A DNA stretch of 64,000 nt from Cantharellus purpuraceus (lineage: Eukaryota; Basidiomycota; Agaricomycetes; Cantharellales; Hydnaceae). A program made the position numbers and the translations under genes. Shown piece by piece: positions 1 through 64,000 of this stretch. Each line of letters begins with the position of its first letter. Positions within the stretch are counted from its first letter, which is position 1. The notes beneath the pieces were generated by a model. The model saw only the letters and a program-made list of their open reading frames with translations, was not told where the DNA came from and did not search any database. Where the stretch lies: NCBI GenBank assembly GCA_025174535.1, contig JALBUN010000023.1, positions 2,728,001-2,792,000 of the forward strand. The letters are read 5' to 3'.

Positions 1-1809
1 CGGAGTGCATGTCATCGACTTGGCCCAGTCGACCTTTTGGTGTGCGGTGAAATTATACGTAGAATGCTCAACAATTTCCGTCCGACGGACGCACTCTTAC
101 TGCATCCGGCTGCGACATCGAGCGGAGAGTCCTGAATCCCCGCAATGGTGCTAGTCAGAGTGGATGACTTGACAGTTGCGGTTCGGATGCCATTTCATAT
201 GGTATGAAAAAAAAACCAAAAAAGGAAATGTATTCCGGGGATTGTCTAAGATATGCATTTTATGGTGCAAATCATGTCCCGGGTTAACTTACGGTCTAGG
301 GCCTGCTGCTGCGCAGAAGTCGAATAAGAGGGATGCCGAAAGGCAGGCATGGAGCCGTGACTGGTATACGAGATCCCAGATTTGTTAAACCGGTTCAGCA
401 TACCCAGTGAGACATGTATAACATCTGACTTGTGGAAGACAGACGGCTTCCCTTCTGTTCCCTTCTGTAATATACCCTGAGATAAATGACTGGAGAGGGG
501 GGGCAGCTCTGACTATGAAGTGGCAAGGGTCGTGAAAGGAACTTTCGTCTGATCTCGAGGCTGAATCTCTGTACCAGGTGGCGGCATGTCAGGGTAGGTC
601 ACGAGCAAGTGCACAGGGCTGCCCATGTGTTTGACCAGTGTGAATCGACGGCGAACGACGGGGTTGCAAATCACCCAACTTCGACCCTGCGTGAAATCAC
701 CAACGTGGTGGTCTCTCGGTGGGCACCGTCCCCCCGGGCTATGCCTTTGTTCTTATTGTCTTGAAAGACGCAATGCACGCTAATAACCCCCCTTTCATAG
801 ACCCCATGGCTGAGTGGGGATAAAACCCTATGCCTTTGTTGTTATTGTCTTGAAACACGCAATGCACGGTAATAAGCCCCCCTTTCATATACCCCATAGC
901 TGAGTGAATAGGGGGATAACAATCCGATTGAGTGGCATTCAAGAGCTGATGCGAATAAAACATCATGTCGTTGTGCCAATGCAAAGAAGAAGAGTGCGCG
1001 ACTACCAGAACCACTCAATGGTTGTGCAACGTGATTGGGCTGAACACTAGAAAGAAGCGATGGCAGCCCGTTGTCACGGCACAATTCTAATCGAAACTTT
1101 GCGGTTGTGAAGGGGACTGAATACATACGAATGTACATATACAGAATATATGCGCGCTGCCTTTGTGGAGCAACGCTGACCGAATCGGCACGCGTGTCAT
1201 GCTCACCGCCGTCGGGCATCCGCCCATAGGGGCTTCTCAGGGTCTGGGTTCGTCAACTGCACGTATGGGTAGCACACACCAAAGTGAGTGCAATACAATT
1301 CACAAACGCCACCAGCGGAGTGATAAAAAAGAACAAGACACCCACCTCGTGTTCACGTGTACTGGCGGCTTGCTCCTGCGCGAGCCTGGCTGTTCTATTC
1401 GCGTCCACTTGGCGACGCAGATCTGGCGCGAGTGCGGCATACGTCTCGTCCGGCGTCGGTGTCACGGCTGAGAGACGACGAGGGACATTTAATAGAATGG
1501 TGATGGGGAGACAGGCTACAGGCCTTTCATCGTGCCGTATCCCACTGCCAGACCTGCCACGGGGAGGGTAAGCACGGATTTGATAAAGCAGCTGCGATGA
1601 CTTGCATCCTGCGCCCAGAAGCGCAACCTGGAAGAGAACTCGGAGCTTGCCGGGAGCAGACATGGTGGTGAGGTTGAGTGGGCGGGGATCTAAAACATGT
1701 TTGATACCCCGCAGGCAGAACAAGGCGCTTCTCTCCGAGTGACCTCGGATCCCAGAGATCATATTACGAGTCTTGGCAAATGCTAATCTAGTATTCCTCA
1801 TCATCATCA
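1..1809. other. Intergenic or unassigned 5' stretch
   Basis: No convincing gene was found on either strand. The open frames here are short, overlap one another and match no family I know. The only structure I can support is the 89-bp tandem duplication at 739-916. The last 600 bases lie downstream of the arrestin-domain gene (minus strand) and probably hold its 3' UTR. Confidence 0.5.
739..916. repeat. Two-copy 89-bp tandem repeat
   Basis: Two adjacent copies begin with CTATGCCTTTGTT at 739 and at 828. They share the order TATTGTCTTGAAA, CGCAATGCACG, CCCCCCTTTCATA and CCCCAT-GCTGAGTG, with scattered substitutions. The second copy ends near 916 before a GGGGGATAAC sequence. No gene spans it. 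Confidence 0.75.
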
Positions 1810-3615
1810 CTACTTTCTGCTTAGTAGTTCGATCCGGGGCCGTGTCCGTCGCTCCGCATTGAACCCCAGCATCTCTACGCTCCGCCGCCGCGACTGCGCC
1901 GCTATCCGCTCCAACTCTTCCTCCCACGCCTGCACCGTCTCCGGTGGCGCTGGCGCTGGCGCAAGCCGCTGCTGGCTTGACACCACACTCGATGACGACG
2001 ACGACGACAGGCCAAAAAACGACCTGGTCGACGGCGCGGAACGCACGGTGGGCGACTCGCTCCCTCTCTGGGGCGTCTCGCCCCTCTGCCATCGACTCCG
2101 TGTCTCAACGCGCTCCACCTCCTCCTCCCACGCGCGTACGTGTTCAGGTGCGCCCCCTTCCTCCCCCTCAGTTTCTCCCGTCGGCGATGCCGAGACCCCA
2201 GGATGTGACGATGGTCCACGACTCACTCGCGCTCGCACAGGCTGCACCGGCCGACGCGCGACCGTGCGTGCGGCCTCCCGCGCCGTATCTCGTGGTCCCG
2301 CACTCGTATGCGGTCGGCGCACGCTCTTCCCCTTCCCACTCGCCTTCCCGTGCGTCGAGGTGCTGGCAATGGGTGTGCCCGGTTGGCCGGCATCTGTGGG
2401 GCTGGGTGGTCGCGTCGCGTCCCGTGCCCGCGCTCGATCAATCGCTTCCGTGTATTTGGACATGGCAAGCCGTCGCTGCGACTCGTTGGACGCGACAATA
2501 CGGAGCTCGCGCTCCACCAGCTCGACGGTCTCGTATGCGCCGTGCGACATGGCAAGCGTCACCTTGATGCGTAGGATAAACTGTAGTGTCACCAGCGCTG
2601 TGCGCATGGTCTCCCCCACCGCCCAGTGACTGTATGTACCCGTTGATGCCAGTAGAGCAGAGAGAGAGAGGCGAGCATGCATACCTTGATGACTTTTGCG
2701 CGGGCACTTGTAATGTCACTGTTCGTGAATACATACCGTCTTCATCTCGCGACACGTCATTCACCTCGGCGGACGTGACGAGAAAAACATTTGTTTTTGA
2801 AGACGGAGAAGCGGGGTGGGTGCGGTCGATGAGGTTCGTCGTGGAGGACAGCGAGGTGTCGTCCGCGACGAGTCGCGACACTCCAGGGAAGTTGTTGAAT
2901 TCAAGACGGCGCTCGACGGCAAGGGCGATCGAGTGCACGCGGGTGGAGGAGTCTGAGGGGTTCAGTTTCAAGGCGACCGGGACGAGGTCCATGGGGCCCA
3001 GCGGGAAGGGGGGTGTGTTAATGATATAGCGGAGCGAGGAGCGTTTTGATCGACCGACATGAGACCAGACGCTAGGAGAAGGGGGGAGGGGCTCGCCGGG
3101 ATCATAGCGCATGAGGGGCAGGTCGAAGGTCTTGATCTGGCGGTGGCCGACGCCTGTCATGGGGATATGGTTGAGGACTAGGGCGCCACGTTGAGCCCAA
3201 TGAAGGGGGGGAGGGGGAGAGACACAGGGGCGTACGTACCGGCTTCGATGCGCCAGAAGACACGGTATTCCTGAAAGTTGGCTGTGCTGTGGCCGGCGAG
3301 CTTGGGAGAGAGGACAAGACGGAAGGGCCAGTCGCCGTCGCCAACTTCAGCCCAGGCGTCGTGGGGGGGTTTTGTCCAGAGGGGGAGGTGGTGGTCGACG
3401 AGGAGGTTGGAGTGGGTGATGCCTGCACGGCCGATGCGGGCCTCGTAGCAGCGGACGGCGACGAGGATGTCGGAGGCGAGGAGGGGCTTGCGGTCGTCGT
3501 CGAGACGGGTGCGGACGACGCCCTCGACCTTTATGGGAGTGAGGGCGAGGTAGCCAGCGTGGGGGAAGTAGCGAGTGGCGGTGCCCTTTGTGGACGAGAG
3601 AGACAGGTTGACCAT
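1810..3615 (-). CDS. Arrestin-like (Ldb19/ART-type) domain protein
   Basis: Spliced model, 554 aa: exons 3615-3240, 3153-2685 and 2629-1810, with introns of 86 and 55 nt. The first two exons carry arrestin-fold beta strands, starting from MVNLSLSSTKGTATRYFPHA. The join into exon 3 restores SHWAVGETMRTALVTLQFIL, a stretch typical of fungal arrestin C domains. Family knowledge: Ldb19/ART1-like alpha-arrestins are adaptors that bring Rsp5-type ubiquitin ligases to plasma-membrane transporters. The C-terminal 250 residues are low-complexity (Ser/Arg/Pro) and contain a twofold repeat around AWEEE-ER (VRAWEEEVER and VQAWEEELER). I saw no clear PPxY motif. It is divergent from the SLC35F6-like gene, with 133 bp between the start codons. 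Confidence 0.8.
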
Positions 3616-3748
3616 GGGGGGCGGCGCATGGGTGATCCAGCGAGACTAGCTGCTATTTATTCCATGGCGCACAAGAATTCTTCCATTGGTTGCCGGCGCT
3701 TCCAGTCGCTTATGTCACCCATCTCAGATCTCCCCCCTCCCGTCCACC
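3616..3748. promoter_or_regulatory. Shared divergent promoter region
   Basis: These 133 bases separate the start codon of the minus-strand arrestin gene from that of the plus-strand transporter gene, so both promoters must lie here or overlap the neighbouring 5' ends. A pyrimidine-rich stretch (TCCCCCCTCCCGTCCACC) directly precedes the transporter ATG, as is common in fungal genes. No clear TATA box was seen. Confidence 0.5.
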
Positions 3749-5443
3749 ATGCCCGCATCTTGGCTGGGCTATGTCGGCTTCCTCGTCGCTGGCATGATTG
3801 TCACTGGCTCCACAAACTCCATCTTCACAAAGGTATCGTCGTCGTCTTCTCCATTGTTCTCCCACTGACTCCCCCTTCTCCAGTTCCAGGCAAGCTGACC
3901 CCCCCGCCCCCCCCCTCCCTTCTCTCACCCCACCCTCCCACAGGATATGCAGTGTGTGGAGGACTGCGACTCCCACCCTGTCGTCTTTGAGCAGCCCGTC
4001 TGGCAGACCCTCCAAATGTTCATCGGTGAAATGCTCTGTGCGCATGATCTTCTCCGGCATTTCCCTTCATAGTCACACGCCCCTTGTCTTCGTTCTAGGC
4101 TTCCTCCCAGTTCTATACGCACTCCTCGTGCGCTACCGTAGATCCCGCGTACTGCTTCCGAGCGACGACCCGGATGCATCTGTCTATCTCCCTTCCGATC
4201 CTGTAGCCGCGAAGCAGCTTGACCTGCGCGGTTGGCGTGTCCTCCTTCTTTGGATTCCCGCAGCATGCGACCTCACCGGCACCACGGTATGCCGTCGTGA
4301 CATTCTCTCTCTTGTCCTTGTGCGTCTGATTCTCGGCACGGCAGCTTATGAACGTCGGCTTGCTCTACACCCCCGTCAGTATCTATCAGATGACCCGCGG
4401 CGCACTCGTTCTCTTTGTCGGCATGCTCTCCGTCACGTTCCTCCGTCGCCGCTTGTGGCTCTACCAGTCCGTCTTGTTCCTCTGTTTTCCCGTTTGCCCA
4501 CACCTCACCTGCGCGCAGATGGGTCGCTCTCGTCACCGTTGTCATTGGCGTGTCTGTGGTTGGCCTCAGTGGCTCCATGATCAAGGACGTCGGGCCACAT
4601 GAGCTGCCCGGCAACGGTTTGCTGCTCACAGAGGCTCCGCCCGCAGCCCCCACCGTTCTCGTTGGCGTCTTTTTTATCATATTTGCTCAGATATTGTATG
4701 TGCTACCGCCCGGCCCAGCTGCCTGCTGACTCGTCACACAGCACCGCGATACAGTTTGTCGTCGAGGAGAAAATCATGGCGCGGTACAGTGTTGCCCCGC
4801 TCGTCGCTGTTGGCTACGAGGGCTTCTTTGGCTTTATTAGTATCCTCATGTTCATGCCATTCCTTGCACGCTTTGCCGACCGCTCGCCATTCTTTGACCT
4901 TCCCAGGGGCTGGCAGCAGATCACACACACGCCTACCGTGCTCTGGTCAAGCATCGCTATAGCGATCTCGATTGCGCTGTTCAACGGGTTTGGGCTGAGT
5001 GTCACCCGGCATCTTAGCGCCACGGCGCGGTCGGTAATCGACACGTGTCGCACGCTTGCAATCTGGATTATATCGCTTGGGTTGGGCTGGGAACGACTGC
5101 TGTTTCCGATTTCGCTACTCCAGATGGTGGGGTTTGCGCTTCTTGTGTACGGTACCGTGAGTCCCTTGCTCTTGCCGCCTTTGGCGGCTCGGGAGCAATT
5201 GGGGGTGACGCGTGTTTGTTGCAGTTTTTGTTCAACAATTTGGTGAATCCGCCGGTGTGCGTGCGCCCGGCGGCTGGAGCGTCTGTGTCGGCCGTGGAGG
5301 ACGACGTTGCTGCGGAGGAGCGTGCGCTGTTGCGGGAGGAGACACTGGAGGAGACTGCCACGCTTCCTGCAGATCTGGGCGCGTCGGGGTACGACGTAAT
5401 TCCGGAGCGATCTCACACAGCGGCTGCGGGCGAGACACGATAG
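3749..5443 (+). CDS. SLC35F6: SLC35F6-like drug/metabolite-family transporter
   Basis: Spliced model, 434 aa, eight exons: 3749-3832, 3884-3889, 3944-4037, 4099-4286, 4345-4466, 4519-4695, 4742-5156, 5225-5443. The protein starts MPASWLGYVGFLVAGMIVTG and matches the SLC35F6 (C2orf18) layout throughout: STNSIFTK, then a Cys-containing loop (DMQCVEDCD), QTLQMFIGEMLC, LLYTPVSIYQMTRGA, QFVVEEKIM, VGYEGFFGF, and LSATARSVIDTCRTLAIW. About ten hydrophobic segments indicate a polytopic membrane protein; in animals the family member is lysosomal or mitochondrial, and its substrate is unsettled. The second exon is only 6 nt (TTCCAG) and the intron after it uses a GC donor. The C-terminus is acidic, Ala/Glu-rich and probably cytosolic. 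Confidence 0.85.
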
Positions 5444-6509
5444 GTGCTGCACCTGGATTATTCTATTTTACTCACGTGTTGGAGTGTAATTTCGTCATCT
5501 TGGCAACCAGACAAGCTTTGGGGGTCATGTGCCGCGCTAGTCACGTGATGTTATTTTTTACCCCCAATGCGGATAAAGATGGAGAGATGTCGATGATGTT
5601 CGGGAATTGATTGCATCCAATGGCAGGCTAATTTGGGTGAAACTTTTGCCTGTCAAGGATTGCCATTTCTGATGAGCTCTGTTGAGCGGTGGTTTAATTC
5701 AAATGGCGACGCGCGGAGAGGTGACCGCAGCGGATCCGAATGAACAGGGAGCGCTGGCCGACGAAGGGATCGGTTGCATGTCAACAGACCGGCTGTCATT
5801 CGCTGATTTGCAGTCTTCTCTTCGGATGCTTTTCCTTCATGTCAGCCCCAGTGGCAGGTGTAGTGGGAATAGGCTTCTGTCCGTGTGTCTTCGGTGTATG
5901 TGCCCATTTGAAGATTGGTTTCCCGTGCCGGTGTACGTCCGCATCAACGTATTCAGTGCTTATTTTCTTGACGCTGCTTCCTTTGCGACATGGCATGTGC
6001 GTGTCGCGTGCGGCGGGCCGGGATTGCATCTACCCATGGACTGACAGTCTGGTCCCGGCACTTGGGTACGGCACAGCTGACACGCCCCCCTCTCTAATGT
6101 TGGTCCCGTGTCCTGTCGCAATTAGTATAAAGAGCTCAATCTACTCTCCGGGCCCACAGTCCTCCCCTGTTGGTGCGTCTACCGCTCTGATTTCCCCCGG
6201 CACTGCAGTCGGGCCTGGCACGTATCCGACCCGTCGCACCACCGGGGATCTTCGTCGGGGTGATTTACGTGCACTCAATGCGCGCCGCTGCCGTGGGCGG
6301 ACCGGATATCCTGGAGTCACCCTCCGTCGCCTTCAGTTGCCTGCAGGCAGACACGGACACAAACGGCAAGTCAGGAAAAGGCGTATTCACACGAGCCCGG
6401 CTTCAGAGAGAAGGTCGCGTGATTGTGCGCTTTCTGAAAATGACGTGTCCGGTTACTTCTGGGGATTCCGAGTATAAAGCAGCAGGGGGCGTGTGATTTG
6501 GCAGCAACC
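5444..6509. other. Intergenic stretch upstream of the small gene at 6510
   Basis: No gene was recognised here. Open frames of up to 245 codons on the plus strand have no family resemblance and no plausible splice arrangement. The end of the stretch carries a promoter for the next gene, with TATAAA at 6473-6478. Confidence 0.5.
6473..6478 (+). promoter_or_regulatory. TATA box of the 6510 gene
   Basis: TATAAA lies 32 bases before the ATG at 6510. Its presence supports this small open frame as a real gene and favours that ATG. Confidence 0.5.
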
Positions 6510-6881
6510 ATGTCCAGCTCGCAGCCTATCCTATCCTCATTCAACCCACACGCCGTACACCCCTTCACAGCCGGCGCATCACAGTCGCCACCCGCTGCAC
6601 GTACGCCACAGCATTCATCGTCAGCCACGTCTTCTGCTCAAAGCACCCAAACTAGCTCCAACAGCACCCCCGGCACGCCCCTCCCCGTCCTCTCCCCCCA
6701 ACCACGCACTGCCTCCACGCCTTTCAAGCCGATCTTCACCCCTTTTACATTGGAGAGGTCCTCTCCAGAGCTGCGCGACATTCTTGTAAAGAAGAAACTG
6801 GCGTCCTCCTGGTCTCTCAAGCCAGTCGGGGCGGCCTCAGGGGCTGACGCTGCTGCGGCGTCCAGCGTCGCAAAGAAATAA
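6510..6881 (+). CDS. Small Pro/Ser-rich protein, unknown function
   Basis: Single-exon frame of 123 aa, starting MSSSQPILSSFNPHAVHPFT after CAACC at a TATA-driven site. The first 75 residues are low-complexity Ser/Thr/Pro/Ala. They are followed by a more ordered block, FKPIFTPFTLERSSPELRDI, then a Lys-containing helix (LVKKKLASSW) and an Ala-rich tail ending VAKK. There is no signal peptide or membrane segment. I do not recognise the family. The ordered block is the part most likely to be conserved. Confidence 0.55.
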   Translation: MSSSQPILSSFNPHAVHPFTAGASQSPPAARTPQHSSSATSSAQSTQTSSNSTPGTPLPVLSPQPRTASTPFKPIFTPFTLERSSPELRDILVKKKLASSWSLKPVGAASGADAAAASSVAKK

Positions 6882-7115
6882 CTGCTCATGCGGCGCAACT
6901 CTTTTGTGAGCTCATATCACTTGCCATGTCCGTTCTACCACCTCAACGCCCCCTAGTTTTACATGCATGGCACTATTCGAGGGAGGGTTTCTTGGCGCAA
7001 CGCAAACAGGTTGTAGCATATAATGTATGTTTCATTTTCAAAGGTAGGCAAGGTGGTGGTGTCGCGGACATATGTTGGTTGTACGACAATTTGAGCTCCG
7101 ATCATTTCTCTCCGA

Positions 7116-8048
7116 ATGCAGAGGGCTAGAACCTCCGTCTTGCCTCCTGCTGTGTCTTCCGATTGCACTTACACACCGTACTATTGTGAAGAAAATATTT
7201 ACCTATTGGCTAATTCCTTCCACAACTCTGATGCCGTAACTCAAATTTGGGACATCAACGTCGTCTTTATATCCAACCACTCCAAGACCGTCGCGCTGTG
7301 GTGTCAGAAACAATCCCGCGATCCCGATCGCGCATATCCCGTCGTATGGGACTATCACTGTATACTTGTGCTGAGACCGCGTGCGCGCGCTGCCAGTGCG
7401 TCTGCTGCATCGGACGCGACATGGGCGTGGGTGTTTGACTATGACAGTCGTCTTGCCATGCCTAGTTGCTGGTCAGGCGAGTGCTTGTTCCGTTCTGTCT
7501 TGTTCGTGTCGTAGCGGCCCTCAACTGTTGCCTGTTCAATCGTGATGGCGATGGGGTGCCATGCATAGATTATGTGCAGGCCACGTTTCAGGTGGCGTTG
7601 TGCGAGAGTATTCCGGACCAGTATCGATGGTGAGTGGCCACTCTCTCCTCCCGTTGAATCCGTTCTTCATTGTGACCCCCAGTCAATTCCACATCGTGCC
7701 CGTCGCACAATTCCTTGGCAATTTCGCGTCCGATCGGTCGCATATGGTACGCACCTTAATGTTGATCTACGAAAATACCAAGGTGCTCTTCATGGTTTGG
7801 TCTCGCAGCTAAAATCCCCAGCCCCCGGCCGCGATCTAGATTACACTGCGCCTCCCCCCGCCCACCCACCCATCGTCGGACAAAAAGCGCTCGAAAACGG
7901 CGTGTCGAACAACCTGATGGAATCATTCGTGGACATGTCCACTCCTGGGAAAAACTCGGGAGCCGATTTGATGGGAACCGTCCTCAGTGACGTCGAGTTC
8001 TGGGAGTGGGGGCAACCGGACAATGGAGAGAGAGAGCTCATGATATAA
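7116..8048 (+). CDS. NTAQ1: Protein N-terminal glutamine amidohydrolase
   Basis: Spliced model, 255 aa: exons 7116-7464, 7515-7629, 7683-7746 and 7809-8048. NTAQ1 deamidates N-terminal Gln to Glu, feeding proteins into the Arg/N-degron pathway. Signature motifs are in order: YYCEENIYLL with the catalytic Cys at about residue 24, VFISNHSKTVALW, VVWDYHCIL (catalytic His about 81), FDYDSRL (catalytic Asp about 108), PCIDYVQATF, and FLGNFASDRSHM. The C-terminal part has a Pro-rich loop, then LMESFVDM and GTVLSDVEFWEW. The last three introns are well supported. The first boundary (7464/7515) uses an unusual GTTGCT donor and leaves about 14 extra residues between RLAMP and PCIDYV, so it may be slightly wrong. 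Confidence 0.88.
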
Positions 8049-8222
8049 ATTAAGCAACATATCTTGCCTCCTTTGTATATATATTGGAGGCAAGTTTCTA
8101 GACTTGCGTGTACCCTCTTGAGCTGGAGCGTGGAGCTCGGCGTGACGCTTCTGCCACTGTGACGTTTGTGACGTGTGTTTGTGCTAGCGACGCTTTTTGC
8201 CCCACCCACCCGTTCTGCATAC

Positions 8223-9771
8223 ATGTCTTATTCGCTCCCCAACGGTACTAGTACCGTCAACGGCAACAAGGGGCGTACCCCGTATGGCCTGTCTTCCCCG
8301 CTAGAGTCCGTTAGCAGCGATATTGCGGACCAGGCATCCACTTCTGGGCAGGCGGAGAACGGCTATGGACAGTGAGTGGTGGATTTTTTTGGCTTGGGTC
8401 AGGAGCTTGTGTGCGTTGGCGGGGAACAACCGCTGAGTGTGCGGTTTTTCTGTGTGTTATGTTGTGTTTCGTTCATGGGACAGGGTATTGCACGATGAAA
8501 GGAAAATAAACCCGACTAAGCCTCCATGTGTGTTTGCTTTTGTAGGAATTCATACCCACCATCGCACAATGAAGATATTGTCCATCATCTTTACCATGCG
8601 GGCTTTCAGATGGGAGTAAGTCGCCTTAAAACTTGCGGTCATTGCCCTCTCTTCTCACCGTGCGAGGCTCACGATAGAATTACGCCGACACCATATTGGT
8701 ATGCATGCTTGGTGATCAATTAGATCTCGATGTCCATGCTAAACGTCAGGCTAGCATGTCCGTGGCCGACAATATCGATTGCACGCCATACTCCTCTCGC
8801 GATCGCCTTACCTGGCGCATCTCATGTCGACATCGCCCACAAACGCCAGCACGCGTAACATCTATGTCCCGATCGAGGACGAGCCAGAAGTAACAGAAGA
8901 AGTGAGCGTATCTCTTAAACCTCGGGATGGGATATGATGATGTTGATTGTGTACATTTCTAGGGCTTTGCTGTCGGTATGTCTGGACAGCAAGACCTGTC
9001 ATTTCGTTCTTACATGGGTGTCTTTCCACAGCTCTAGGCTACCTCTACTCGTCTGTATCTCTTGAAATGCTCCGACCAAGCAATGCTCGCGCAGTCCTTG
9101 CGGCGGCATGTTTCCTAGGCGGCCTACACGATCTGTGCGGATATGCCTACGAGAGCTGCAGGGCCTCCATATCGGTGGAGACCATGGACGAGTGGCTGCG
9201 CTTCGTCGAGACCATCCCTGCCCCACCAGAAGAAGGCGGCCCGACATACGTGCCGACATCCGTCTTTGGTCCCTACGCAGCACAGTTGCGGGCAGACGTG
9301 TTCCAGTTCCTCGTCGTTACTCTTCCACAAAGTCTGCAGGCCTTTCCCACAGCCGACGGCGCTGCTGCCGCATCCTTGAACGGACGGCCGACGGGGTGGG
9401 ATAGCCTGCTACGCGTGTATGCTCGAGTTCCGTTTGACATGTTTAAGCGTGCGGTGGAGGCTCCCGAGCTGCCAGTTGGTAAGAGAGTGCTAGAGTGTTG
9501 TTTTGACGATGGAATGAGCTTTGGGTTTCGTACAGGATCGGATCAGGCGCGGTTCCAGTTTGCAAAGGCGGCCATCGCGTTGAGAAAGTCGGGTGCTGGG
9601 CGGGGTGCTGAGGAGACGGTGGTGCTAGCGTTTGGGGGCGGGACGACGGGCTCTGGAAGTGCGGTGCATGTGACACGCAAGGTGAAGAAACGACCATTGG
9701 TGCGTTACGCAATAGCGGTTCTCTTGTCACGCACTGATCCAAATGGTAAGCAGTGGAAAGTAGCCAAGTAG
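8223..9771 (+). CDS. BTB/POZ domain protein
   Basis: Spliced model, 342 aa, eight exons: 8223-8371, 8546-8615, 8678-8698, 8755-8901, 8963-8975, 9032-9478, 9536-9699, 9754-9771. After a disordered Ser/Gly-rich start, the BTB domain begins near residue 60 with NEDIVHHLYHAGFQMG-NYADTIL. It continues HVRGRQYRLHAILLSRSPYL and AHLMSTSP, the typical D-x-x-L, LHAxxLSRSP signature of a dimerisation or Cul3-adaptor fold. The following helical region (ALGYLYSSVSLEML, GGLHDLCGYAYESCRASI) resembles the BACK-like part of fungal BTB proteins. No Kelch or zinc-finger module follows; the C-terminus is Gly/Lys-rich. It has unusually small exons of 21, 13 and 18 nt. The 174-nt first intron is long for this locus and could hide another exon. 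Confidence 0.75.
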
Positions 9772-10089
9772 CCGGGGAGGTCATACGTAGCTTACATCAT
9801 CATTCTCTTGTGTTTGTTCGCCTGTCAAAAGTTGTTTGTTTCCAATCTCGAGATCGTGGCTGAAATGTTATTTTTTCGTCTTCCGACAGTACGCGTCTCT
9901 TGTCGTCGTTCGTCGTCGTCGCTGTCAGTGATGACGCGCTTCAGTGAGCAAAATGGGCGAGCGCGCGACCCGGAATACGGGGTTACGTGTCTGATTTCAT
10001 TCGGATACTCCGCTTCGCTCACCCTTATTTTCCCACCCACCTTGAGGCGAAATGTAAAGGATGACTAGTGTTTGCCCATTCAATTCACC

Positions 10090-10996
10090 ATGTCCTCTGC
10101 CAGCGAGTGCAACGACCTCTATTTCTTTGGTGAGGGCCAGGTGCAGAACAACCCCCGTCAGGTGTCCATCATGGGCTACGAAGGCGACCGCCCTATATTT
10201 ATACAATTTATCACCATCGCCACGCAGACATCCACCCAGTCCAGAGTGAGTACGACGTGTCTTTTCACACACACACCCCCTCTTTTGCGAGTGGTGGTAT
10301 GTACGTATATATGAGTGCGCGACCCTTTTTTCCCCTGGCAGGTCTACCGCGATCAGAGAGAGGCTGCTGTCATGGACTGGACGACAGGTGCGAGGTTTTG
10401 AGGCAAACACACACACACGTCCTTTTTTTTTGCCTGCCATTTCTTTTGGCACACGTTACCCACCTCCCATCTTCTCAGTAGATACGCACTTGGGCCTACT
10501 CACTGTCGGCGAGCGACAACTCCACATGGGCCAGCTTGTCAGACCCCGTGCCCCAAAGTAGTGTATCAATCCCAAACCCTTGCGTGGCATGTGCAAGGGC
10601 CGTTACTGATTTCTGTTTTATCTCATCAAGTTCCCGCCTGTTTCTGTCCCCCGTAGACGGACTTCCATTTGAGTGGCGAAGAACAGAGTCGCAAGGTTAC
10701 GAGGTGGCTTTTTTTTGGCTGTTTCTCCCCCTCTCCTCGCTCGCACTCATCTGCCACCCTTACAAGCTTTTCACCCCAGGCGATCGAAGGATAGCCACCT
10801 ATTCGCGCATATCATACCAGACAAATGTCAGATCTTACATTCCCGGACGTCGACTAAAACTGACAACGTGCCCTTGTAGTGGGGGATCTGCCACGGCCTC
10901 TTTCGATACACTTTCAAAAACCAGGATGCCCTACTACTGGAGGCTTTACTAGCACTAGCCCTAAACCGCTGGGTCGACATGAATGGTACAATGTGA
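10090..10996 (+). CDS. DUF6593-like protein, unknown function
   Basis: Spliced model, 176 aa, six exons: 10090-10245, 10342-10387, 10479-10557, 10631-10703, 10767-10826, 10880-10996. It reads MSSASECNDLYFFGEGQVQN, then VYRDQREAAVMDWTT, HLGLLTVGERQLHMG, DGLPFEWRRTESQGYE, PGDRRIATYSR, and ends with a helix ALLALALNRWVDMNG. This order (small beta protein with FxWR, a basic -IA-Y strand, then a final helix) resembles the basidiomycete DUF6593 family, whose function is unknown. The last intron is chosen because splicing it produces the helical end; without it the frame stops at 10952. The exon 3 acceptor could also be three bases later. It is convergent with the large minus-strand gene (217 bp between stops). 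Confidence 0.6.
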
Positions 10997-11213
10997 TGAG
11001 AGCCCTGCTTTCCTTCGTACTCGTACTCGCCCCAAGTCCTGCCGTTGTTCGTGTACACACAACATGAAATTACTACAAGAACCACAAGAACACAGCCAAA
11101 AACTACGCTAAAAATCCGCTAAATGAGTCAGTCATCATACGCAAAAAAAGCAAAAGCATGCAAGAGAGTGCGAGAGAAAAAAAAAAGGGGTGTTTCAAGG
11201 GCCGAATCAAACT

Positions 11214-14200
11214 CTAGGAGGCTGGTCGCGGGTTAATAACATCGAGTAAAGCCTCCAGATCTCGCTCAATTTGTCTGCTAGGACCTGAAGTGTCAGAATG
11301 GAATGAGGTCGAAGTAGATGGGGTTGCCGTCGCGGGACGGATAATGTTGAATGAGCCAGAGTCCATGTTCTTCGAAAGGTCCTCGATCAAACGCCCAATG
11401 GTGTTCGAGTTAGTTTTGAAGAGCTGCAAAGTCCGAGCGGGAGCATCAATCAAAGGTGACAAAAACAGGACGGACTTCGTAAACACAAACCTTTGTCTCG
11501 GGTCGCGGTCCACCACTCGGACTTAGCTGTCGTCTCCTCGATAGATGTGATCCTTGCGAGTGGATGCTCCCTTTCGAGCCCCACCGTTTGTGCTCTTTGA
11601 AACGGACCTCCAGATCGTCACCGATATCATTACCGCGAGACGATGCCATGCTCCGCCGGTAAAGCGATTCAGAGTCCTCTTCCTCGGCTGCTCTTAAGGA
11701 ATCAAGTACAGTCCATACCACCTGACCGTTGGACAGATGCAGGACTTCAAGCGCGGGACCCTGACCCTGCTCCTCCTCAGCAGCCGTCACCTCCAATGGC
11801 ACCGAAGGAGACTCTTCAGCAGATCCATTCTGAACATCTGGACGAACCTGTTCCTGGGAGTAATTATAACTAGAATTTGTGTCAGACTGCCTGCACATGA
11901 GGAAACTGAAAAGTGACACATACAATGAACTCGATTCACTTGGCTTAGTCGAATGTGTTCGGCCCAGACCCCCAGGAAGTCTAGGAACGGGAGGCTCACG
12001 CGTAGCAGACCCAGTCGAGTGATCCAGAGCAGTGCTGAGAGATTGCTGTTGGCGACCTGATACCAGAGAGTCCTTCCGAGCCAAACTGCTCAAGTCAGAA
12101 GTAGAAGCGTTGTCGCTCGCAAAGATAATCGTCCGCCTGACTATTTCACCATCAGGGTGTCGATTTGCAGTGGTGTTGGGTCTGGCAGGTGGCTTGTACG
12201 ACTCCGGAGTTCTGGCTCTGTCTAGACTGTGCTGCTCTCGGGTCCGGGACATGGGCAGCTTACCGGCCGTTGAATTGGAACGTGAAGCTGCAATGGCTGT
12301 CGCACTCTGTGTTACAGTTGTTTTATGAGATGAGGTTGAAGTCGTTCGCGCGAGAAGAAGCGCATCCAGAGCTTCCCGATCAAGCCCAAGCTGGGTTGCT
12401 GCGTTGAAGAACTGGTTCACTGTTGCAGGATCCGGAGTAGGAGATCTTGCACGACCTGCATTTACAGAAAACTGATCCTCTGATTGACGAGGCTTCGTTA
12501 CAGAGGATGAGACCGTAGCCCCCGCGTTTCCTCGCTGGTTAGCTGGCGAGATAGGAGACAAGGAATCCGGAGATTGATGGCCTGAATGCTCTCTAGATTC
12601 CTTGGCCGAATCCCTTTTTGGTTTCCGAAACCGAGCCATGAAGCCTTTTAGTCCGGGACCAGCAGAGGCAGGAGGAGTAGGGACAGGAACTTTAAACCTC
12701 CCGCTCTCAGTCGCGCTCGCTGGAGCGTCATAACGTTGAGAGACCATCAACGTTTGTGCGGGGGCTGTCGCTGTCGGTGAAGGGAGTCGGTGGATAGGTG
12801 TCTGAGACGAGTCCATGGCACTTGGAAGGGTAAATGGTACCATATCTTCACCATCTCTAGAACTCGGCTTAGAACGCAACGTGCCGCGAAGCTTCTTGAA
12901 ACGCTGACTCAGTTTCAATGGAGATCGGGGGTCAGAAACGGGAGAGGGTGCTTGGGGAGACGTGCTGTTCGTCAGCGGGATAGCGTTGACACTTGTCGAT
13001 GACGAAACGAGCTGAGGGCTGCTAATTTGCTGTAGGTCGATTCGTTTTGTAGGTCTCCGGCGAAGTGTCCCATCATCTCCAATTTTCGTCAACGATGGAT
13101 TTTTTAACGCCGCAGTGGCCGCTGCGGCCTTTTTGCTGACGTCTCGCACTAGCTGCACGCTATGACTGGCAGGTATAGGTGCAGGTACGGGTGCTGGGGG
13201 GCTACGCCATGAATGGGAGGCAGGCACCTCTGTAGCCTCTCCAGAGTCTTCTTCGGGTGACTGGATTGGCTCTGAGGGTACCGGATCCAGCTGATCTTGA
13301 GAGCTACTAGAAGCAGATTTCACGCCTTCTGCAAGCGCGTCCGCTAGAGCTTTATATCGAAGGATAGACATGTCGTCCTCACGACTCTCTCCACCGCTAC
13401 TACTGATGCTTGGGAACTTGCTGCTGGAGGATTCGTCGGCTGAGCTAAAGGGCTCAACAGATGGGACATCCGACGATGCAGGAGTGGATGAAGAAGTGGA
13501 CATAGTGGTGGGCGTCGACTGTGATTGTATACTATTCAAAACAGAATCCAAGAGTGCGTTCGCCCTGGAGGTGGATTCCGGCGACGGTGGCGTGTGCTCT
13601 GCCATAGTCGTGTGGATTGGAGCCGGAGCTGGGCTATTATTCTGAAGGGAACACGAAGTAAGCACAGAGTAGGAAGACACACAGAAGGCCGCCTACCCCA
13701 CTCTCTCGACCAGACTGTACAGCCGAATAACTCCCTCGGGAGTTTGAAATCCTCCGCCTTCTAGTTGGGGATCGTGGAGCCTCAAAGTCCTTCCTCAATA
13801 ATGCATCTGTCACAAGCCTCTGTTGCACTGTTGCTAGATCACCTTTTGTCAATCCGGTGATCGAGCGTAACACTTGTTCTTGACTACCCGATGCACCTGT
13901 GTCTAAAGGTTCATCAGCCTCGTTGGCTCTGACCCCTCCAGAGTTTAAAATATCCTGCCACGCAGACCTCTGCGAGTCATACTCCATAAGTTGATCCCAA
14001 CCACTCTTCTTGGTGTTCTCATCTGCCCAGGAATGGTAACTCGAACCAACAGATAGAAGCGACGATGCCGATGTGTTCAGCACGGGAGAGAACAAAGGGC
14101 TAGCTTTGGGATACAGGTTGAGATTCACATTTGAAGAAGAGTTTGAAGATGAGGATGGCGTGTGCAATGCCAAAGGAGGTGTTTGTGTTTGACGCTGAAC

Positions 14201-16625
14201 GTGTGGCGGAGGGGTTGGAGACCTCATCCGCTTTTGTGTTCGTTTGCTGACAGTGCGATTTAACAGGATTGAATCCTGAGTAGACCCAAATTCGTTAACA
14301 CCGGGCGAACGGTTATGTGTGTGGATCGGAGTCGGTGCACGCGCTGCGATCTTCGCTGCAACAGTAGATGGACGAGAGGACTCCAAAGATGGTCCGAGAT
14401 CAAAGCTTGAGACCGATGGATCTCGATGTACAGCAAGTGCGCCATTAGCGTTCACTACTCCGCTGCGAGGCTGGTCCGGATGTTGGCTGGCCCAAGTCCC
14501 AACAGTTGAGAAGCTGCCATTATTTATATGCCTATCATTAATGAGGTAAGTTAGATGCCGCAGAAACTGAGAGATGCCACAACTGACGTGTTATCGTTAT
14601 GAGTCGAATCCCCGCTAACAAAACTTCCATGTCTACTGTGTCCTCCCACATCAGGTCGAGGGGTGTCGTTGTCTTCTGGCGGAGTCGGTGGTGCTGTATG
14701 TACCTGCGCGAGAGGCGAACTCGGTTGCCATGATCCAACGCCAGATGGCGTCCCAGGTCTGGAACTATTGTATCCATTGCCAACTATGGCTCCTATGAGA
14801 GGTGACAACGGTCGCCGCGCAAGAAGTTCGCTTTTCATCCGTTCCTCAGGGGCAGGTGAAGAAACGGGGCTTGGTGCTGAAGGGCTACTCATGCTGTTAC
14901 CTCGAGATCTGTTACCAATGCTTGGAGAGGTTGTACGTAGGGGTAGAACCTGAACAGAACCACGACCAGAACGTAAAATGCTTGGTGGGAGGATTGATTG
15001 GCCTTCCGACGAAATAGAAGATTGGGGTTGATGGCGGACGTACGAAAACGAGAGCGAATGGTTCTGAGTGGAATGATGCGAATGTTGCGACTGTGCTGGA
15101 CTTCTGGCGCGCGGTGTGGTCGAGTATCCAGTCGCACCATCGTCGGAATCAGCATCGCGTGGTGTCAACGGACGCGTCATGCCCGGAATATAACCAGGTA
15201 ACCGAGGTGCAGGAGATGATCCTTGAGGAGGAAAAGGGCCCGGCGAAGGCGAGGGCGGTACCGCGGTGGCAGCCGAAGGTGCTCCTGTAAAGGGGGCACG
15301 CTCATCTTCGTCTCGGTCGTCCACACGGGCTTCATCTGTCATCCAAGGAATAGGCGTACTGGCGGCAGAAGGCGTCTCGGTTTGTTTGGGCGACTGTATA
15401 TGAGTCAATTTTCACCTTCCGTGAAAGAAATATGAACCTACCTGAGTTCTCGCATTCAACGCCCCAGCCTTTGACGAGGATGTTCGCGGGACCATAATAG
15501 TCTCTTCCGCCTCTTCTTCAAGACCACGAATGACTTGCTCTAAGGCTAACGACGTCCGCCTAGCTTGCTGCAAAGTAAATTCTTTGGACAATCTGGGCGG
15601 TAGTGCCGAAAAAGGAGAATATGGTGATACCGGCCAAGCTCGAGACGAAGACGCCTTCCCCTGTATCTCTACGGAATCACCACTAACGTCTGCATCTGAC
15701 GCAAAGGCCTGACCAGAGTCGGCCTCTATCTCACGAGTTGAATGTGCACTTCGAACACTACCTCCATGCGAGTCGCTTCCAGTTAAAGAGGTCGTGCTTC
15801 GACTGCTCCCCATGCTAGCTTTGCTAACACTGTGGAGATAACTCGTATCGTGGAAACGGCCGGAGCCGAAGAGATTGTTACTATTACGCTTGCTGGTGTG
15901 CCGCGAGGAGGTTGACGTACGGGATGTGGAGGTAAAGGAAGGGGTTGAGCGAGGATATATGGAAGACGGAGACGATGCAAGGGAGGCGGTGCCGCTTCTG
16001 ATAGAAGTTGGATAATCTATCTCGCCTCCTGTAGAATCATTGACAGGGATATTTTGCTGTTTCGCAAAGGTGCCGTCTGTGTCTGGTGAAAAAACAGCAG
16101 CAGCATTGTTCGGCGTCCGCGGAAAGAACGACTGCGAACCAGTTATGTTGGCGGCTTGTATTTCACCCAGGGCTTGAACGATCATATCCTCCTCTTCCTC
16201 GGAAATCTGATGTTCTGCTCCTCGAGCCCTCTGTTCTGCAAATTTGGAGCGCATGTCGTTTAACGAGACGGGCTCCCCGTTCGAGTTGCGTAGAAGAGTG
16301 AAGCGTCTGCTCAAGCTAGATGGATATTGTGTCTGTGAGTGGCGATTCAGTTAGACGATCTAGTACTAATGTTATACCTGGGCAAGATCAAAGATGTTCG
16401 AAAGTCACTTGCTGGTGGGAGGGAAGGGGGGGTCTCTAGCGTATTATTGGGCTGGTTGGATAGTGTCGGCTGTTGAGACCACGAATTGCCTGAGAGAAGA
16501 TTGTCTGGAACCTGAGCGCGTTTAGCATCCGACTTTTTTCTAACAGTTACCAAAAGGGAATGAGGAAGCAGTTAGTCGTATGGCAGAGGGAGAAATGGTC
16601 TGGATACATACCGGAAGCGATGCAT
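11214..16625 (-). CDS. 1,659-aa Ser/Pro-rich low-complexity protein, unknown
   Basis: Eight-exon model: 16625-16612, 16539-16378, 16315-15442, 15393-14588, 14513-13697, 13641-11924, 11869-11491, 11423-11214. It sums to 1,660 codons. The start is MHRFRKKSDAKRAQ. Ordered islands sit in a long Ser/Thr/Pro disordered chain: LSRRFTLLRNSNGEPVSLND with KFAEQRARGAEHQISEEEED near residues 60-110, and LEVLHLSNGQVVWTVLDSLR, GDDLEVRFKEHKRWGSKG and NTIGRLIEDLSKNMDSGSFN near the end. I half-recognise these as a conserved pattern of uncharacterised basidiomycete proteins, but know no function. Many SP/TP sites suggest kinase regulation (inference). Intron 4 and the 54-nt intron at 11870-11923 rest on frame logic. 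Confidence 0.7.
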
Positions 16626-17105
16626 CGTGGCTAAACACGTTTATGCCGAAGCGAAAGATGGGGAACAGATCAACGAGGCGTCTAGCTGTATTAACAAACG
16701 AAATATGAGCTGGATATAAAGAAAGTGAGTCGTAGGACCAAGAACGATATCCTTCGTGGAGCGAGCAAGGCAACAGAACGAAAGCAGTCAATTACACGCC
16801 GCCTCAGAAAGGCAATTCCACGAGGTTCAGGACATAGACGCCTCAACTCCTTGCTCGGCTAGTTCCGTTCTCACTCTAGCCTTCAATATTAATGTTGTTA
16901 TTATAGATAACCCTGCTCTCTAGTCGCAACCAAAGTATAGTGGAGCAGGAAAAGTAATGGAGAAAAAGCATGTGCCAATCAATCAATACACGATGAGAAA
17001 CAATTACATGCAGGCATTGTGTAACTGACTACTAGATTACTGTGCGTATCTGCGGCAAGTACGTATACGTCAGATCGGAAGCAATGAATAGAAGGAACTA
17101 TATCT
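16626..17105. other. Intergenic, between two minus-strand genes
   Basis: 480 bases holding the 3' end of the E2 gene and the promoter of the 1,659-aa protein gene. It is AT-rich with no coding signal. An open frame covering 16540-16791 continues from upstream into exon 1, but I see no family match to justify an earlier start than 16625. Confidence 0.5.
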
Positions 17106-18269
17106 TCACTTTTTGGTCCAGTCCTTGGCTGTCGCTAAAAATTTGCTCTTGTTCTCTCTCAGCAACTGTTATGCATAATTTCGAAGCAGTATCGTTTCGA
17201 GCACATTGCATAAAGATCATGATGGCCAGAACATCCGCAGACGGAACATTGATAACCGAAGAAGTAGATTAGAATAAGGGGCCTGAATGCGGCGGGAGAC
17301 ATACGTACAGCAGCAATCTCAGGTTCGAACGGGTCCTCCGGGCTAGGGTTGTTCAACTTGTCCTGTACAGTGTGTAGGACTGCCGTAAAGCAAACAAGCA
17401 AAAGAAAGGCAGGTTAACGCGTCACTTCTACACGCTAAAGCCATGAGGCCTCTTGAGGCATCCTCTGTCCCGAAACCAAAGCCGGCACCGGCGCGATGGT
17501 TCCGACCGCAAGAACACGACTAACACTCACTTGTTGAAACAGTGACACTCGGCTTCCACTGTAATTCGCATAGAGGTAAGTATCACAGTCCAATCACAGG
17601 GTTGGCCGAATAAATCGGCACGAAGCAACATGGCCCGTCGCATGAAGGTGATGATAGTCGAGAATCGGACACGCCACGCACCTGATCACGCAAGATCGGG
17701 ACGCAGATATGACCTTCCTCGTCAAAACCAGGGTGGTAAATCTTCGTCACAAAGGTAACCTGACGGACAAGACGATGAGAGCACGTGTCAAAGAAGGAAA
17801 CTCCATTAGGAATGAAGTGAGGATGTACAGAGGGGGGCTTAAAAGGAAAGTTGTCCGGAAAAACAAGCTTGAAGTGGAAGGTTCCACCCTTGTAGGGACT
17901 ATCTGACTGTTGGGACAATAACCAAGACACATGTGTTATCACCCTGGAAATGCGAGTATACAAACGCACAGTAGCCTTTATATGACAACTCCAAGCTAAC
18001 ATGTTGTCCTCATTCGGCTCCACAGAAACCCCCTGGCTCTGGTTTTAAACTCTCGCCTTCTGAACAATACAGCTATGCAGCACTTACGGAAATTGGGTTG
18101 TTCTTTACATCCACTAATTCCTGGCCACAAAACGCGTAAAATTTCAGAAATCACAATCAGCCACACGCCACACGGATCGAACCTTTTGTATACGTCTGCG
18201 ATTTCCCAAGGCAACCATGTGACCAACGATTCAATAGTAAAACCAGTACTGCTACCTGAGAGCTGTCAT
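17106..18269 (-). CDS. Ubiquitin-conjugating enzyme E2 (UBC core)
   Basis: Nine-exon model, 145 aa: 18269-18256, 18195-18183, 18120-18088, 18032-17970, 17906-17829, 17759-17682, 17558-17531, 17379-17309, 17165-17106. The full E2 fold is visible: MTALRRIQKELVDVKNNP, NMLAWSCHIK, SPYKGGTFHFKLVFPDNFPF, KPPSVTFVTKIYHP, the active-site segment EEGHICVPILRDQ with Cys86, WKPSVTVSTI, LNNPSPEDPFEPEIAA, and a C-terminal helix ending AKDWTKK. It accepts ubiquitin (or a ubiquitin-like protein) as a thioester and passes it to an E3. It looks closest to the UbcH5/UbcH7-like group. The usual HPN tripeptide reads HPG. Exons 1 and 2 are only 14 and 13 nt; both are needed to recover the N-terminal helix. Confidence 0.9.
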
Positions 18270-19130
18270 GGTGCTATATAAGAAGGTTGAGAGGTCGGAA
18301 AGGAGAAGGTCCAGAAGTGGTACATAACAGCGGACTTTGAAGTTTGTTCCTTCGATCAAGTGACCCTGAGTTTGGTGACTACATTCAGCCAAAACAAATT
18401 CTCAGTTTTCGGCCACGATACCTACTTGGAGTTTGCACGGCGGTCACTGCTAGACGTATATGTACTAATCTGCACGCGTTCACAAATTTAGATGCTTTAT
18501 AAGACTTAATTGAGGCAACTGCTGGGCTAACATGCATTCATGAACCACGAAAGAACAGCGCCTGACAGCTGTGAATTGACTTCCAGTTCTATGTACCACA
18601 GTAAGGAGCTTGTTTGGGCTTCTCCAAATTCTGTGTGGCTCACTCTTCCTCTTCGCCATCTGTAAAGTGATAGTGGACCATGTGAACCATGCGGACTATG
18701 CTCACTCCCAGTGGAACTATTGCAACTGTCGGCTGTCGACTCCCTTGAAGACTGCGCTTGCAGCATCTTGATTCTAGTTCAATGTACACATCAAAGCTCT
18801 TTTTTGGCCTTTCCCAGCGCTGACGTGGCGAACCCTGACATGAACTATGCGAACCCTGCGTACTAAGTCGGAGGGTGGAGTGTGGAACCGTCTGTGGAAC
18901 CGTCTGTGGAACCGCCACTTGGCTCTCGCCATATAGAAGGCGAGAGCGTGGCCAAGCGGCGGTTCCACACTCCACGACTCCACTTACTTGGCTCTCGCCA
19001 TATAAAAGGCGAGAGTTGTACTCGATGCTAGTCGCTCTTTCGAGTTTCACCCTCATTTTGCAATCGGGCTTGGCTCCTGAATTTTCTCCAAACAGACTTT
19101 CCTGTTTCCGGGATCAACGACACCTCCGAT
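18270..19130. other. Intergenic with hairpin repeats
   Basis: This region lies between the divergently transcribed E2 gene and the orphan gene at 19131. It contains two strong inverted repeats (listed separately) and a short triplication of GGAACCGTCTGT near 18890. No coding region was recognised. Confidence 0.55.
18908..19015. repeat. Two related hairpins (CTCTCGCC...GGCGAGAG)
   Basis: Hairpin 1 has the inner stem CTCTCGCC at 18923-18930 and GGCGAGAG at 18939-18946 around ATATAGAA. Outer arms GGAACCGCC-CTTGG and CCAAG-GGCGGTTCC extend it to roughly 18908-18966. Hairpin 2 repeats the inner stem at 18992-18999 and 19008-19015 around ATATAAAA. The loops differ by one base (G/A). A further GGCGAGAG lies inside an intron of the E2 gene near 18050. 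Confidence 0.8.
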
Positions 19131-20043
19131 ATGCCGACCCATATACCGTCACTCGTTAACACCAAATCTCTCAGGAAAACCTCTGCTGCGCCCAACTCTA
19201 TATTTATACCGCGGTCATTCTTTAACAGAAAATCCCCCAAGAAAACCTCTGCTCCCAAAACTATATCGGCTCTCAACGCATCAAGGCGCCGTACGGCAAA
19301 TAACCCCGTTTTGCACGATGCACTAAGAAAACGCATGATCACATGGCTACTTGACAAACCTGGAGGCATGGATGTCTCCCGAGTACTCAACAAAGTTCAG
19401 TGCGAGGCGTTACGATTCCACAATGCCTATATTTTTGACCATATGTTTGACGAGTTATGGAAAAATGGCCCATTCGTCCTTGAGGTAGGTTGTTGCGTAA
19501 TTTCTACAGTGTGGTCATCTGATGAAGTATACAAGGGTTCATGCCTCAAGTATGATGCTAACAAACCCTCACATAATCGTAACAATGTCAACGCAGCTCA
19601 CCAAGGCCATTCTACCATCTCACAAGCAAATGGTGGTCTACCAGACAGTCTGCCTCGAGCCATGACTCGCTCTTCAATAACTACATATCCTCTTTTCTAT
19701 GACTCGCCGGGAGATGATGTGATCTGGTCGGACTCTTCACCCAACCAGGAACTCTACGATATCCTAATGTTGCTTGTCGCAACTTCAGGCGTAGAGGCTT
19801 ACCCTCTAAGTCGCTTCTCTCGACAACTGACAGGTGTTTATACCAACGAAGATGTCGACTATGCACTATCTCACCACCCTTTCACAGTCTCAGTGAGTTA
19901 CGGCGTTTAGTTTCTTAACAGCTCTCCTGATCCTTTTCTAGGCTGGCTTTGTGACATACAACCCATCCAAGGATGAGTCTCCAACTCGTCCAGAGCGATA
20001 TAAAATTTTAATTGAACACGCTAAAAAACATAATTGCTTCTGA
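19131..20043 (+). CDS. Orphan protein, unknown function
   Basis: Two exons, 19131-19892 and 19942-20043, 287 aa. The GT donor (GTGAGT) and TTTTCTAG acceptor are good. The frame continues through AGFVTYNPSKDESPTRPERY to a stop after KKHNCF. The N-terminal 60 residues are basic (Lys/Arg/Ser). A more ordered middle follows: LRKRMITWLLDKPGGMDVSR, then LRFHNAYIFDHMFDELWKNG. The C-terminal half has DILMLLVATSGVEAYPLSRF and NEDVDYALSHHPFTVS. There is no signal peptide or membrane segment. I recognise no family. The long uninterrupted frame and clean intron argue for a real gene; a short extra intron after FVLE is possible. Confidence 0.55.
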
Positions 20044-22645
20044 CGCATTCCCTGTCCATCCAGGGTGCATACCTGATTGGTCGTGCATCTCTACTCTTCT
20101 CCTCATCTTACACCATCGCTTATCCGTTTTCTTACCATATTTCTTGACTTTTCGACTCTTGATATGTGTTTTGTTTCAATGGCGTCTTCTCCCTTCGTCG
20201 TAGCATATATGCATCTCCAGCTTCATAATTCATTGCCTTTCTGCTTTGATATCACCCAGAATATCACCCGACAAGGCTTGTCAATAAAATAATGTGGTTG
20301 ACTTGCAACATTTCGTGTGATATTGTCATGATACATTTACCATGGTGCATTATTTGCCCAGGTGGAAAAAAAGTCTAAAACCTGGCTTCTATACGCCCTA
20401 ATCTACCGTGCACATATTCAGTGTGAGGGACTGGCACATATGTCTAGATGCCCTTTCTGCAAAACATGTTACAAGATCGTCACTGTAGTGGCCGATACGG
20501 ATGGTGACGGCGATGAACATCGCCGAACCGGCTCCGTGGCCAGATTGTGCCTGCCGATGATAAAGTGCATACCTACTCCAGAGACGCTACTTCGGCTCCA
20601 AAGTTAGATTTTTCATGCTCGCTAAGCTAAGTACTAATCGGATAGTAGATCTTGAAGACTCCTATGCCGGTAGATACGTACTGTGATGGAATCAAGTCAA
20701 GAATCAAACATTGCACTCACCTAGCCCTACTTGAACATCTACACCTACAAAGACGCCGAACCTTGAGCTGTGCTAAAGTGATGTTCAATATGTAAATTAT
20801 GTAATTCTTGGGGTTGAACAGGCTAGGGGAGCTCTCTATCCTATATTTGGGCACAAGGTTCACGCATACAAGGATGAATGGCTCACTCTGTTGAACGGTG
20901 ACGCAATATTGACCGTCAGTTTGGTACAGTTTGGTCAGGGGAGTCTGAATGAAGGACGGGATTCGTGGACTCGTTCTCACGAGCCATCACCACGCATCCC
21001 AGAATCCATACGGATTATAACTTCTATCTTTCACTGCGTTTTTCACACTTAGAATTTATATCCAACAATCACGAGAGTGAGGGGCTACATAGCACATAGT
21101 GAATCTAAACATTGTAGCATCTTCTACATTGAGGTTCTGGCAGAAAGCTCGTGTTCGACTGGAAAGCTTCCCATGCGTTTCGAGCACACGGAATGCCACG
21201 TATCTAGTATTAGCTCACAACGCTCAGAGCTCCCTGCCCGATATATCGCAAATCCCGAATTGACTCCTGTATCACGGTTCTGGCTCAGTAGGTTACAAAC
21301 GTTAGAAGAAGGTAAGTGCACCGCTGGTGCTGGGTGCCTGCAACGCTGCGCGCCCGCGCAGCTAGGTACTCGTCCTGACTCCCTGGCTGACGGAGTAAAC
21401 AGGCCTTGTCATTATGCATATAAACACATTACCACACGATGGACTTCATGTCAGAAAGTCGGAGTAACATTGTAGCGGGATCATGGATAACCAGGAGGTG
21501 GTGAAGTGCCAACCGGCATAGAGGTGGGCCTATCCTGTAGGACACATGTATTGCTAAATCTACTCAGCGCGCCGAAGAACACTGAACGGACGTCCTCATC
21601 ATAATTGGATAGGCATTCTCCAATGAAGCGCGAGACCGCTTAGGAGCCGCAGACCACAATGGTTCTTTCTCAAACTTGAACTTTGGGGATAGTACAGTTA
21701 GCCAACCACATTGAACACATGAGTTAGACAACCATGACACCCTGGCACCAGTTGACCGAATTGTGGCTCTGAGGATGGTCATGGCTTATCGTCCTGAGTG
21801 ATACAGGCCACCAACACCCAGAGTCTGGCAACACTGCTCATATACATAGAGGCGCGGGACATGGCACGTTTAAAAACGTCCAGCTCCTATATCCACTACA
21901 AAACCCAAAAACTGACACGAGGCAGTGTCGACGCTTTGAATTGAATCCTCCATCATCGGGATGCTTTGGCGATAAAATGAGATCATAGAGGATGTAGCAT
22001 GCTTAAGAACAGTGTCCCTCGTCGATTGGAGAAGTCGTCAACGCCATATCGCGTTTCAAGCATAAGGAGGTTTCCGAAATGGGCCCTTTCTCGTTGGACC
22101 GTCTTTTATATCAATCGTGTCAAGTAGGCAGAGGCGCGATAGATTGGATCAAGTGGAGGGGTTCGTGAAGTGTCGGGTGGAAACTGAGTGGACGTACGTG
22201 AAGCGAGTCCTGACTATATACAGACCTCTGCGCGAGACTCGGAACTCTCCAACGATCAACGCAGCGGGTGTGTAAGGACCTAGGAACAGCTTATATAACA
22301 ACGAAGGTTACGCCCTAGCACGCCAAGTCGAACCATCACATCTCAATCACGGCAACATGCCATGCTCAAGCTATCAGCTTTGCCCATAGACAAGCAAAGA
22401 TTATAAGAACTCTGGATGGTGTCCTGAAGGCTGAGGGTATACTTACTACTGCTAGGTGGGATAATTGAGAGCGCGCCTACAGTTATCAACAATGACACAC
22501 TAATGCAAACGTAATACGTGGCTGAACGACGGCTGTGCGATTTTTTGGTTTCTTTCCCTCTTACTGTATAAAAACCCTACCCGATTCAACAGGGTTCAAA
22601 CTAGGCTTTCTGTAGCTAGTTTCGTTTGGCGCAGCCTCCTCTCTA
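20044..22645. other. 2.6-kb stretch without a recognisable gene
   Basis: I read both strands and found only short, unrelated frames (longest about 130 codons, at 21077-21475 on the plus strand) with no family signature. The region contains the promoter of the Ca2+-ATPase gene at its right end. It may hold a fast-evolving or non-coding gene that cannot be seen from sequence alone. Confidence 0.45.
22567..22574 (+). promoter_or_regulatory. TATA box of the Ca2+-ATPase gene
   Basis: TATAAAAA sits 72 bases before the ATG at 22646, a normal spacing for a fungal TATA promoter with a short 5' UTR. Confidence 0.45.
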
Positions 22646-26250
<3,605 letters not shown>

Positions 26251-28497
26251 CTGGACGGAAATGTGTACTTATTAGATGGGAATCAGCGGTGGCAGTAGAG
26301 GTTGACTTCTTGTGACCTCTTACGTGCATGTCATCTGTCACTAATACTTACTCCTGAGTGCCATTGTTCCAGTCCCCTGGGAGCACCATCGTTCCGTCGC
26401 GTGGCTACCCCTCGCATGAACAAATAGAAGTGCTTTTAATCCAACGTGGTTGACGGGAACAGCAAGTGCATGTTGATGTTATGATCCCCTTTACTTCCTC
26501 CTCGAGGTCAAAACATCCTCACTCATTGCTGTGCATATTCACACCTGGCTCCAGTAACTGATTCCGTTAGACTACAAAATTGACAGGAACCGTTTAATGG
26601 GTGTCAATTCTCTTGAGAGCTCACAAGGTCCGGCTTCAACCCGCTCTCGTCGGGGTTAAGGACTGTCTGGTTCAGATAACTGTGTGAGTCCAGATTCCGT
26701 GAGGGACGCTCGAGTGCGATGAGGTGTTCGGTAGGCAATGCCCCCACCAGACGCCAGCCACTGGCTTCGTTGAGTTAATCTGTCCCTATAGAAAGCTTAA
26801 TGATGACACGGAACCTGATCCCTTCTGATGAAGTATTACCAAATATCATGCCTGTGAGAACAGAATCATTTGAAATGAAAAGTTTATGAACGTTGCATCA
26901 GAGCGACTCGCTGGTAAGTCGTGCGGTGCCGCCTACTAAGGTAGAACGTTGTCTCCGTTTGGAGGGTCTGAGTTGACAATGTGTTATTGTACATCATGAC
27001 TCACGAGGGAACTTCAGATATTTGATATTTGCATTGAGTTCCTGGGTCGCTCCTTTGGAAGGCAGAGTATGGCGAGGCTGTGTCTTTGAACGACTAGCAT
27101 ATAAGAAGTGGCTGTTCTTTGGGAAATTAGGGGTGTGGCAAGGTCAGGCCTTAGAATAGCTCAACATACAAGTAGCTGTTAGAAGCCAGGCGGTACCACT
27201 TTAAGGGGATGTAGCACTCTGGTCGTTTGAGGTCGGCAAATAGCGATTTGTCGAAGGTATGGGCTTCCCCGATGAATGCAGGGAAACTGTTGAAAACACG
27301 ATTACGTCTTGATCTTCGGTTGTAATCTATCTCAGGATGATGAAGCACACCATTTGCTTTTCAAGTCAGAGCAGTCGTCCGGTGCATAGCGGGAGGCAAA
27401 AGCCAAAGAGAGAAGGCATTCATACAGCAAGATAACGCCCATCCTGCTCTCGGGAAACGCCGTTGTAGAACTTTGGAATGGCAGAGTCCAGTAACAGCCG
27501 GAGAGGAGTGAAATGGACAAGATGGTGCGTGGCCTCCCATCTTTAAAAGGTCGGCGACTTGAGACAGCTGGTTGGTCTGGAGATGATAGTCTTCCATGGC
27601 CTGTAGAGATCTGGGGTACGAAAGGCTGATAACAGTTGGGCAGCTGAGATCGTTATACATTTCCTGACTCCAGACATCAAAGCTCAGGCTGACATGCCAA
27701 ATAGTAGGCCATAGGGAGAAGCTTGGCCAATCAACAACTACAAATAAGACGTTGAGTATAGCTTAAATACGACTTTCGCACTTGCCACTTAGCGCTGATC
27801 GATCGTGATCGTGGCGCTGCCGAGGACAGCTTAGGGATATATCTGGAACCAGCTTAAACTGAAAACCTACATCAACTTGGCCTCCCAGACCTGGTCAGAC
27901 CGCCGAATGCAAGCCGAACGGCATGGCAGCCGTGTTCACGAAGCCTTTCTCGTCTACTTTTGTGCCTCCCAAACAACCTCCCTGGTTGTCAGGATTTTCT
28001 GCTGTGTCTGGGCCTGAGCACTCTCATCACCCACGGTAGCTTCCCATTGGCGTGGTAGGGACACTTTTTAAACCGAGCTTCAAAGCGGCATGTGTGGAAC
28101 AGCACAAGAGCCTTGCGAACGCTCCACTGTAGCTTTTCCTACGCTTAAGCTGGTTCCATATGCGCCCTATTCATTGTACAGCACTCGGTGCAGACGAAAA
28201 CGACTCTGCAACACTCTGAAATCCGTTGGGTCAATTTTCTTTGGGCGAATCCAACCTTTTGAGGAGTTGAGTGACAACATGGCCTGGTGAGTTTCGACGG
28301 ACCTTGAAGGACCCCTATATATTAACTTGATCATATCTGATCGTGACACCATAAAATTCGTCGATGGATTTTGTCCGTGTCGAGTCAATTGTATGGTGAT
28401 GGGTTAAATATCAAAGCTTGTTGAAACTAAACGTGGTAACGTCATGAATAAATCCTGTGTATATATTAGGAGGAACAATCCACTTTCTCAGGATATC
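26251..28497. other. 2.2-kb stretch, possible degraded minus-strand gene
   Basis: No gene can be supported. On the minus strand between 27,660 and 27,156, three frames follow one another (about 100, 60 and 65 codons; for example AMEDYHLQTNQLSQVADLLK and YNRRSRRNRVFNSFPAF). They could be a decayed or unrecognised spliced gene. The left end holds the 3' UTR of the Ca2+-ATPase gene and the right end that of CAP. Confidence 0.4.
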
Positions 28498-30434
28498 CTA
28501 AGAGGCATGCTCTACAATTGAGGTAACAAGCTTTCCATCTTTGATTACGGTTCTCAACATCTCGGGAACTGCTTTCTCCTCAAAGACACCATCCTCTTCA
28601 CCCTCTACAGGCAAGCTCACATTGATACTACTGCATTTGGCAGTAGTAATCTCGACGCCTAGACAAGCGCGGGAAAGATAGATCTGACCGGAATCTGTAG
28701 AATCCAATTGGATCGTAGGAGCGCTGCCGGTGATTTGTAGTGCAAAGGAGGGGGAGTTGGTGACAGATACGCTTGCAATAACAGAGTCTACAAGTATGGA
28801 GGTCTTGGTGCAATTGACTTAAAAGGAGTGAGTATGTTCCAAGTGTAGATGGATGACGACCTTACCCAAGGTGACGGCATTAACTTTGCCCTTGATTTGA
28901 ACTGTAACATTCTTACAGCCATACAGACTAATAGTATGATTCAGCTCAGCCTTATCTACGACCACACTTGGATCATTCTCGTAATATTCCTAGAGAAGGC
29001 AATTGTCAGTGTGAGGCAGAGGGGTTCTGGACAGAGTGACTAACAATGGCCCACTTGCTCCCTTCCAAAGCAAACTTGGACGGTTTCTTCCCCGCCAGCG
29101 CTGGAGGCTTGGATGGCTTTGTTGGCCGTTTTGAAGCTGTAGACTGGATAAGACGGATCGCTATTGTAGAATAGGGCCCATACCAGGACTTGTCGAGGCA
29201 GGGACAGTTCCACTCGCTCTGAGCTCAGGATTCTTGTGTGTCATCTGTGATTTGTCCACCTTACGCAACCCCTTGGTGACTTCTTCTCCTCGGTTAAGCT
29301 CCGCGAACACAGCCGCTGCCCCACCGATACCGTTGGCAGGTGCGGAAGGGTCTACTGGAGGTGGTGGAGGAGGGGGTGGTGGTGGCGGCGGAGGGGCAAG
29401 TTCGCTGGCAGAACTTGGCGGCTTGTAGCTAGACACGGGAATCCCCTGAAAAAATGATCAAGGAAGGTGACAGAAAATATAGCACGATCTAACCTTGGCA
29501 TTCCAAAGTAGACCAGTTGTGTGAAACTCCATAACGTACTTCCGTAGTGCTTCCAGGATTGCTAAGTAGCTTCGGACCCAGTCGACGTGCTTCGAATCCC
29601 TCCAGGCGCCAAGATGTTGGAGGAACAAGTGCATAAAATAGATGGTACTCACTTCTCCTTGTATTCTTTCATAACACGATTTCCATAAAACTGCGCTGAA
29701 TCCTTCATCTCTCCTATGAACGGACCAGGTTTGGGTGCCTGTATTGATCACGCTCAGCACATGACCTTTCAAGCATTAAAACACTAGAATACACTCACAA
29801 CATTAACCCATATAATGCCCCAGCTTCCCTCAGAAATCATCGATAGGTGATTATCCCATTCGCTGCGTTTCGAATTCTTGATGCGTACTACACTCTCCAG
29901 GCCTGCCTGTAGTGGACTGAGGATCTCCTTTAACCCCTTGTCATCGGGCTTCGTACATGCCGATGCAAGCAAAATGATAGACCGAAGATCCGCGAATCCC
30001 TTTTCAAGTATAGATACCTACACCCATACACGTGAATAGTACAAGTAGCTATGCTCGTGCACCATACCTGATCTATTATGAGTGGTCCAGCAAATGACTT
30101 TGTGAGCGTAACGAAAGGCTTCACGGCAGCTTCCACTACACTCTCATCGAAGGCTTCGATATTTCTGGGTGTGACATTCGACTCGACAGGTATTGGTGCT
30201 GGAGGTGGCGGAGGAGGTGGCGGTGGCGGTGGAGGCCCAGAGCCCTCCATGCTGGATGGCTGGCCTTGGGAAGGGGAAGCTCCAGCCGAAGCAAGTGCTA
30301 TATCTTCAAGCCGAGATGTCGCAGCCTCGAGCCTGGCTTTGCAGAAACACGTGTGAGTACTAAGAAATAAGTGACTGCGATTACAGGGACCTTTTAATGA
30401 TAGTTGCTAGTGAATTGAGGCCGCCTTGAGACAT
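28498..30434 (-). CDS. SRV2: Adenylyl cyclase-associated protein (CAP/Srv2)
   Basis: Nine-exon model, 505 aa: 30434-30391, 30332-30068, 30017-29799, 29738-29653, 29599-29494, 29445-29184, 29136-29045, 28989-28866, 28817-28498. CAP recycles actin monomers with cofilin and, in fungi, binds adenylyl cyclase. Domains in order: N-terminal coiled coil [19 protein letters not shown]; a first run of about 12 Pro; the helical folded domain ([40 protein letters not shown]); a second run of about 13 Pro, which can bind profilin or SH3 domains; a WH2-like segment [20 protein letters not shown]; and the C-terminal CARP beta-helix ([63 protein letters not shown]) ending [11 protein letters not shown]. The intron after GTVPASTSP is chosen by frame. 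Confidence 0.93.
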
Positions 30435-30729
30435 GGCTTGGCTAGTAGGAGGGGAAAGTCTGAATTCTGAGCGCGGACAACGAATTTCCTTGTTTGATTA
30501 AACTCGGAGTTCAGGCGGAGAAGATGCTTCTGGGGAGCCCACTGACGCCCACTAATTGCGCACAGGCCAGGTCAGACGGGAGGAAGGAAAAAGGCTTTTG
30601 GCAGCGTTGATAGAACAAACCTCCGCCGTAGAGAGGCCCCCGCTTTCCGCGGCTAACCTCTCTTTGTCTCCAACCACCATCTCCACATAAACCCGCTAGC
30701 AGCAACAACTCCATCAAGACTCAATATTC
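30435..30729. promoter_or_regulatory. Divergent promoter between CAP and histone H3
   Basis: 295 bases separate the minus-strand CAP start from the plus-strand H3 start. The H3 side is pyrimidine-rich (CCACCATCTCCACATAAACCC upstream). No H4 gene lies on the other side, so this is not the usual H3-H4 divergent pair. Confidence 0.5.
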
Positions 30730-31620
<891 letters not shown>

Positions 31621-33236
31621 GTGTAGTACGGGGCTCTTCTGAATATACTCGATGCACATTGTTCTATTTCTTGTTCTGTTCTATGATGTACTAGCCTCCT
31701 ACGTGATACGAATATGCCTACATGCCCTATGCCATTATCTTTGCGTGATGTATGCTGTCGGCTGTTTAATCTCCTTCAAACACCATTCCTGCCATGAGCG
31801 TGTCAGTACTGGCGGGGGTCTGCAATGTGATGCTCAGTCCGAACGATAGCACCATCCATCTCATTGGCTATGCCGTTCCAGGATTCGAGGTCCTATATGA
31901 ACACCAGTACCCCTGTGCCTAGCTTATTTTGTCGTTTATCAATCATTCGAGGCAATAGAAACAGCTAATGCGGCTAATGCAGAGCCCATTTGGAGAGGAC
32001 AATTTTGGTTGTACTAGGAGTTGGACAGTACTTCACTTGAGCGCAAGCTTCCAGCAAGACCAGCGGAAACTATCGATTACCATTAACATTATCCCACATG
32101 CAAATGACTCTCAGAGCATTTTATGCACTAACAGTACATAGCAGTGGGGTCCCCAGAACTGGTCATGACCCATGCCCTCAGAATACCGGACCGTGCAGCA
32201 TTCAGATTAGATCATGAGAACAGCAACGTCACTTAGCTAGGCTAGCCATTTATCTTCACGTCGAATGCAGCTGAACTTCGAGATTCAAATTCAACTGTAG
32301 CCTCAGCGACTGATCACTCTGCAAGCCACCCTCGTCAGGCTCCCTATTTCTACGACCGTGGATATGTCGTGAATGGGAAAGGCCGTGGAGATGTGTTGCT
32401 GATTCAGAGAAGACAGAAAATAGGAGGAAATGATGGGGGGAAGTTGAGCTGCTGCCAACCCGTAACCTGAGCGGGAGGGCTGAGCGCAAAATGCTGGCTG
32501 TTCCCTTTGTGGCCATTGCGCCCATCCTACGTACACCAAGGAGAGCTCGACGGCCTACAAAGGCACATTTAAACCGATTTGTTAGGAGCTTATACAATGA
32601 ATAGTGAGTGGGCGATGCGTTGACCTCAGTTTACAAGGTACATTGTAAAGTTTAAGTTGCTCGACAAAGAAAAGTCTTCTGGAGTAGTCCGAGCTGATAC
32701 ACGAAAACAACAAAATATTTCCACTTACATTCTGGCCTACTATGTTGGAGTATCGAGGCCGACGAACACGGAAGCATAATGTTGGTACCATAAAGTTCAA
32801 TAGCCGCAAATACACACGCATAGCGGTCAAGTACGGCGATCCATGTTTCAGTTTGCCCACCTGACTCAGTGGTATATAAGTTCAATATTGTTCTATCGGA
32901 CACTTCAGTTGATTGCTCCCCGCACTACTGAAGTGTACATCCCATTTCATTCTCACATGGATAACTACATTAGTAACCGCAAGCTCTGTAGTATACATCT
33001 AGGTAGCTACTAAATTTAGCAGTTGATTGCTCCCCCGCACAACTGAAGTTATACATCTAGTTCCTCTTCGCATCCCATATCTTTCATACTACTGATAGGA
33101 CCATGTTACAATTGAAAGACGCGCTTCTGCTTCCAATTTCTGCGTGACACCCGTGACACCGCGTGACTGACACCGACTGCTACTGCAATATATTCTTAAC
33201 CCGAAACTGCAGACTTTGTTTCGGTAAAGGGCATCT
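31621..33236. other. 1.6-kb intergenic stretch
   Basis: No gene was recognised. It contains the H3 3' UTR, a pair of related short repeats at 32905-33060, and the SHQ1 promoter. Frames on the minus strand near 32,300-32,900 are short and without family features. Confidence 0.5.
32905..33060. repeat. Two diverged copies of a short inverted-repeat unit
   Basis: ACTTCAGTTGATTGCTCCCC-GCAC-ACTGAAGT occurs near 32,903-32,936, with arms ACTTCAGT/ACTGAAGT. A related copy, CAGTTGATTGCTCCCCCGCA followed by ACTGAAGTT, lies near 33,021-33,052. Both are followed by a TACATC sequence. Confidence 0.65.
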
Positions 33237-34893
33237 ATGTTGACCCCAAAGTTTTCATGCGCTCAGACGGCAAATTCGGTCGTCATTTCCATCTACGCTC
33301 CATCAGTTAGAGTCAGTTGTCCTTGTTTTTGTTAGTCTCCGAGTTGAGAGCTAACAAAACAAGGCGTCAGATGTCGAAATACATGTCGATGGAACACTTT
33401 TTTCGCTTCATATCAGCCCTTACTTCCTCCGACTGAATTTCCCAAAGCGAGTTCTGGAAGATGATCACTCCTCAGCAAAGTACAACCCGTCAAGCGGTTA
33501 CTTGACAGTCACACTAACGAAGGAGGTCCCTGGAGAGGAATTCGAGGATCTTGATCTGCTGTCTAGACTTTTAGCTCTAAGTTCTGAGCCCCAAGAGGAG
33601 CGACCTCCAGTGATTGAAGTTCTCAATTCAAAGGATGACGTGGTAGCTGCCCTTGCGGAAGGTACAGAAAGGCTGAGTCTTGAGCAAGAACATGAGGTGT
33701 TCTTGGAAGGTTAGGGCGCATTATTTGGTCACTTTGTCTCCTGCTGAAATAGTAGTGCAGCTGCGAGGAACGATTGGCGCTTTCCTCAGCAACTCCCAGA
33801 GGATGTCACTCCACAGCTGGCGACCACTCGTCAGCGTAAGTACGGCTTCCTCGATATGTATTCGGGATACTTTCGTCATGTAACACATACCGAAAACGAA
33901 GCAAATGCCCTCGGTCCCGATGTGGAGACTCTTAGCGGGGACGAGCGCAAACGCAGAGGCGAGGAGCGTGTAGACAGAAAATTCGACGAAGACTATTATC
34001 TGTGAGTACACGAGTCTGAGTCTTTGTTTGTATCCCTGTGATGTACAATTGTAGAGCCGACTTTGTAAATAATGAGGAGATACAAGATCTCATACGGTGG
34101 CAGCACCCATATGTTCCCGGAACTTACCAGTCTTGCGAGTTCACAGAGGAGCAGAAACTTACAATGATTCGACTCCTGCGAAAGGAATGTACGTCTATAC
34201 AGCTGCTTGCTCTATGGTTTCGTGTGACCAATTGAACCACTATAATAGACTTACCGACCGCTTCGGAAACGCGCTCTCTGTATCTAACTCTCGTCACACT
34301 CCTCTTCTCAACCGCTTACGATACACGCACGACGCTCGCTGATCCGACTTCTGAATCGGCGTGGACAATATCTATCCTGACACCTGCTTTTGCATCTCTT
34401 TCTCCCCCTTCATCAGTCCTTTCTATCGGTGAAGCTCTTACTCCATCTTACAAGCGTGCGCTTGCATATCCGCTTCATCGATCATTCGCGCTTTGCGACC
34501 GCTGCAAGTATGACGTCGCCGATATGCTGGAAGGCGGACGACGAGTAATCGTCAAAGTGTTACTGGGAATAAAGGATCTTCTTGATCGTCATGATGTATA
34601 CTATCTGTATTCCAAGGTATGGGTTGATGACTTTTGCGTATGGGTGCAAAGTCAAGCAAGGTAGGAACCATTAATGCGTTTCTCAGGTGGGAATTGACGT
34701 GTCATGTGCTCTCAGTGACCAAATACTGCAAACATTGGCCAAAGAGGTGCGGGCAGCACGAGTGGAAAAATTTAGGCTAGGGTGGGATCTTGATGAACTA
34801 GAGCTCACAGCAGTGGAGGCAATAGATAGAGACCCTGATAGTGATGACGAGGACAAGGATGAGATTGAGGCAATGACCCCCACATTACTTTAG
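33237..34893 (+). CDS. SHQ1: SHQ1, H/ACA snoRNP assembly chaperone
   Basis: Six-exon model, 456 aa: 33237-33311, 33364-33709, 33761-34001, 34055-34188, 34249-34616, 34687-34893. SHQ1 holds dyskerin/Cbf5 before H/ACA RNP assembly. The N-terminal CS/Hsp20-like domain spans residues 1-95: MLTPKFSCAQTANSVVISIY, VDGTLFSLHISPYFLRLNFP, SGYLTVTLTKEVPGEEFEDL. The SHQ1-specific domain follows: KYGFLDMYSGYFRHVTHTEN, ERRVDRKFDEDYY-like (ERVDRKFDEDYYLADF), RWQHPYVPGTYQSCEFTEEQ, SYKRALAYPLHRSFALCDRC, and GGRRVIVKVLLGIKDLLDRH. The acidic C-terminal tail (DRDPDSDDEDKDEIEAM) is typical. The start is chosen because it immediately opens the first CS strand. The gene ends 40 bp from the convergent uS2m gene. Confidence 0.92.
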
Positions 34894-34933
34894 GTATTTC
34901 CCCTACATTGAACCCTCCACTCAAAAGCATGTG

Positions 34934-35951
34934 CTAGTAGTTGCGTCGACGACGATCTGGGTCAAATTTTCGTGAGGCTGCCATCTCTCGTTGTCGTTGT
35001 TCCTCTTGTTTCCGTAGCTCGTTCCCCTCCTTTCCTGCAATGCTCAACACACCCGCCACAAGCTCCGCCGTTCGTGGACTCTCGTCATTGGCGGGAATAG
35101 GATACATGACTATCCGTGGGTCGACATTCGAGTCTATAATCCCTATGGTCGGCACATGCGAAATGGCGCACTCGCGTATTGCGTGCAAATTGGGGATGGG
35201 GTTTAGGAAAACAACAAGGTCGGGAGTTACACGCAGGTTCGAGGCCACATCTGCGCCAAAGAGATGTACACGATTTGTCAATGTGCCTGGGAGCCATTTT
35301 TCCCCGATGTGAAAGGCGTTTTCGCCCATACGCTCAGCAGCAAAACGTACTGGATCTCTAAGATCGGCACGGGTACCTACAAATACAATAGTGCCATCGT
35401 GCATTGCGACGGCTCTCACAAGCGCTGCTGCACGTCGTAAGAGGGGAAGCGTCACGTCAAGGTTAATCAGGGTAATTCCAGCGCGTGTGCCGTAGGCATA
35501 TGGCATGAAAGCAGGATTAGTGAGCGTTTTTGAGTGTCCAAAATGTGCGCCTGCAGCGATAAGCGCAGATAGAGTCAAATGGGAAGGTTTTTTAGGCCGA
35601 TGAAGCTCATGGTGGGGTTGCCAGGTATTGTCTCGGGTCTGTGTGGAACCTAGTCCTTCAAACTGGTCCTCTAAGGGGAGTATTAGAGATGTTGTGGAAA
35701 GATTAAAAACAACCATAGTACATACTAAGTCTCTGAAATTTTGTCCGCTTCTCCTTCATACTGAGCACTTGTTGCATGCCCTCAGGAATTTCTCTACGAG
35801 CAGCTTGCGGATGCTGGTCAAGGGTCTCTGCATCCACATGTGGCTCCTTTGGCACGCCAGGATCAACATCTGTCGAGAATCCTCGTAGGAAGCATCCTGC
35901 TCGCTGTGTCGGCGTGCGACGCAAGGTTGTCGCAAATTGTCGAGCATTCAT
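34934..35951 (-). CDS. MRP4: Mitochondrial ribosomal protein uS2m
   Basis: Two exons, 35951-35726 and 35670-34934, with a 55-nt intron; 320 aa. It is a component of the small mitoribosomal subunit. The N-terminus MNARQFATTLRRTPTQRAGC is basic and lacks acidic residues, a mitochondrial targeting signal. The uS2 fold is clear: LTLSALIAAGAHFGHSKTLT, FMPYAYGTRAGITLINLDVT, GTIVFVGTRADLRDPVRFAA, LPGTLTNRVHLFG, PDLVVFLNPIPNLHAIRECA, SHVPTIGIIDSNVDPRIVMY, PIPANDESPRTAELVAGVLS. A basic tail KFDPDRRRRNY closes the protein. The stop codons of this gene and SHQ1 are only 40 bp apart, so their 3' UTRs probably overlap antisense. Confidence 0.92.
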
Positions 35952-36589
35952 GCCAGAGAGATTTAAAACTCAGAAGATACTTCCCAGAAGAAATTATTTG
36001 CAAGGTGAGGTGTCTGTCCTACGTAAATAGGTATTTCAAGACTAGTATCTGTTAGACCATGCACGTGAGTGACGCCATGGCTGTCAGCTTTGCTCTCTTT
36101 AAGTTCGAATGCGATTACAAGTATCACGACATGAGCCACGGTCAAACTTTTGTGTATTTAATTTTTTGTTTCACTGTAGATATGATATGTGATTAGAAAT
36201 ATTATAGAAAACTAGGTTGATTAGGCACGCCGACAAAGCATCGAAAATAATATGCAGAGGGCGCCTTGAATATTACCGTGTAGATCCATTCTATCATGAT
36301 GGGCAGTCTGGCGGTACTAGTGACATCGGGAGCTTGCCCCGGAAGGCGTATGTCCAAGAACTCTGTACACGCGAAGGGGTCTTGGAAATTCTGAACTGAA
36401 CTCGAAAAGAGTAGCATGAATGCTCGAAAGCCTCAGATGCGCACTTGGCATTGATTGTACCCAGCTCTTCTTGACTAGGGGGATAAGAATATTGATCAAA
36501 TATTTGGAAAAAGTCTTAGTTGCATAACAGGCATGATGAGTGAAGTGTCCACAAAATGCCAACCATATGATTTTCAGGGACATGGAGTT
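35952..36589. other. Boundary between gene-rich and transposon DNA
   Basis: Promoter side of uS2m, then AT-richer sequence with no gene. From about 36,590 rightward everything recognisable is transposon-derived. Nothing else is visible. Confidence 0.5.
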
Positions 36590-37045
36590 AAGACAAGAGC
36601 TCGAGACTTTGCTGTGGATCTCCATGAACTCCATCAGCATCTCTGAAAGACCATCTCCAATGCACAACACTGTTGCTCCACCTCTGCTGACCATTGCCAA
36701 TCTCCAGCCCCAGACTTCAAGGTTGGAGACAAGGTTTTTGTCAAATCTGACAATATCCATACCATGAGATCTTCCAAGAAACTATCAGAGAAATACCTTG
36801 GTCCTTTTGAAATCGTCACTCAAGCAGGTTCTAAATCCTTCACTCTCCATCTCCAAGAAAGCATGTGCTCCATTCACCCCATCTTCCATGTTTCCATGCT
36901 TGAACCCTCAACTCCAGATCCATTCTCTGGTTGAGAACCAACTCCAGTCCCTCCTGTCATCATAGATGGAGAACTGGAGTACAAGATATCAGAGATTCTG
37001 GACCCCAAGATCAACATGAGATAAAAATGTAAACTGCAATACCTC
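36590..37045 (+). pseudogene. Ty3/gypsy integrase C-terminus and chromodomain start
   Basis: A translated read with stops gives ARDFAVDLHELHQHL, then FKVGDKVFVKSDNIHTMRSS, KKLSEKYLGPFEIVTQAGSK, FTLHLQE, IHPIFHVSMLEPSTPDPFSG, PPVIIDGELEYKISEILDPK and CKLQYL. This is the integrase C-terminal GPY/F-type domain followed by the first strand of a chromodomain, as in fungal chromoviruses. It is broken at 37046, where a sequence beginning TGTTATGC starts. Several in-frame stops are present. Confidence 0.8.
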
Positions 37046-37651
37046 TGTTATGCACTAGGTCCAATGGGAGGAGTTGAGGTTGGATTTGGGTCAGAGTTGG
37101 AGTGGGTTGTGGTGATCAGAGCAGACTTGGCTTCAGCTTATGTGCTGTGCCCTCACTAATACTGGTGTCCAAGATTTCAGAGATGGAGTAGGTCTTTAAC
37201 TAGTTCTGGACTGGACTTAGGCCCAAGATGTGGTTCAATATTCAAACTGGGGAATGAAGTCCCCAGTAGTGTGATTCAAATACATATTTTGGAATCTAAT
37301 AATAATTACTCCAGTGAGGGATCTCCAAGGCTGATGGGGATGGGTGTCCAGGTTCCTATGGTGATGCTGATGCATCAATGGAACTGGAGACAGATGGGTG
37401 GAAACAGTGATGATTGGACAGACTAATGGTGATGTGACAATTTCCAAATGGAGTACAAATCTCATACACATGGGGATCTGGGTGGATTGGATGGAGATCT
37501 AGGTGTTAATGAATATAGTCTCCATTAAGGCTGAGCCCTTGAGGCCTCAGGTCCATAGACTGAATAGCTGAGACAGTTGGGTGTAGTCAGAGTTTATACT
37601 GGGGGTCTGGGGAACATATAAAAGGAGGGGTGTGTTGAGGTCTTATCCTCA
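37046..37651 (+). mobile_element. LTR/promoter-like block, copy A
   Basis: It begins TGTTATGCACTAGG directly inside the chromodomain remnant and is homologous along its length to 38593-39396. It contains the module ACTTGGCTTCAGCTTATGTG, also seen (diverged) in the LTRs at 54.9 and 60.8 kb. A TATA box (TATAAAAGG) at 37617-37625 lies 35 bp before the ORF of copy A. It may be an LTR carrying its own promoter; the 3' boundary is not resolved. Confidence 0.6.
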
Positions 37652-38592
37652 ATGATGTTGAATCCCTTTGCAAACATGAGTGTGGCCAAACTTGAGCAGT
37701 TGCTCCTGGCCCAATGGAAAGAGGAGGAGGAGGAATGGAAGTGGAAGGAGGAGGAATGGAAGTGGAAGGAGGAGGAATGGAAGTGGAAGGAGGAGGAATG
37801 GAAGTGGAAGGAGGAGGAATGGAAGTGGAAGGAGGAGGAATGGAAGTGGAAGGAGGAGGAATGGAAGTGGAAGGAGGAGGAATGGAAGTGGAAGGAGGAG
37901 GAATGGAAGTGGAAGGAGGAGGAATGGAAGTGGAAGGAGGAGGAATGGAAGTGGAAGGAGGAGGAATGGAAGTGGAAGGAGGAGGAATGGAAGTGGAAGG
38001 AGGAGGAATGGAAGTGGAAGGAGGAGGAATGGAAGTGGAAGGAGGAGGAATGGAAGTGGAAGGAGGAGGAATGGAAGTGGAAGGAGGAGGAATGGAAGTG
38101 GAAGGAGGAGGAATGGAAGTGGAAGGAGGAGGAATGGAAGTGGAAGGAGGAGGAATGGAAGTGGAAGGAGGAGGAATGGAAGTGGAAGGAGGAGGAGGTG
38201 GAGGTGGAGTGAGCCTGCAAGGTCAAGGAGCTGGAGGCTGTGATGGAGGCCATGAAGTTGAAGGAGGAGCAGAGGTGACTAGTTACCCAGGGAGTCTGAG
38301 CATGCCAATGTGGATGCAGACCCCTGAGGTTGCCATTATTTCAATTACACAGACGGAGCCATCCTGTCCAACACCTGCTCCACCAGCATGCTCACTGGTG
38401 CATTCGCAGCCATGGCCATTGTTCATGGTGGGTGTGGCCGAAGAGGATGATGTGGCAGAGGCAGAGAAGGAAGAGATGAAGATGGATCCAGATGTAGATC
38501 AGGATGTGAATGTGGATCCAGAGGTGGAGGCAGAGCCTGAAGCAGATGCAGAGCCTGACCCACTCTTGAATCACTATGAGGAAATGGCCTGG
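37652..38592 (+). pseudogene. Coiled-coil/Cys-cluster ORF family, copy A (truncated)
   Basis: Starts MMLNPFANMSVAKLEQLLLA and runs straight into a 22-copy EEEWKWK heptad repeat encoded by a 21-bp minisatellite. After a frame change it resumes the family sequence: VKELEAVMEAMKL-like coil, MWMQTPEVAIISITQTEPSC, an acidic segment of Asp/Val/Glu repeats (near 38,480-38,560), and DPLLNHYEEMAW. At that point (38593) copy B's LTR-like block interrupts it, and the rest is missing. No function is known to me. The family recurs at 39.4-41.1, 54.3-54.9 and 62.1-63.8 kb. Confidence 0.65.
37732..38200 (+). repeat. 21-bp coding minisatellite, 22 copies
   Basis: Unit GAGGAGGAATGGAAGTGGAAG, nearly perfect over about 460 bp. 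Because the unit is a multiple of three and lacks stops, all three plus frames stay open, coding (EEEWKWK)n, (GGMEVEG)n and (RRNGSGR)n. One minus frame gives (SSSFHFH)n. Only the EEEWKWK frame joins to the family N-terminus. Confidence 0.95.
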
Positions 38593-39396
38593 TGTTATGC
38601 ACTAGGTCCGATTGGGGGTTGGAGGTTGGGTTGGAGGTTGGGTTGGAGGTTGGGTTGGAGGTTGGGTTGGAGGTTGGGTTGGAGGTTGGGTTGGAGGTTG
38701 GGTTGGAGGTTGGGTTGGAGGTTGGGTTGGAGGTTGGGTTGGAGGTTGGGTTGGAGGTTGGGTTGGAGGTTGGGTTGGAGGTTGGGTTGGAGTCAGAGCA
38801 GAATTGGGTGCATTGTGGGGGTTGGAATGGACTTGGCTTCAGCTTATGTGCTGTGCCCTCACTAATACCGGTGTCCAGGGTTTCGGAGACAGAGTATGAC
38901 TTAGATAATTATAATTGGACTTAGGAACTAGGCGTGATTTGATATTCAAACTGAAGTCCCCAGTTGGGCAACTTAAATACATATTTGAAATCTAATAATA
39001 ATTACTCTGGTGATGGGTCTCTGAGGCCGACGGCCTTACATGAGTATGTCTGAGTCCAACGGGGACGGATGTCTGGGTTCCTATGGTGATGCTGATGCAT
39101 CAATTGGAACCGGAGATGGATGAGTGAGATCATCAGTGACAATCAGACAGATAATTGGAGATGTGATGGTTTCCAAATGGAGTATAAATTTCATGTATGT
39201 GGGGATCTGAGTGGATTGGATGGGGATCTGGGCATTAATGAATATAGTCATAACAGTATCTCTCCATTTAAGGCCAAGCCCCTGAGGCCTCATGTCCATG
39301 GATTGAATAGGTGAGACAGTTGGGTGCAGTTGGAGTTATACTGGGGGTCTGGAGACATATGAAAGGAGGGGCATGATTGAGGTCTTATCCTCAATG
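38593..39396 (+). mobile_element. LTR/promoter-like block, copy B
   Basis: Second copy of the TGTTATGCACTAGG block, inserted after EEMAW of copy A's ORF. It differs from copy A chiefly by a 12-bp VNTR near its 5' end. The TATA position has mutated (ACATATGAAAGG). The block is followed at once by copy B of the ORF. The missing remainder of copy A is not found downstream of copy B, so a simple insertion does not explain the arrangement. Confidence 0.6.
38617..38791 (+). repeat. 12-bp minisatellite, 14 copies
   Basis: Unit GGTTGGAGGTTG, essentially perfect, 14 full copies plus a partial one. At the same place, copy A has only about one unit (GAGGTTGGATTTGGG), so the array expanded after the copies separated. 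Confidence 0.95.
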
Positions 39397-41096
39397 ATGT
39401 CAAACCCTTTGGCAAACATGAGTGTGGCTGAGCTCGAGCAGTTGCTCCTGGCCTGACGGAAGGAAGAAGAAGAGGAGCAGAGACGGAAGGAGGAGGAGGA
39501 GGCAGAATGGAGACGGAAGGAGGAGGAGGAGGCAGAATGGAGACGGAAGGAGGAGGAGGAGGCAGAATGGAGACGGAAGGAGGAGGAGGAGGCAGAATGG
39601 AGACGGAAGGAGGAGGAGGAGGCAGAACAGAGATGGAAGGAGGAGGAGGAGGAGTGGAGATGGAAGGAGGAGGCAGAGGTGGAATGGAGACGGAAGGAAG
39701 AAGAAGCGAAGGCTGAGCGAGCATGCAGGGTCAAGGAGCTTGTGGCCGTGATGGAGGCTGTGAGGCTGAAGGAAGTGGAAGAGCAGGCGCATGAGCTAGA
39801 AGCCACCATGGAGGTAGAGGAGGAGGTGACCAGGCAGGGGCTATTAGTCACCCGGGGAGTCCAAGTGTGCCAATACAGGTGGAAACCCCCAAGGTTGCCA
39901 TTGTCTTGATTACACAGATGGAGTCGACCTGTCCGACAACTGTCCCTCTGGTAGGCTCGCTGTTGCATCTGCAGCCATGGCTGTTATTTGTGGTGGGTGC
40001 AGCTGAAGAAGATGATGCGGCAGAGGTGGAGAGGGCAGAAGTGGAGGCGGATCCTGATGCCAACATGGAGCTCAATGCAAATGCAGAGCCCAAGGTGGGT
40101 GTGGATGTTGGGACAGATATGGAGCCGGATCCAACCTTGAATTGCTATGAGGAGATGGCTTGGGTAGCTGGAGTTGAAGCTCACAAAAGGGCGGAGCTAT
40201 ATGCTGCTACCACCAAGAAAAATCTTGAGGCCACAGTCCTTTCATTGAAGGTGCACCCGAGTGCTGATACAGAGAAGTGGGAGAGGGTCATATGGTGCAA
40301 GGTGGAGAATTGTGTATTGGTGACTCATAAGAGGGAGCTGCATGTTGCTAGGTCAGCAATCCAGCTTCACAAGCGCGAGATGGAGAAGGCGGTGGCAGAA
40401 CAGCAGGACAAGGAGGAGGAGAGAGAGCACTTGGAGGCCACATCGAGAAGGAGCGGACCACCCAAGGCTCTGGCTCCAACGGAGCCATTCAGCAGGCTCA
40501 GTGTGATTTGCAACTTGTGTCATGACACGGGCATGGAGTGTGTATGGCCCACTGGCCCAACTTGCCACCTTTGGTCCTGCGATTGTTGTTGGGGTTGGAA
40601 AGGAGGGTGTAGGATCGATGGCAAGTTCGATCCCCAAAGTTGGAGTGTCAAGCCCCAAGTAGTGGTACAAGGAGGGGTGGAGAAGGGACCAGAAGGTCAT
40701 CCGACCAAAAAGCAGTGGATGGAGATGAGTGCTGTGGCAGCTGGGGGTAGTGGTGTCAGATTGGAAGGAGCAATGACCGGCACAGGTACAGGGTGCATCT
40801 CTGTGCCCAACAGTACCATGGGCCAGCTTATCTGGCTGGTTAACCTGCAGTTGGAGCACCTCCAGCGGATGGAGGGGTTGTTAGTGGAGTTAGTGAAGAT
40901 GATGAAATGGAAGGAGGTTCTGGAGGGTCAGCGGACTGCTGAGTTGTGTTGGCTGCAGAAGTTCATGGCCCCCTTGGATGAGGATTTGGACATGGGGGAT
41001 GAGAAGGATTGGGTGTCAGATATGGAGAGTGATGATGAGTTGGAGATGGAGCCTGAGGTAGACAAGGGGAAGGGAAAAAGGAAACACAATGTATAA
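39397..41096 (+). pseudogene. Coiled-coil/Cys-cluster ORF family, copy B (nearly complete)
   Basis: Starts MSNPLANMSVAELEQLLLA, then hits a TGA at 39454-39456. The frame continues as RKEEEE repeats (a 30-bp VNTR) and the coil ELVAVMEAVRLKEVEEQAHE. A one-base deletion near 39,833 shifts the frame; from 39867 it runs uninterrupted to 41096: IQVETPKVAIVLITQMEST, EEMAWVAGVEAHKRAELYAA, a second coil QLHKREMEKAVAEQQDKEEE, a cysteine cluster ICNLCHDTGMECVWPTGPT then CHLWSCDCCWGWKGGC, a Gly-rich stretch, and a C-terminal DMGDEKDWV acidic part ending KGKGKRKHNV. The eight cysteines look metal-binding. An AATAAA follows at about 41,207. The family is not identified; Gag-like or domesticated origin are both possible. 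Confidence 0.65.
39477..39660 (+). repeat. 30-bp coding minisatellite, about six copies
   Basis: Unit AGACGGAAGGAGGAGGAGGA plus GGCAGAATGG, coding RRKEEEEAEW. The last copies are degenerate. It occupies the same position in the protein as the 21-bp array of copy A, so the array type differs between paralogues. Confidence 0.9.
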
Positions 41097-41239
41097 CTTA
41101 AAAAATGAAAATGATTTGATTGTAATATTTCAGAGCGGAGGAAAAAATGGGGTGGAGTGAGATTCTTTTGGAGGTTGGGTAGACTTGTAATTCCTTTTGT
41201 GACTTAATAAAATGATGATGCGAAATAATAGAATTAGCT
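41097..41239 (+). other. 3' UTR-like end of copy B
   Basis: Sequence after the stop (GTAATATTTCAGA, then GACTTGTAATTCCTTTTGTGA and AATAAAATGATGATG) is matched, diverged, downstream of copy C on the minus strand (about 61,900-62,079). It is therefore part of the repeated unit. Confidence 0.6.
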
Positions 41240-41811
41240 CAGAGCAATATATTGGCATAGCCTCCTCTTTGGGGGCATCATCTTGGTCGTCCCATTCATA
41301 TGAGGTGATCTCCTCATTCCATTAATCAGCTACTTCTATAGCTGGTGTTTTTTTTCCTCTAGATGGTCCTTGGGATCATCCATTGCTTCTTCATGTTCTC
41401 CCTCTATTGGGGAGAACCCATCTACATTGTCCTCCACTATGTTTGAGGACATGTCCTTTTGGACCACAGCCAACCTTACATTGCCCTTTAGTTTGGGGCA
41501 GCTGGGTCACATGTGACCTGTCTGGCCACATTTGTAGCATACAATGTTACTGGTAATGTTGTTTGATCAATCACCACTCACATGTGCTGGTGGCTTTGAT
41601 TGATAATTACCCTTAAAGGAGTAATTGTTGGAACTGAACCCAGAGCCTTCACTATGGGGTTCTGGCCTTGGCACACTTGCTTGTCATGAGTGTGTATTGG
41701 GAGCTGTGTACACACATCCCTGGGGTGTGGGTTGACTCCCTGAATTTGTCATACCAGTAGTTCTGTTGACTACTGGTCTATGGGTTGAGGACACGTTGTT
41801 GGTTCACTTAT
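41240..41811 (-). pseudogene. Ty3/gypsy gag, zinc-knuckle part
   Basis: On the minus strand the CCHC knuckle reads CYKCGQTGHM, then a TGA, then PSCPKLKGNV (about 41,538-41,460). It is preceded by a Ser/Gln/Pro-rich linker (TTGMTNSGSQPTPQGC). This is typical of chromovirus Gag nucleocapsid. The DNA is packed with short inverted repeats, for example GGTCACATGTGACC at 41505-41518 and 8-bp arms at 41395-41417 and 41754-41776. Confidence 0.7.
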
Positions 41812-43200
41812 GGAATAGATCCTATAAGCCTGCACACAACAGTCCTGGCAAACAGATGGTGTGTAATGCAGTTGTTCAGCACGCCAAAGAACAATCAGGT
41901 TAAGGGGTAGGGGTAGCACTGAGTAACAGGAAAGTGTAATAGTGCTCTGTGGTTGGAGGAGGATGGGGAGTGAAAAGGATGGTCCAGATGGTTGATCATG
42001 CTCTGTGACTGGATGACAATGGGGAGCCCAGTTGGGAGGTACATGAAAGCTGGTTTCAGGAGATGCAACCTCTTGGTGGTGGAGGGAAATCTGATCATTG
42101 AACCAAGGTGCTTTGCCTCAGTGTAGAGATGATGGATTGTGATATAGAGCGTAGAGTGTAGACTTAGAGTGTGGACTTTGACTTTAGAGCATTGGCTGAA
42201 AACTTGTTGATTTTCCCAAAGGCAAAAACTAGCACCCTTTTATACAAATCCCCAGGGCACAACAACACAATATGAGGAGCAAATGATGCAAGAAGGTCAA
42301 GCCAGCTGATGAAGCATGTGAAGTTGAACTACTAATGGGGAAATCATGGAGAAATGAAGTGACAGATAGGGGTAATCTTTGTAAGAATAGGAGGTGATGA
42401 GTAATACAAGAACCAAAAATAGAACAGGGATGAGTAAGTCATGTATGAATGAATTAAAAGATGAAACAGGGGTGAGTCATATAAAAGAACAATAGAAACG
42501 TCTACCAATACCATCTTCCCTATGGCTCCGAAGGTAAATTGACCCTGAGTCACATGAGGACTTCAGTCAGCATCCACAACAAATACTCCTTATTGTCTTA
42601 GTGATCCATCTCCATATGGTATCCCGTTCCAAGAATATTCGGTCCCTTTGCCTGACACGATGTAACCTGAGTCAGATTGAAGTGGGAGGATAGGTCAGCA
42701 ATGGCGACTGAAATTCTACCTCATGTTCGACTCTTCTATCCATGTTATGATATAGAGGTGAAATGTCGAGAAATGTATATGGTTCAATGGAATTGTGAAA
42801 GAATATGGGATTGCCAATGGCATAAGAGAGACATGGTGGGGATCTTGGACGTTGAAAGAGTTTTGGAAGTATTTTGATATGTGGAGGTGGCTAAACATGC
42901 CTGTGGAGCTTGGCATATTTTTGATAGTCCTCTGTGTCCAGAGACCAGTGTGACGTATTATTAGAAGCGATGTTGGAGAGGGGAATAGAATGGGAAGCCA
43001 TGTGAATGATGATGAAAGGATTGGTGTGAATAGAAGGCTGATAATGATCGATGGCGATGAAACACGAGTGACAATCGATGGCTAGAATTAGAGACTGAGG
43101 TGGAGAGAGAGTTGCAGTGCTATTTAAAAGTTGATATGAAAAGATGCTGGTGGAGTTGGACTGTCAGAGTGGTTCGATATGCGTCCTCGATGCGTCCTGG
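41812..43200 (-). mobile_element. LTR-like insertion in gag, inverted copy of 49.1-52.0 kb
   Basis: This 1.4-kb block separates two halves of the gag remnant. It matches, in inverted orientation, 49,101-49,795 plus 51,229-52,023. One example is a conserved open stretch, here on the plus strand (EMYMVQWNCERIWDCQWHKR) and at 49.3-49.6 kb on the minus strand with few changes. It lacks the hairpin-dense character of the flanking gag. Exact ends are uncertain. The inner position at 42,5xx shows the uninterrupted state of the site where a solo LTR sits in the other copy. Confidence 0.6.
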
Positions 43201-43971
43201 CTTGTCACCGCCCTGTTGTAGTGTTCTACATTTCTGTAGAACCATTCCTGGGCCTTACCTTTAAGGTGAGTGCCTAAGTACAATAGTTGAAACTTTGTAC
43301 TTGATGGCCCTAGAAGATTGTTCATCTTCAGCCATCATAGCATACCTGCTACAAAGATCTCAAACTCTTCAAGGTCCATGCCTCCTGCATATTGCTCAGG
43401 GGGTGATACCTTAATGCCTGCCTTGGCAAGTACAGCTTCTCTGGGTCTGTATCTCTATTATCGACTATGGCTACTCACACCATGCAAGTAATGCCATTGA
43501 TAGGATCAATTGTATCCATTGATCCAGTATGCCTTGACCTTCTAGGGTCAATGGTGCTGATTGTTCCCTGTTATGGGGAACATCTTCTTGAGGTACCCAT
43601 TGGGTATCTTGTTGCTCATGGCAGGTGTCTCCTGAAAGGCCCACCACTTGTATGCACTGATAACTGTTCAGCACATGTTGTGACTGTTGGTTTAAATCAA
43701 CAGCCACATTGAGCTCTTACTAGGGCTGCTGCTCTCTAAACAGCTGACTGAGCTCCTGCTCTGCATGTTTAGCCTTCCATTTGAGGGCTAATCTGTGTTG
43801 ACAAGAAGCCTCAACTTCTTGTTGTTTCCATAGCTTGATCTCTTGATTGAGCCCCTTTGCCATAGATTGAGGAGTTTCCTCCTCAATCTGGATCGGGAAT
43901 CCTTGCCTTATAGGGATTACTGGGTCTCTGATTCCCTCCATTGGGGGAATCTCATTGAGAATCTGATCTTT
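43201..43971 (-). pseudogene. Ty3/gypsy gag core, hairpin-dense
   Basis: Minus-strand translation gives the capsid-type sequence MDLEEFEIFVAG, LWWLKMNNLLGPSSTKFQLL, YLGTHLKGKAQEWFYRNVEH (about 43,400-43,205), as in fungal Ty3/gypsy Gag. It is followed 5' by a coil region QEIKLWKQQEVEASCQHRLA (about 43,850-43,720). The stretch consists largely of adjacent inverted repeats, such as 43801-43822 (8-bp arms) and 43864-43889 (11-bp perfect arms). Confidence 0.65.
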
Positions 43972-44531
43972 GACGCTTGTTCGGAATCATGTCAGTATAC
44001 AATATTCTGATGTATATCTCATATACATCAGAATTTCAATGATACATAAAGCCAGGGAGTTACAATTTGGATATCTTAAAAGATTTTGGATGTGTGAAAT
44101 TTTCATAAATATTAACATATATTCTATATTTCAATAAACTTTAAAAGATGAGATATTTGGTTGAGATGAACATAATTACATAGATATAATAGGAATGTAT
44201 GTATTAATATAATTGGTATTATATAGGGTATTTAAATATACAAATACCAGGTGGGGATTAAAGATAGTTCAAATTATGTTACAAGTATTGTATAAAAAAG
44301 AATCAATGATATTTGGATGTTCCCTCAAGAGAGTTGCCACCACTAAATGAGGAAAAAACAGTTATTTTTGAGAATTATGCCAAAATATCAAAATATGTTT
44401 TAATCTAGTATATTGTGTAAAATTTGAGAATCATGTTGAAATATGAAAATAAGTTTGAATTGAAGTGCATTGTGTAAATTTGAGGAAAATAGGTTGTATA
44501 TATGTATTTGTTGTATTTCTGAACAAGCATC
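43972..44531. mobile_element. AT-rich terminal-inverted-repeat element (MITE-like or small LTR)
   Basis: About 560 bp with 15-bp imperfect terminal inverted repeats, GACGCTTGTTCGGAA at the left and TTCTGAACAAGCATC at the right. The interior is strongly AT-rich and has no coding potential. It contains a perfect 14-bp-arm palindrome at 44004-44034 (ATTCTGATGTATAT, loop CTC). It interrupts the gag remnant. The target-site duplication is unclear (possibly TTT). Because the repeats include TG...CA, a small solo LTR is an alternative. Confidence 0.55.
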
Positions 44532-45560
44532 TTTGGCAATGTGACTTGCAGTGCTCAGAGTTCTCTTAGAGTGATTTTAACATCATTCCTAGCTCTGCAA
44601 TTTGCTGCCCCATAGTAGTGGCAGCATGTCCTGCTTTGGCAGCCATCTTAGCTGCCTGAGCACTAGCTTCACTAATGCTCTTCATCTCATGTTGATTACA
44701 CATGAGTTGTTCGGTCAATCTCACAATTGACCTGTGGGTTTCATGCTGCTCCATGCTGCATGATTCCCTAGTAGAAGTATTGTTACTTCTACTTGTGCTC
44801 ATATATTGAGCATGTTCCTTTCCTTTAAAAATATTAAAGGCAGTTAATGACTGTCTCCTCCTTTCTTCTCTAATCAGAGAACCACTCAATGAGGGGTTCT
44901 TGTTTGACAGATGATCTATTGTGCGATCATCTGTGTGGTCTCATGACCACGATGACTCTCTCCTAGAGTCCTCCTTATGGGGAGTCCCTATGACTTCTCT
45001 AAGGTCTAGCTTCCCTTCATGGGAGCTTCTGCTGCTGGCTACATGCTGCTGTTCATCATTTATGATGTCCTGGGCACTGCCAGCATGACTCACTCTATTA
45101 CAAGTCATCATTATGATGACTCCTTTCTTTCTTCTATCTTTGTAGACTAACTAAGTTAGTCTACTAGTTGCTCACTTATATGAGCGGCTGGGGGGGGTTG
45201 GTATACATCTGTACACCACAACAGCTGGTTTTCTAGTATTGACTAGAAAACTTCAATAATGAGGAAGAATCAATTGATTCTTCCTTTGAAAGTTCAAAAA
45301 AGTGTAAATGGGTGTCTTAGTTCACACTGAGTATATTGGTTGTGTGATGTGCTGTACAGTGTGGTTGTTTTCTAAGGTCTATCTACTATATGTGGACCCA
45401 CACATGTACTTGAGCCCACTGCCTTACATAATAACTATACATATGCACCCTATGGGCACATATATCTACCAAGAAGACAGCATTCCTTAATGGAATGCTG
45501 CATACATTAATTACAATTATATACTATAGTAAGTAAGTACCTTGGGTACTTACAGGACAT
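44532..45560 (-). pseudogene. Gag N-terminal/coil part, hairpin mosaic
   Basis: A minus frame of 107 codons (44889-44566) reads SLIREERRRQSLTAFNIFKG, SRSNNTSTRESCSMEQHETH and QLMCNQHEMKSISEASAQAA, which resembles the helical N-terminal region of fungal Gag proteins. The DNA from 44,560 to 45,555 is an almost unbroken series of inverted repeats. Clear examples are 44771-44792, 44908-44933, 45142-45164, 45228-45251, 45263-45284, 45478-45500 and 45533-45553. Confidence 0.55.
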
Positions 45561-45778
45561 CATCTCTGGACTGAAGACATCACTCTGATTCCATTACAGC
45601 TCTTTGATGGATCCTCTAACTCTATTATTAAATCCACAATCGACTTGCCACTCCATTTTCCTATGGGAGAAACCCACTCTATTACTTTTTATGTAACTCC
45701 ATTGGATGTTAGTTGCTTGGCAGTTCTGGGACACAACTGGCTCACCCGCTACAATCTGTTGATTGACTGGGTATTGGG
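45561..45778 (+). pseudogene. Ty3/gypsy aspartic protease fragment
   Basis: Plus-strand translation gives IPLQLFDGSSNSIIKSTIDL, HFPMGETHSITFYVTPLD, CLAVLGHNWLTRYNLLIDW. This is the C-terminal half of the retropepsin of fungal gypsy elements, with the VLGHNWL motif before the linker to reverse transcriptase. The catalytic DSGA is not present, and the fragment stops after about 70 residues. Confidence 0.75.
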
Positions 45779-46270
45779 CAGTATCTTGTTCTGAACTCTG
45801 ATAGAGACTAAATCCTTGATGCCATCCAAGTTGGTAGCATCAGCTCCACTCAACTCTGTACCTCCATCTCTGCTAGTTGCTCCAAAAATTGCTTTTGTCA
45901 ACGTGGCAACCTTTGCCTGTGACTCATTCTGAGCTGACGTGGTTATAATGTGTGCATATCCAGAGGTTGGATCAGAACCACTTACAAATCTGTTGGTTTT
46001 ATTCAGAAAACCTGCAAATTCTGCTACAAAAATAGGATCACTTTCATTATAGCCTATTTTATCAGGTTGTAGACCAAGAAATACATATTTGATATGAGGA
46101 TACTTTGAAAGCTGGAACACTTCACCTTTAGCATATGAACGGTCCAGATACTGCCCAAAGGGGTACCAGTCACATGTTGTATGATTAGCTAGCCGGTGTG
46201 GATTGCTGTGAAAAGGCTTTTGGTAAAACTGTTGATTGAGATGCTGTTTCAGTAATGGATCAGTCTCCAT
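45749..46270 (-). CDS. Open frame of 173 aa, unknown; possible captured gene piece
   Basis: Runs METDPLLKQHLNQQFYQKPF, CDWYPFGQYLDRSYAKGEVF, YPHIKYVFLGLQPDKIGYNE, DPIFVAEFAGFLNKTNRFVS and GYAHIITTSAQNESQAKVAT. It has balanced composition, is not repetitive and resembles no retrotransposon domain I know. Its last residues overlap the antisense of the protease fragment, so the true end has probably been lost. An acceptor-like TACTTATAG just upstream of the Met suggests that this may be an internal exon of a larger gene. Confidence 0.35.
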   Translation of the reverse strand: METDPLLKQHLNQQFYQKPFHSNPHRLANHTTCDWYPFGQYLDRSYAKGEVFQLSKYPHIKYVFLGLQPDKIGYNESDPIFVAEFAGFLNKTNRFVSGSDPTSGYAHIITTSAQNESQAKVATLTKAIFGATSRDGGTELSGADATNLDGIKDLVSIRVQNKILPNTQSINRL

Positions 46271-46442
46271 AGATACCTATAAGTATAAAACATACAAATA
46301 TTCAATTTTATCTGGGAAAAAAAATTTACAGTTGAATGTAGCATAGGTGTACAATAATATTATTACTATTGTCTTTCCAATACTCTTTAATACATTCTGT
46401 AGATTTAAAGCTTGATGTTGCTTCCAAAGTTTTCTCTGCATA

Positions 46443-46986
46443 AGAAATAGTTGATGCAATATCCTAATGGGATATGCAAAAGATTTCAAATTGAACAGGT
46501 CATTTAGGAGTTATTCCAGGAACAACAGAAAGTTGACACAAGCTGACACAAGCTGTTTGTTTGCAGCTTGGAAGGGATTAGAAATAGTGAATCCGATCAT
46601 AGATACTCGTACACAGTTGTAGCTAATATACAATTTGGCAATCACATGATAAAAAAGCCTTTTAGTAAGATTGAAACATATGATAAAAGAAATGATGTGG
46701 ATACTGATAATATGTGATGTCATGGGGAAAAACTTTTTATAGAGAAAGGAGTTTTTACCCATTTGACTTGAGGTTTATGACGAATGAAAATCATCATAAT
46801 ACCTCCCTTTTTGAGTAGTAGCCATCCTCGTAGAACGAAAGGATGGCTCACAAAATAAAATCGAAAATCACCTCCTCCTCATTCCTTAATCAAAAAATCC
46901 CCAAACTTTTCACAACTTTTCCTTATCATAAAACTCTCCCTTCTTACTCCAATAGATCGTAGTATTACTTGAATAAATTCTTGACA
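46443..46986 (+). repeat. AT-rich dispersed module, copy 1
   Basis: About 540 bp nearly identical, in direct orientation, to 59051-59584, which is internal to the solo LTR at 58643-60182. Both start AGAAATAGTTGATGCAATAT and end ACTTGAA-AA-TTCTTGACA. Copy 1 contains an extra short duplication (GACACAAGCTGACACAAGCTG). It is most likely a truncated LTR of the same family. Confidence 0.8.
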
Positions 46987-47044
46987 TAGTAGATCTATCT
47001 AAGTATGTAAAAAAATTTCTTCAAGACTCCTTTTTCCATACCCC

Positions 47045-47403
47045 CTAACTCTGAAATATTGGACCAACAATCCAAGGGGACACAACACACAAGTTGAAGC
47101 CAAGTCCACTCAATCTGACTCAATAGTTATTGCCCACTCTGTCTCTGGTTGAACTGGAACAGTAAAGTCCCCTCCCTTTTGACTCTAGCACCCAAACTCC
47201 AGTTACTCCCTTGAACCTCATCTTCTATCCCTTAACAGAGGCACAACACACAAGTTGAAGCCAAGCCCACTCAATCCAACTCAATAGTTATTGCATCTCT
47301 CTATCTCTGGTTGAACTGGAACAGTAAAGTCCCCTTCCATATATGTATCTCTAGCATTCAAACTCTGGTTACCTCCTTGAACTCCATTTCCAGCCACTTA
47401 ACA
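47045..47403 (-). mobile_element. LTR fragment related to the 54.9/60.8-kb LTRs
   Basis: In minus orientation it begins TGTTAAGTGGCTGG at 47403. It carries the modules GGGACTTTACTGTTCCAGTT-like, GAGTGGACTTGGCTTCAACT and TTGGACC-T-TTGGTCCAATA-like of those LTRs. Its middle part is present as two tandem copies (about 47,085-47,175 and 47,238-47,335). The 3' part with the VNTR is missing. Confidence 0.65.
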
Positions 47404-48330
47404 CTTGACTGGGATAGCAGTTGGCTTGTGGCTTGAAAGCTGGCTAGAAGCTGAGCTGAGCTGATTGTTAATGGTTTGGCTTCACTGGGTATGAGTCAGC
47501 ATGGGTTATTTACAGCTTGGTTCAGCTAAGAGCCAAAGCCAAACTGTGACAACACTCATGTATGCCTATAGCCACAGAAGTGATCGCACAAGGATTGACT
47601 AGCAGCATTGTACTTCTTGTGAATGAACCAAACTGTAGCCTGGTGGTAAGGATGTCCAAATAGCTCTGGAAAGAGGTCCTTCTGAGTTCATGCAGGCTTC
47701 AAGGTATGTCCCCTCTCCATATCCTCAAATGCATTAGCAATTTCTGACACTGTCCAATACCCTGGCCAAGCACAGTCCTTTGATGCATGTTGCAGAGGAT
47801 CCTGTGCTGATATCCTGCTCCTTGCAATGACTGCAACTGTAGGCTTGGCCTTGTTTGCCATAATGGATTCTGCCAATTGCAGAACATTGATCTCAATGCT
47901 CCCAGTAGATGCCAATGACTCTGCAACACCCCCCTTGATACTGGTTACAGTTGTGAGTGCTAAGGGATGCACAACACCCCCTCCATCATGCCATTTGTTT
48001 CCCTGTATTCCAATGACTGTGCACTGACCCCTCTGATGCTGGAAATGCCTACAACACATGGAGAGGCACCCACTTTCATTCCACTGGTCATTCTGGTCCT
48101 GATGACTGTGCATGTTTCCTGTTGTCTTCAAGTGGAATTAGATCAGGTTCTGGTGACACCGACCTTTCCAAGGAGACCTCTGTGGATATGGAGGATTGGT
48201 TGTATTGGTACTTTGTAAGTGATGCACTACTGCCATCATTCTAGATGGATTCCAATGGGGAGATGAACCTATGAGCTGCACACTTATTTCCCCATTGTCC
48301 AGCTTTGACAAACACAGTATAACAATCTCT

Positions 48331-48374
<44 letters not shown>

Positions 48375-49100
48375 ATGTGAATGGAACTGTGTGTGTGTGA
48401 CTCAAGTAGCTTCTTCTGGTTCTAAGGTATCTATCCAATGTGTTGGTTTGAGCTCCAGGAGCATCAGATCCATTTGTAAGTTGATTTATTGGTAGTGGGG
48501 AAATTTATCTACTTGCTGTGATATTTGTAGAGGGGGTTTTGCCATTCTAGTTACAGTATCAATACTTATTTTGTTAAATTCAGCATAGCACTAACCTCAA
48601 ACCAGATTACAGTCACTGTATGACCCAGGGCATCCTCCTGTTCATGGGACAGGCTCTTTAGGGTCCATGTCTGTGCCCTCATTCAAAGCAGTATATCTTT
48701 ACCCCTTCCATAGTGGCCCAATATTCCTTTTATAAGCTGGTTTTCTGGCAGGGGAACCAGTGAATTCAGCCACAGACAACTGTACAGTTGCCCTAGTACT
48801 TGCAGCAGAAGCTAGAGGCATTACAACAGTAGCAGGTTCAGTGTGAGCAGACTGAGACACTACTGTTCACTGTGTACTGTTCTTGGAATGGGCTGCACAC
48901 TCATCACAAAACTGCAACCACATATGGATATACATTGGTGTGAAAGATGGTGTGATGACACTTGGGATTAGAACATGACAGAGGCTCCATCAAAAAAGAA
49001 AAAAACTTTTTTGATTGCCCAAACTTACCATTTGCATTATTTTCCCCCTATTGGATAGGATTTTAGTACTCTTGAATGCTCAGCAGTCTCCAAATGGATG
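47404..49100. other. Unassigned transposon-like stretch
   Basis: No domain was recognised. A minus frame at 48131-47688 (147 codons; GCLSMCCRHFQHQRGQCTVI, TVAVIARSRISAQDPLQHAS) has Cys/His-rich patches but no match. A 39-base T run lies at 48332-48370 (A run on the minus strand). The sequence has the same base composition as the surrounding repeats. Confidence 0.4.
48332..48370. repeat. Homopolymer T39
   Basis: An uninterrupted run of 39 T. On the minus strand it would be a poly(A) tail, but no retrocopy was recognised upstream of it. An array this long is likely to vary between individuals or sequencing runs. Confidence 0.95.
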
Positions 49101-52023
49101 GTGGCAGGATGCATTAAGGATGTATATCAAACCACTTTGACAGTCAAATTCCACCAGTGTCTTTTGTATCAAGCTTTTAAATAGTGCCGCAACTCCCTTT
49201 GCACCTCAGTCTCTATTTCTAGCCATTGATTGTCACTCATGTTTCATCACCATTGATCATTATCAGCCTTCTATTCACACCAATCCTTTCATCATCATTC
49301 ACATGGCTTCCAATTCTATTCCTCCCTCCAACTCTCTTCTAATTATATGTCACACTGGTCTCTGGACATGGAGGACTATCAAAAATATGCCAAGCTCCAT
49401 GGGCATGTAAAGCCACCTCCATGTGCCAAAATACTTCCAAAACTCTTTCAATGTCCAAGATCCCCACCATGTCTCTCTTATGCCATTGGTGATCCCATAT
49501 TCTTTCACGATTCCATTGAACCATATACATTTCTTGGCATTTCACCTCTATATTGTAACATGGATAGAAGAGTCGAGCATAAGGTAGAGTTTCAGTTGCC
49601 ATCACCGACCTATCCTCCCACTTCAATCTGACTCAGGTTACATTGTGTCAGGCAAAGGGACCAAATACCCTTGGAATGGGATACCATATGGAGATGGATC
49701 ACTAAGACAATAAGGAGTGTTTGTTGTGGATGCTGACTGAAGTCCTCATGTGATCAGGGTCAACTTACCTTCAGAGCCATAGGGAAGATGGTATTTGTAT
49801 GGGAACCACCTTTTCCCTATCAAATTCCATTTATGCAGCACCAATGTGCTATTCTTTGCTTTTCCATTCCTAAATATCAGCATATATTTGGTGCTTGTAC
49901 CTGGAATGGACTTATTCAAATATTCTCTATTTTTCCATATTTTTTTGGGAATATTCCATGCAGAACTCGGCCTGGAATCATTTATTTCTGCTGTGCTACA
50001 GTTGTGGACCCATAGGCACCCACAAACCTTCGCACAGCCAGCTATCCACCTTTGGACCAGGCATTCGGCCTGAATTCAAGCTCAGATGTCTCTGATCAAT
50101 AAATATTCTCTAACTTGACAACCACAGCCTCTCAGGGCACTATTTTCTGTGCAGATCATCACATGAGATGTGGCTATCCATGGCTGTCCAAACCAGTGCA
50201 GAAAACAGGGTGGACACCCTTCTTTTTGCCTGATCAGTGCCTAGTTCAGGGATCAAATCAGCTGATGGGTGATCAAATCAGGTGATTGCCTTGGAATATT
50301 CTACCCCTTTCCATAACATTCTAGCTGTTTCCTTCTATTATTAGATAGAACTTTCCAGAACCATTATTCAGCTCCTGATCAGTGTTAGTCCAGTGATCAG
50401 AACCTGTGATAGGCTTGGAATATTCTACCCCTTTCTTCCACCTTCCACAACCTTCCAGTAGCTTCCATCTATTAATATGTAGAATATTCCAGAAGCATTA
50501 GTCAGCCCCTGTAAATACAATATATAAGGAGGCCATTCTGCCTCTGAAATAAAAACATATCCATCATATTCTACCCATCTTCTGCACACCAGTGTGACTA
50601 GAGTGACATACAGTGTCATCCTCTATCTCAGTAACTGTTGATTACCAGTTCAAGGATCTTTTACAGTTGTGTAACTGTACTTGATTGCACTTGAAGTAGT
50701 GATATTCCTGCTTTGGGCGTGAGTGTAGTATCTGCCTCACGTGACTACGAATCTACAGGGTGAGATTGTCTGTCAATAGTCCTGCCATTAGTGCTCTTGT
50801 TTAAGTTACTAGTGTGTACTGCCTTTGCAGAGCATTAGAAGCTTGAACTCATGTGAAGCAGTTGCTAGACTACTTCACACATTGCTGTTACCTGCTTTGG
50901 AGTGCCACTGGTTGGACGGTTGAATTCATCCACCTACTTCCTTTAGCCTCTAAGTGCATTCCCCTCTTTTTGGAATATCTGGACCCCTAAGCATCCGTGA
51001 ACTCTAGACTCTGGAAGTCTTATTCATTTCTTGCTGCTAAGAAACGTATTACCTTTCTGCGTATAGTCTGCATTGACCAATACAAAGGATTGTAACCAAA
51101 GTACAAACGTTAAATTGTTTCTGGAGTTGTGCTGCAGCAGGGTTTGATATTCTTCTCAGCTGTTCATTCACGGAATTGTGGTGATTTAGAGTTTGCCCTA
51201 ACACCATAATTTTGCGGGTTCCAAAACAGTATTGGTGGATGTTTCTATTGTTCTTTTATATGACTCACCCCTGTTTCATCTTTTAATTCATTCATACATG
51301 ACTTACTCATCCTTGTTCTATTTTTGGTTCTTTTATTACTCATCACCTCCTATTCTTACAAAGATTACCCCTATCTGTCACTTCATTTCTCCATGATTTC
51401 CTCATTAGTAGTTCAACTTCACATGCTTCATCAGCTGGCTTGATCAGCATTTCTTGCATCATATTGCATCATTTGCTCCTCATATTGTGTTGTTGTGCCC
51501 TGGGGATTTGTATATAAAAGGGTGCTAGTTTTTGCCTTTGGATCAATCAACAAGTTTTCAGTCAATGCTCTAAAGTCAAAGACCATGCTCTAAGTCTATG
51601 CTCTATGCTCTACATCCCAATCCATCAGCTCTACACTGAGGTAAAGCACCTTGGTTCAACAATCAGATTTCCCTCCTCCACTGAGAGGTTGCATCTCCTG
51701 AAACCAGCCTTCACATACCTCCTAACCAGGCTCCCCACCATCCTCCAGTCACAGAGCACAATCAACCATCTTGCCAGAAAGCCCCAGAGCATGATCTACC
51801 ATCTTGACCATCCCTCTTGCTTCCAACCACAGAGCACTATAACTCATCTCAACAGTGCCCTTTTTATCACCCTCACCAGACACAGTGTACTATTACACTT
51901 ACCAAATACTCAGTACTACCCCTTGGCCTGATTGTTCTTTGGCATGCTGAACAACTATGTTACACACCATCTGTTTGCTAGGACCATTGCATGCAGGCTT
52001 ATAGGATCTATTCCATAAGCAAA
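49101..52023 (-). mobile_element. Inverted partner of the 41.8-43.2 kb block, split by a solo LTR
   Basis: Two segments, 49,101-49,795 and 51,229-52,023, together match 41,812-43,200 in inverted orientation. The minus frame EMYMVQWNRERIWDHQWHKR at 49.3-49.6 kb matches the plus frame of the other copy. The copies differ by scattered C/T and A/G changes. The block is split by the solo LTR at 49796-51228. It may itself be an LTR of an older element; ends are uncertain. Confidence 0.65.
49796..51228. mobile_element. Solo LTR with GTATT target duplication
   Basis: It starts TGTATGGGAACC and ends GGTTCCAAAACA, a near-perfect terminal inverted repeat with TG...CA ends. The bases directly outside are GTATT at 49791-49795 and GTATT at 51229-51233. 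The uninterrupted site exists in the homologous block near 42,515. Length is 1,433 bp with no coding region inside, so it is a solo LTR left by LTR-LTR recombination. Confidence 0.9.
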
Positions 52024-52034
52024 CTGACAGCGGC

Positions 52035-52460
52035 ATGGATTGCATACTGCTGGAGAACAACAAAGAAATATTATATTTTACTAATGGACATACTGGACAT
52101 GTCTCTGAATTATTTATAAGTCAGTGCATTTATATGCATATTGTATGTGAATATAGAGGTAGATGGGGAGCACAGTGGGTGTCTATGGCATTACTGGGTG
52201 TCTATGGTGTTAGTCTAAGGTCTCTAGACCTTTAGACCTTAGACCAGAGGTGATGCTTATGCAGCCACAAATCCACACAACTTTCAGGCTATGTTCAAAC
52301 CAGGAGCTTATTCACACCACACTATTGGATGGAGCTGCCCTGATCCATCAATTCATGAAGGTCAATGAACAGACCCAGTGGCAATTGCTCACAGTGAACA
52401 ACTCCACCATGCAAACTTCAATTCACACAAGGAATCGTTGACCCCTGACCCTTGGTTGCT
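52035..52460 (+). pseudogene. Degraded pol segment (RNase H/integrase linker)
   Basis: Short frames such as DGAALIHQFMKVNEQTQWQL precede the integrase remnant in the expected order, but stops and frame breaks prevent a domain assignment. It includes a hairpin, AAGGTCTCTAGACCTT, near 52,218-52,233. Confidence 0.35.
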
Positions 52461-53640
52461 TACACCTGATAGATCAACATTGCTGTTCAAAAAGTTGGTA
52501 TATGTTCTTCATCATTCCATGACCATCGGCTAGCTGGCCATCATGGAATAAGCAAAACAATTATGAACATTTGCTGACAATACATCTGGCCTAAAATGAC
52601 ACAATTCATCAAGGACTATATTGCACCAAATGTAGACATGCAAAGGTGATACATCACAAACCATTCAGACCCCTTTGATTCCTCCCCATTGCAACCCAAC
52701 CTTGGGATTTGATTTTGATGGACTTCATTGAGGGGTTATCACTATCCAAAGGGCATGATACAATATTGGTAGTGGTCAACTGCTTAACAAAAATGGCATT
52801 ATACATTTCAACCTTCTGTGATGTCACAGCCTCTGAAGTTGCCCTGTTATTCCTTTGCCACATATTTGCTAAACATGGTACTCCTAGTGATATCATCTCT
52901 GACCAAGGAAAGCACTTCACTTTGCAGTTCTGGATCACACTTTGCAAACTGCTGGGGATCAAGGGTAATCTCTCCACTGCATATCACCTGCAGACTGACA
53001 GTCAAACAGAATGAGTCAACCAGATCCTCAAACAGTATCTGTGCATATACATCAATTATCAGCAGGATGATTGGGTCAATTTGTTACCCCTCACTGAATT
53101 TGCATACAATAATACTGCACATGCTGCCATAGAAGTTACACCCTTTTTTTCCAACAAGGGGTATCATCCCAAGTTCAAGGTTTTGCTCACATCCATCAAC
53201 TCCAAAGAGGCATACAGGCATTCTGTTGACATCAAGGAGTTACATCAATATCTCCAAGAACACATTTGCCAGACAATCAAAGGCTATATGTGAGCAACAC
53301 AGCACTCCAGCATTTGCTGTAAGGGACAGGATGTGGCTCAACATGAAAAACATTTCCACCAAACAGCCATCAAAGAAGCTGGATCACAGATGCCTGGGGC
53401 CATTCCCCATTGTAGCAAAATCTTGTCACATATGTTCCAACTAGTCCCTCTGGCATTGAAGCTCATACACCCCATATTCCATGTGTCACTACTGGAGATG
53501 GCCACCACAAGGCTTACTCTGTCTCAACAACTGCATCTACATTCCCAATGTGAACAATCTCTGACTCCATGTACTCCAGAACAAACATGACCATCCAATC
53601 TCTGGTCATTTTGGACAGAACTGAACTATAGATCTAGTCA
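52461..53640 (+). pseudogene. Ty3/gypsy integrase, plus strand
   Basis: The HHCC-type start is recognisable (HHGISKTI, then YIWPKMTQFIKDYIAPN). The catalytic core follows: LMDFIEGLSLSKGHDTILVV, IFAKHGTPSDIISDQGKHFT, and YHLQTDSQTE, carrying the D, D and E positions. After this comes [40 protein letters not shown], and the C-terminal part HPIFHVSLLEMA. Stops (for example directly after QTDSQTE) and frameshifts make it non-functional. Confidence 0.85.
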
Positions 53641-54280
53641 GGTGACTATGTCTGGCCTGAACTCCATTGTTCCGTTAAGTCCTACATCAAGTCTTGTACC
53701 ACTTATATGTGCTCAAAGTCACAGAGACATCATCCTTATGGACTACTCAAGCAACTCCCCTTTCCGGAGAGTCTGTGGAACTCCATATCCATGGACTTCA
53801 TCAAGAAGCTCCCAGCATCCTCTGGTTATGACACCATCTTAGTTATTGTGGATCGCCTCACCAAGCAGTCCACTTTTATTCCTACAGTTGACACCATCAC
53901 AGCTCCTATGCTTGCAAAACTATTCATGCCCCATGTCTTCTCCAAGCATGGAGTTCCATCACACATACCTCTGACCATGGTACAAAGTTTGTGTCCTCTT
54001 TTTTCCAAACCCTTGGAAAGGCTTTGGACATCAAACTCCATTTCACCTCTGGATACCATCCAAAAGCCAATGGACAAACCAAATGAATGAACCAGACTCT
54101 GGAACAGTACCTCCAAGTCTATTGCAACTACCAACAGGACAACTGGTCCAACTTACTTCCACTCACAGAATTCACATATAATAATGCTCCAAACACCACT
54201 ACTGGCTTTTCTCCATTCTTTGCCAACCTAATGCAGGAGGAACAGTTTCCATGGCAGGACCCATACTTGTGGCCCTAGTC
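53641..54280 (+). pseudogene. Second Ty3/gypsy integrase fragment, plus strand
   Basis: Reads CSKSQRHHPYGLLKQLPFPE, WNSISMDFIKKLPASSGYDT, ILVIVDRLTKQSTFIPTVDT, MPHVFSKHGVPSHI, then a frameshift, [40 protein letters not shown]. It belongs to a different subfamily from the fragment just upstream, and is close to the minus-strand pol at 55.7-60.8 kb. It is truncated after the SPFFAN motif. Confidence 0.8.
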
Positions 54281-54322
54281 TGTCAATGTTTGGGAGAAGG
54301 ATCCACCACACTGCTGCCCTCC

Positions 54323-54918
54323 TCACAATTGTGTTTCTGTCAAGGAGGAGCACTCCCTTTTACCTTGCATTTCAGCCGGTTTGTCTGGCACATGAAGCAG
54401 GAGTGAGATTTCCCAGTCTAGGAAACAAAAGTAATAATCAGTATGATATCCTGACATCCAGTCACTATGTTCACTCACCATTGCCCACTCACACATGTCG
54501 TCATGCTTGATGCACATATTGCATATGAGGTCCAATTCAGATTCTTCATCTGGATCCTTGTCCACCCCCTTGCCTTTCATGACTACCCTCAATAATGCCC
54601 TTTTCTTCACGGCCTCCACCCTGACTTGAGCCACCTCAGTGGCCCTCTCACAAGCTGCTACCTCCCTCATGATCCTCTTCTCCTCCTCTGCCTTCTTTTT
54701 CTCTGCAGTGTCAGCCTCAGCAATCAACTTATCCAATGCAGCACATTGCTGATGAAGTTCTTTGGCAGAGGGGATATCAGATGGTGATAAGAGATAAGGA
54801 GAGAGGTAACACACATTTAATAATTTAGCCAGCCCATGTGCCAATTCAAACACATATACTGCCAATTTTCCCATGAAGCTGACTAAGATCTCATGGGCTT
54901 GATCTAGAAGGGAGATAC
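54323..54918 (-). pseudogene. Coiled-coil/Cys-cluster ORF family, diverged fragment
   Basis: The minus frame gives PSAKELHQQCAALDKLIAEA, DTAEKKKAEEEKRIMREVAA and RATEVAQVRVEAVKKRALLR, then an acidic linker and LICNMCIKHDDMCEWAM. This copies the layout coil, acid, C-x2-C-x5-C of copies B and C (ICNLCHDTGMECVWP). The second half of the cysteine cluster is degraded. It abuts the end of the LTR at 54919. Confidence 0.55.
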
Positions 54919-55656
54919 TGTTACAACCTGTAATACCAAGTCCAAACTCTGGATCTCCATCTCCTTCATCTCCACCTCCATCAACTCCACCTCCATCAAC
55001 TCCACCTCCATCAACTCCACCTCCATCAACTCCACCTCCATCAACTCCACCTCCATCAACTCCACCTCCATCAACTCCACCTCCATCAACTCCACCTCCA
55101 TCAACTCCACCTCCATCAACCCCAAACTCCATTATTGTTCTCCTTATAAGTAGTTTCTTCTTATGGGTTACAACAAATCTTCTTCTTTTATATTGCTTAG
55201 TTCAGTTTGGACTTGGGTTCAAACTCTGAACTCCTTTCCATATTGTACTCCATATCCATCTTATTGTCTTATCGTTTTAGTTTCATCATTCAATTCTCCA
55301 CATACTTATATGAACTACTCTCTGTCTATTACAGTAGTTTGTATATCAACTAAGATTTGCCCCATCAACTTCTTGGTTGCTAGCTTCTTGACAAGTACCT
55401 TCTTGACAAGTACCTTCTTGACAAGTTGAACTCTGGATCCTTGATCCAACTCCATACTCCAAACTCCAAAATATTGGACCAATGATCCAAGGGGGCGCAA
55501 CACACAAGTTGAAGCCAAGTCCACTCAATCCAACTCAATAGTTATTGTCTCATTCTGTCTCTGGTTGAACTGAAACAGTAAAGTCCCTTCCTCTTCTTCA
55601 CTAGCAGCCAAGCTCCAGTTATCTCCTTTGAACTCTGAGTTTTCCAGCCCTTAACA
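54919..55656 (-). mobile_element. LTR copy 1 (minus), 10-unit VNTR
   Basis: In minus orientation it runs from TGTTAAGGGCTGG at 55656 to a TAACA end at 54919, 738 bp, with TGTTA/TAACA terminal repeats. It is almost identical to 60778-61780 apart from VNTR number and a short segment at the 3' end. On the pol side its flank reads CCTCA (minus strand, 55661-55657). The other flank is GATAC-like and does not match. Confidence 0.85.
54972..55122 (-). repeat. 15-bp VNTR, 10 copies
   Basis: Unit GGAGTTGATGGAGGT on the minus strand, 10 copies. It is the same unit and position as the 26-copy array in LTR copy 2. The frames through it (VDGGG, MEVEL) are by-products of the repeat. Confidence 0.95.
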
Positions 55657-56726
55657 TGAGGACTCTTTGTTGGTGCCTTCATATCCAGTCCATTTGACTA
55701 GGTACTGGAGCTTGCACTTGTACTGATGATCAATCTTTGAGTCCAGGATCTTGGATATCTCCTATTTGTTATCACCTTTGATGATGATTGGAGGGGGTAG
55801 AGATTGGGTGTGACCAGGAATCTCATTTATAGTAGCAGGTTTGAGCATTGATATATGGAAGACCAGGTGAACTGCTTGGAAGTGGTCAGGGAGTTGGAGG
55901 GTGAAGGACCTACTGCCTGTGTAAGCAATGACCTCATAAGGACCTAAGTATTTCTTGGGGAGTTTCTTTGATGGACAGGTGGTCTGGAAGTGTTTGGCCT
56001 TGACAAATACTTTATCTCCAATTTGCAGGTCTGGAGCCAGAATACGGCGTTGGTCCACAGAGACTTGGTATTGTTTCTGGGCATTGGAGATTGTTTCTCA
56101 GAGATGGTGGTGTAGTTGGTTGAGGCCAGTTATGAATTGGCAGGCTTTGGTGGAAGCAAGTTCATTCTCCAGGTGGACAGAGATGTTTGGATGATAACCT
56201 TTATTAGCAAAGAATGGAGAGATGCCAGTAGTCACATTTGGGGCATTGTTGTAAGCAAACTCTGCCATCAGAAGTAGATCAGCCCAGTTGTCTTGTTGAT
56301 AGTTACAATAGACTTGGAGATATTGTTCCAGGGACTGATTCATTTGTTCCATTTGTCCATCTCCCTTGGGGTGATATCTGAAGGTGAAATGAAGCTTCAT
56401 GTTAAGAGCCTTTCCTAATGTGTGGAAGAAGGAGGACACAAACTCCAAGCCCTGATCAGATGTGACATGTGATGGGACTCCATGTTTAGAGAACATGTGG
56501 AGAATGAACAATGTAGCTAGTAAGGTGGAGGTGATGGTGTTGTGCGTCAGAATGAATAGTGACTGTTTAGTGACCTGTCAACAATCACAAGTATAGTATC
56601 TGAGCAATGGGGGGAGCTTCTCTATGAAATCCATGGAGATGGAGTTCCATGGTTGCTCTGGAACTGGAAGCTGCTTAAGGATTCCATAGGGTTTGTGTCT
56701 TTGTGATTTTGAGCACATACATGTGG

Positions 56727-57226
56727 TGTAAGTTTCCTCATTGCATTGAGTGTGCTTTTGGCTGACATGTTTGAGGATTAGCATTTGTGAAGTTTTTTTA
56801 AGGAACAAGTGATTTCTGTGGGTTTGCCGCCTGTTGTTTCAAAGAACTGGGGAAAACTTGTTATGCTATCTAACAGTATGTCCGTTTTATAGCTATCTAA
56901 TGAGTCTCTTATCTTTTGGAACAGATGGACAAGTGTGTGGAATAAGAATGCGGCAGTGGTGTGGATCTGGAACAAAAAGAAGGAAGTAGTGGTTTGTGGA
57001 TCAACTAACAAGGAAGTGTGGTGATGGTGTGTGGAGCTGGAACAAAAGGAATAGTGATTTGTGGAACAAGTAACAAATAAGTGTGGTGGCTTGTGGAATA
57101 ATAAAGCATGATGTGGTATGGCCTGAAGTAAATGAAACAGAAAGAAATAGAACATACCACTGGAATGGTAATAGATAGATTGGTACTCCTGCTGTATCAC
57201 TGCATAAGGAGCACTGCTCCCTTACA
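56727..57226 (-). mobile_element. Solo LTR, 500 bp, GTGG duplication
   Basis: On the plus strand it begins TGTAAG at 56727 and ends CTTACA at 57226, flanked on both sides by GTGG (56723-56726 and 57227-57230). It sits in the integrase zinc finger. Removing it joins CNSCTT to CMCSKSQRHKPYG, the expected C-x2-C and RSK-RHKPYG context. Confidence 0.88.
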
Positions 57227-58642
57227 GTGGTACAAGAGTTACAGTAGTGTTGAATATACTCTCACATTTTTGGTCATATGTAGTCTTGTTGGATTAACCC
57301 TTGTGTGTGGTTTTGCCCAAAGTGGCCAGAAATTGGGTGATCATGATAGTACTGCAAAACTCAGAGTCAGAGACCATTGGCATTGGGGACATATATCTGG
57401 TCATTGTGTCAGAGGTGTCCTTTGGGGTCAAGTAACCACTTCAGATCAGAAGGGTCATCCATGTCTTTAACTGCAACAGGATCAGATTGGAGTGATGAGC
57501 AGATGTTGGAGCAGAGTTGGATAATGTCCGTGATGGTGACAGCTCAGAGGGTGAGAGTCATGAGGGTAGATGCTTGTAGGATGATGCCAGCTGCTTGTTA
57601 GTGAACACAGGATGAAAGTTGTGTGGATTTACAGTGGCATAGTCACTACTCCCTTCTTTAGGGTAGATGTCCCAGCATCTAGTTAACATGTTGGGCTTTG
57701 CTCCAAGTCAACAAGGATGAAAGCAGATAATGAGGTTGAACTGAGACAGGTATTCAGACCACCAGACTTGTCTCCAGGTGAGTAGTTTCATTGTGGAGAA
57801 GTATTCCAAGCTCTTGTGGTCTCTTATGACATCAACTGGATTGGAGGGGCATTTGAGGTAGTGTCTCCATATCTGGAAAGCTTCATATATGGCAAGGAGC
57901 TCTTTGTCAGGATGTCATAGTTTAATTTGGGGGGCATAAATGTACACAAGTGAAAAGTGATTGGATGGACTTATCCATCATGGAGAGGATAGACAGCATC
58001 ACAGTGAGTGCATAGTCAGAGGCATCAGTCTCTAATAGGATAGGGACATCTGGAACCCAATGAGTCAGTATCAGAGCAGAGGTAATGGCCTTTTTCAAGG
58101 TCTCAAAGTTCTGTCTACATTCATCAGTGAAATTCCATTGGATACCCTTCCTAGTAAGCTGGGTGAGTGGGATGGTAATATTGGATGAAGCGTCAATAGA
58201 AGTTGGTGAACCCTAGGAAGGACTGTGTGTCCTTGACTTTCCATGGTTCCAGCCATTTCTGTATGGCTTTGATTTTGTCATCAGACATTGTCAGTCCTGC
58301 AGGGGAGATGATATAGCCTAGGTACTTGACAGAGTTGGAGTGGAATTTGCACTTGTTGGTGCAGGCAAAGAGGCCATGTTGGCAGAGATGTTGGAGTACC
58401 TCCCAGATGTGCATCCAATGTTCATCTTCATTGTCTGAATATATCAAAATGTCATCTAAGTAAATGAGGACAGTGACATTGAGGAGATTGGCAAAGGTAT
58501 CATTCATGAACCATTGGAAGGTGGCTGGAGCATTGGTTAGTCTGAAGGGCATGACACACCATTCAAAAGATCCATATTGAGTGTGGAAAGTCATTTTCCA
58601 CTCATCACCTTCTCAGATACAGACTAAATGATAGGCATGTTA

Positions 58643-60182
58643 TGTTGAAAGTTTCGCCTTGCTGGGGGGGGGGGTGGAGAGTAGATTTCAAATAGTGACA
58701 GAGGGAGTGATGGGAACTGGGTGTATGCATAGTTGTATTGAAGATATATCTTGGAAGTATCTGTTAAGAAAAGATATGGAGGGGTGTTGTGGGTGAGTGT
58801 AAGATGAAGGTGAGAGATGGTGGCGAAGTAGATTTTGAATAGGGGAGCAATTACTGCAAGGATGCAGATATATGCAGGGTCGATGGAAAGGTGTTGTTTA
58901 GTAGAGTAATGTTACCAAATATCAGAATATTTGGTTAAGAACTGGGACTTCTGCAAAATATCTGAGCAGAAATGGGAATAGCAACACTTCAAAAAAGTGT
59001 TTGCTTAATAGAAATGGATGTAATGATCCAAATAGTTCGTAATTTGAGATAGAAATAGTTGATGCAATATCCTAATTGGATATGCAAAAGATTTCAAATT
59101 GAATAGGTCGTTTAGGAGTTATTCCAGGAACGACAGAAAGTTGACACAAGCTGTTTGTTTGCAGCTTGGAAGGGATTAAGAATAGTGAATCTCCTTGTTG
59201 ATACTCGTACACAGTTGTAGTTAATATACAATTTGGCAATCACATGATAAAAAAGCCTTTTAGTAAGATTGAAACATATGATAAAAGAAATGATGTGGAT
59301 ACTGATAATATGTGATGTCATGGGGAAAAACTTTTTATAGAGAAAGGAGTTTTTACCCGTTTGACTTGAGGTTTATGACGAATGAAAATCATCATAATAC
59401 CTCCCTTTTTGAGTAGTAGCCACCCCCGTAGAACAAAAGGATGGCTCACAAAATAAAATCGAAAATCTCCTCCTCCTCATCCCTTAATCAAAAAATTCCC
59501 AAACTTTTCACAACTTTTCCTTATCATAAAACTCTCCCTTCTTGCTCCAATAGATTGTAATATTACTTGAACAATTTCTTGACAGTATCCTCATATGAAG
59601 TTTGATGAGATTTGGTGTAGTCCTCATCTAGATATTGACAATTTGAGCAGGGATCAGGAGCAGATGACTAGAACAAGAGTAAATGCTTAATAGAAAATCA
59701 ACCAGTGGAGCTTAGGCTTCGTAACCTGGGATTCAAATAGATGTTGCAATACTCTGGAAGAGTATGCAAAATATTGTAGAAATACGCGTTCGTTCTGGAG
59801 TTATTCCAGAAACAAATAGTTCAGACATGGTCAACAGAAACAAGTGGGAGGAAATTCTCTGGTCCATTTCATATCTAGCTAAGCATTTTTTATACAAGAT
59901 ATGTGTCCTTAGAACATGTGATAAAAGTCCTGAATCATTTGAAACATGGGAAAGAAACTTGTGATAAAAACAAAATGGGGGTGGAGCCAATATGGGAAAA
60001 ATGACGAAATAAAATATAAAAGAAATATAGGAGAATAATCTGATGGGTGTGGAGCTTACAGGGGCTTCTCCTCTTCCCTCCTAACCATTTCCCCTCGCTT
60101 TCCTATGTCCCCCTCAACCTCCTGAGCCTCCTATGTACTCCTGTTCCCTCTCTCTCCTAACCCCTTTCTCTCATAATCAACA
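58643..60182. mobile_element. Solo LTR, 1,540 bp, TGTTA duplication
   Basis: It begins TGTTGAAAG and ends AATCAACA (TGTTGA/TCAACA inverted repeat). It is flanked by TGTTA at 58638-58642 and 60183-60187. It lies inside reverse transcriptase: removing it joins AKIYSKIDL to HAYHLV, the expected RT motif-A region. It contains the AT-rich module shared with 46443-46986. Confidence 0.9.
59051..59584 (+). repeat. AT-rich dispersed module, copy 2
   Basis: Direct-orientation partner of 46443-46986 with few differences, inside the solo LTR 58643-60182. A weaker echo (GTTATTCCAGAAACAA) follows near 59,800. Confidence 0.8.
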
Positions 60183-60777
60183 TGTTAGAGATCTATTTTG
60201 GAATAGATCTTAGCTTTTCATGGGCTCTCAAGCAGGTCAATGGTGTGGGGTATTGGGTACTGGTCTTTCTTGGTGCTCTTGTTAAGTCCACAGAAGTCGA
60301 CACATAAATGGAGTGATCCATCCTTTTTGCAGATGAATAGGACCAGAGCCCTGTGGGGGGCTAAGTTCTTGTCTATGAATGTTCAGGAGAGCCAGCAGCT
60401 CTTTTTGGGATAGTGAGTAGATAGGGCCAAGTGGAGGGGTGGAGTTGTCATCCAACTCAATCTTGAGATTGTATGGTCAGTGTTCTGCTAAAGAGTTGGC
60501 TTTAGACTTGCTGAACATGTCAGCAAACTCATGATGCTCCTTAGGAACCATAAATAGGTCTGGCAGACCTGATTGAGCAGAGCAGGTGGTGAGAAGAATT
60601 GGATCAGAAAGGTGAACCTGGAATGTTTGTGATCTGTCCAGTTTGCTTAGTCTGGTGAAGACCATAGCATCCACCATCAATATAGATGGAGGTGTAGATG
60701 GAGTATCTATCAGAGCAGAGTCAGTGGAGGTGGAAGACAATTTTGCACCTAGAGTTGCTGGTGACATTGGGGATGAC

Positions 60778-61780
60778 TGTTAAGGGCTGGAAAACTTGGG
60801 GTTCAAAGGAGATAACTGGAGCTTGGCTGCTAGTGAAGAAGAGGAAGGGACTTTACTGTTTCAGTTCAACCAGAGACAGAATGAGACAATAACTATTGAG
60901 TTGGATTGAGTGGACTTGGCTTCAACTTGTGTGTTGCGCCCCCTTGGATCATTGGTCCAATATTTTGGAGTTTGGAGTATGGAGTTGGATCAAGGATCCA
61001 GAGTTCAACTTGTCAAGAAGGTACTTGTCAAGAAGGTACTTGTCAAGAAGCTAGCAACCAAGAAGTTGATGGGGCAAATCTTAGTTGATATACAAACTAC
61101 TGTAATAGACAGAGAGTAGTTCATATAAGTATGTGGAGAATTGAATGATGAAACTAAAACGATAAGACAATAAGATGGATATGGAGTACAATATGGAAAG
61201 GAGTTCAGAGTTTGAACCCAAGTCCAAACTGAACTAAGCAATATAAAAGAAGAAGATTTGTTGTAACCCATAAGAAGAAACTACTTATAAGGAGAACAAT
61301 AATGGAGTTTGGGGTTGATGGAGGTGGAGTTGATGGAGGTGGAGTTGATGGAGGTGGAGTTGATGGAGGTGGAGTTGATGGAGGTGGAGTTGATGGAGGT
61401 GGAGTTGATGGAGGTGGAGTTGATGGAGGTGGAGTTGATGGAGGTGGAGTTGATGGAGGTGGAGTTGATGGAGGTGGAGTTGATGGAGGTGGAGTTGATG
61501 GAGGTGGAGTTGATGGAGGTGGAGTTGATGGAGGTGGAGTTGATGGAGGTGGAGTTGATGGAGGTGGAGTTGATGGAGGTGGAGTTGATGGAGGTGGAGT
61601 TGATGGAGGTGGAGTTGATGGAGGTGGAGTTGATGGAGGTGGAGTTGATGGAGGTGGAGTTGATGGAGGTGGAGTTGATGGAGGTGGAGTTGATGGAGGT
61701 GGAGATGACGAAGAATGGAGATGAAGGAGATGGAGATGAAAGAGATCTGGAGATCAGACTTGGTGTTACAGGATATAACA
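60778..61780 (+). mobile_element. LTR copy 2 (plus), 26-unit VNTR
   Basis: It begins TGTTAAGGGCTGG at 60778 and ends GGATATAACA at 61780, 1,003 bp. It is followed by CCTCA, the same five bases that precede LTR copy 1 in the opposite orientation. Two stretches of more than 180 bp translate identically in both copies, so divergence is very low. Confidence 0.88.
61311..61704 (+). repeat. 15-bp VNTR, 26 copies
   Basis: Unit GGAGTTGATGGAGGT, 26 nearly perfect copies (10 in LTR copy 1). The array accounts for 240 of the 265 bp length difference between the two LTRs. Confidence 0.95.
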
Positions 61781-61881
61781 CCTCATGGATCTCCACATCT
61801 GAACTCAATCATGCATCAGAATCCATCTCCAATTTTCACTCTGCTTACCCAGACAAACCTGGTCCTCTTACAAATCTTTAA
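61781..61881 (+). pseudogene. Chromodomain C-terminal half and pol stop
   Basis: After CCTCA the plus strand reads WISTSELNHASESISNF, then HSAYPDKPGPLTNL and TAA at 61879-61881. This is the end of a chromovirus chromodomain (W-x-x-x-x-EL, then FH-YPDKPGP). It has no upstream half on this strand. The matching front half ends at 55657 on the other strand. Confidence 0.8.
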
Positions 61882-62079
61882 GTTCTATCACTGAATCCAA
61901 TTCTATTATTCCACATCAATGTTTATTACAATTCACAAAGGAAATTACAAGTCTACCTGACCTCTGAAAAACCTCACTCCAACCTGCTTTTTCTCCTTCA
62001 AATTACAAGTTAAACTTCTGCTATTCTCAAATCCATTCTGAAATATTACAATCAAAATCATCCTTCATTTCTTGTTAAG
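61882..62079 (-). other. 3' UTR-like end of copy C
   Basis: Minus-strand sequence following copy C's stop resembles that after copy B (GTAATATTTCAGAATGGA, then GTAGACTTGTAATTTC, then an AATAAA-type signal). It is convergent with the chromodomain tail. Confidence 0.6.
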
Positions 62080-63770
62080 TTATACATTGTGCTTCCTTTT
62101 TCCTTTCCCCTTGTCTACCTCAGCCTCTGTCTCCAATGCTGTCTCCAACTCATCATCACTCTCCACATCCAATACCCAATCCTTTTCATCCCCCATGTCC
62201 AAATCCTCATCCAGGGGGGCCATGAACTTCTGCAGTTGACACAACTCAGCAGTCCATTGACCCTCCAGAACCTCCTTCCATTTCAACATCTTGACCAAAT
62301 CAACTAACAACCCCTCCATTCACCAGAGGTGCTCTGACTGCAGGTTAACCAGCTGGATAAGCTGGCCCACAGTACTGTTGGGTGCAGAGACATGCCCTGT
62401 ACCTGCACTGGTTGTCACTCCCTCTGATCTGACACCACTACCTCCAGCTGCCACAGCACCCATCTTCATCCACTGCCTTTTGGTTGGATGACCTTCCAAT
62501 TCTTTCTCCACCCCTCCTTGTATCACTGGTTGGGGCTTGATGCTCTGACTTCAGGGATTGAACTTGCCATTGATCCTACACCCTCCCTTCCGACCCCAAC
62601 AACGATTGCAGGACCAAAGTCGGTGAGTTGGACCAGTGGGCCATATACACTCCACACCCACATCACGACACAAGTTGCATATTATGCCAGGTTCACCCAA
62701 TGGCTCCATTGGAACCAGAGCCTTGGCTGGTCCACTCCTTTTTGATGCAGCCTCCAAGTGCTCCCTCTCCTCCCCCTTGTCCTGCTGCTCTGCTGCAGCC
62801 TTCTCCATCTCACGCTTGTGAAGCTGGATCACTGACCTAGCAACACACAGCTCCTTCTTATAAGTCACTAATATGTGGCCCTCTGCCTTGCACCATATGT
62901 CCCTCCAATCCACCTCCCACTTCTCTGTATCAGCGCTCAGGTATGCCTTCAACAAGAAAACCGTGACCTCAAGATTCTTCTTGGTGGTAGCAGCATATAG
63001 CTCTGCCTGTTTGCAAGCTTCAACTGTGGCTACCCAGGCCATCTCCTCATAATGATTTGAGGTTGGGTCAGGCTCCATATCCATCCCAACATCCACACCC
63101 ACCTCAGGCTCCACGTTTGTGTCAACCTCCACATCTGCATCAGGATCCACCTCCACTTCTGCCTTCTCTGCCTCCACTGCATCATCCGCTTCAGCCACAC
63201 CTGCTGCAAACAATGGCTGTGGTTGCAAACACACCAGCAAGTCTACTGGTGGGGCAGGTGTTGGACAGGTCGACTCCATCTGTGTGACTGAGATAATGGT
63301 GACCTTGGAGGTCCACACTTGTATTGGCACTCTTGGACTCCCTGGTTGACTAGTCACCCCTGCCCTGGTCACCTCCTCCTCTACCTTCATGGCAGCCTCT
63401 AGCTCATGCACCTGTTCCTCCACTTCCTTCAGCCTCGTGGCCTCCATCATGGCCACAAGCTCCTTGACCTTGCATGCTCACTCTGCCTTTGCCTCTTCCT
63501 CCTTATGTTTCCGTCCCACCTCCTTCTCCTCCTTCCATCTCCATCACTCTTCCTCCTCCCTCCATCTCCACTCCTCCATCTCCGCTCCTCCTCCTCCCTC
63601 CATCTCCGCGCCTCCTCCTCCCTCCATCTCTGCTCCTCCTCCTCCTTCTGTTTCCATTCTGCCTCCTCCTCCTTCCATTTCCGTTCCACCTCCTCCTCCT
63701 CCTTCCATCTCCATTCCTCTTCCTCTTCCTTCTGTCAGGCCAGGAGCAACTGCTCGAGCTCAGCCACACT
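62080..63770 (-). pseudogene. Coiled-coil/Cys-cluster ORF family, copy C
   Basis: On the minus strand it starts MSVAELEQLLLA followed by TGA, at the same codon as in copy B. The EEE/KRR-rich repeat region follows, then a second TGA where copy B has CGA (before ACRVKELV). A long open part follows: MMEATRLKEVEEQVHELEAA, VPIQVWTSKVTIISVTQMES, YEEMAWVATVEACKQAELYA, VICNLCRDVGVECIWPTGPT, HRLWSCNRCWGRKGGCRING. A TGA after GKFNP and another after QSEHLW interrupt the C-terminal part, which ends KGKGKRKHNV at 62080. Confidence 0.65.
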
Positions 63771-64000
63771 CATATTTGCAAAAGGAGTCAACATTGTTGA
63801 GGATAAGACCTCAACATGCCCCTCCTTTTATATGTCTCCAGACCCCCAGTATAACTCCAACTGTGCCCAGATCCCTGTCTGATCCCCTCAGATCCCCACA
63901 TACATGAAATCTGTACTCCATTTGGAAACCATCACATCTCCATTTAGTCTGTCCGATTGTCACCATTGACCCCACTCATCCACCTCTGGTTCTGATTGAT
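63771..64000 (-). mobile_element. LTR/promoter-like block of copy C (runs off the window)
   Basis: It is homologous, inverted, to 37,400-37,650 and 39,150-39,396, and includes a TATAAAAGG on the minus strand (plus 63824-63832). It is cut by the window end, so the 5' terminus cannot be seen. Confidence 0.6.

Follow-up and report, generated by a model that had tools for sequence, protein, structure and literature searches.

The window (the whole stretch of 64,000 nucleotides analysed here) holds a dead, truncated minus-strand copy, made up of 5' LTR and gag, of a high-copy Ty3/gypsy LTR retrotransposon in which the LTRs, gag and pol are all hairpin-dense (12.6 hairpins per kb over the element, against 1.5 per kb in other DNA). 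On balance, we lean towards the view that this element-wide chain of hairpins is kept by selection for local foldedness, in a manner resembling, in extreme form, the genome-scale ordered RNA structure (GORS) of RNA viruses, and that it was probably fed in part by template switching.

The window copy and its hairpin content

Among the matches listed, at least about 40 further copies of the hairpin-rich element were present. The right terminus was recovered in all 20 fetched loci, whose flanks were distinct barring two identical-flank pairs (L012/L013 and L020/L021); position 45554 is the genuine end of the element, and 41241 is a truncation point, because other copies run on past it. The extent of the LTR (252 nt) and its TG..CA ends were judged by eye. 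The middle part of gag was assigned as a homologous interval, and in copy L012, where gag has an open frame, that frame matches Ty3_capsid; in the 3' part, CYKCGQTGHM (about 41510-41539) forms a CCHC zinc knuckle. Other copies (e.g., L012 and L024) hold some 350 bp between the flanks of the larger insertion, absent from the window copy, and about 87 bp between those of the smaller one, from which they are free. The sequence-only reading had rightly recognised a Gag remnant and had taken all of it as Gag-coding, which fails for 45303-45554, as this part is LTR.

Table 1. Parts of the hairpin-rich copy and the DNA inserted in it (window positions)
Feature	Position	Strand	Remarks
5' LTR	45303..45554	-	TG at 45554, CA at 45303
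Hairpins inside the 5' LTR	45533-45553, 45478-45500	-	
Leader and 5' part of gag	44529..45302	-	highest hairpin density of the window
Hairpins in leader/5' gag (examples)	45263-45284, 45228-45251, 45142-45164, 44908-44933, 44771-44792		
Insertion of another repeat	43972..44528	.	about 560 bp
Middle part of gag	43194..43956	-	homologous interval; hairpins 43864-43889, 43801-43822
Insertion of another repeat	41792..43193	.	few hairpins; inverted relative at 49105-49799
3' part of gag	41241..41791	-	ends in truncation at 41241

Hairpins in the window were counted as non-overlapping perfect arms of at least 7 bp with loops of 0-10 nt, against 100 shuffles per region. The proposed excess over shuffled sequence was borne out by this inverted-repeat search, as the copy carries 22 hairpins in 2.36 kb versus about 1.6 in the shuffles. 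Every shuffle was surpassed in 44530-45560 (12 hairpins; shuffle mean 0.75, maximum 5), 43200-43970 (6; mean 0.54) and 41240-41800 (4; mean 0.35). The insertions at 41800-43200 and 43970-44530 yielded 0 (mean 0.78) and 3 (mean 1.08), and the neighbouring 45560-48000 and 39900-41240 gave 1 (mean 1.63) and 2 (mean 0.81). All nine hairpins quoted beforehand were located at their coordinates with perfectly complementary arms, and tandem repetition is excluded, as had been argued, since arm sequences vary from hairpin to hairpin. The estimate of roughly 30 hairpins in the last kilobase is matched under a lenient family-level stem definition (28 stems covering 661 of 1034 columns, 41 sequences) and fails under a stricter one; because under the same lenient criteria 15 column shuffles average 9.4 stems (range 5-15) and a mirror-repeat control has 14, chance could account for a third to half of the 28. 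Rfam, at gathering thresholds, matched nothing within the window.

Range of folding and codon choice

The first interpretation was sound as to the anomaly, the Gag identity and the dismissal of tandem repeats; its confinement of the hairpins to gag, with neighbouring pol and LTR DNA devoid of them, did not survive, as the element's own LTR and pol are as dense as gag (LTR plus leader being about equal to it) and the hairpin-poor neighbours in the window are DNA foreign to this element. The hairpins have stems mainly of 7-12 bp and loops of up to about 15 nt, which by eye vary in length and sequence, and the median gap between strong ones is 34.5 and 43.5 nt in two copies. Enrichment in the two long copies amounts to 5.1-10.4 fold for loops of 3-12 nt and 2.4-3.0 fold for 13-15 nt; above 15 nt the surplus pairing drops near background (0.9-1.2 at 16-30 nt, 1.4-1.7 at 31-50 nt, 1.0-1.2 at 51-150 nt), ratios by which a generic long-range fold is not supported. 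The folded element has a median pair span of 17 nt. The mean z of folding is equal on both strands, at -3.5 to -4.2 (-0.4 to +0.5 in controls), and the MFED (250-nt windows, 6 shuffles) reaches 36.5, 42.1 and 39.2% in three copies, of which the meaningful part is the excess over the controls, themselves at 3.9 and 8.6%. The only related family examined (C17:270500-275000, same genome) has hairpins at background level.

Synonymous codon choice accounts for most of the hairpin content in the coding sequence: copy C5 has 42 hairpins there, versus 5.9 after synonymous-codon shuffling. The codon register 1-1/2-3, which leaves the majority of pairs adjustable at wobble positions, was the most frequent in five of five copies, and this bias, together with the occurrence of hairpins across copies, rules out that they arose by decay after insertion. 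A test of protein cost, low in power and using 11 of the 91 matching proteins, showed no enrichment in stems of Gag residues that the sister proteins lack: such residues make up 10 of the 48 codons in stems and 48 of the 239 elsewhere (p=1.0).

Stem divergence and competing explanations

The subfamilies compared (main and D) are about 77-79% identical, and the test comprised two D copies (D1 and D2) over a single 0.7-kb region. From C5 to D2, divergence was 23/222 in stems and 123/488 at unpaired sites (p=3e-6); overall, the rate of change in stems was about half that of unpaired sites. When a third sequence was used to define the stems, these diverged more slowly in all eight between-subfamily tests (11-16% in stems, 23-28% unpaired; p 5e-5 to 0.024) and in neither of the two controls within the main subfamily (p 0.22 and 0.74). 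The LTR contrast between subfamilies (5.8-6.9% in stems versus 28-31% unpaired) is in part due to ascertainment or other constraint, because LTR stems are slower within subfamilies too (3.7 vs 9.8% and 3.9 vs 10.0%).

Stems are mostly conserved between subfamilies, with one hairpin confined to the D1 copy and another to D2. Six distinct non-CpG compensatory pairs separate main from D, and 4 of the 111 C5 pairs show compensatory change in D2. Within the main subfamily, convincing compensatory evolution was not found and the variation resembles CpG decay, the type to which all four apparent compensatory pairs of the C5-C36 control belong. The arm covariation across copies that had been suggested as a check is uninformative within the family. 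Candidates for divergent copies picked by protein identity (L058-L061) turned out to belong to the same subfamily, and scans of viral_contigs and genome_contigs for the DNA of the sister Gags (91 proteins found, 42-73% identical) yielded no relative.

The slower stem divergence and the non-CpG compensatory pairs support selection for a structured nucleic acid, one of the causes proposed from the outset. On our reading, the entire element (LTRs, gag, pol and 3' ORF) was moulded into one short hairpin after another; pairing was retained, with some compensatory changes, as unpaired sites diverged. The target of selection would be the local foldedness of the single-stranded form (genomic RNA, possibly first-strand cDNA too). 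The likeliest benefit would be that host RNA silencing targets self-folded RNA, or uses it as a template, only poorly, the second-likeliest being compact packaging by Gag, and template-switch mutations probably supplied part of the raw material. The bolder version, in which an LTR lineage was recoded, largely synonymously, to hide its RNA from silencing, and represents an independent GORS exceeding the virus genome averages consulted, is a tentative proposal that we regard as possible.

Individual hairpins can seemingly be gained, as suggested by an 11-nt insertion in the single D2 copy (repeating the adjacent arm in inverted orientation and completing a perfect 10-bp hairpin) and by a private 12-bp hairpin in the D1 copy; both, each from one copy, hint at the template switching that had also been put forward, a process able to make a perfect hairpin in a single event (PMC8794818). 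These gains would also fit a mutational ratchet without selection on structure, which we consider unlikely, whereby error-prone reverse transcriptase or DNA repair copies one arm onto the other and quasi-palindromes are perfected over many transposition cycles, with protein constraint as the sole limit. The ultra-local range of pairing and the similar density of LTR plus leader and gag agree with it, as do the nearly all Watson-Crick stems (249 of 260 family-level positions, 14 of these only in at least a quarter of copies; the remainder being 2 fixed G-U, 2 fixed A-C and 7 other). By reasoning, however, neutral arm conversion predicts unslowed stems and many double changes, contrary to the halved stem divergence and the few compensatory pairs recorded above. 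Moreover, the intrastrand template-switch asymmetry proposed in PMC8794818 (G-C over C-G, U-A over A-U) is absent from C5 (C-G 198 vs G-C 137; A-T 240 vs T-A 191), C23b and C12, all of which deviate in the opposite direction, and inspection by eye (unscored) of eight private mutation clusters within the 41-sequence region revealed no obvious case of a hairpin being created.

Selection for packaging, with each hairpin a weak binding site for Gag (CCHC) and the dispersed signals gathering and compacting the RNA, appears improbable: the element codes for a Ty3-like capsid with a CCHC knuckle and its strong hairpins recur element-wide at the median gaps given above, but their loops are, by eye, variable and the one related family examined lacks such hairpins. 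We give slightly less credence still to hairpins selected in the single-stranded cDNA, or in both strands, where they would prevent plus/minus annealing or attack. The strand-equal folding z, the scarcity of fixed G-U pairs and the fact that permitting A-C pairs (antisense G-U) adds more extra stems than permitting G-U speak for it, whereas one-sided changes favour sense G-U over A-C in the LTRs (590:198; within main also 307:95) and from C5 to D2 (9 vs 4), other comparisons being mixed or near even. We know of no Ty3 step that requires strand-separating hairpins. Given this conflicting evidence, selection on the sense-strand RNA specifically is not clearly shown. Chance or a composition artefact has a negligible probability and is already refuted by the shuffle and density comparisons: lenient definitions do produce stems in shuffled columns and mirror controls, but perfect-arm counts top all shuffles in three window regions, the long copies lie far above their shuffle means, and the hairpins recur across 41 sequences and the D subfamilies.

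Comparison with known systems

The protein order (protease, RT, RNase H, integrase), the paired TG..CA LTRs and a Gag with capsid and CCHC knuckle place the element in Ty3/gypsy (Metaviridae), with an SH3 domain of Tf2-1 type. LTR pairs were detected in two of eight copies examined (C5, 1-274 and 10682-10963, 87%; C36, 1-270 and 7481-7750, 93%), and the C5 ORFs, named through similarity to ORFs of other copies, run PR 3543, RT 5732, RH 6821 and IN 7687. PF19259 (Ty3_capsid) was matched at E=9.5e-6, its 25.6 bits falling short of the curated cutoff of 29.1, and other copies matched RVP_2, RVT_1, RT_RNaseH, Integrase_H2C2, rve and SH3_Tf2-1 (RVT_1 and rve below cutoff). By eye, no TGG of a tRNA primer binding site immediately follows the 5' LTR. 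Unlike the related family, the element is hairpin-dense throughout.

Among the papers listed by searches of an open-access library, judged mainly from titles and the opening lines of abstracts, no hairpin-saturated retrotransposon was found. The miRNA-like secondary structures of maize transposable elements (PMC10760457) are alike in being local structures in mobile DNA, but their tie to small RNAs and methylation runs opposite to a shielding role. Template-switch hairpins (Monttinen and Loytynoja 2022, PMC8794818) share the perfect stems and, in one case here, an inverted-arm insertion; the element differs in being mobile DNA with more than 10 hairpins per kb along its length, besides its reversed asymmetry.

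The element also resembles the GORS described for coronaviruses and for positive-strand RNA viruses that persist, with consecutive stem-loops across the whole coding genome (PMC3950689, PMC7642675). The element surpasses the GORS threshold (MFED of 3%, PMC3950689) and its structure is likewise genome-wide; it is a retrotransposon and not a positive-strand RNA virus, the group in which GORS is associated with host persistence or innate evasion, and it has short-span pairing, LTRs included, and equal strands. Its mean MFED of about 36-42% (250-nt windows) compares with genome means of at most 23.4% (350-nt fragments; SARS-CoV-2 15%, local peaks >50%) in PMC7642675. If our reading is right, GORS extends beyond RNA viruses, a mobile element having taken a trait of this kind further, and its purpose becomes testable in silencing-competent versus silencing-deficient laboratory fungi; the element's many natural copies would also document how coding sequence retains and gains perfect hairpins. 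While PMC7642675 finds poorly conserved structure positions, the stem positions of the element are largely conserved between subfamilies, and our claim, made by analogy, is that it would work like GORS without being a member of that class.

Identity and extent of the hairpin element

Judged by its paired LTRs (approximately 270-280 bp in the long copies C5 and C36, and 252 bp in the window copy), its Ty3-type domains and a CCHC knuckle present in the window copy itself, the hairpin element is a Ty3/gypsy LTR retrotransposon. The domains (Ty3_capsid, retroviral-type protease, RT, RNase H, integrase and a Tf2-1-type SH3 domain) were recovered with Pfam from separate, unmended ORFs of other copies, the Ty3_capsid, RVT_1 and rve scores falling below the curated cutoffs. 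By eye, no TGG was found directly 3' of the 5' LTR (window 45283-45302), and the usual tRNA primer site is therefore not evident; Tf1 is a self-priming retrotransposon. A 281-aa open frame lies between integrase and 3' LTR in C5 (sense 9733-10575; partly L035:1232-1956, minus), and homologous DNA occurs in copies of the diverged D subfamilies.

The genome searched, presumably that of a fungus, comprised 40.15 Mb in 50 contigs (window at C23:2728001-2792000). The query 44540-45560 returned 47 matches (78-100% identity) among those listed (40 of 464 candidates scored); as several are pieces of one locus, they correspond to at least about 40 other copies, and all counts are lower bounds. The right end of the window copy (45554) is a true terminus, since it is reached by 20 of 20 fetched loci with mostly different flanks, the exceptions being L012/L013 (C12 and C2) and L020/L021 (C6 and C36). 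Each of these pairs has the same element and the same flank on different contigs, and they may be segmental or assembly duplicates. At its left end the window copy is truncated: 11 of 12 matches there (in 11 of 20 loci) continue alike beyond it, L019 sharing the continuation for a few bases only. Two hairpin-poor repeats sit inside the window copy as insertions.

Features of the window copy and its surroundings (window positions)
Feature	Position	Strand	Remarks
Hairpin-rich DNA, window copy	41241-41791, 43194-43956, 44529-45554	minus	
Inverted relatives of one repeat	42503-43210, 49105-49799		86-93% complementary; the first interrupts the hairpin element
Repeat, ~560 bp	43972-44531		recurs in several fetched loci, in some between hairpin-element parts
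Protease-like frame	start near 45560	plus	outside the hairpin element; putatively part of another element
Tandem-repeat arrays	37100-39900		21-nt and 12-nt units near 37.7-38.8 kb
Tandem repeats reading VDGGG in one frame	54900-55200, 61200-61900		near 55.0 and 61.5 kb

Hairpin density and folding

In the window and 28 fetched loci (arms of 7+, loops up to 15), family DNA held 1168 hairpins in 92,980 nt (12.6 per kb) versus 296 in 196,026 nt (1.5 per kb) outside, counted over overlapping loci and some near-identical copies, so that the bases are not independent. Three 500-nt windows outside family DNA also had five hairpins. In two long copies the excess lay in arms of at least 6 and at short loops, and the ratio of observed to shuffled hairpins (30 shuffles) was 1.9-2.7 at loop length 0, 2.9-10.4 at 1-12, 2.4-3.0 at 13-15, 0.9-1.2 at 16-30, 1.4-1.7 at 31-50 and 1.0-1.2 beyond.

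On folding of both strands, mean z in 150-nt windows was -3.5, -3.8 and -4.1 (sense) and -3.5, -3.8 and -4.2 (antisense), with four control regions at -0.23 to +0.46 and -0.41 to +0.02, respectively. The folding measure MFED reached 36.5, 42.1 and 39.2% in three copies, the two controls giving 8.6 and 3.9%.

Conservation of pairing and fit to the coding sequence

The family contains diverged LTR subfamilies, and in a 0.7-kb 3' region D2 (L083) and D1 (L022) are 77.6% and 78.6% identical to C5, a copy of the main subfamily. Stem positions changed less than unpaired ones from C5 to D2 (23/222 vs 123/488), C36 to D2 (21/178 vs 130/528), C5 to D1 (22/162 vs 93/390), C36 to D1 (13/118 vs 114/430) and D2 to C5 (11/173 vs 135/537), the stem/unpaired ratio being 0.26 to 0.63 over ten directed comparisons among main, D1 and D2 (one genome; one region beyond the LTR). 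Within main, no significant difference was found from C5 to C36 (16/222 vs 49/497, p=0.32). Because choosing stems that are intact in one compared copy biases the rates, we redefined them in a third sequence; stems chosen this way lagged behind in all 8 between-subfamily tests (p 5e-5 to 0.024) and in neither of the 2 within-main controls. LTRs (14/28 main and 8-21 D used) diverged between subfamilies by 5.8-6.9% in stems vs 28-31% unpaired; they are weaker evidence, since their stems are slower within subfamilies too (3.7-3.9 vs 9.8-10.0%).

Between main and D there were six distinct non-CpG compensatory pairs. Among 41 main sequences (first kilobase), 13 of 244 pairs had an alternative Watson-Crick state in at least two copies, and by eye these resemble CpG sites. 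The 111 C5 pairs followed into D2 included 4 compensatory changes, 9 to G-U, 4 to A-C and 2 other. The C5-C36 control also yielded four compensatory pairs, all CpG-decay, as were both C5-D1 pairs; of the six, four come from C5-D2 and the other two from C36. Our conclusion is that the pairing itself has been conserved, an outcome not predicted by a purely neutral process of arm-copying.

Some new hairpins probably arise through template-switch-like events. At one site the D1 copy carries 12-bp arms that the others lack, and in the D2 copy an 11-nt insertion completes a hairpin with 10-bp arms (each a single copy, the change not polarised). Stems are almost entirely Watson-Crick. In both copies, more extra stems appeared when A-C was allowed than when G-U was, base composition favouring A-C; one-sided changes gave more G-U than A-C in LTRs and from C5 to D2, and were mixed or near even elsewhere. 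Read 5' to 3', C-G exceeded G-C and A-T exceeded T-A (copies C5, C23b and C12), an asymmetry that is strand-independent and runs counter to the one proposed for template switching in rRNA.

In the gag-pol open frames of five copies (10, 8, 6, 9 and 4 selected frames), we counted 42, 44, 31, 46 and 29 hairpins of 7+ bp, against 5.9, 4.9, 3.5, 5.1 and 3.1 after synonymous-codon shuffling. The register pairing second with third codon positions was the commonest, and that pairing first with second the rarest, in 5 of 5 copies, although hairpins common by descent make these counts non-independent. The hairpins were thus accommodated to a protein on which selection was still acting. A related family of this genome, represented by one locus (L057; identity over the query pieces 48% in RT and 44% in integrase), held 2 hairpins of 7+ bp over 4.5 kb and folded at background; its codon shuffle gave 5 vs 3.8 at 7+ bp, with a weak excess of its own at 6+ bp (20 vs 11.1, shuffle maximum 21).

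Comparison with ordered RNA structure

By analogy, the closest described phenomenon is genome-scale ordered RNA structure (GORS). In transfected cells structured transcripts induced less interferon, although interferon was still induced by an artificial sequence that had been re-stabilised to equal MFED (PMC3950689). A retrotransposon in an RNA-silencing host may gain from structure similarly, since antisense or small RNA would have difficulty pairing with self-folded RNA; as a counterpoint, structure can draw small-RNA responses too (PMC10760457). In coronaviruses, GORS is reported with local peaks >50% and a mean MFED of 15% produced by several hundred consecutive stem-loops of poorly conserved position, and its authors argue for selection on folding rather than on specific structures (PMC7642675).
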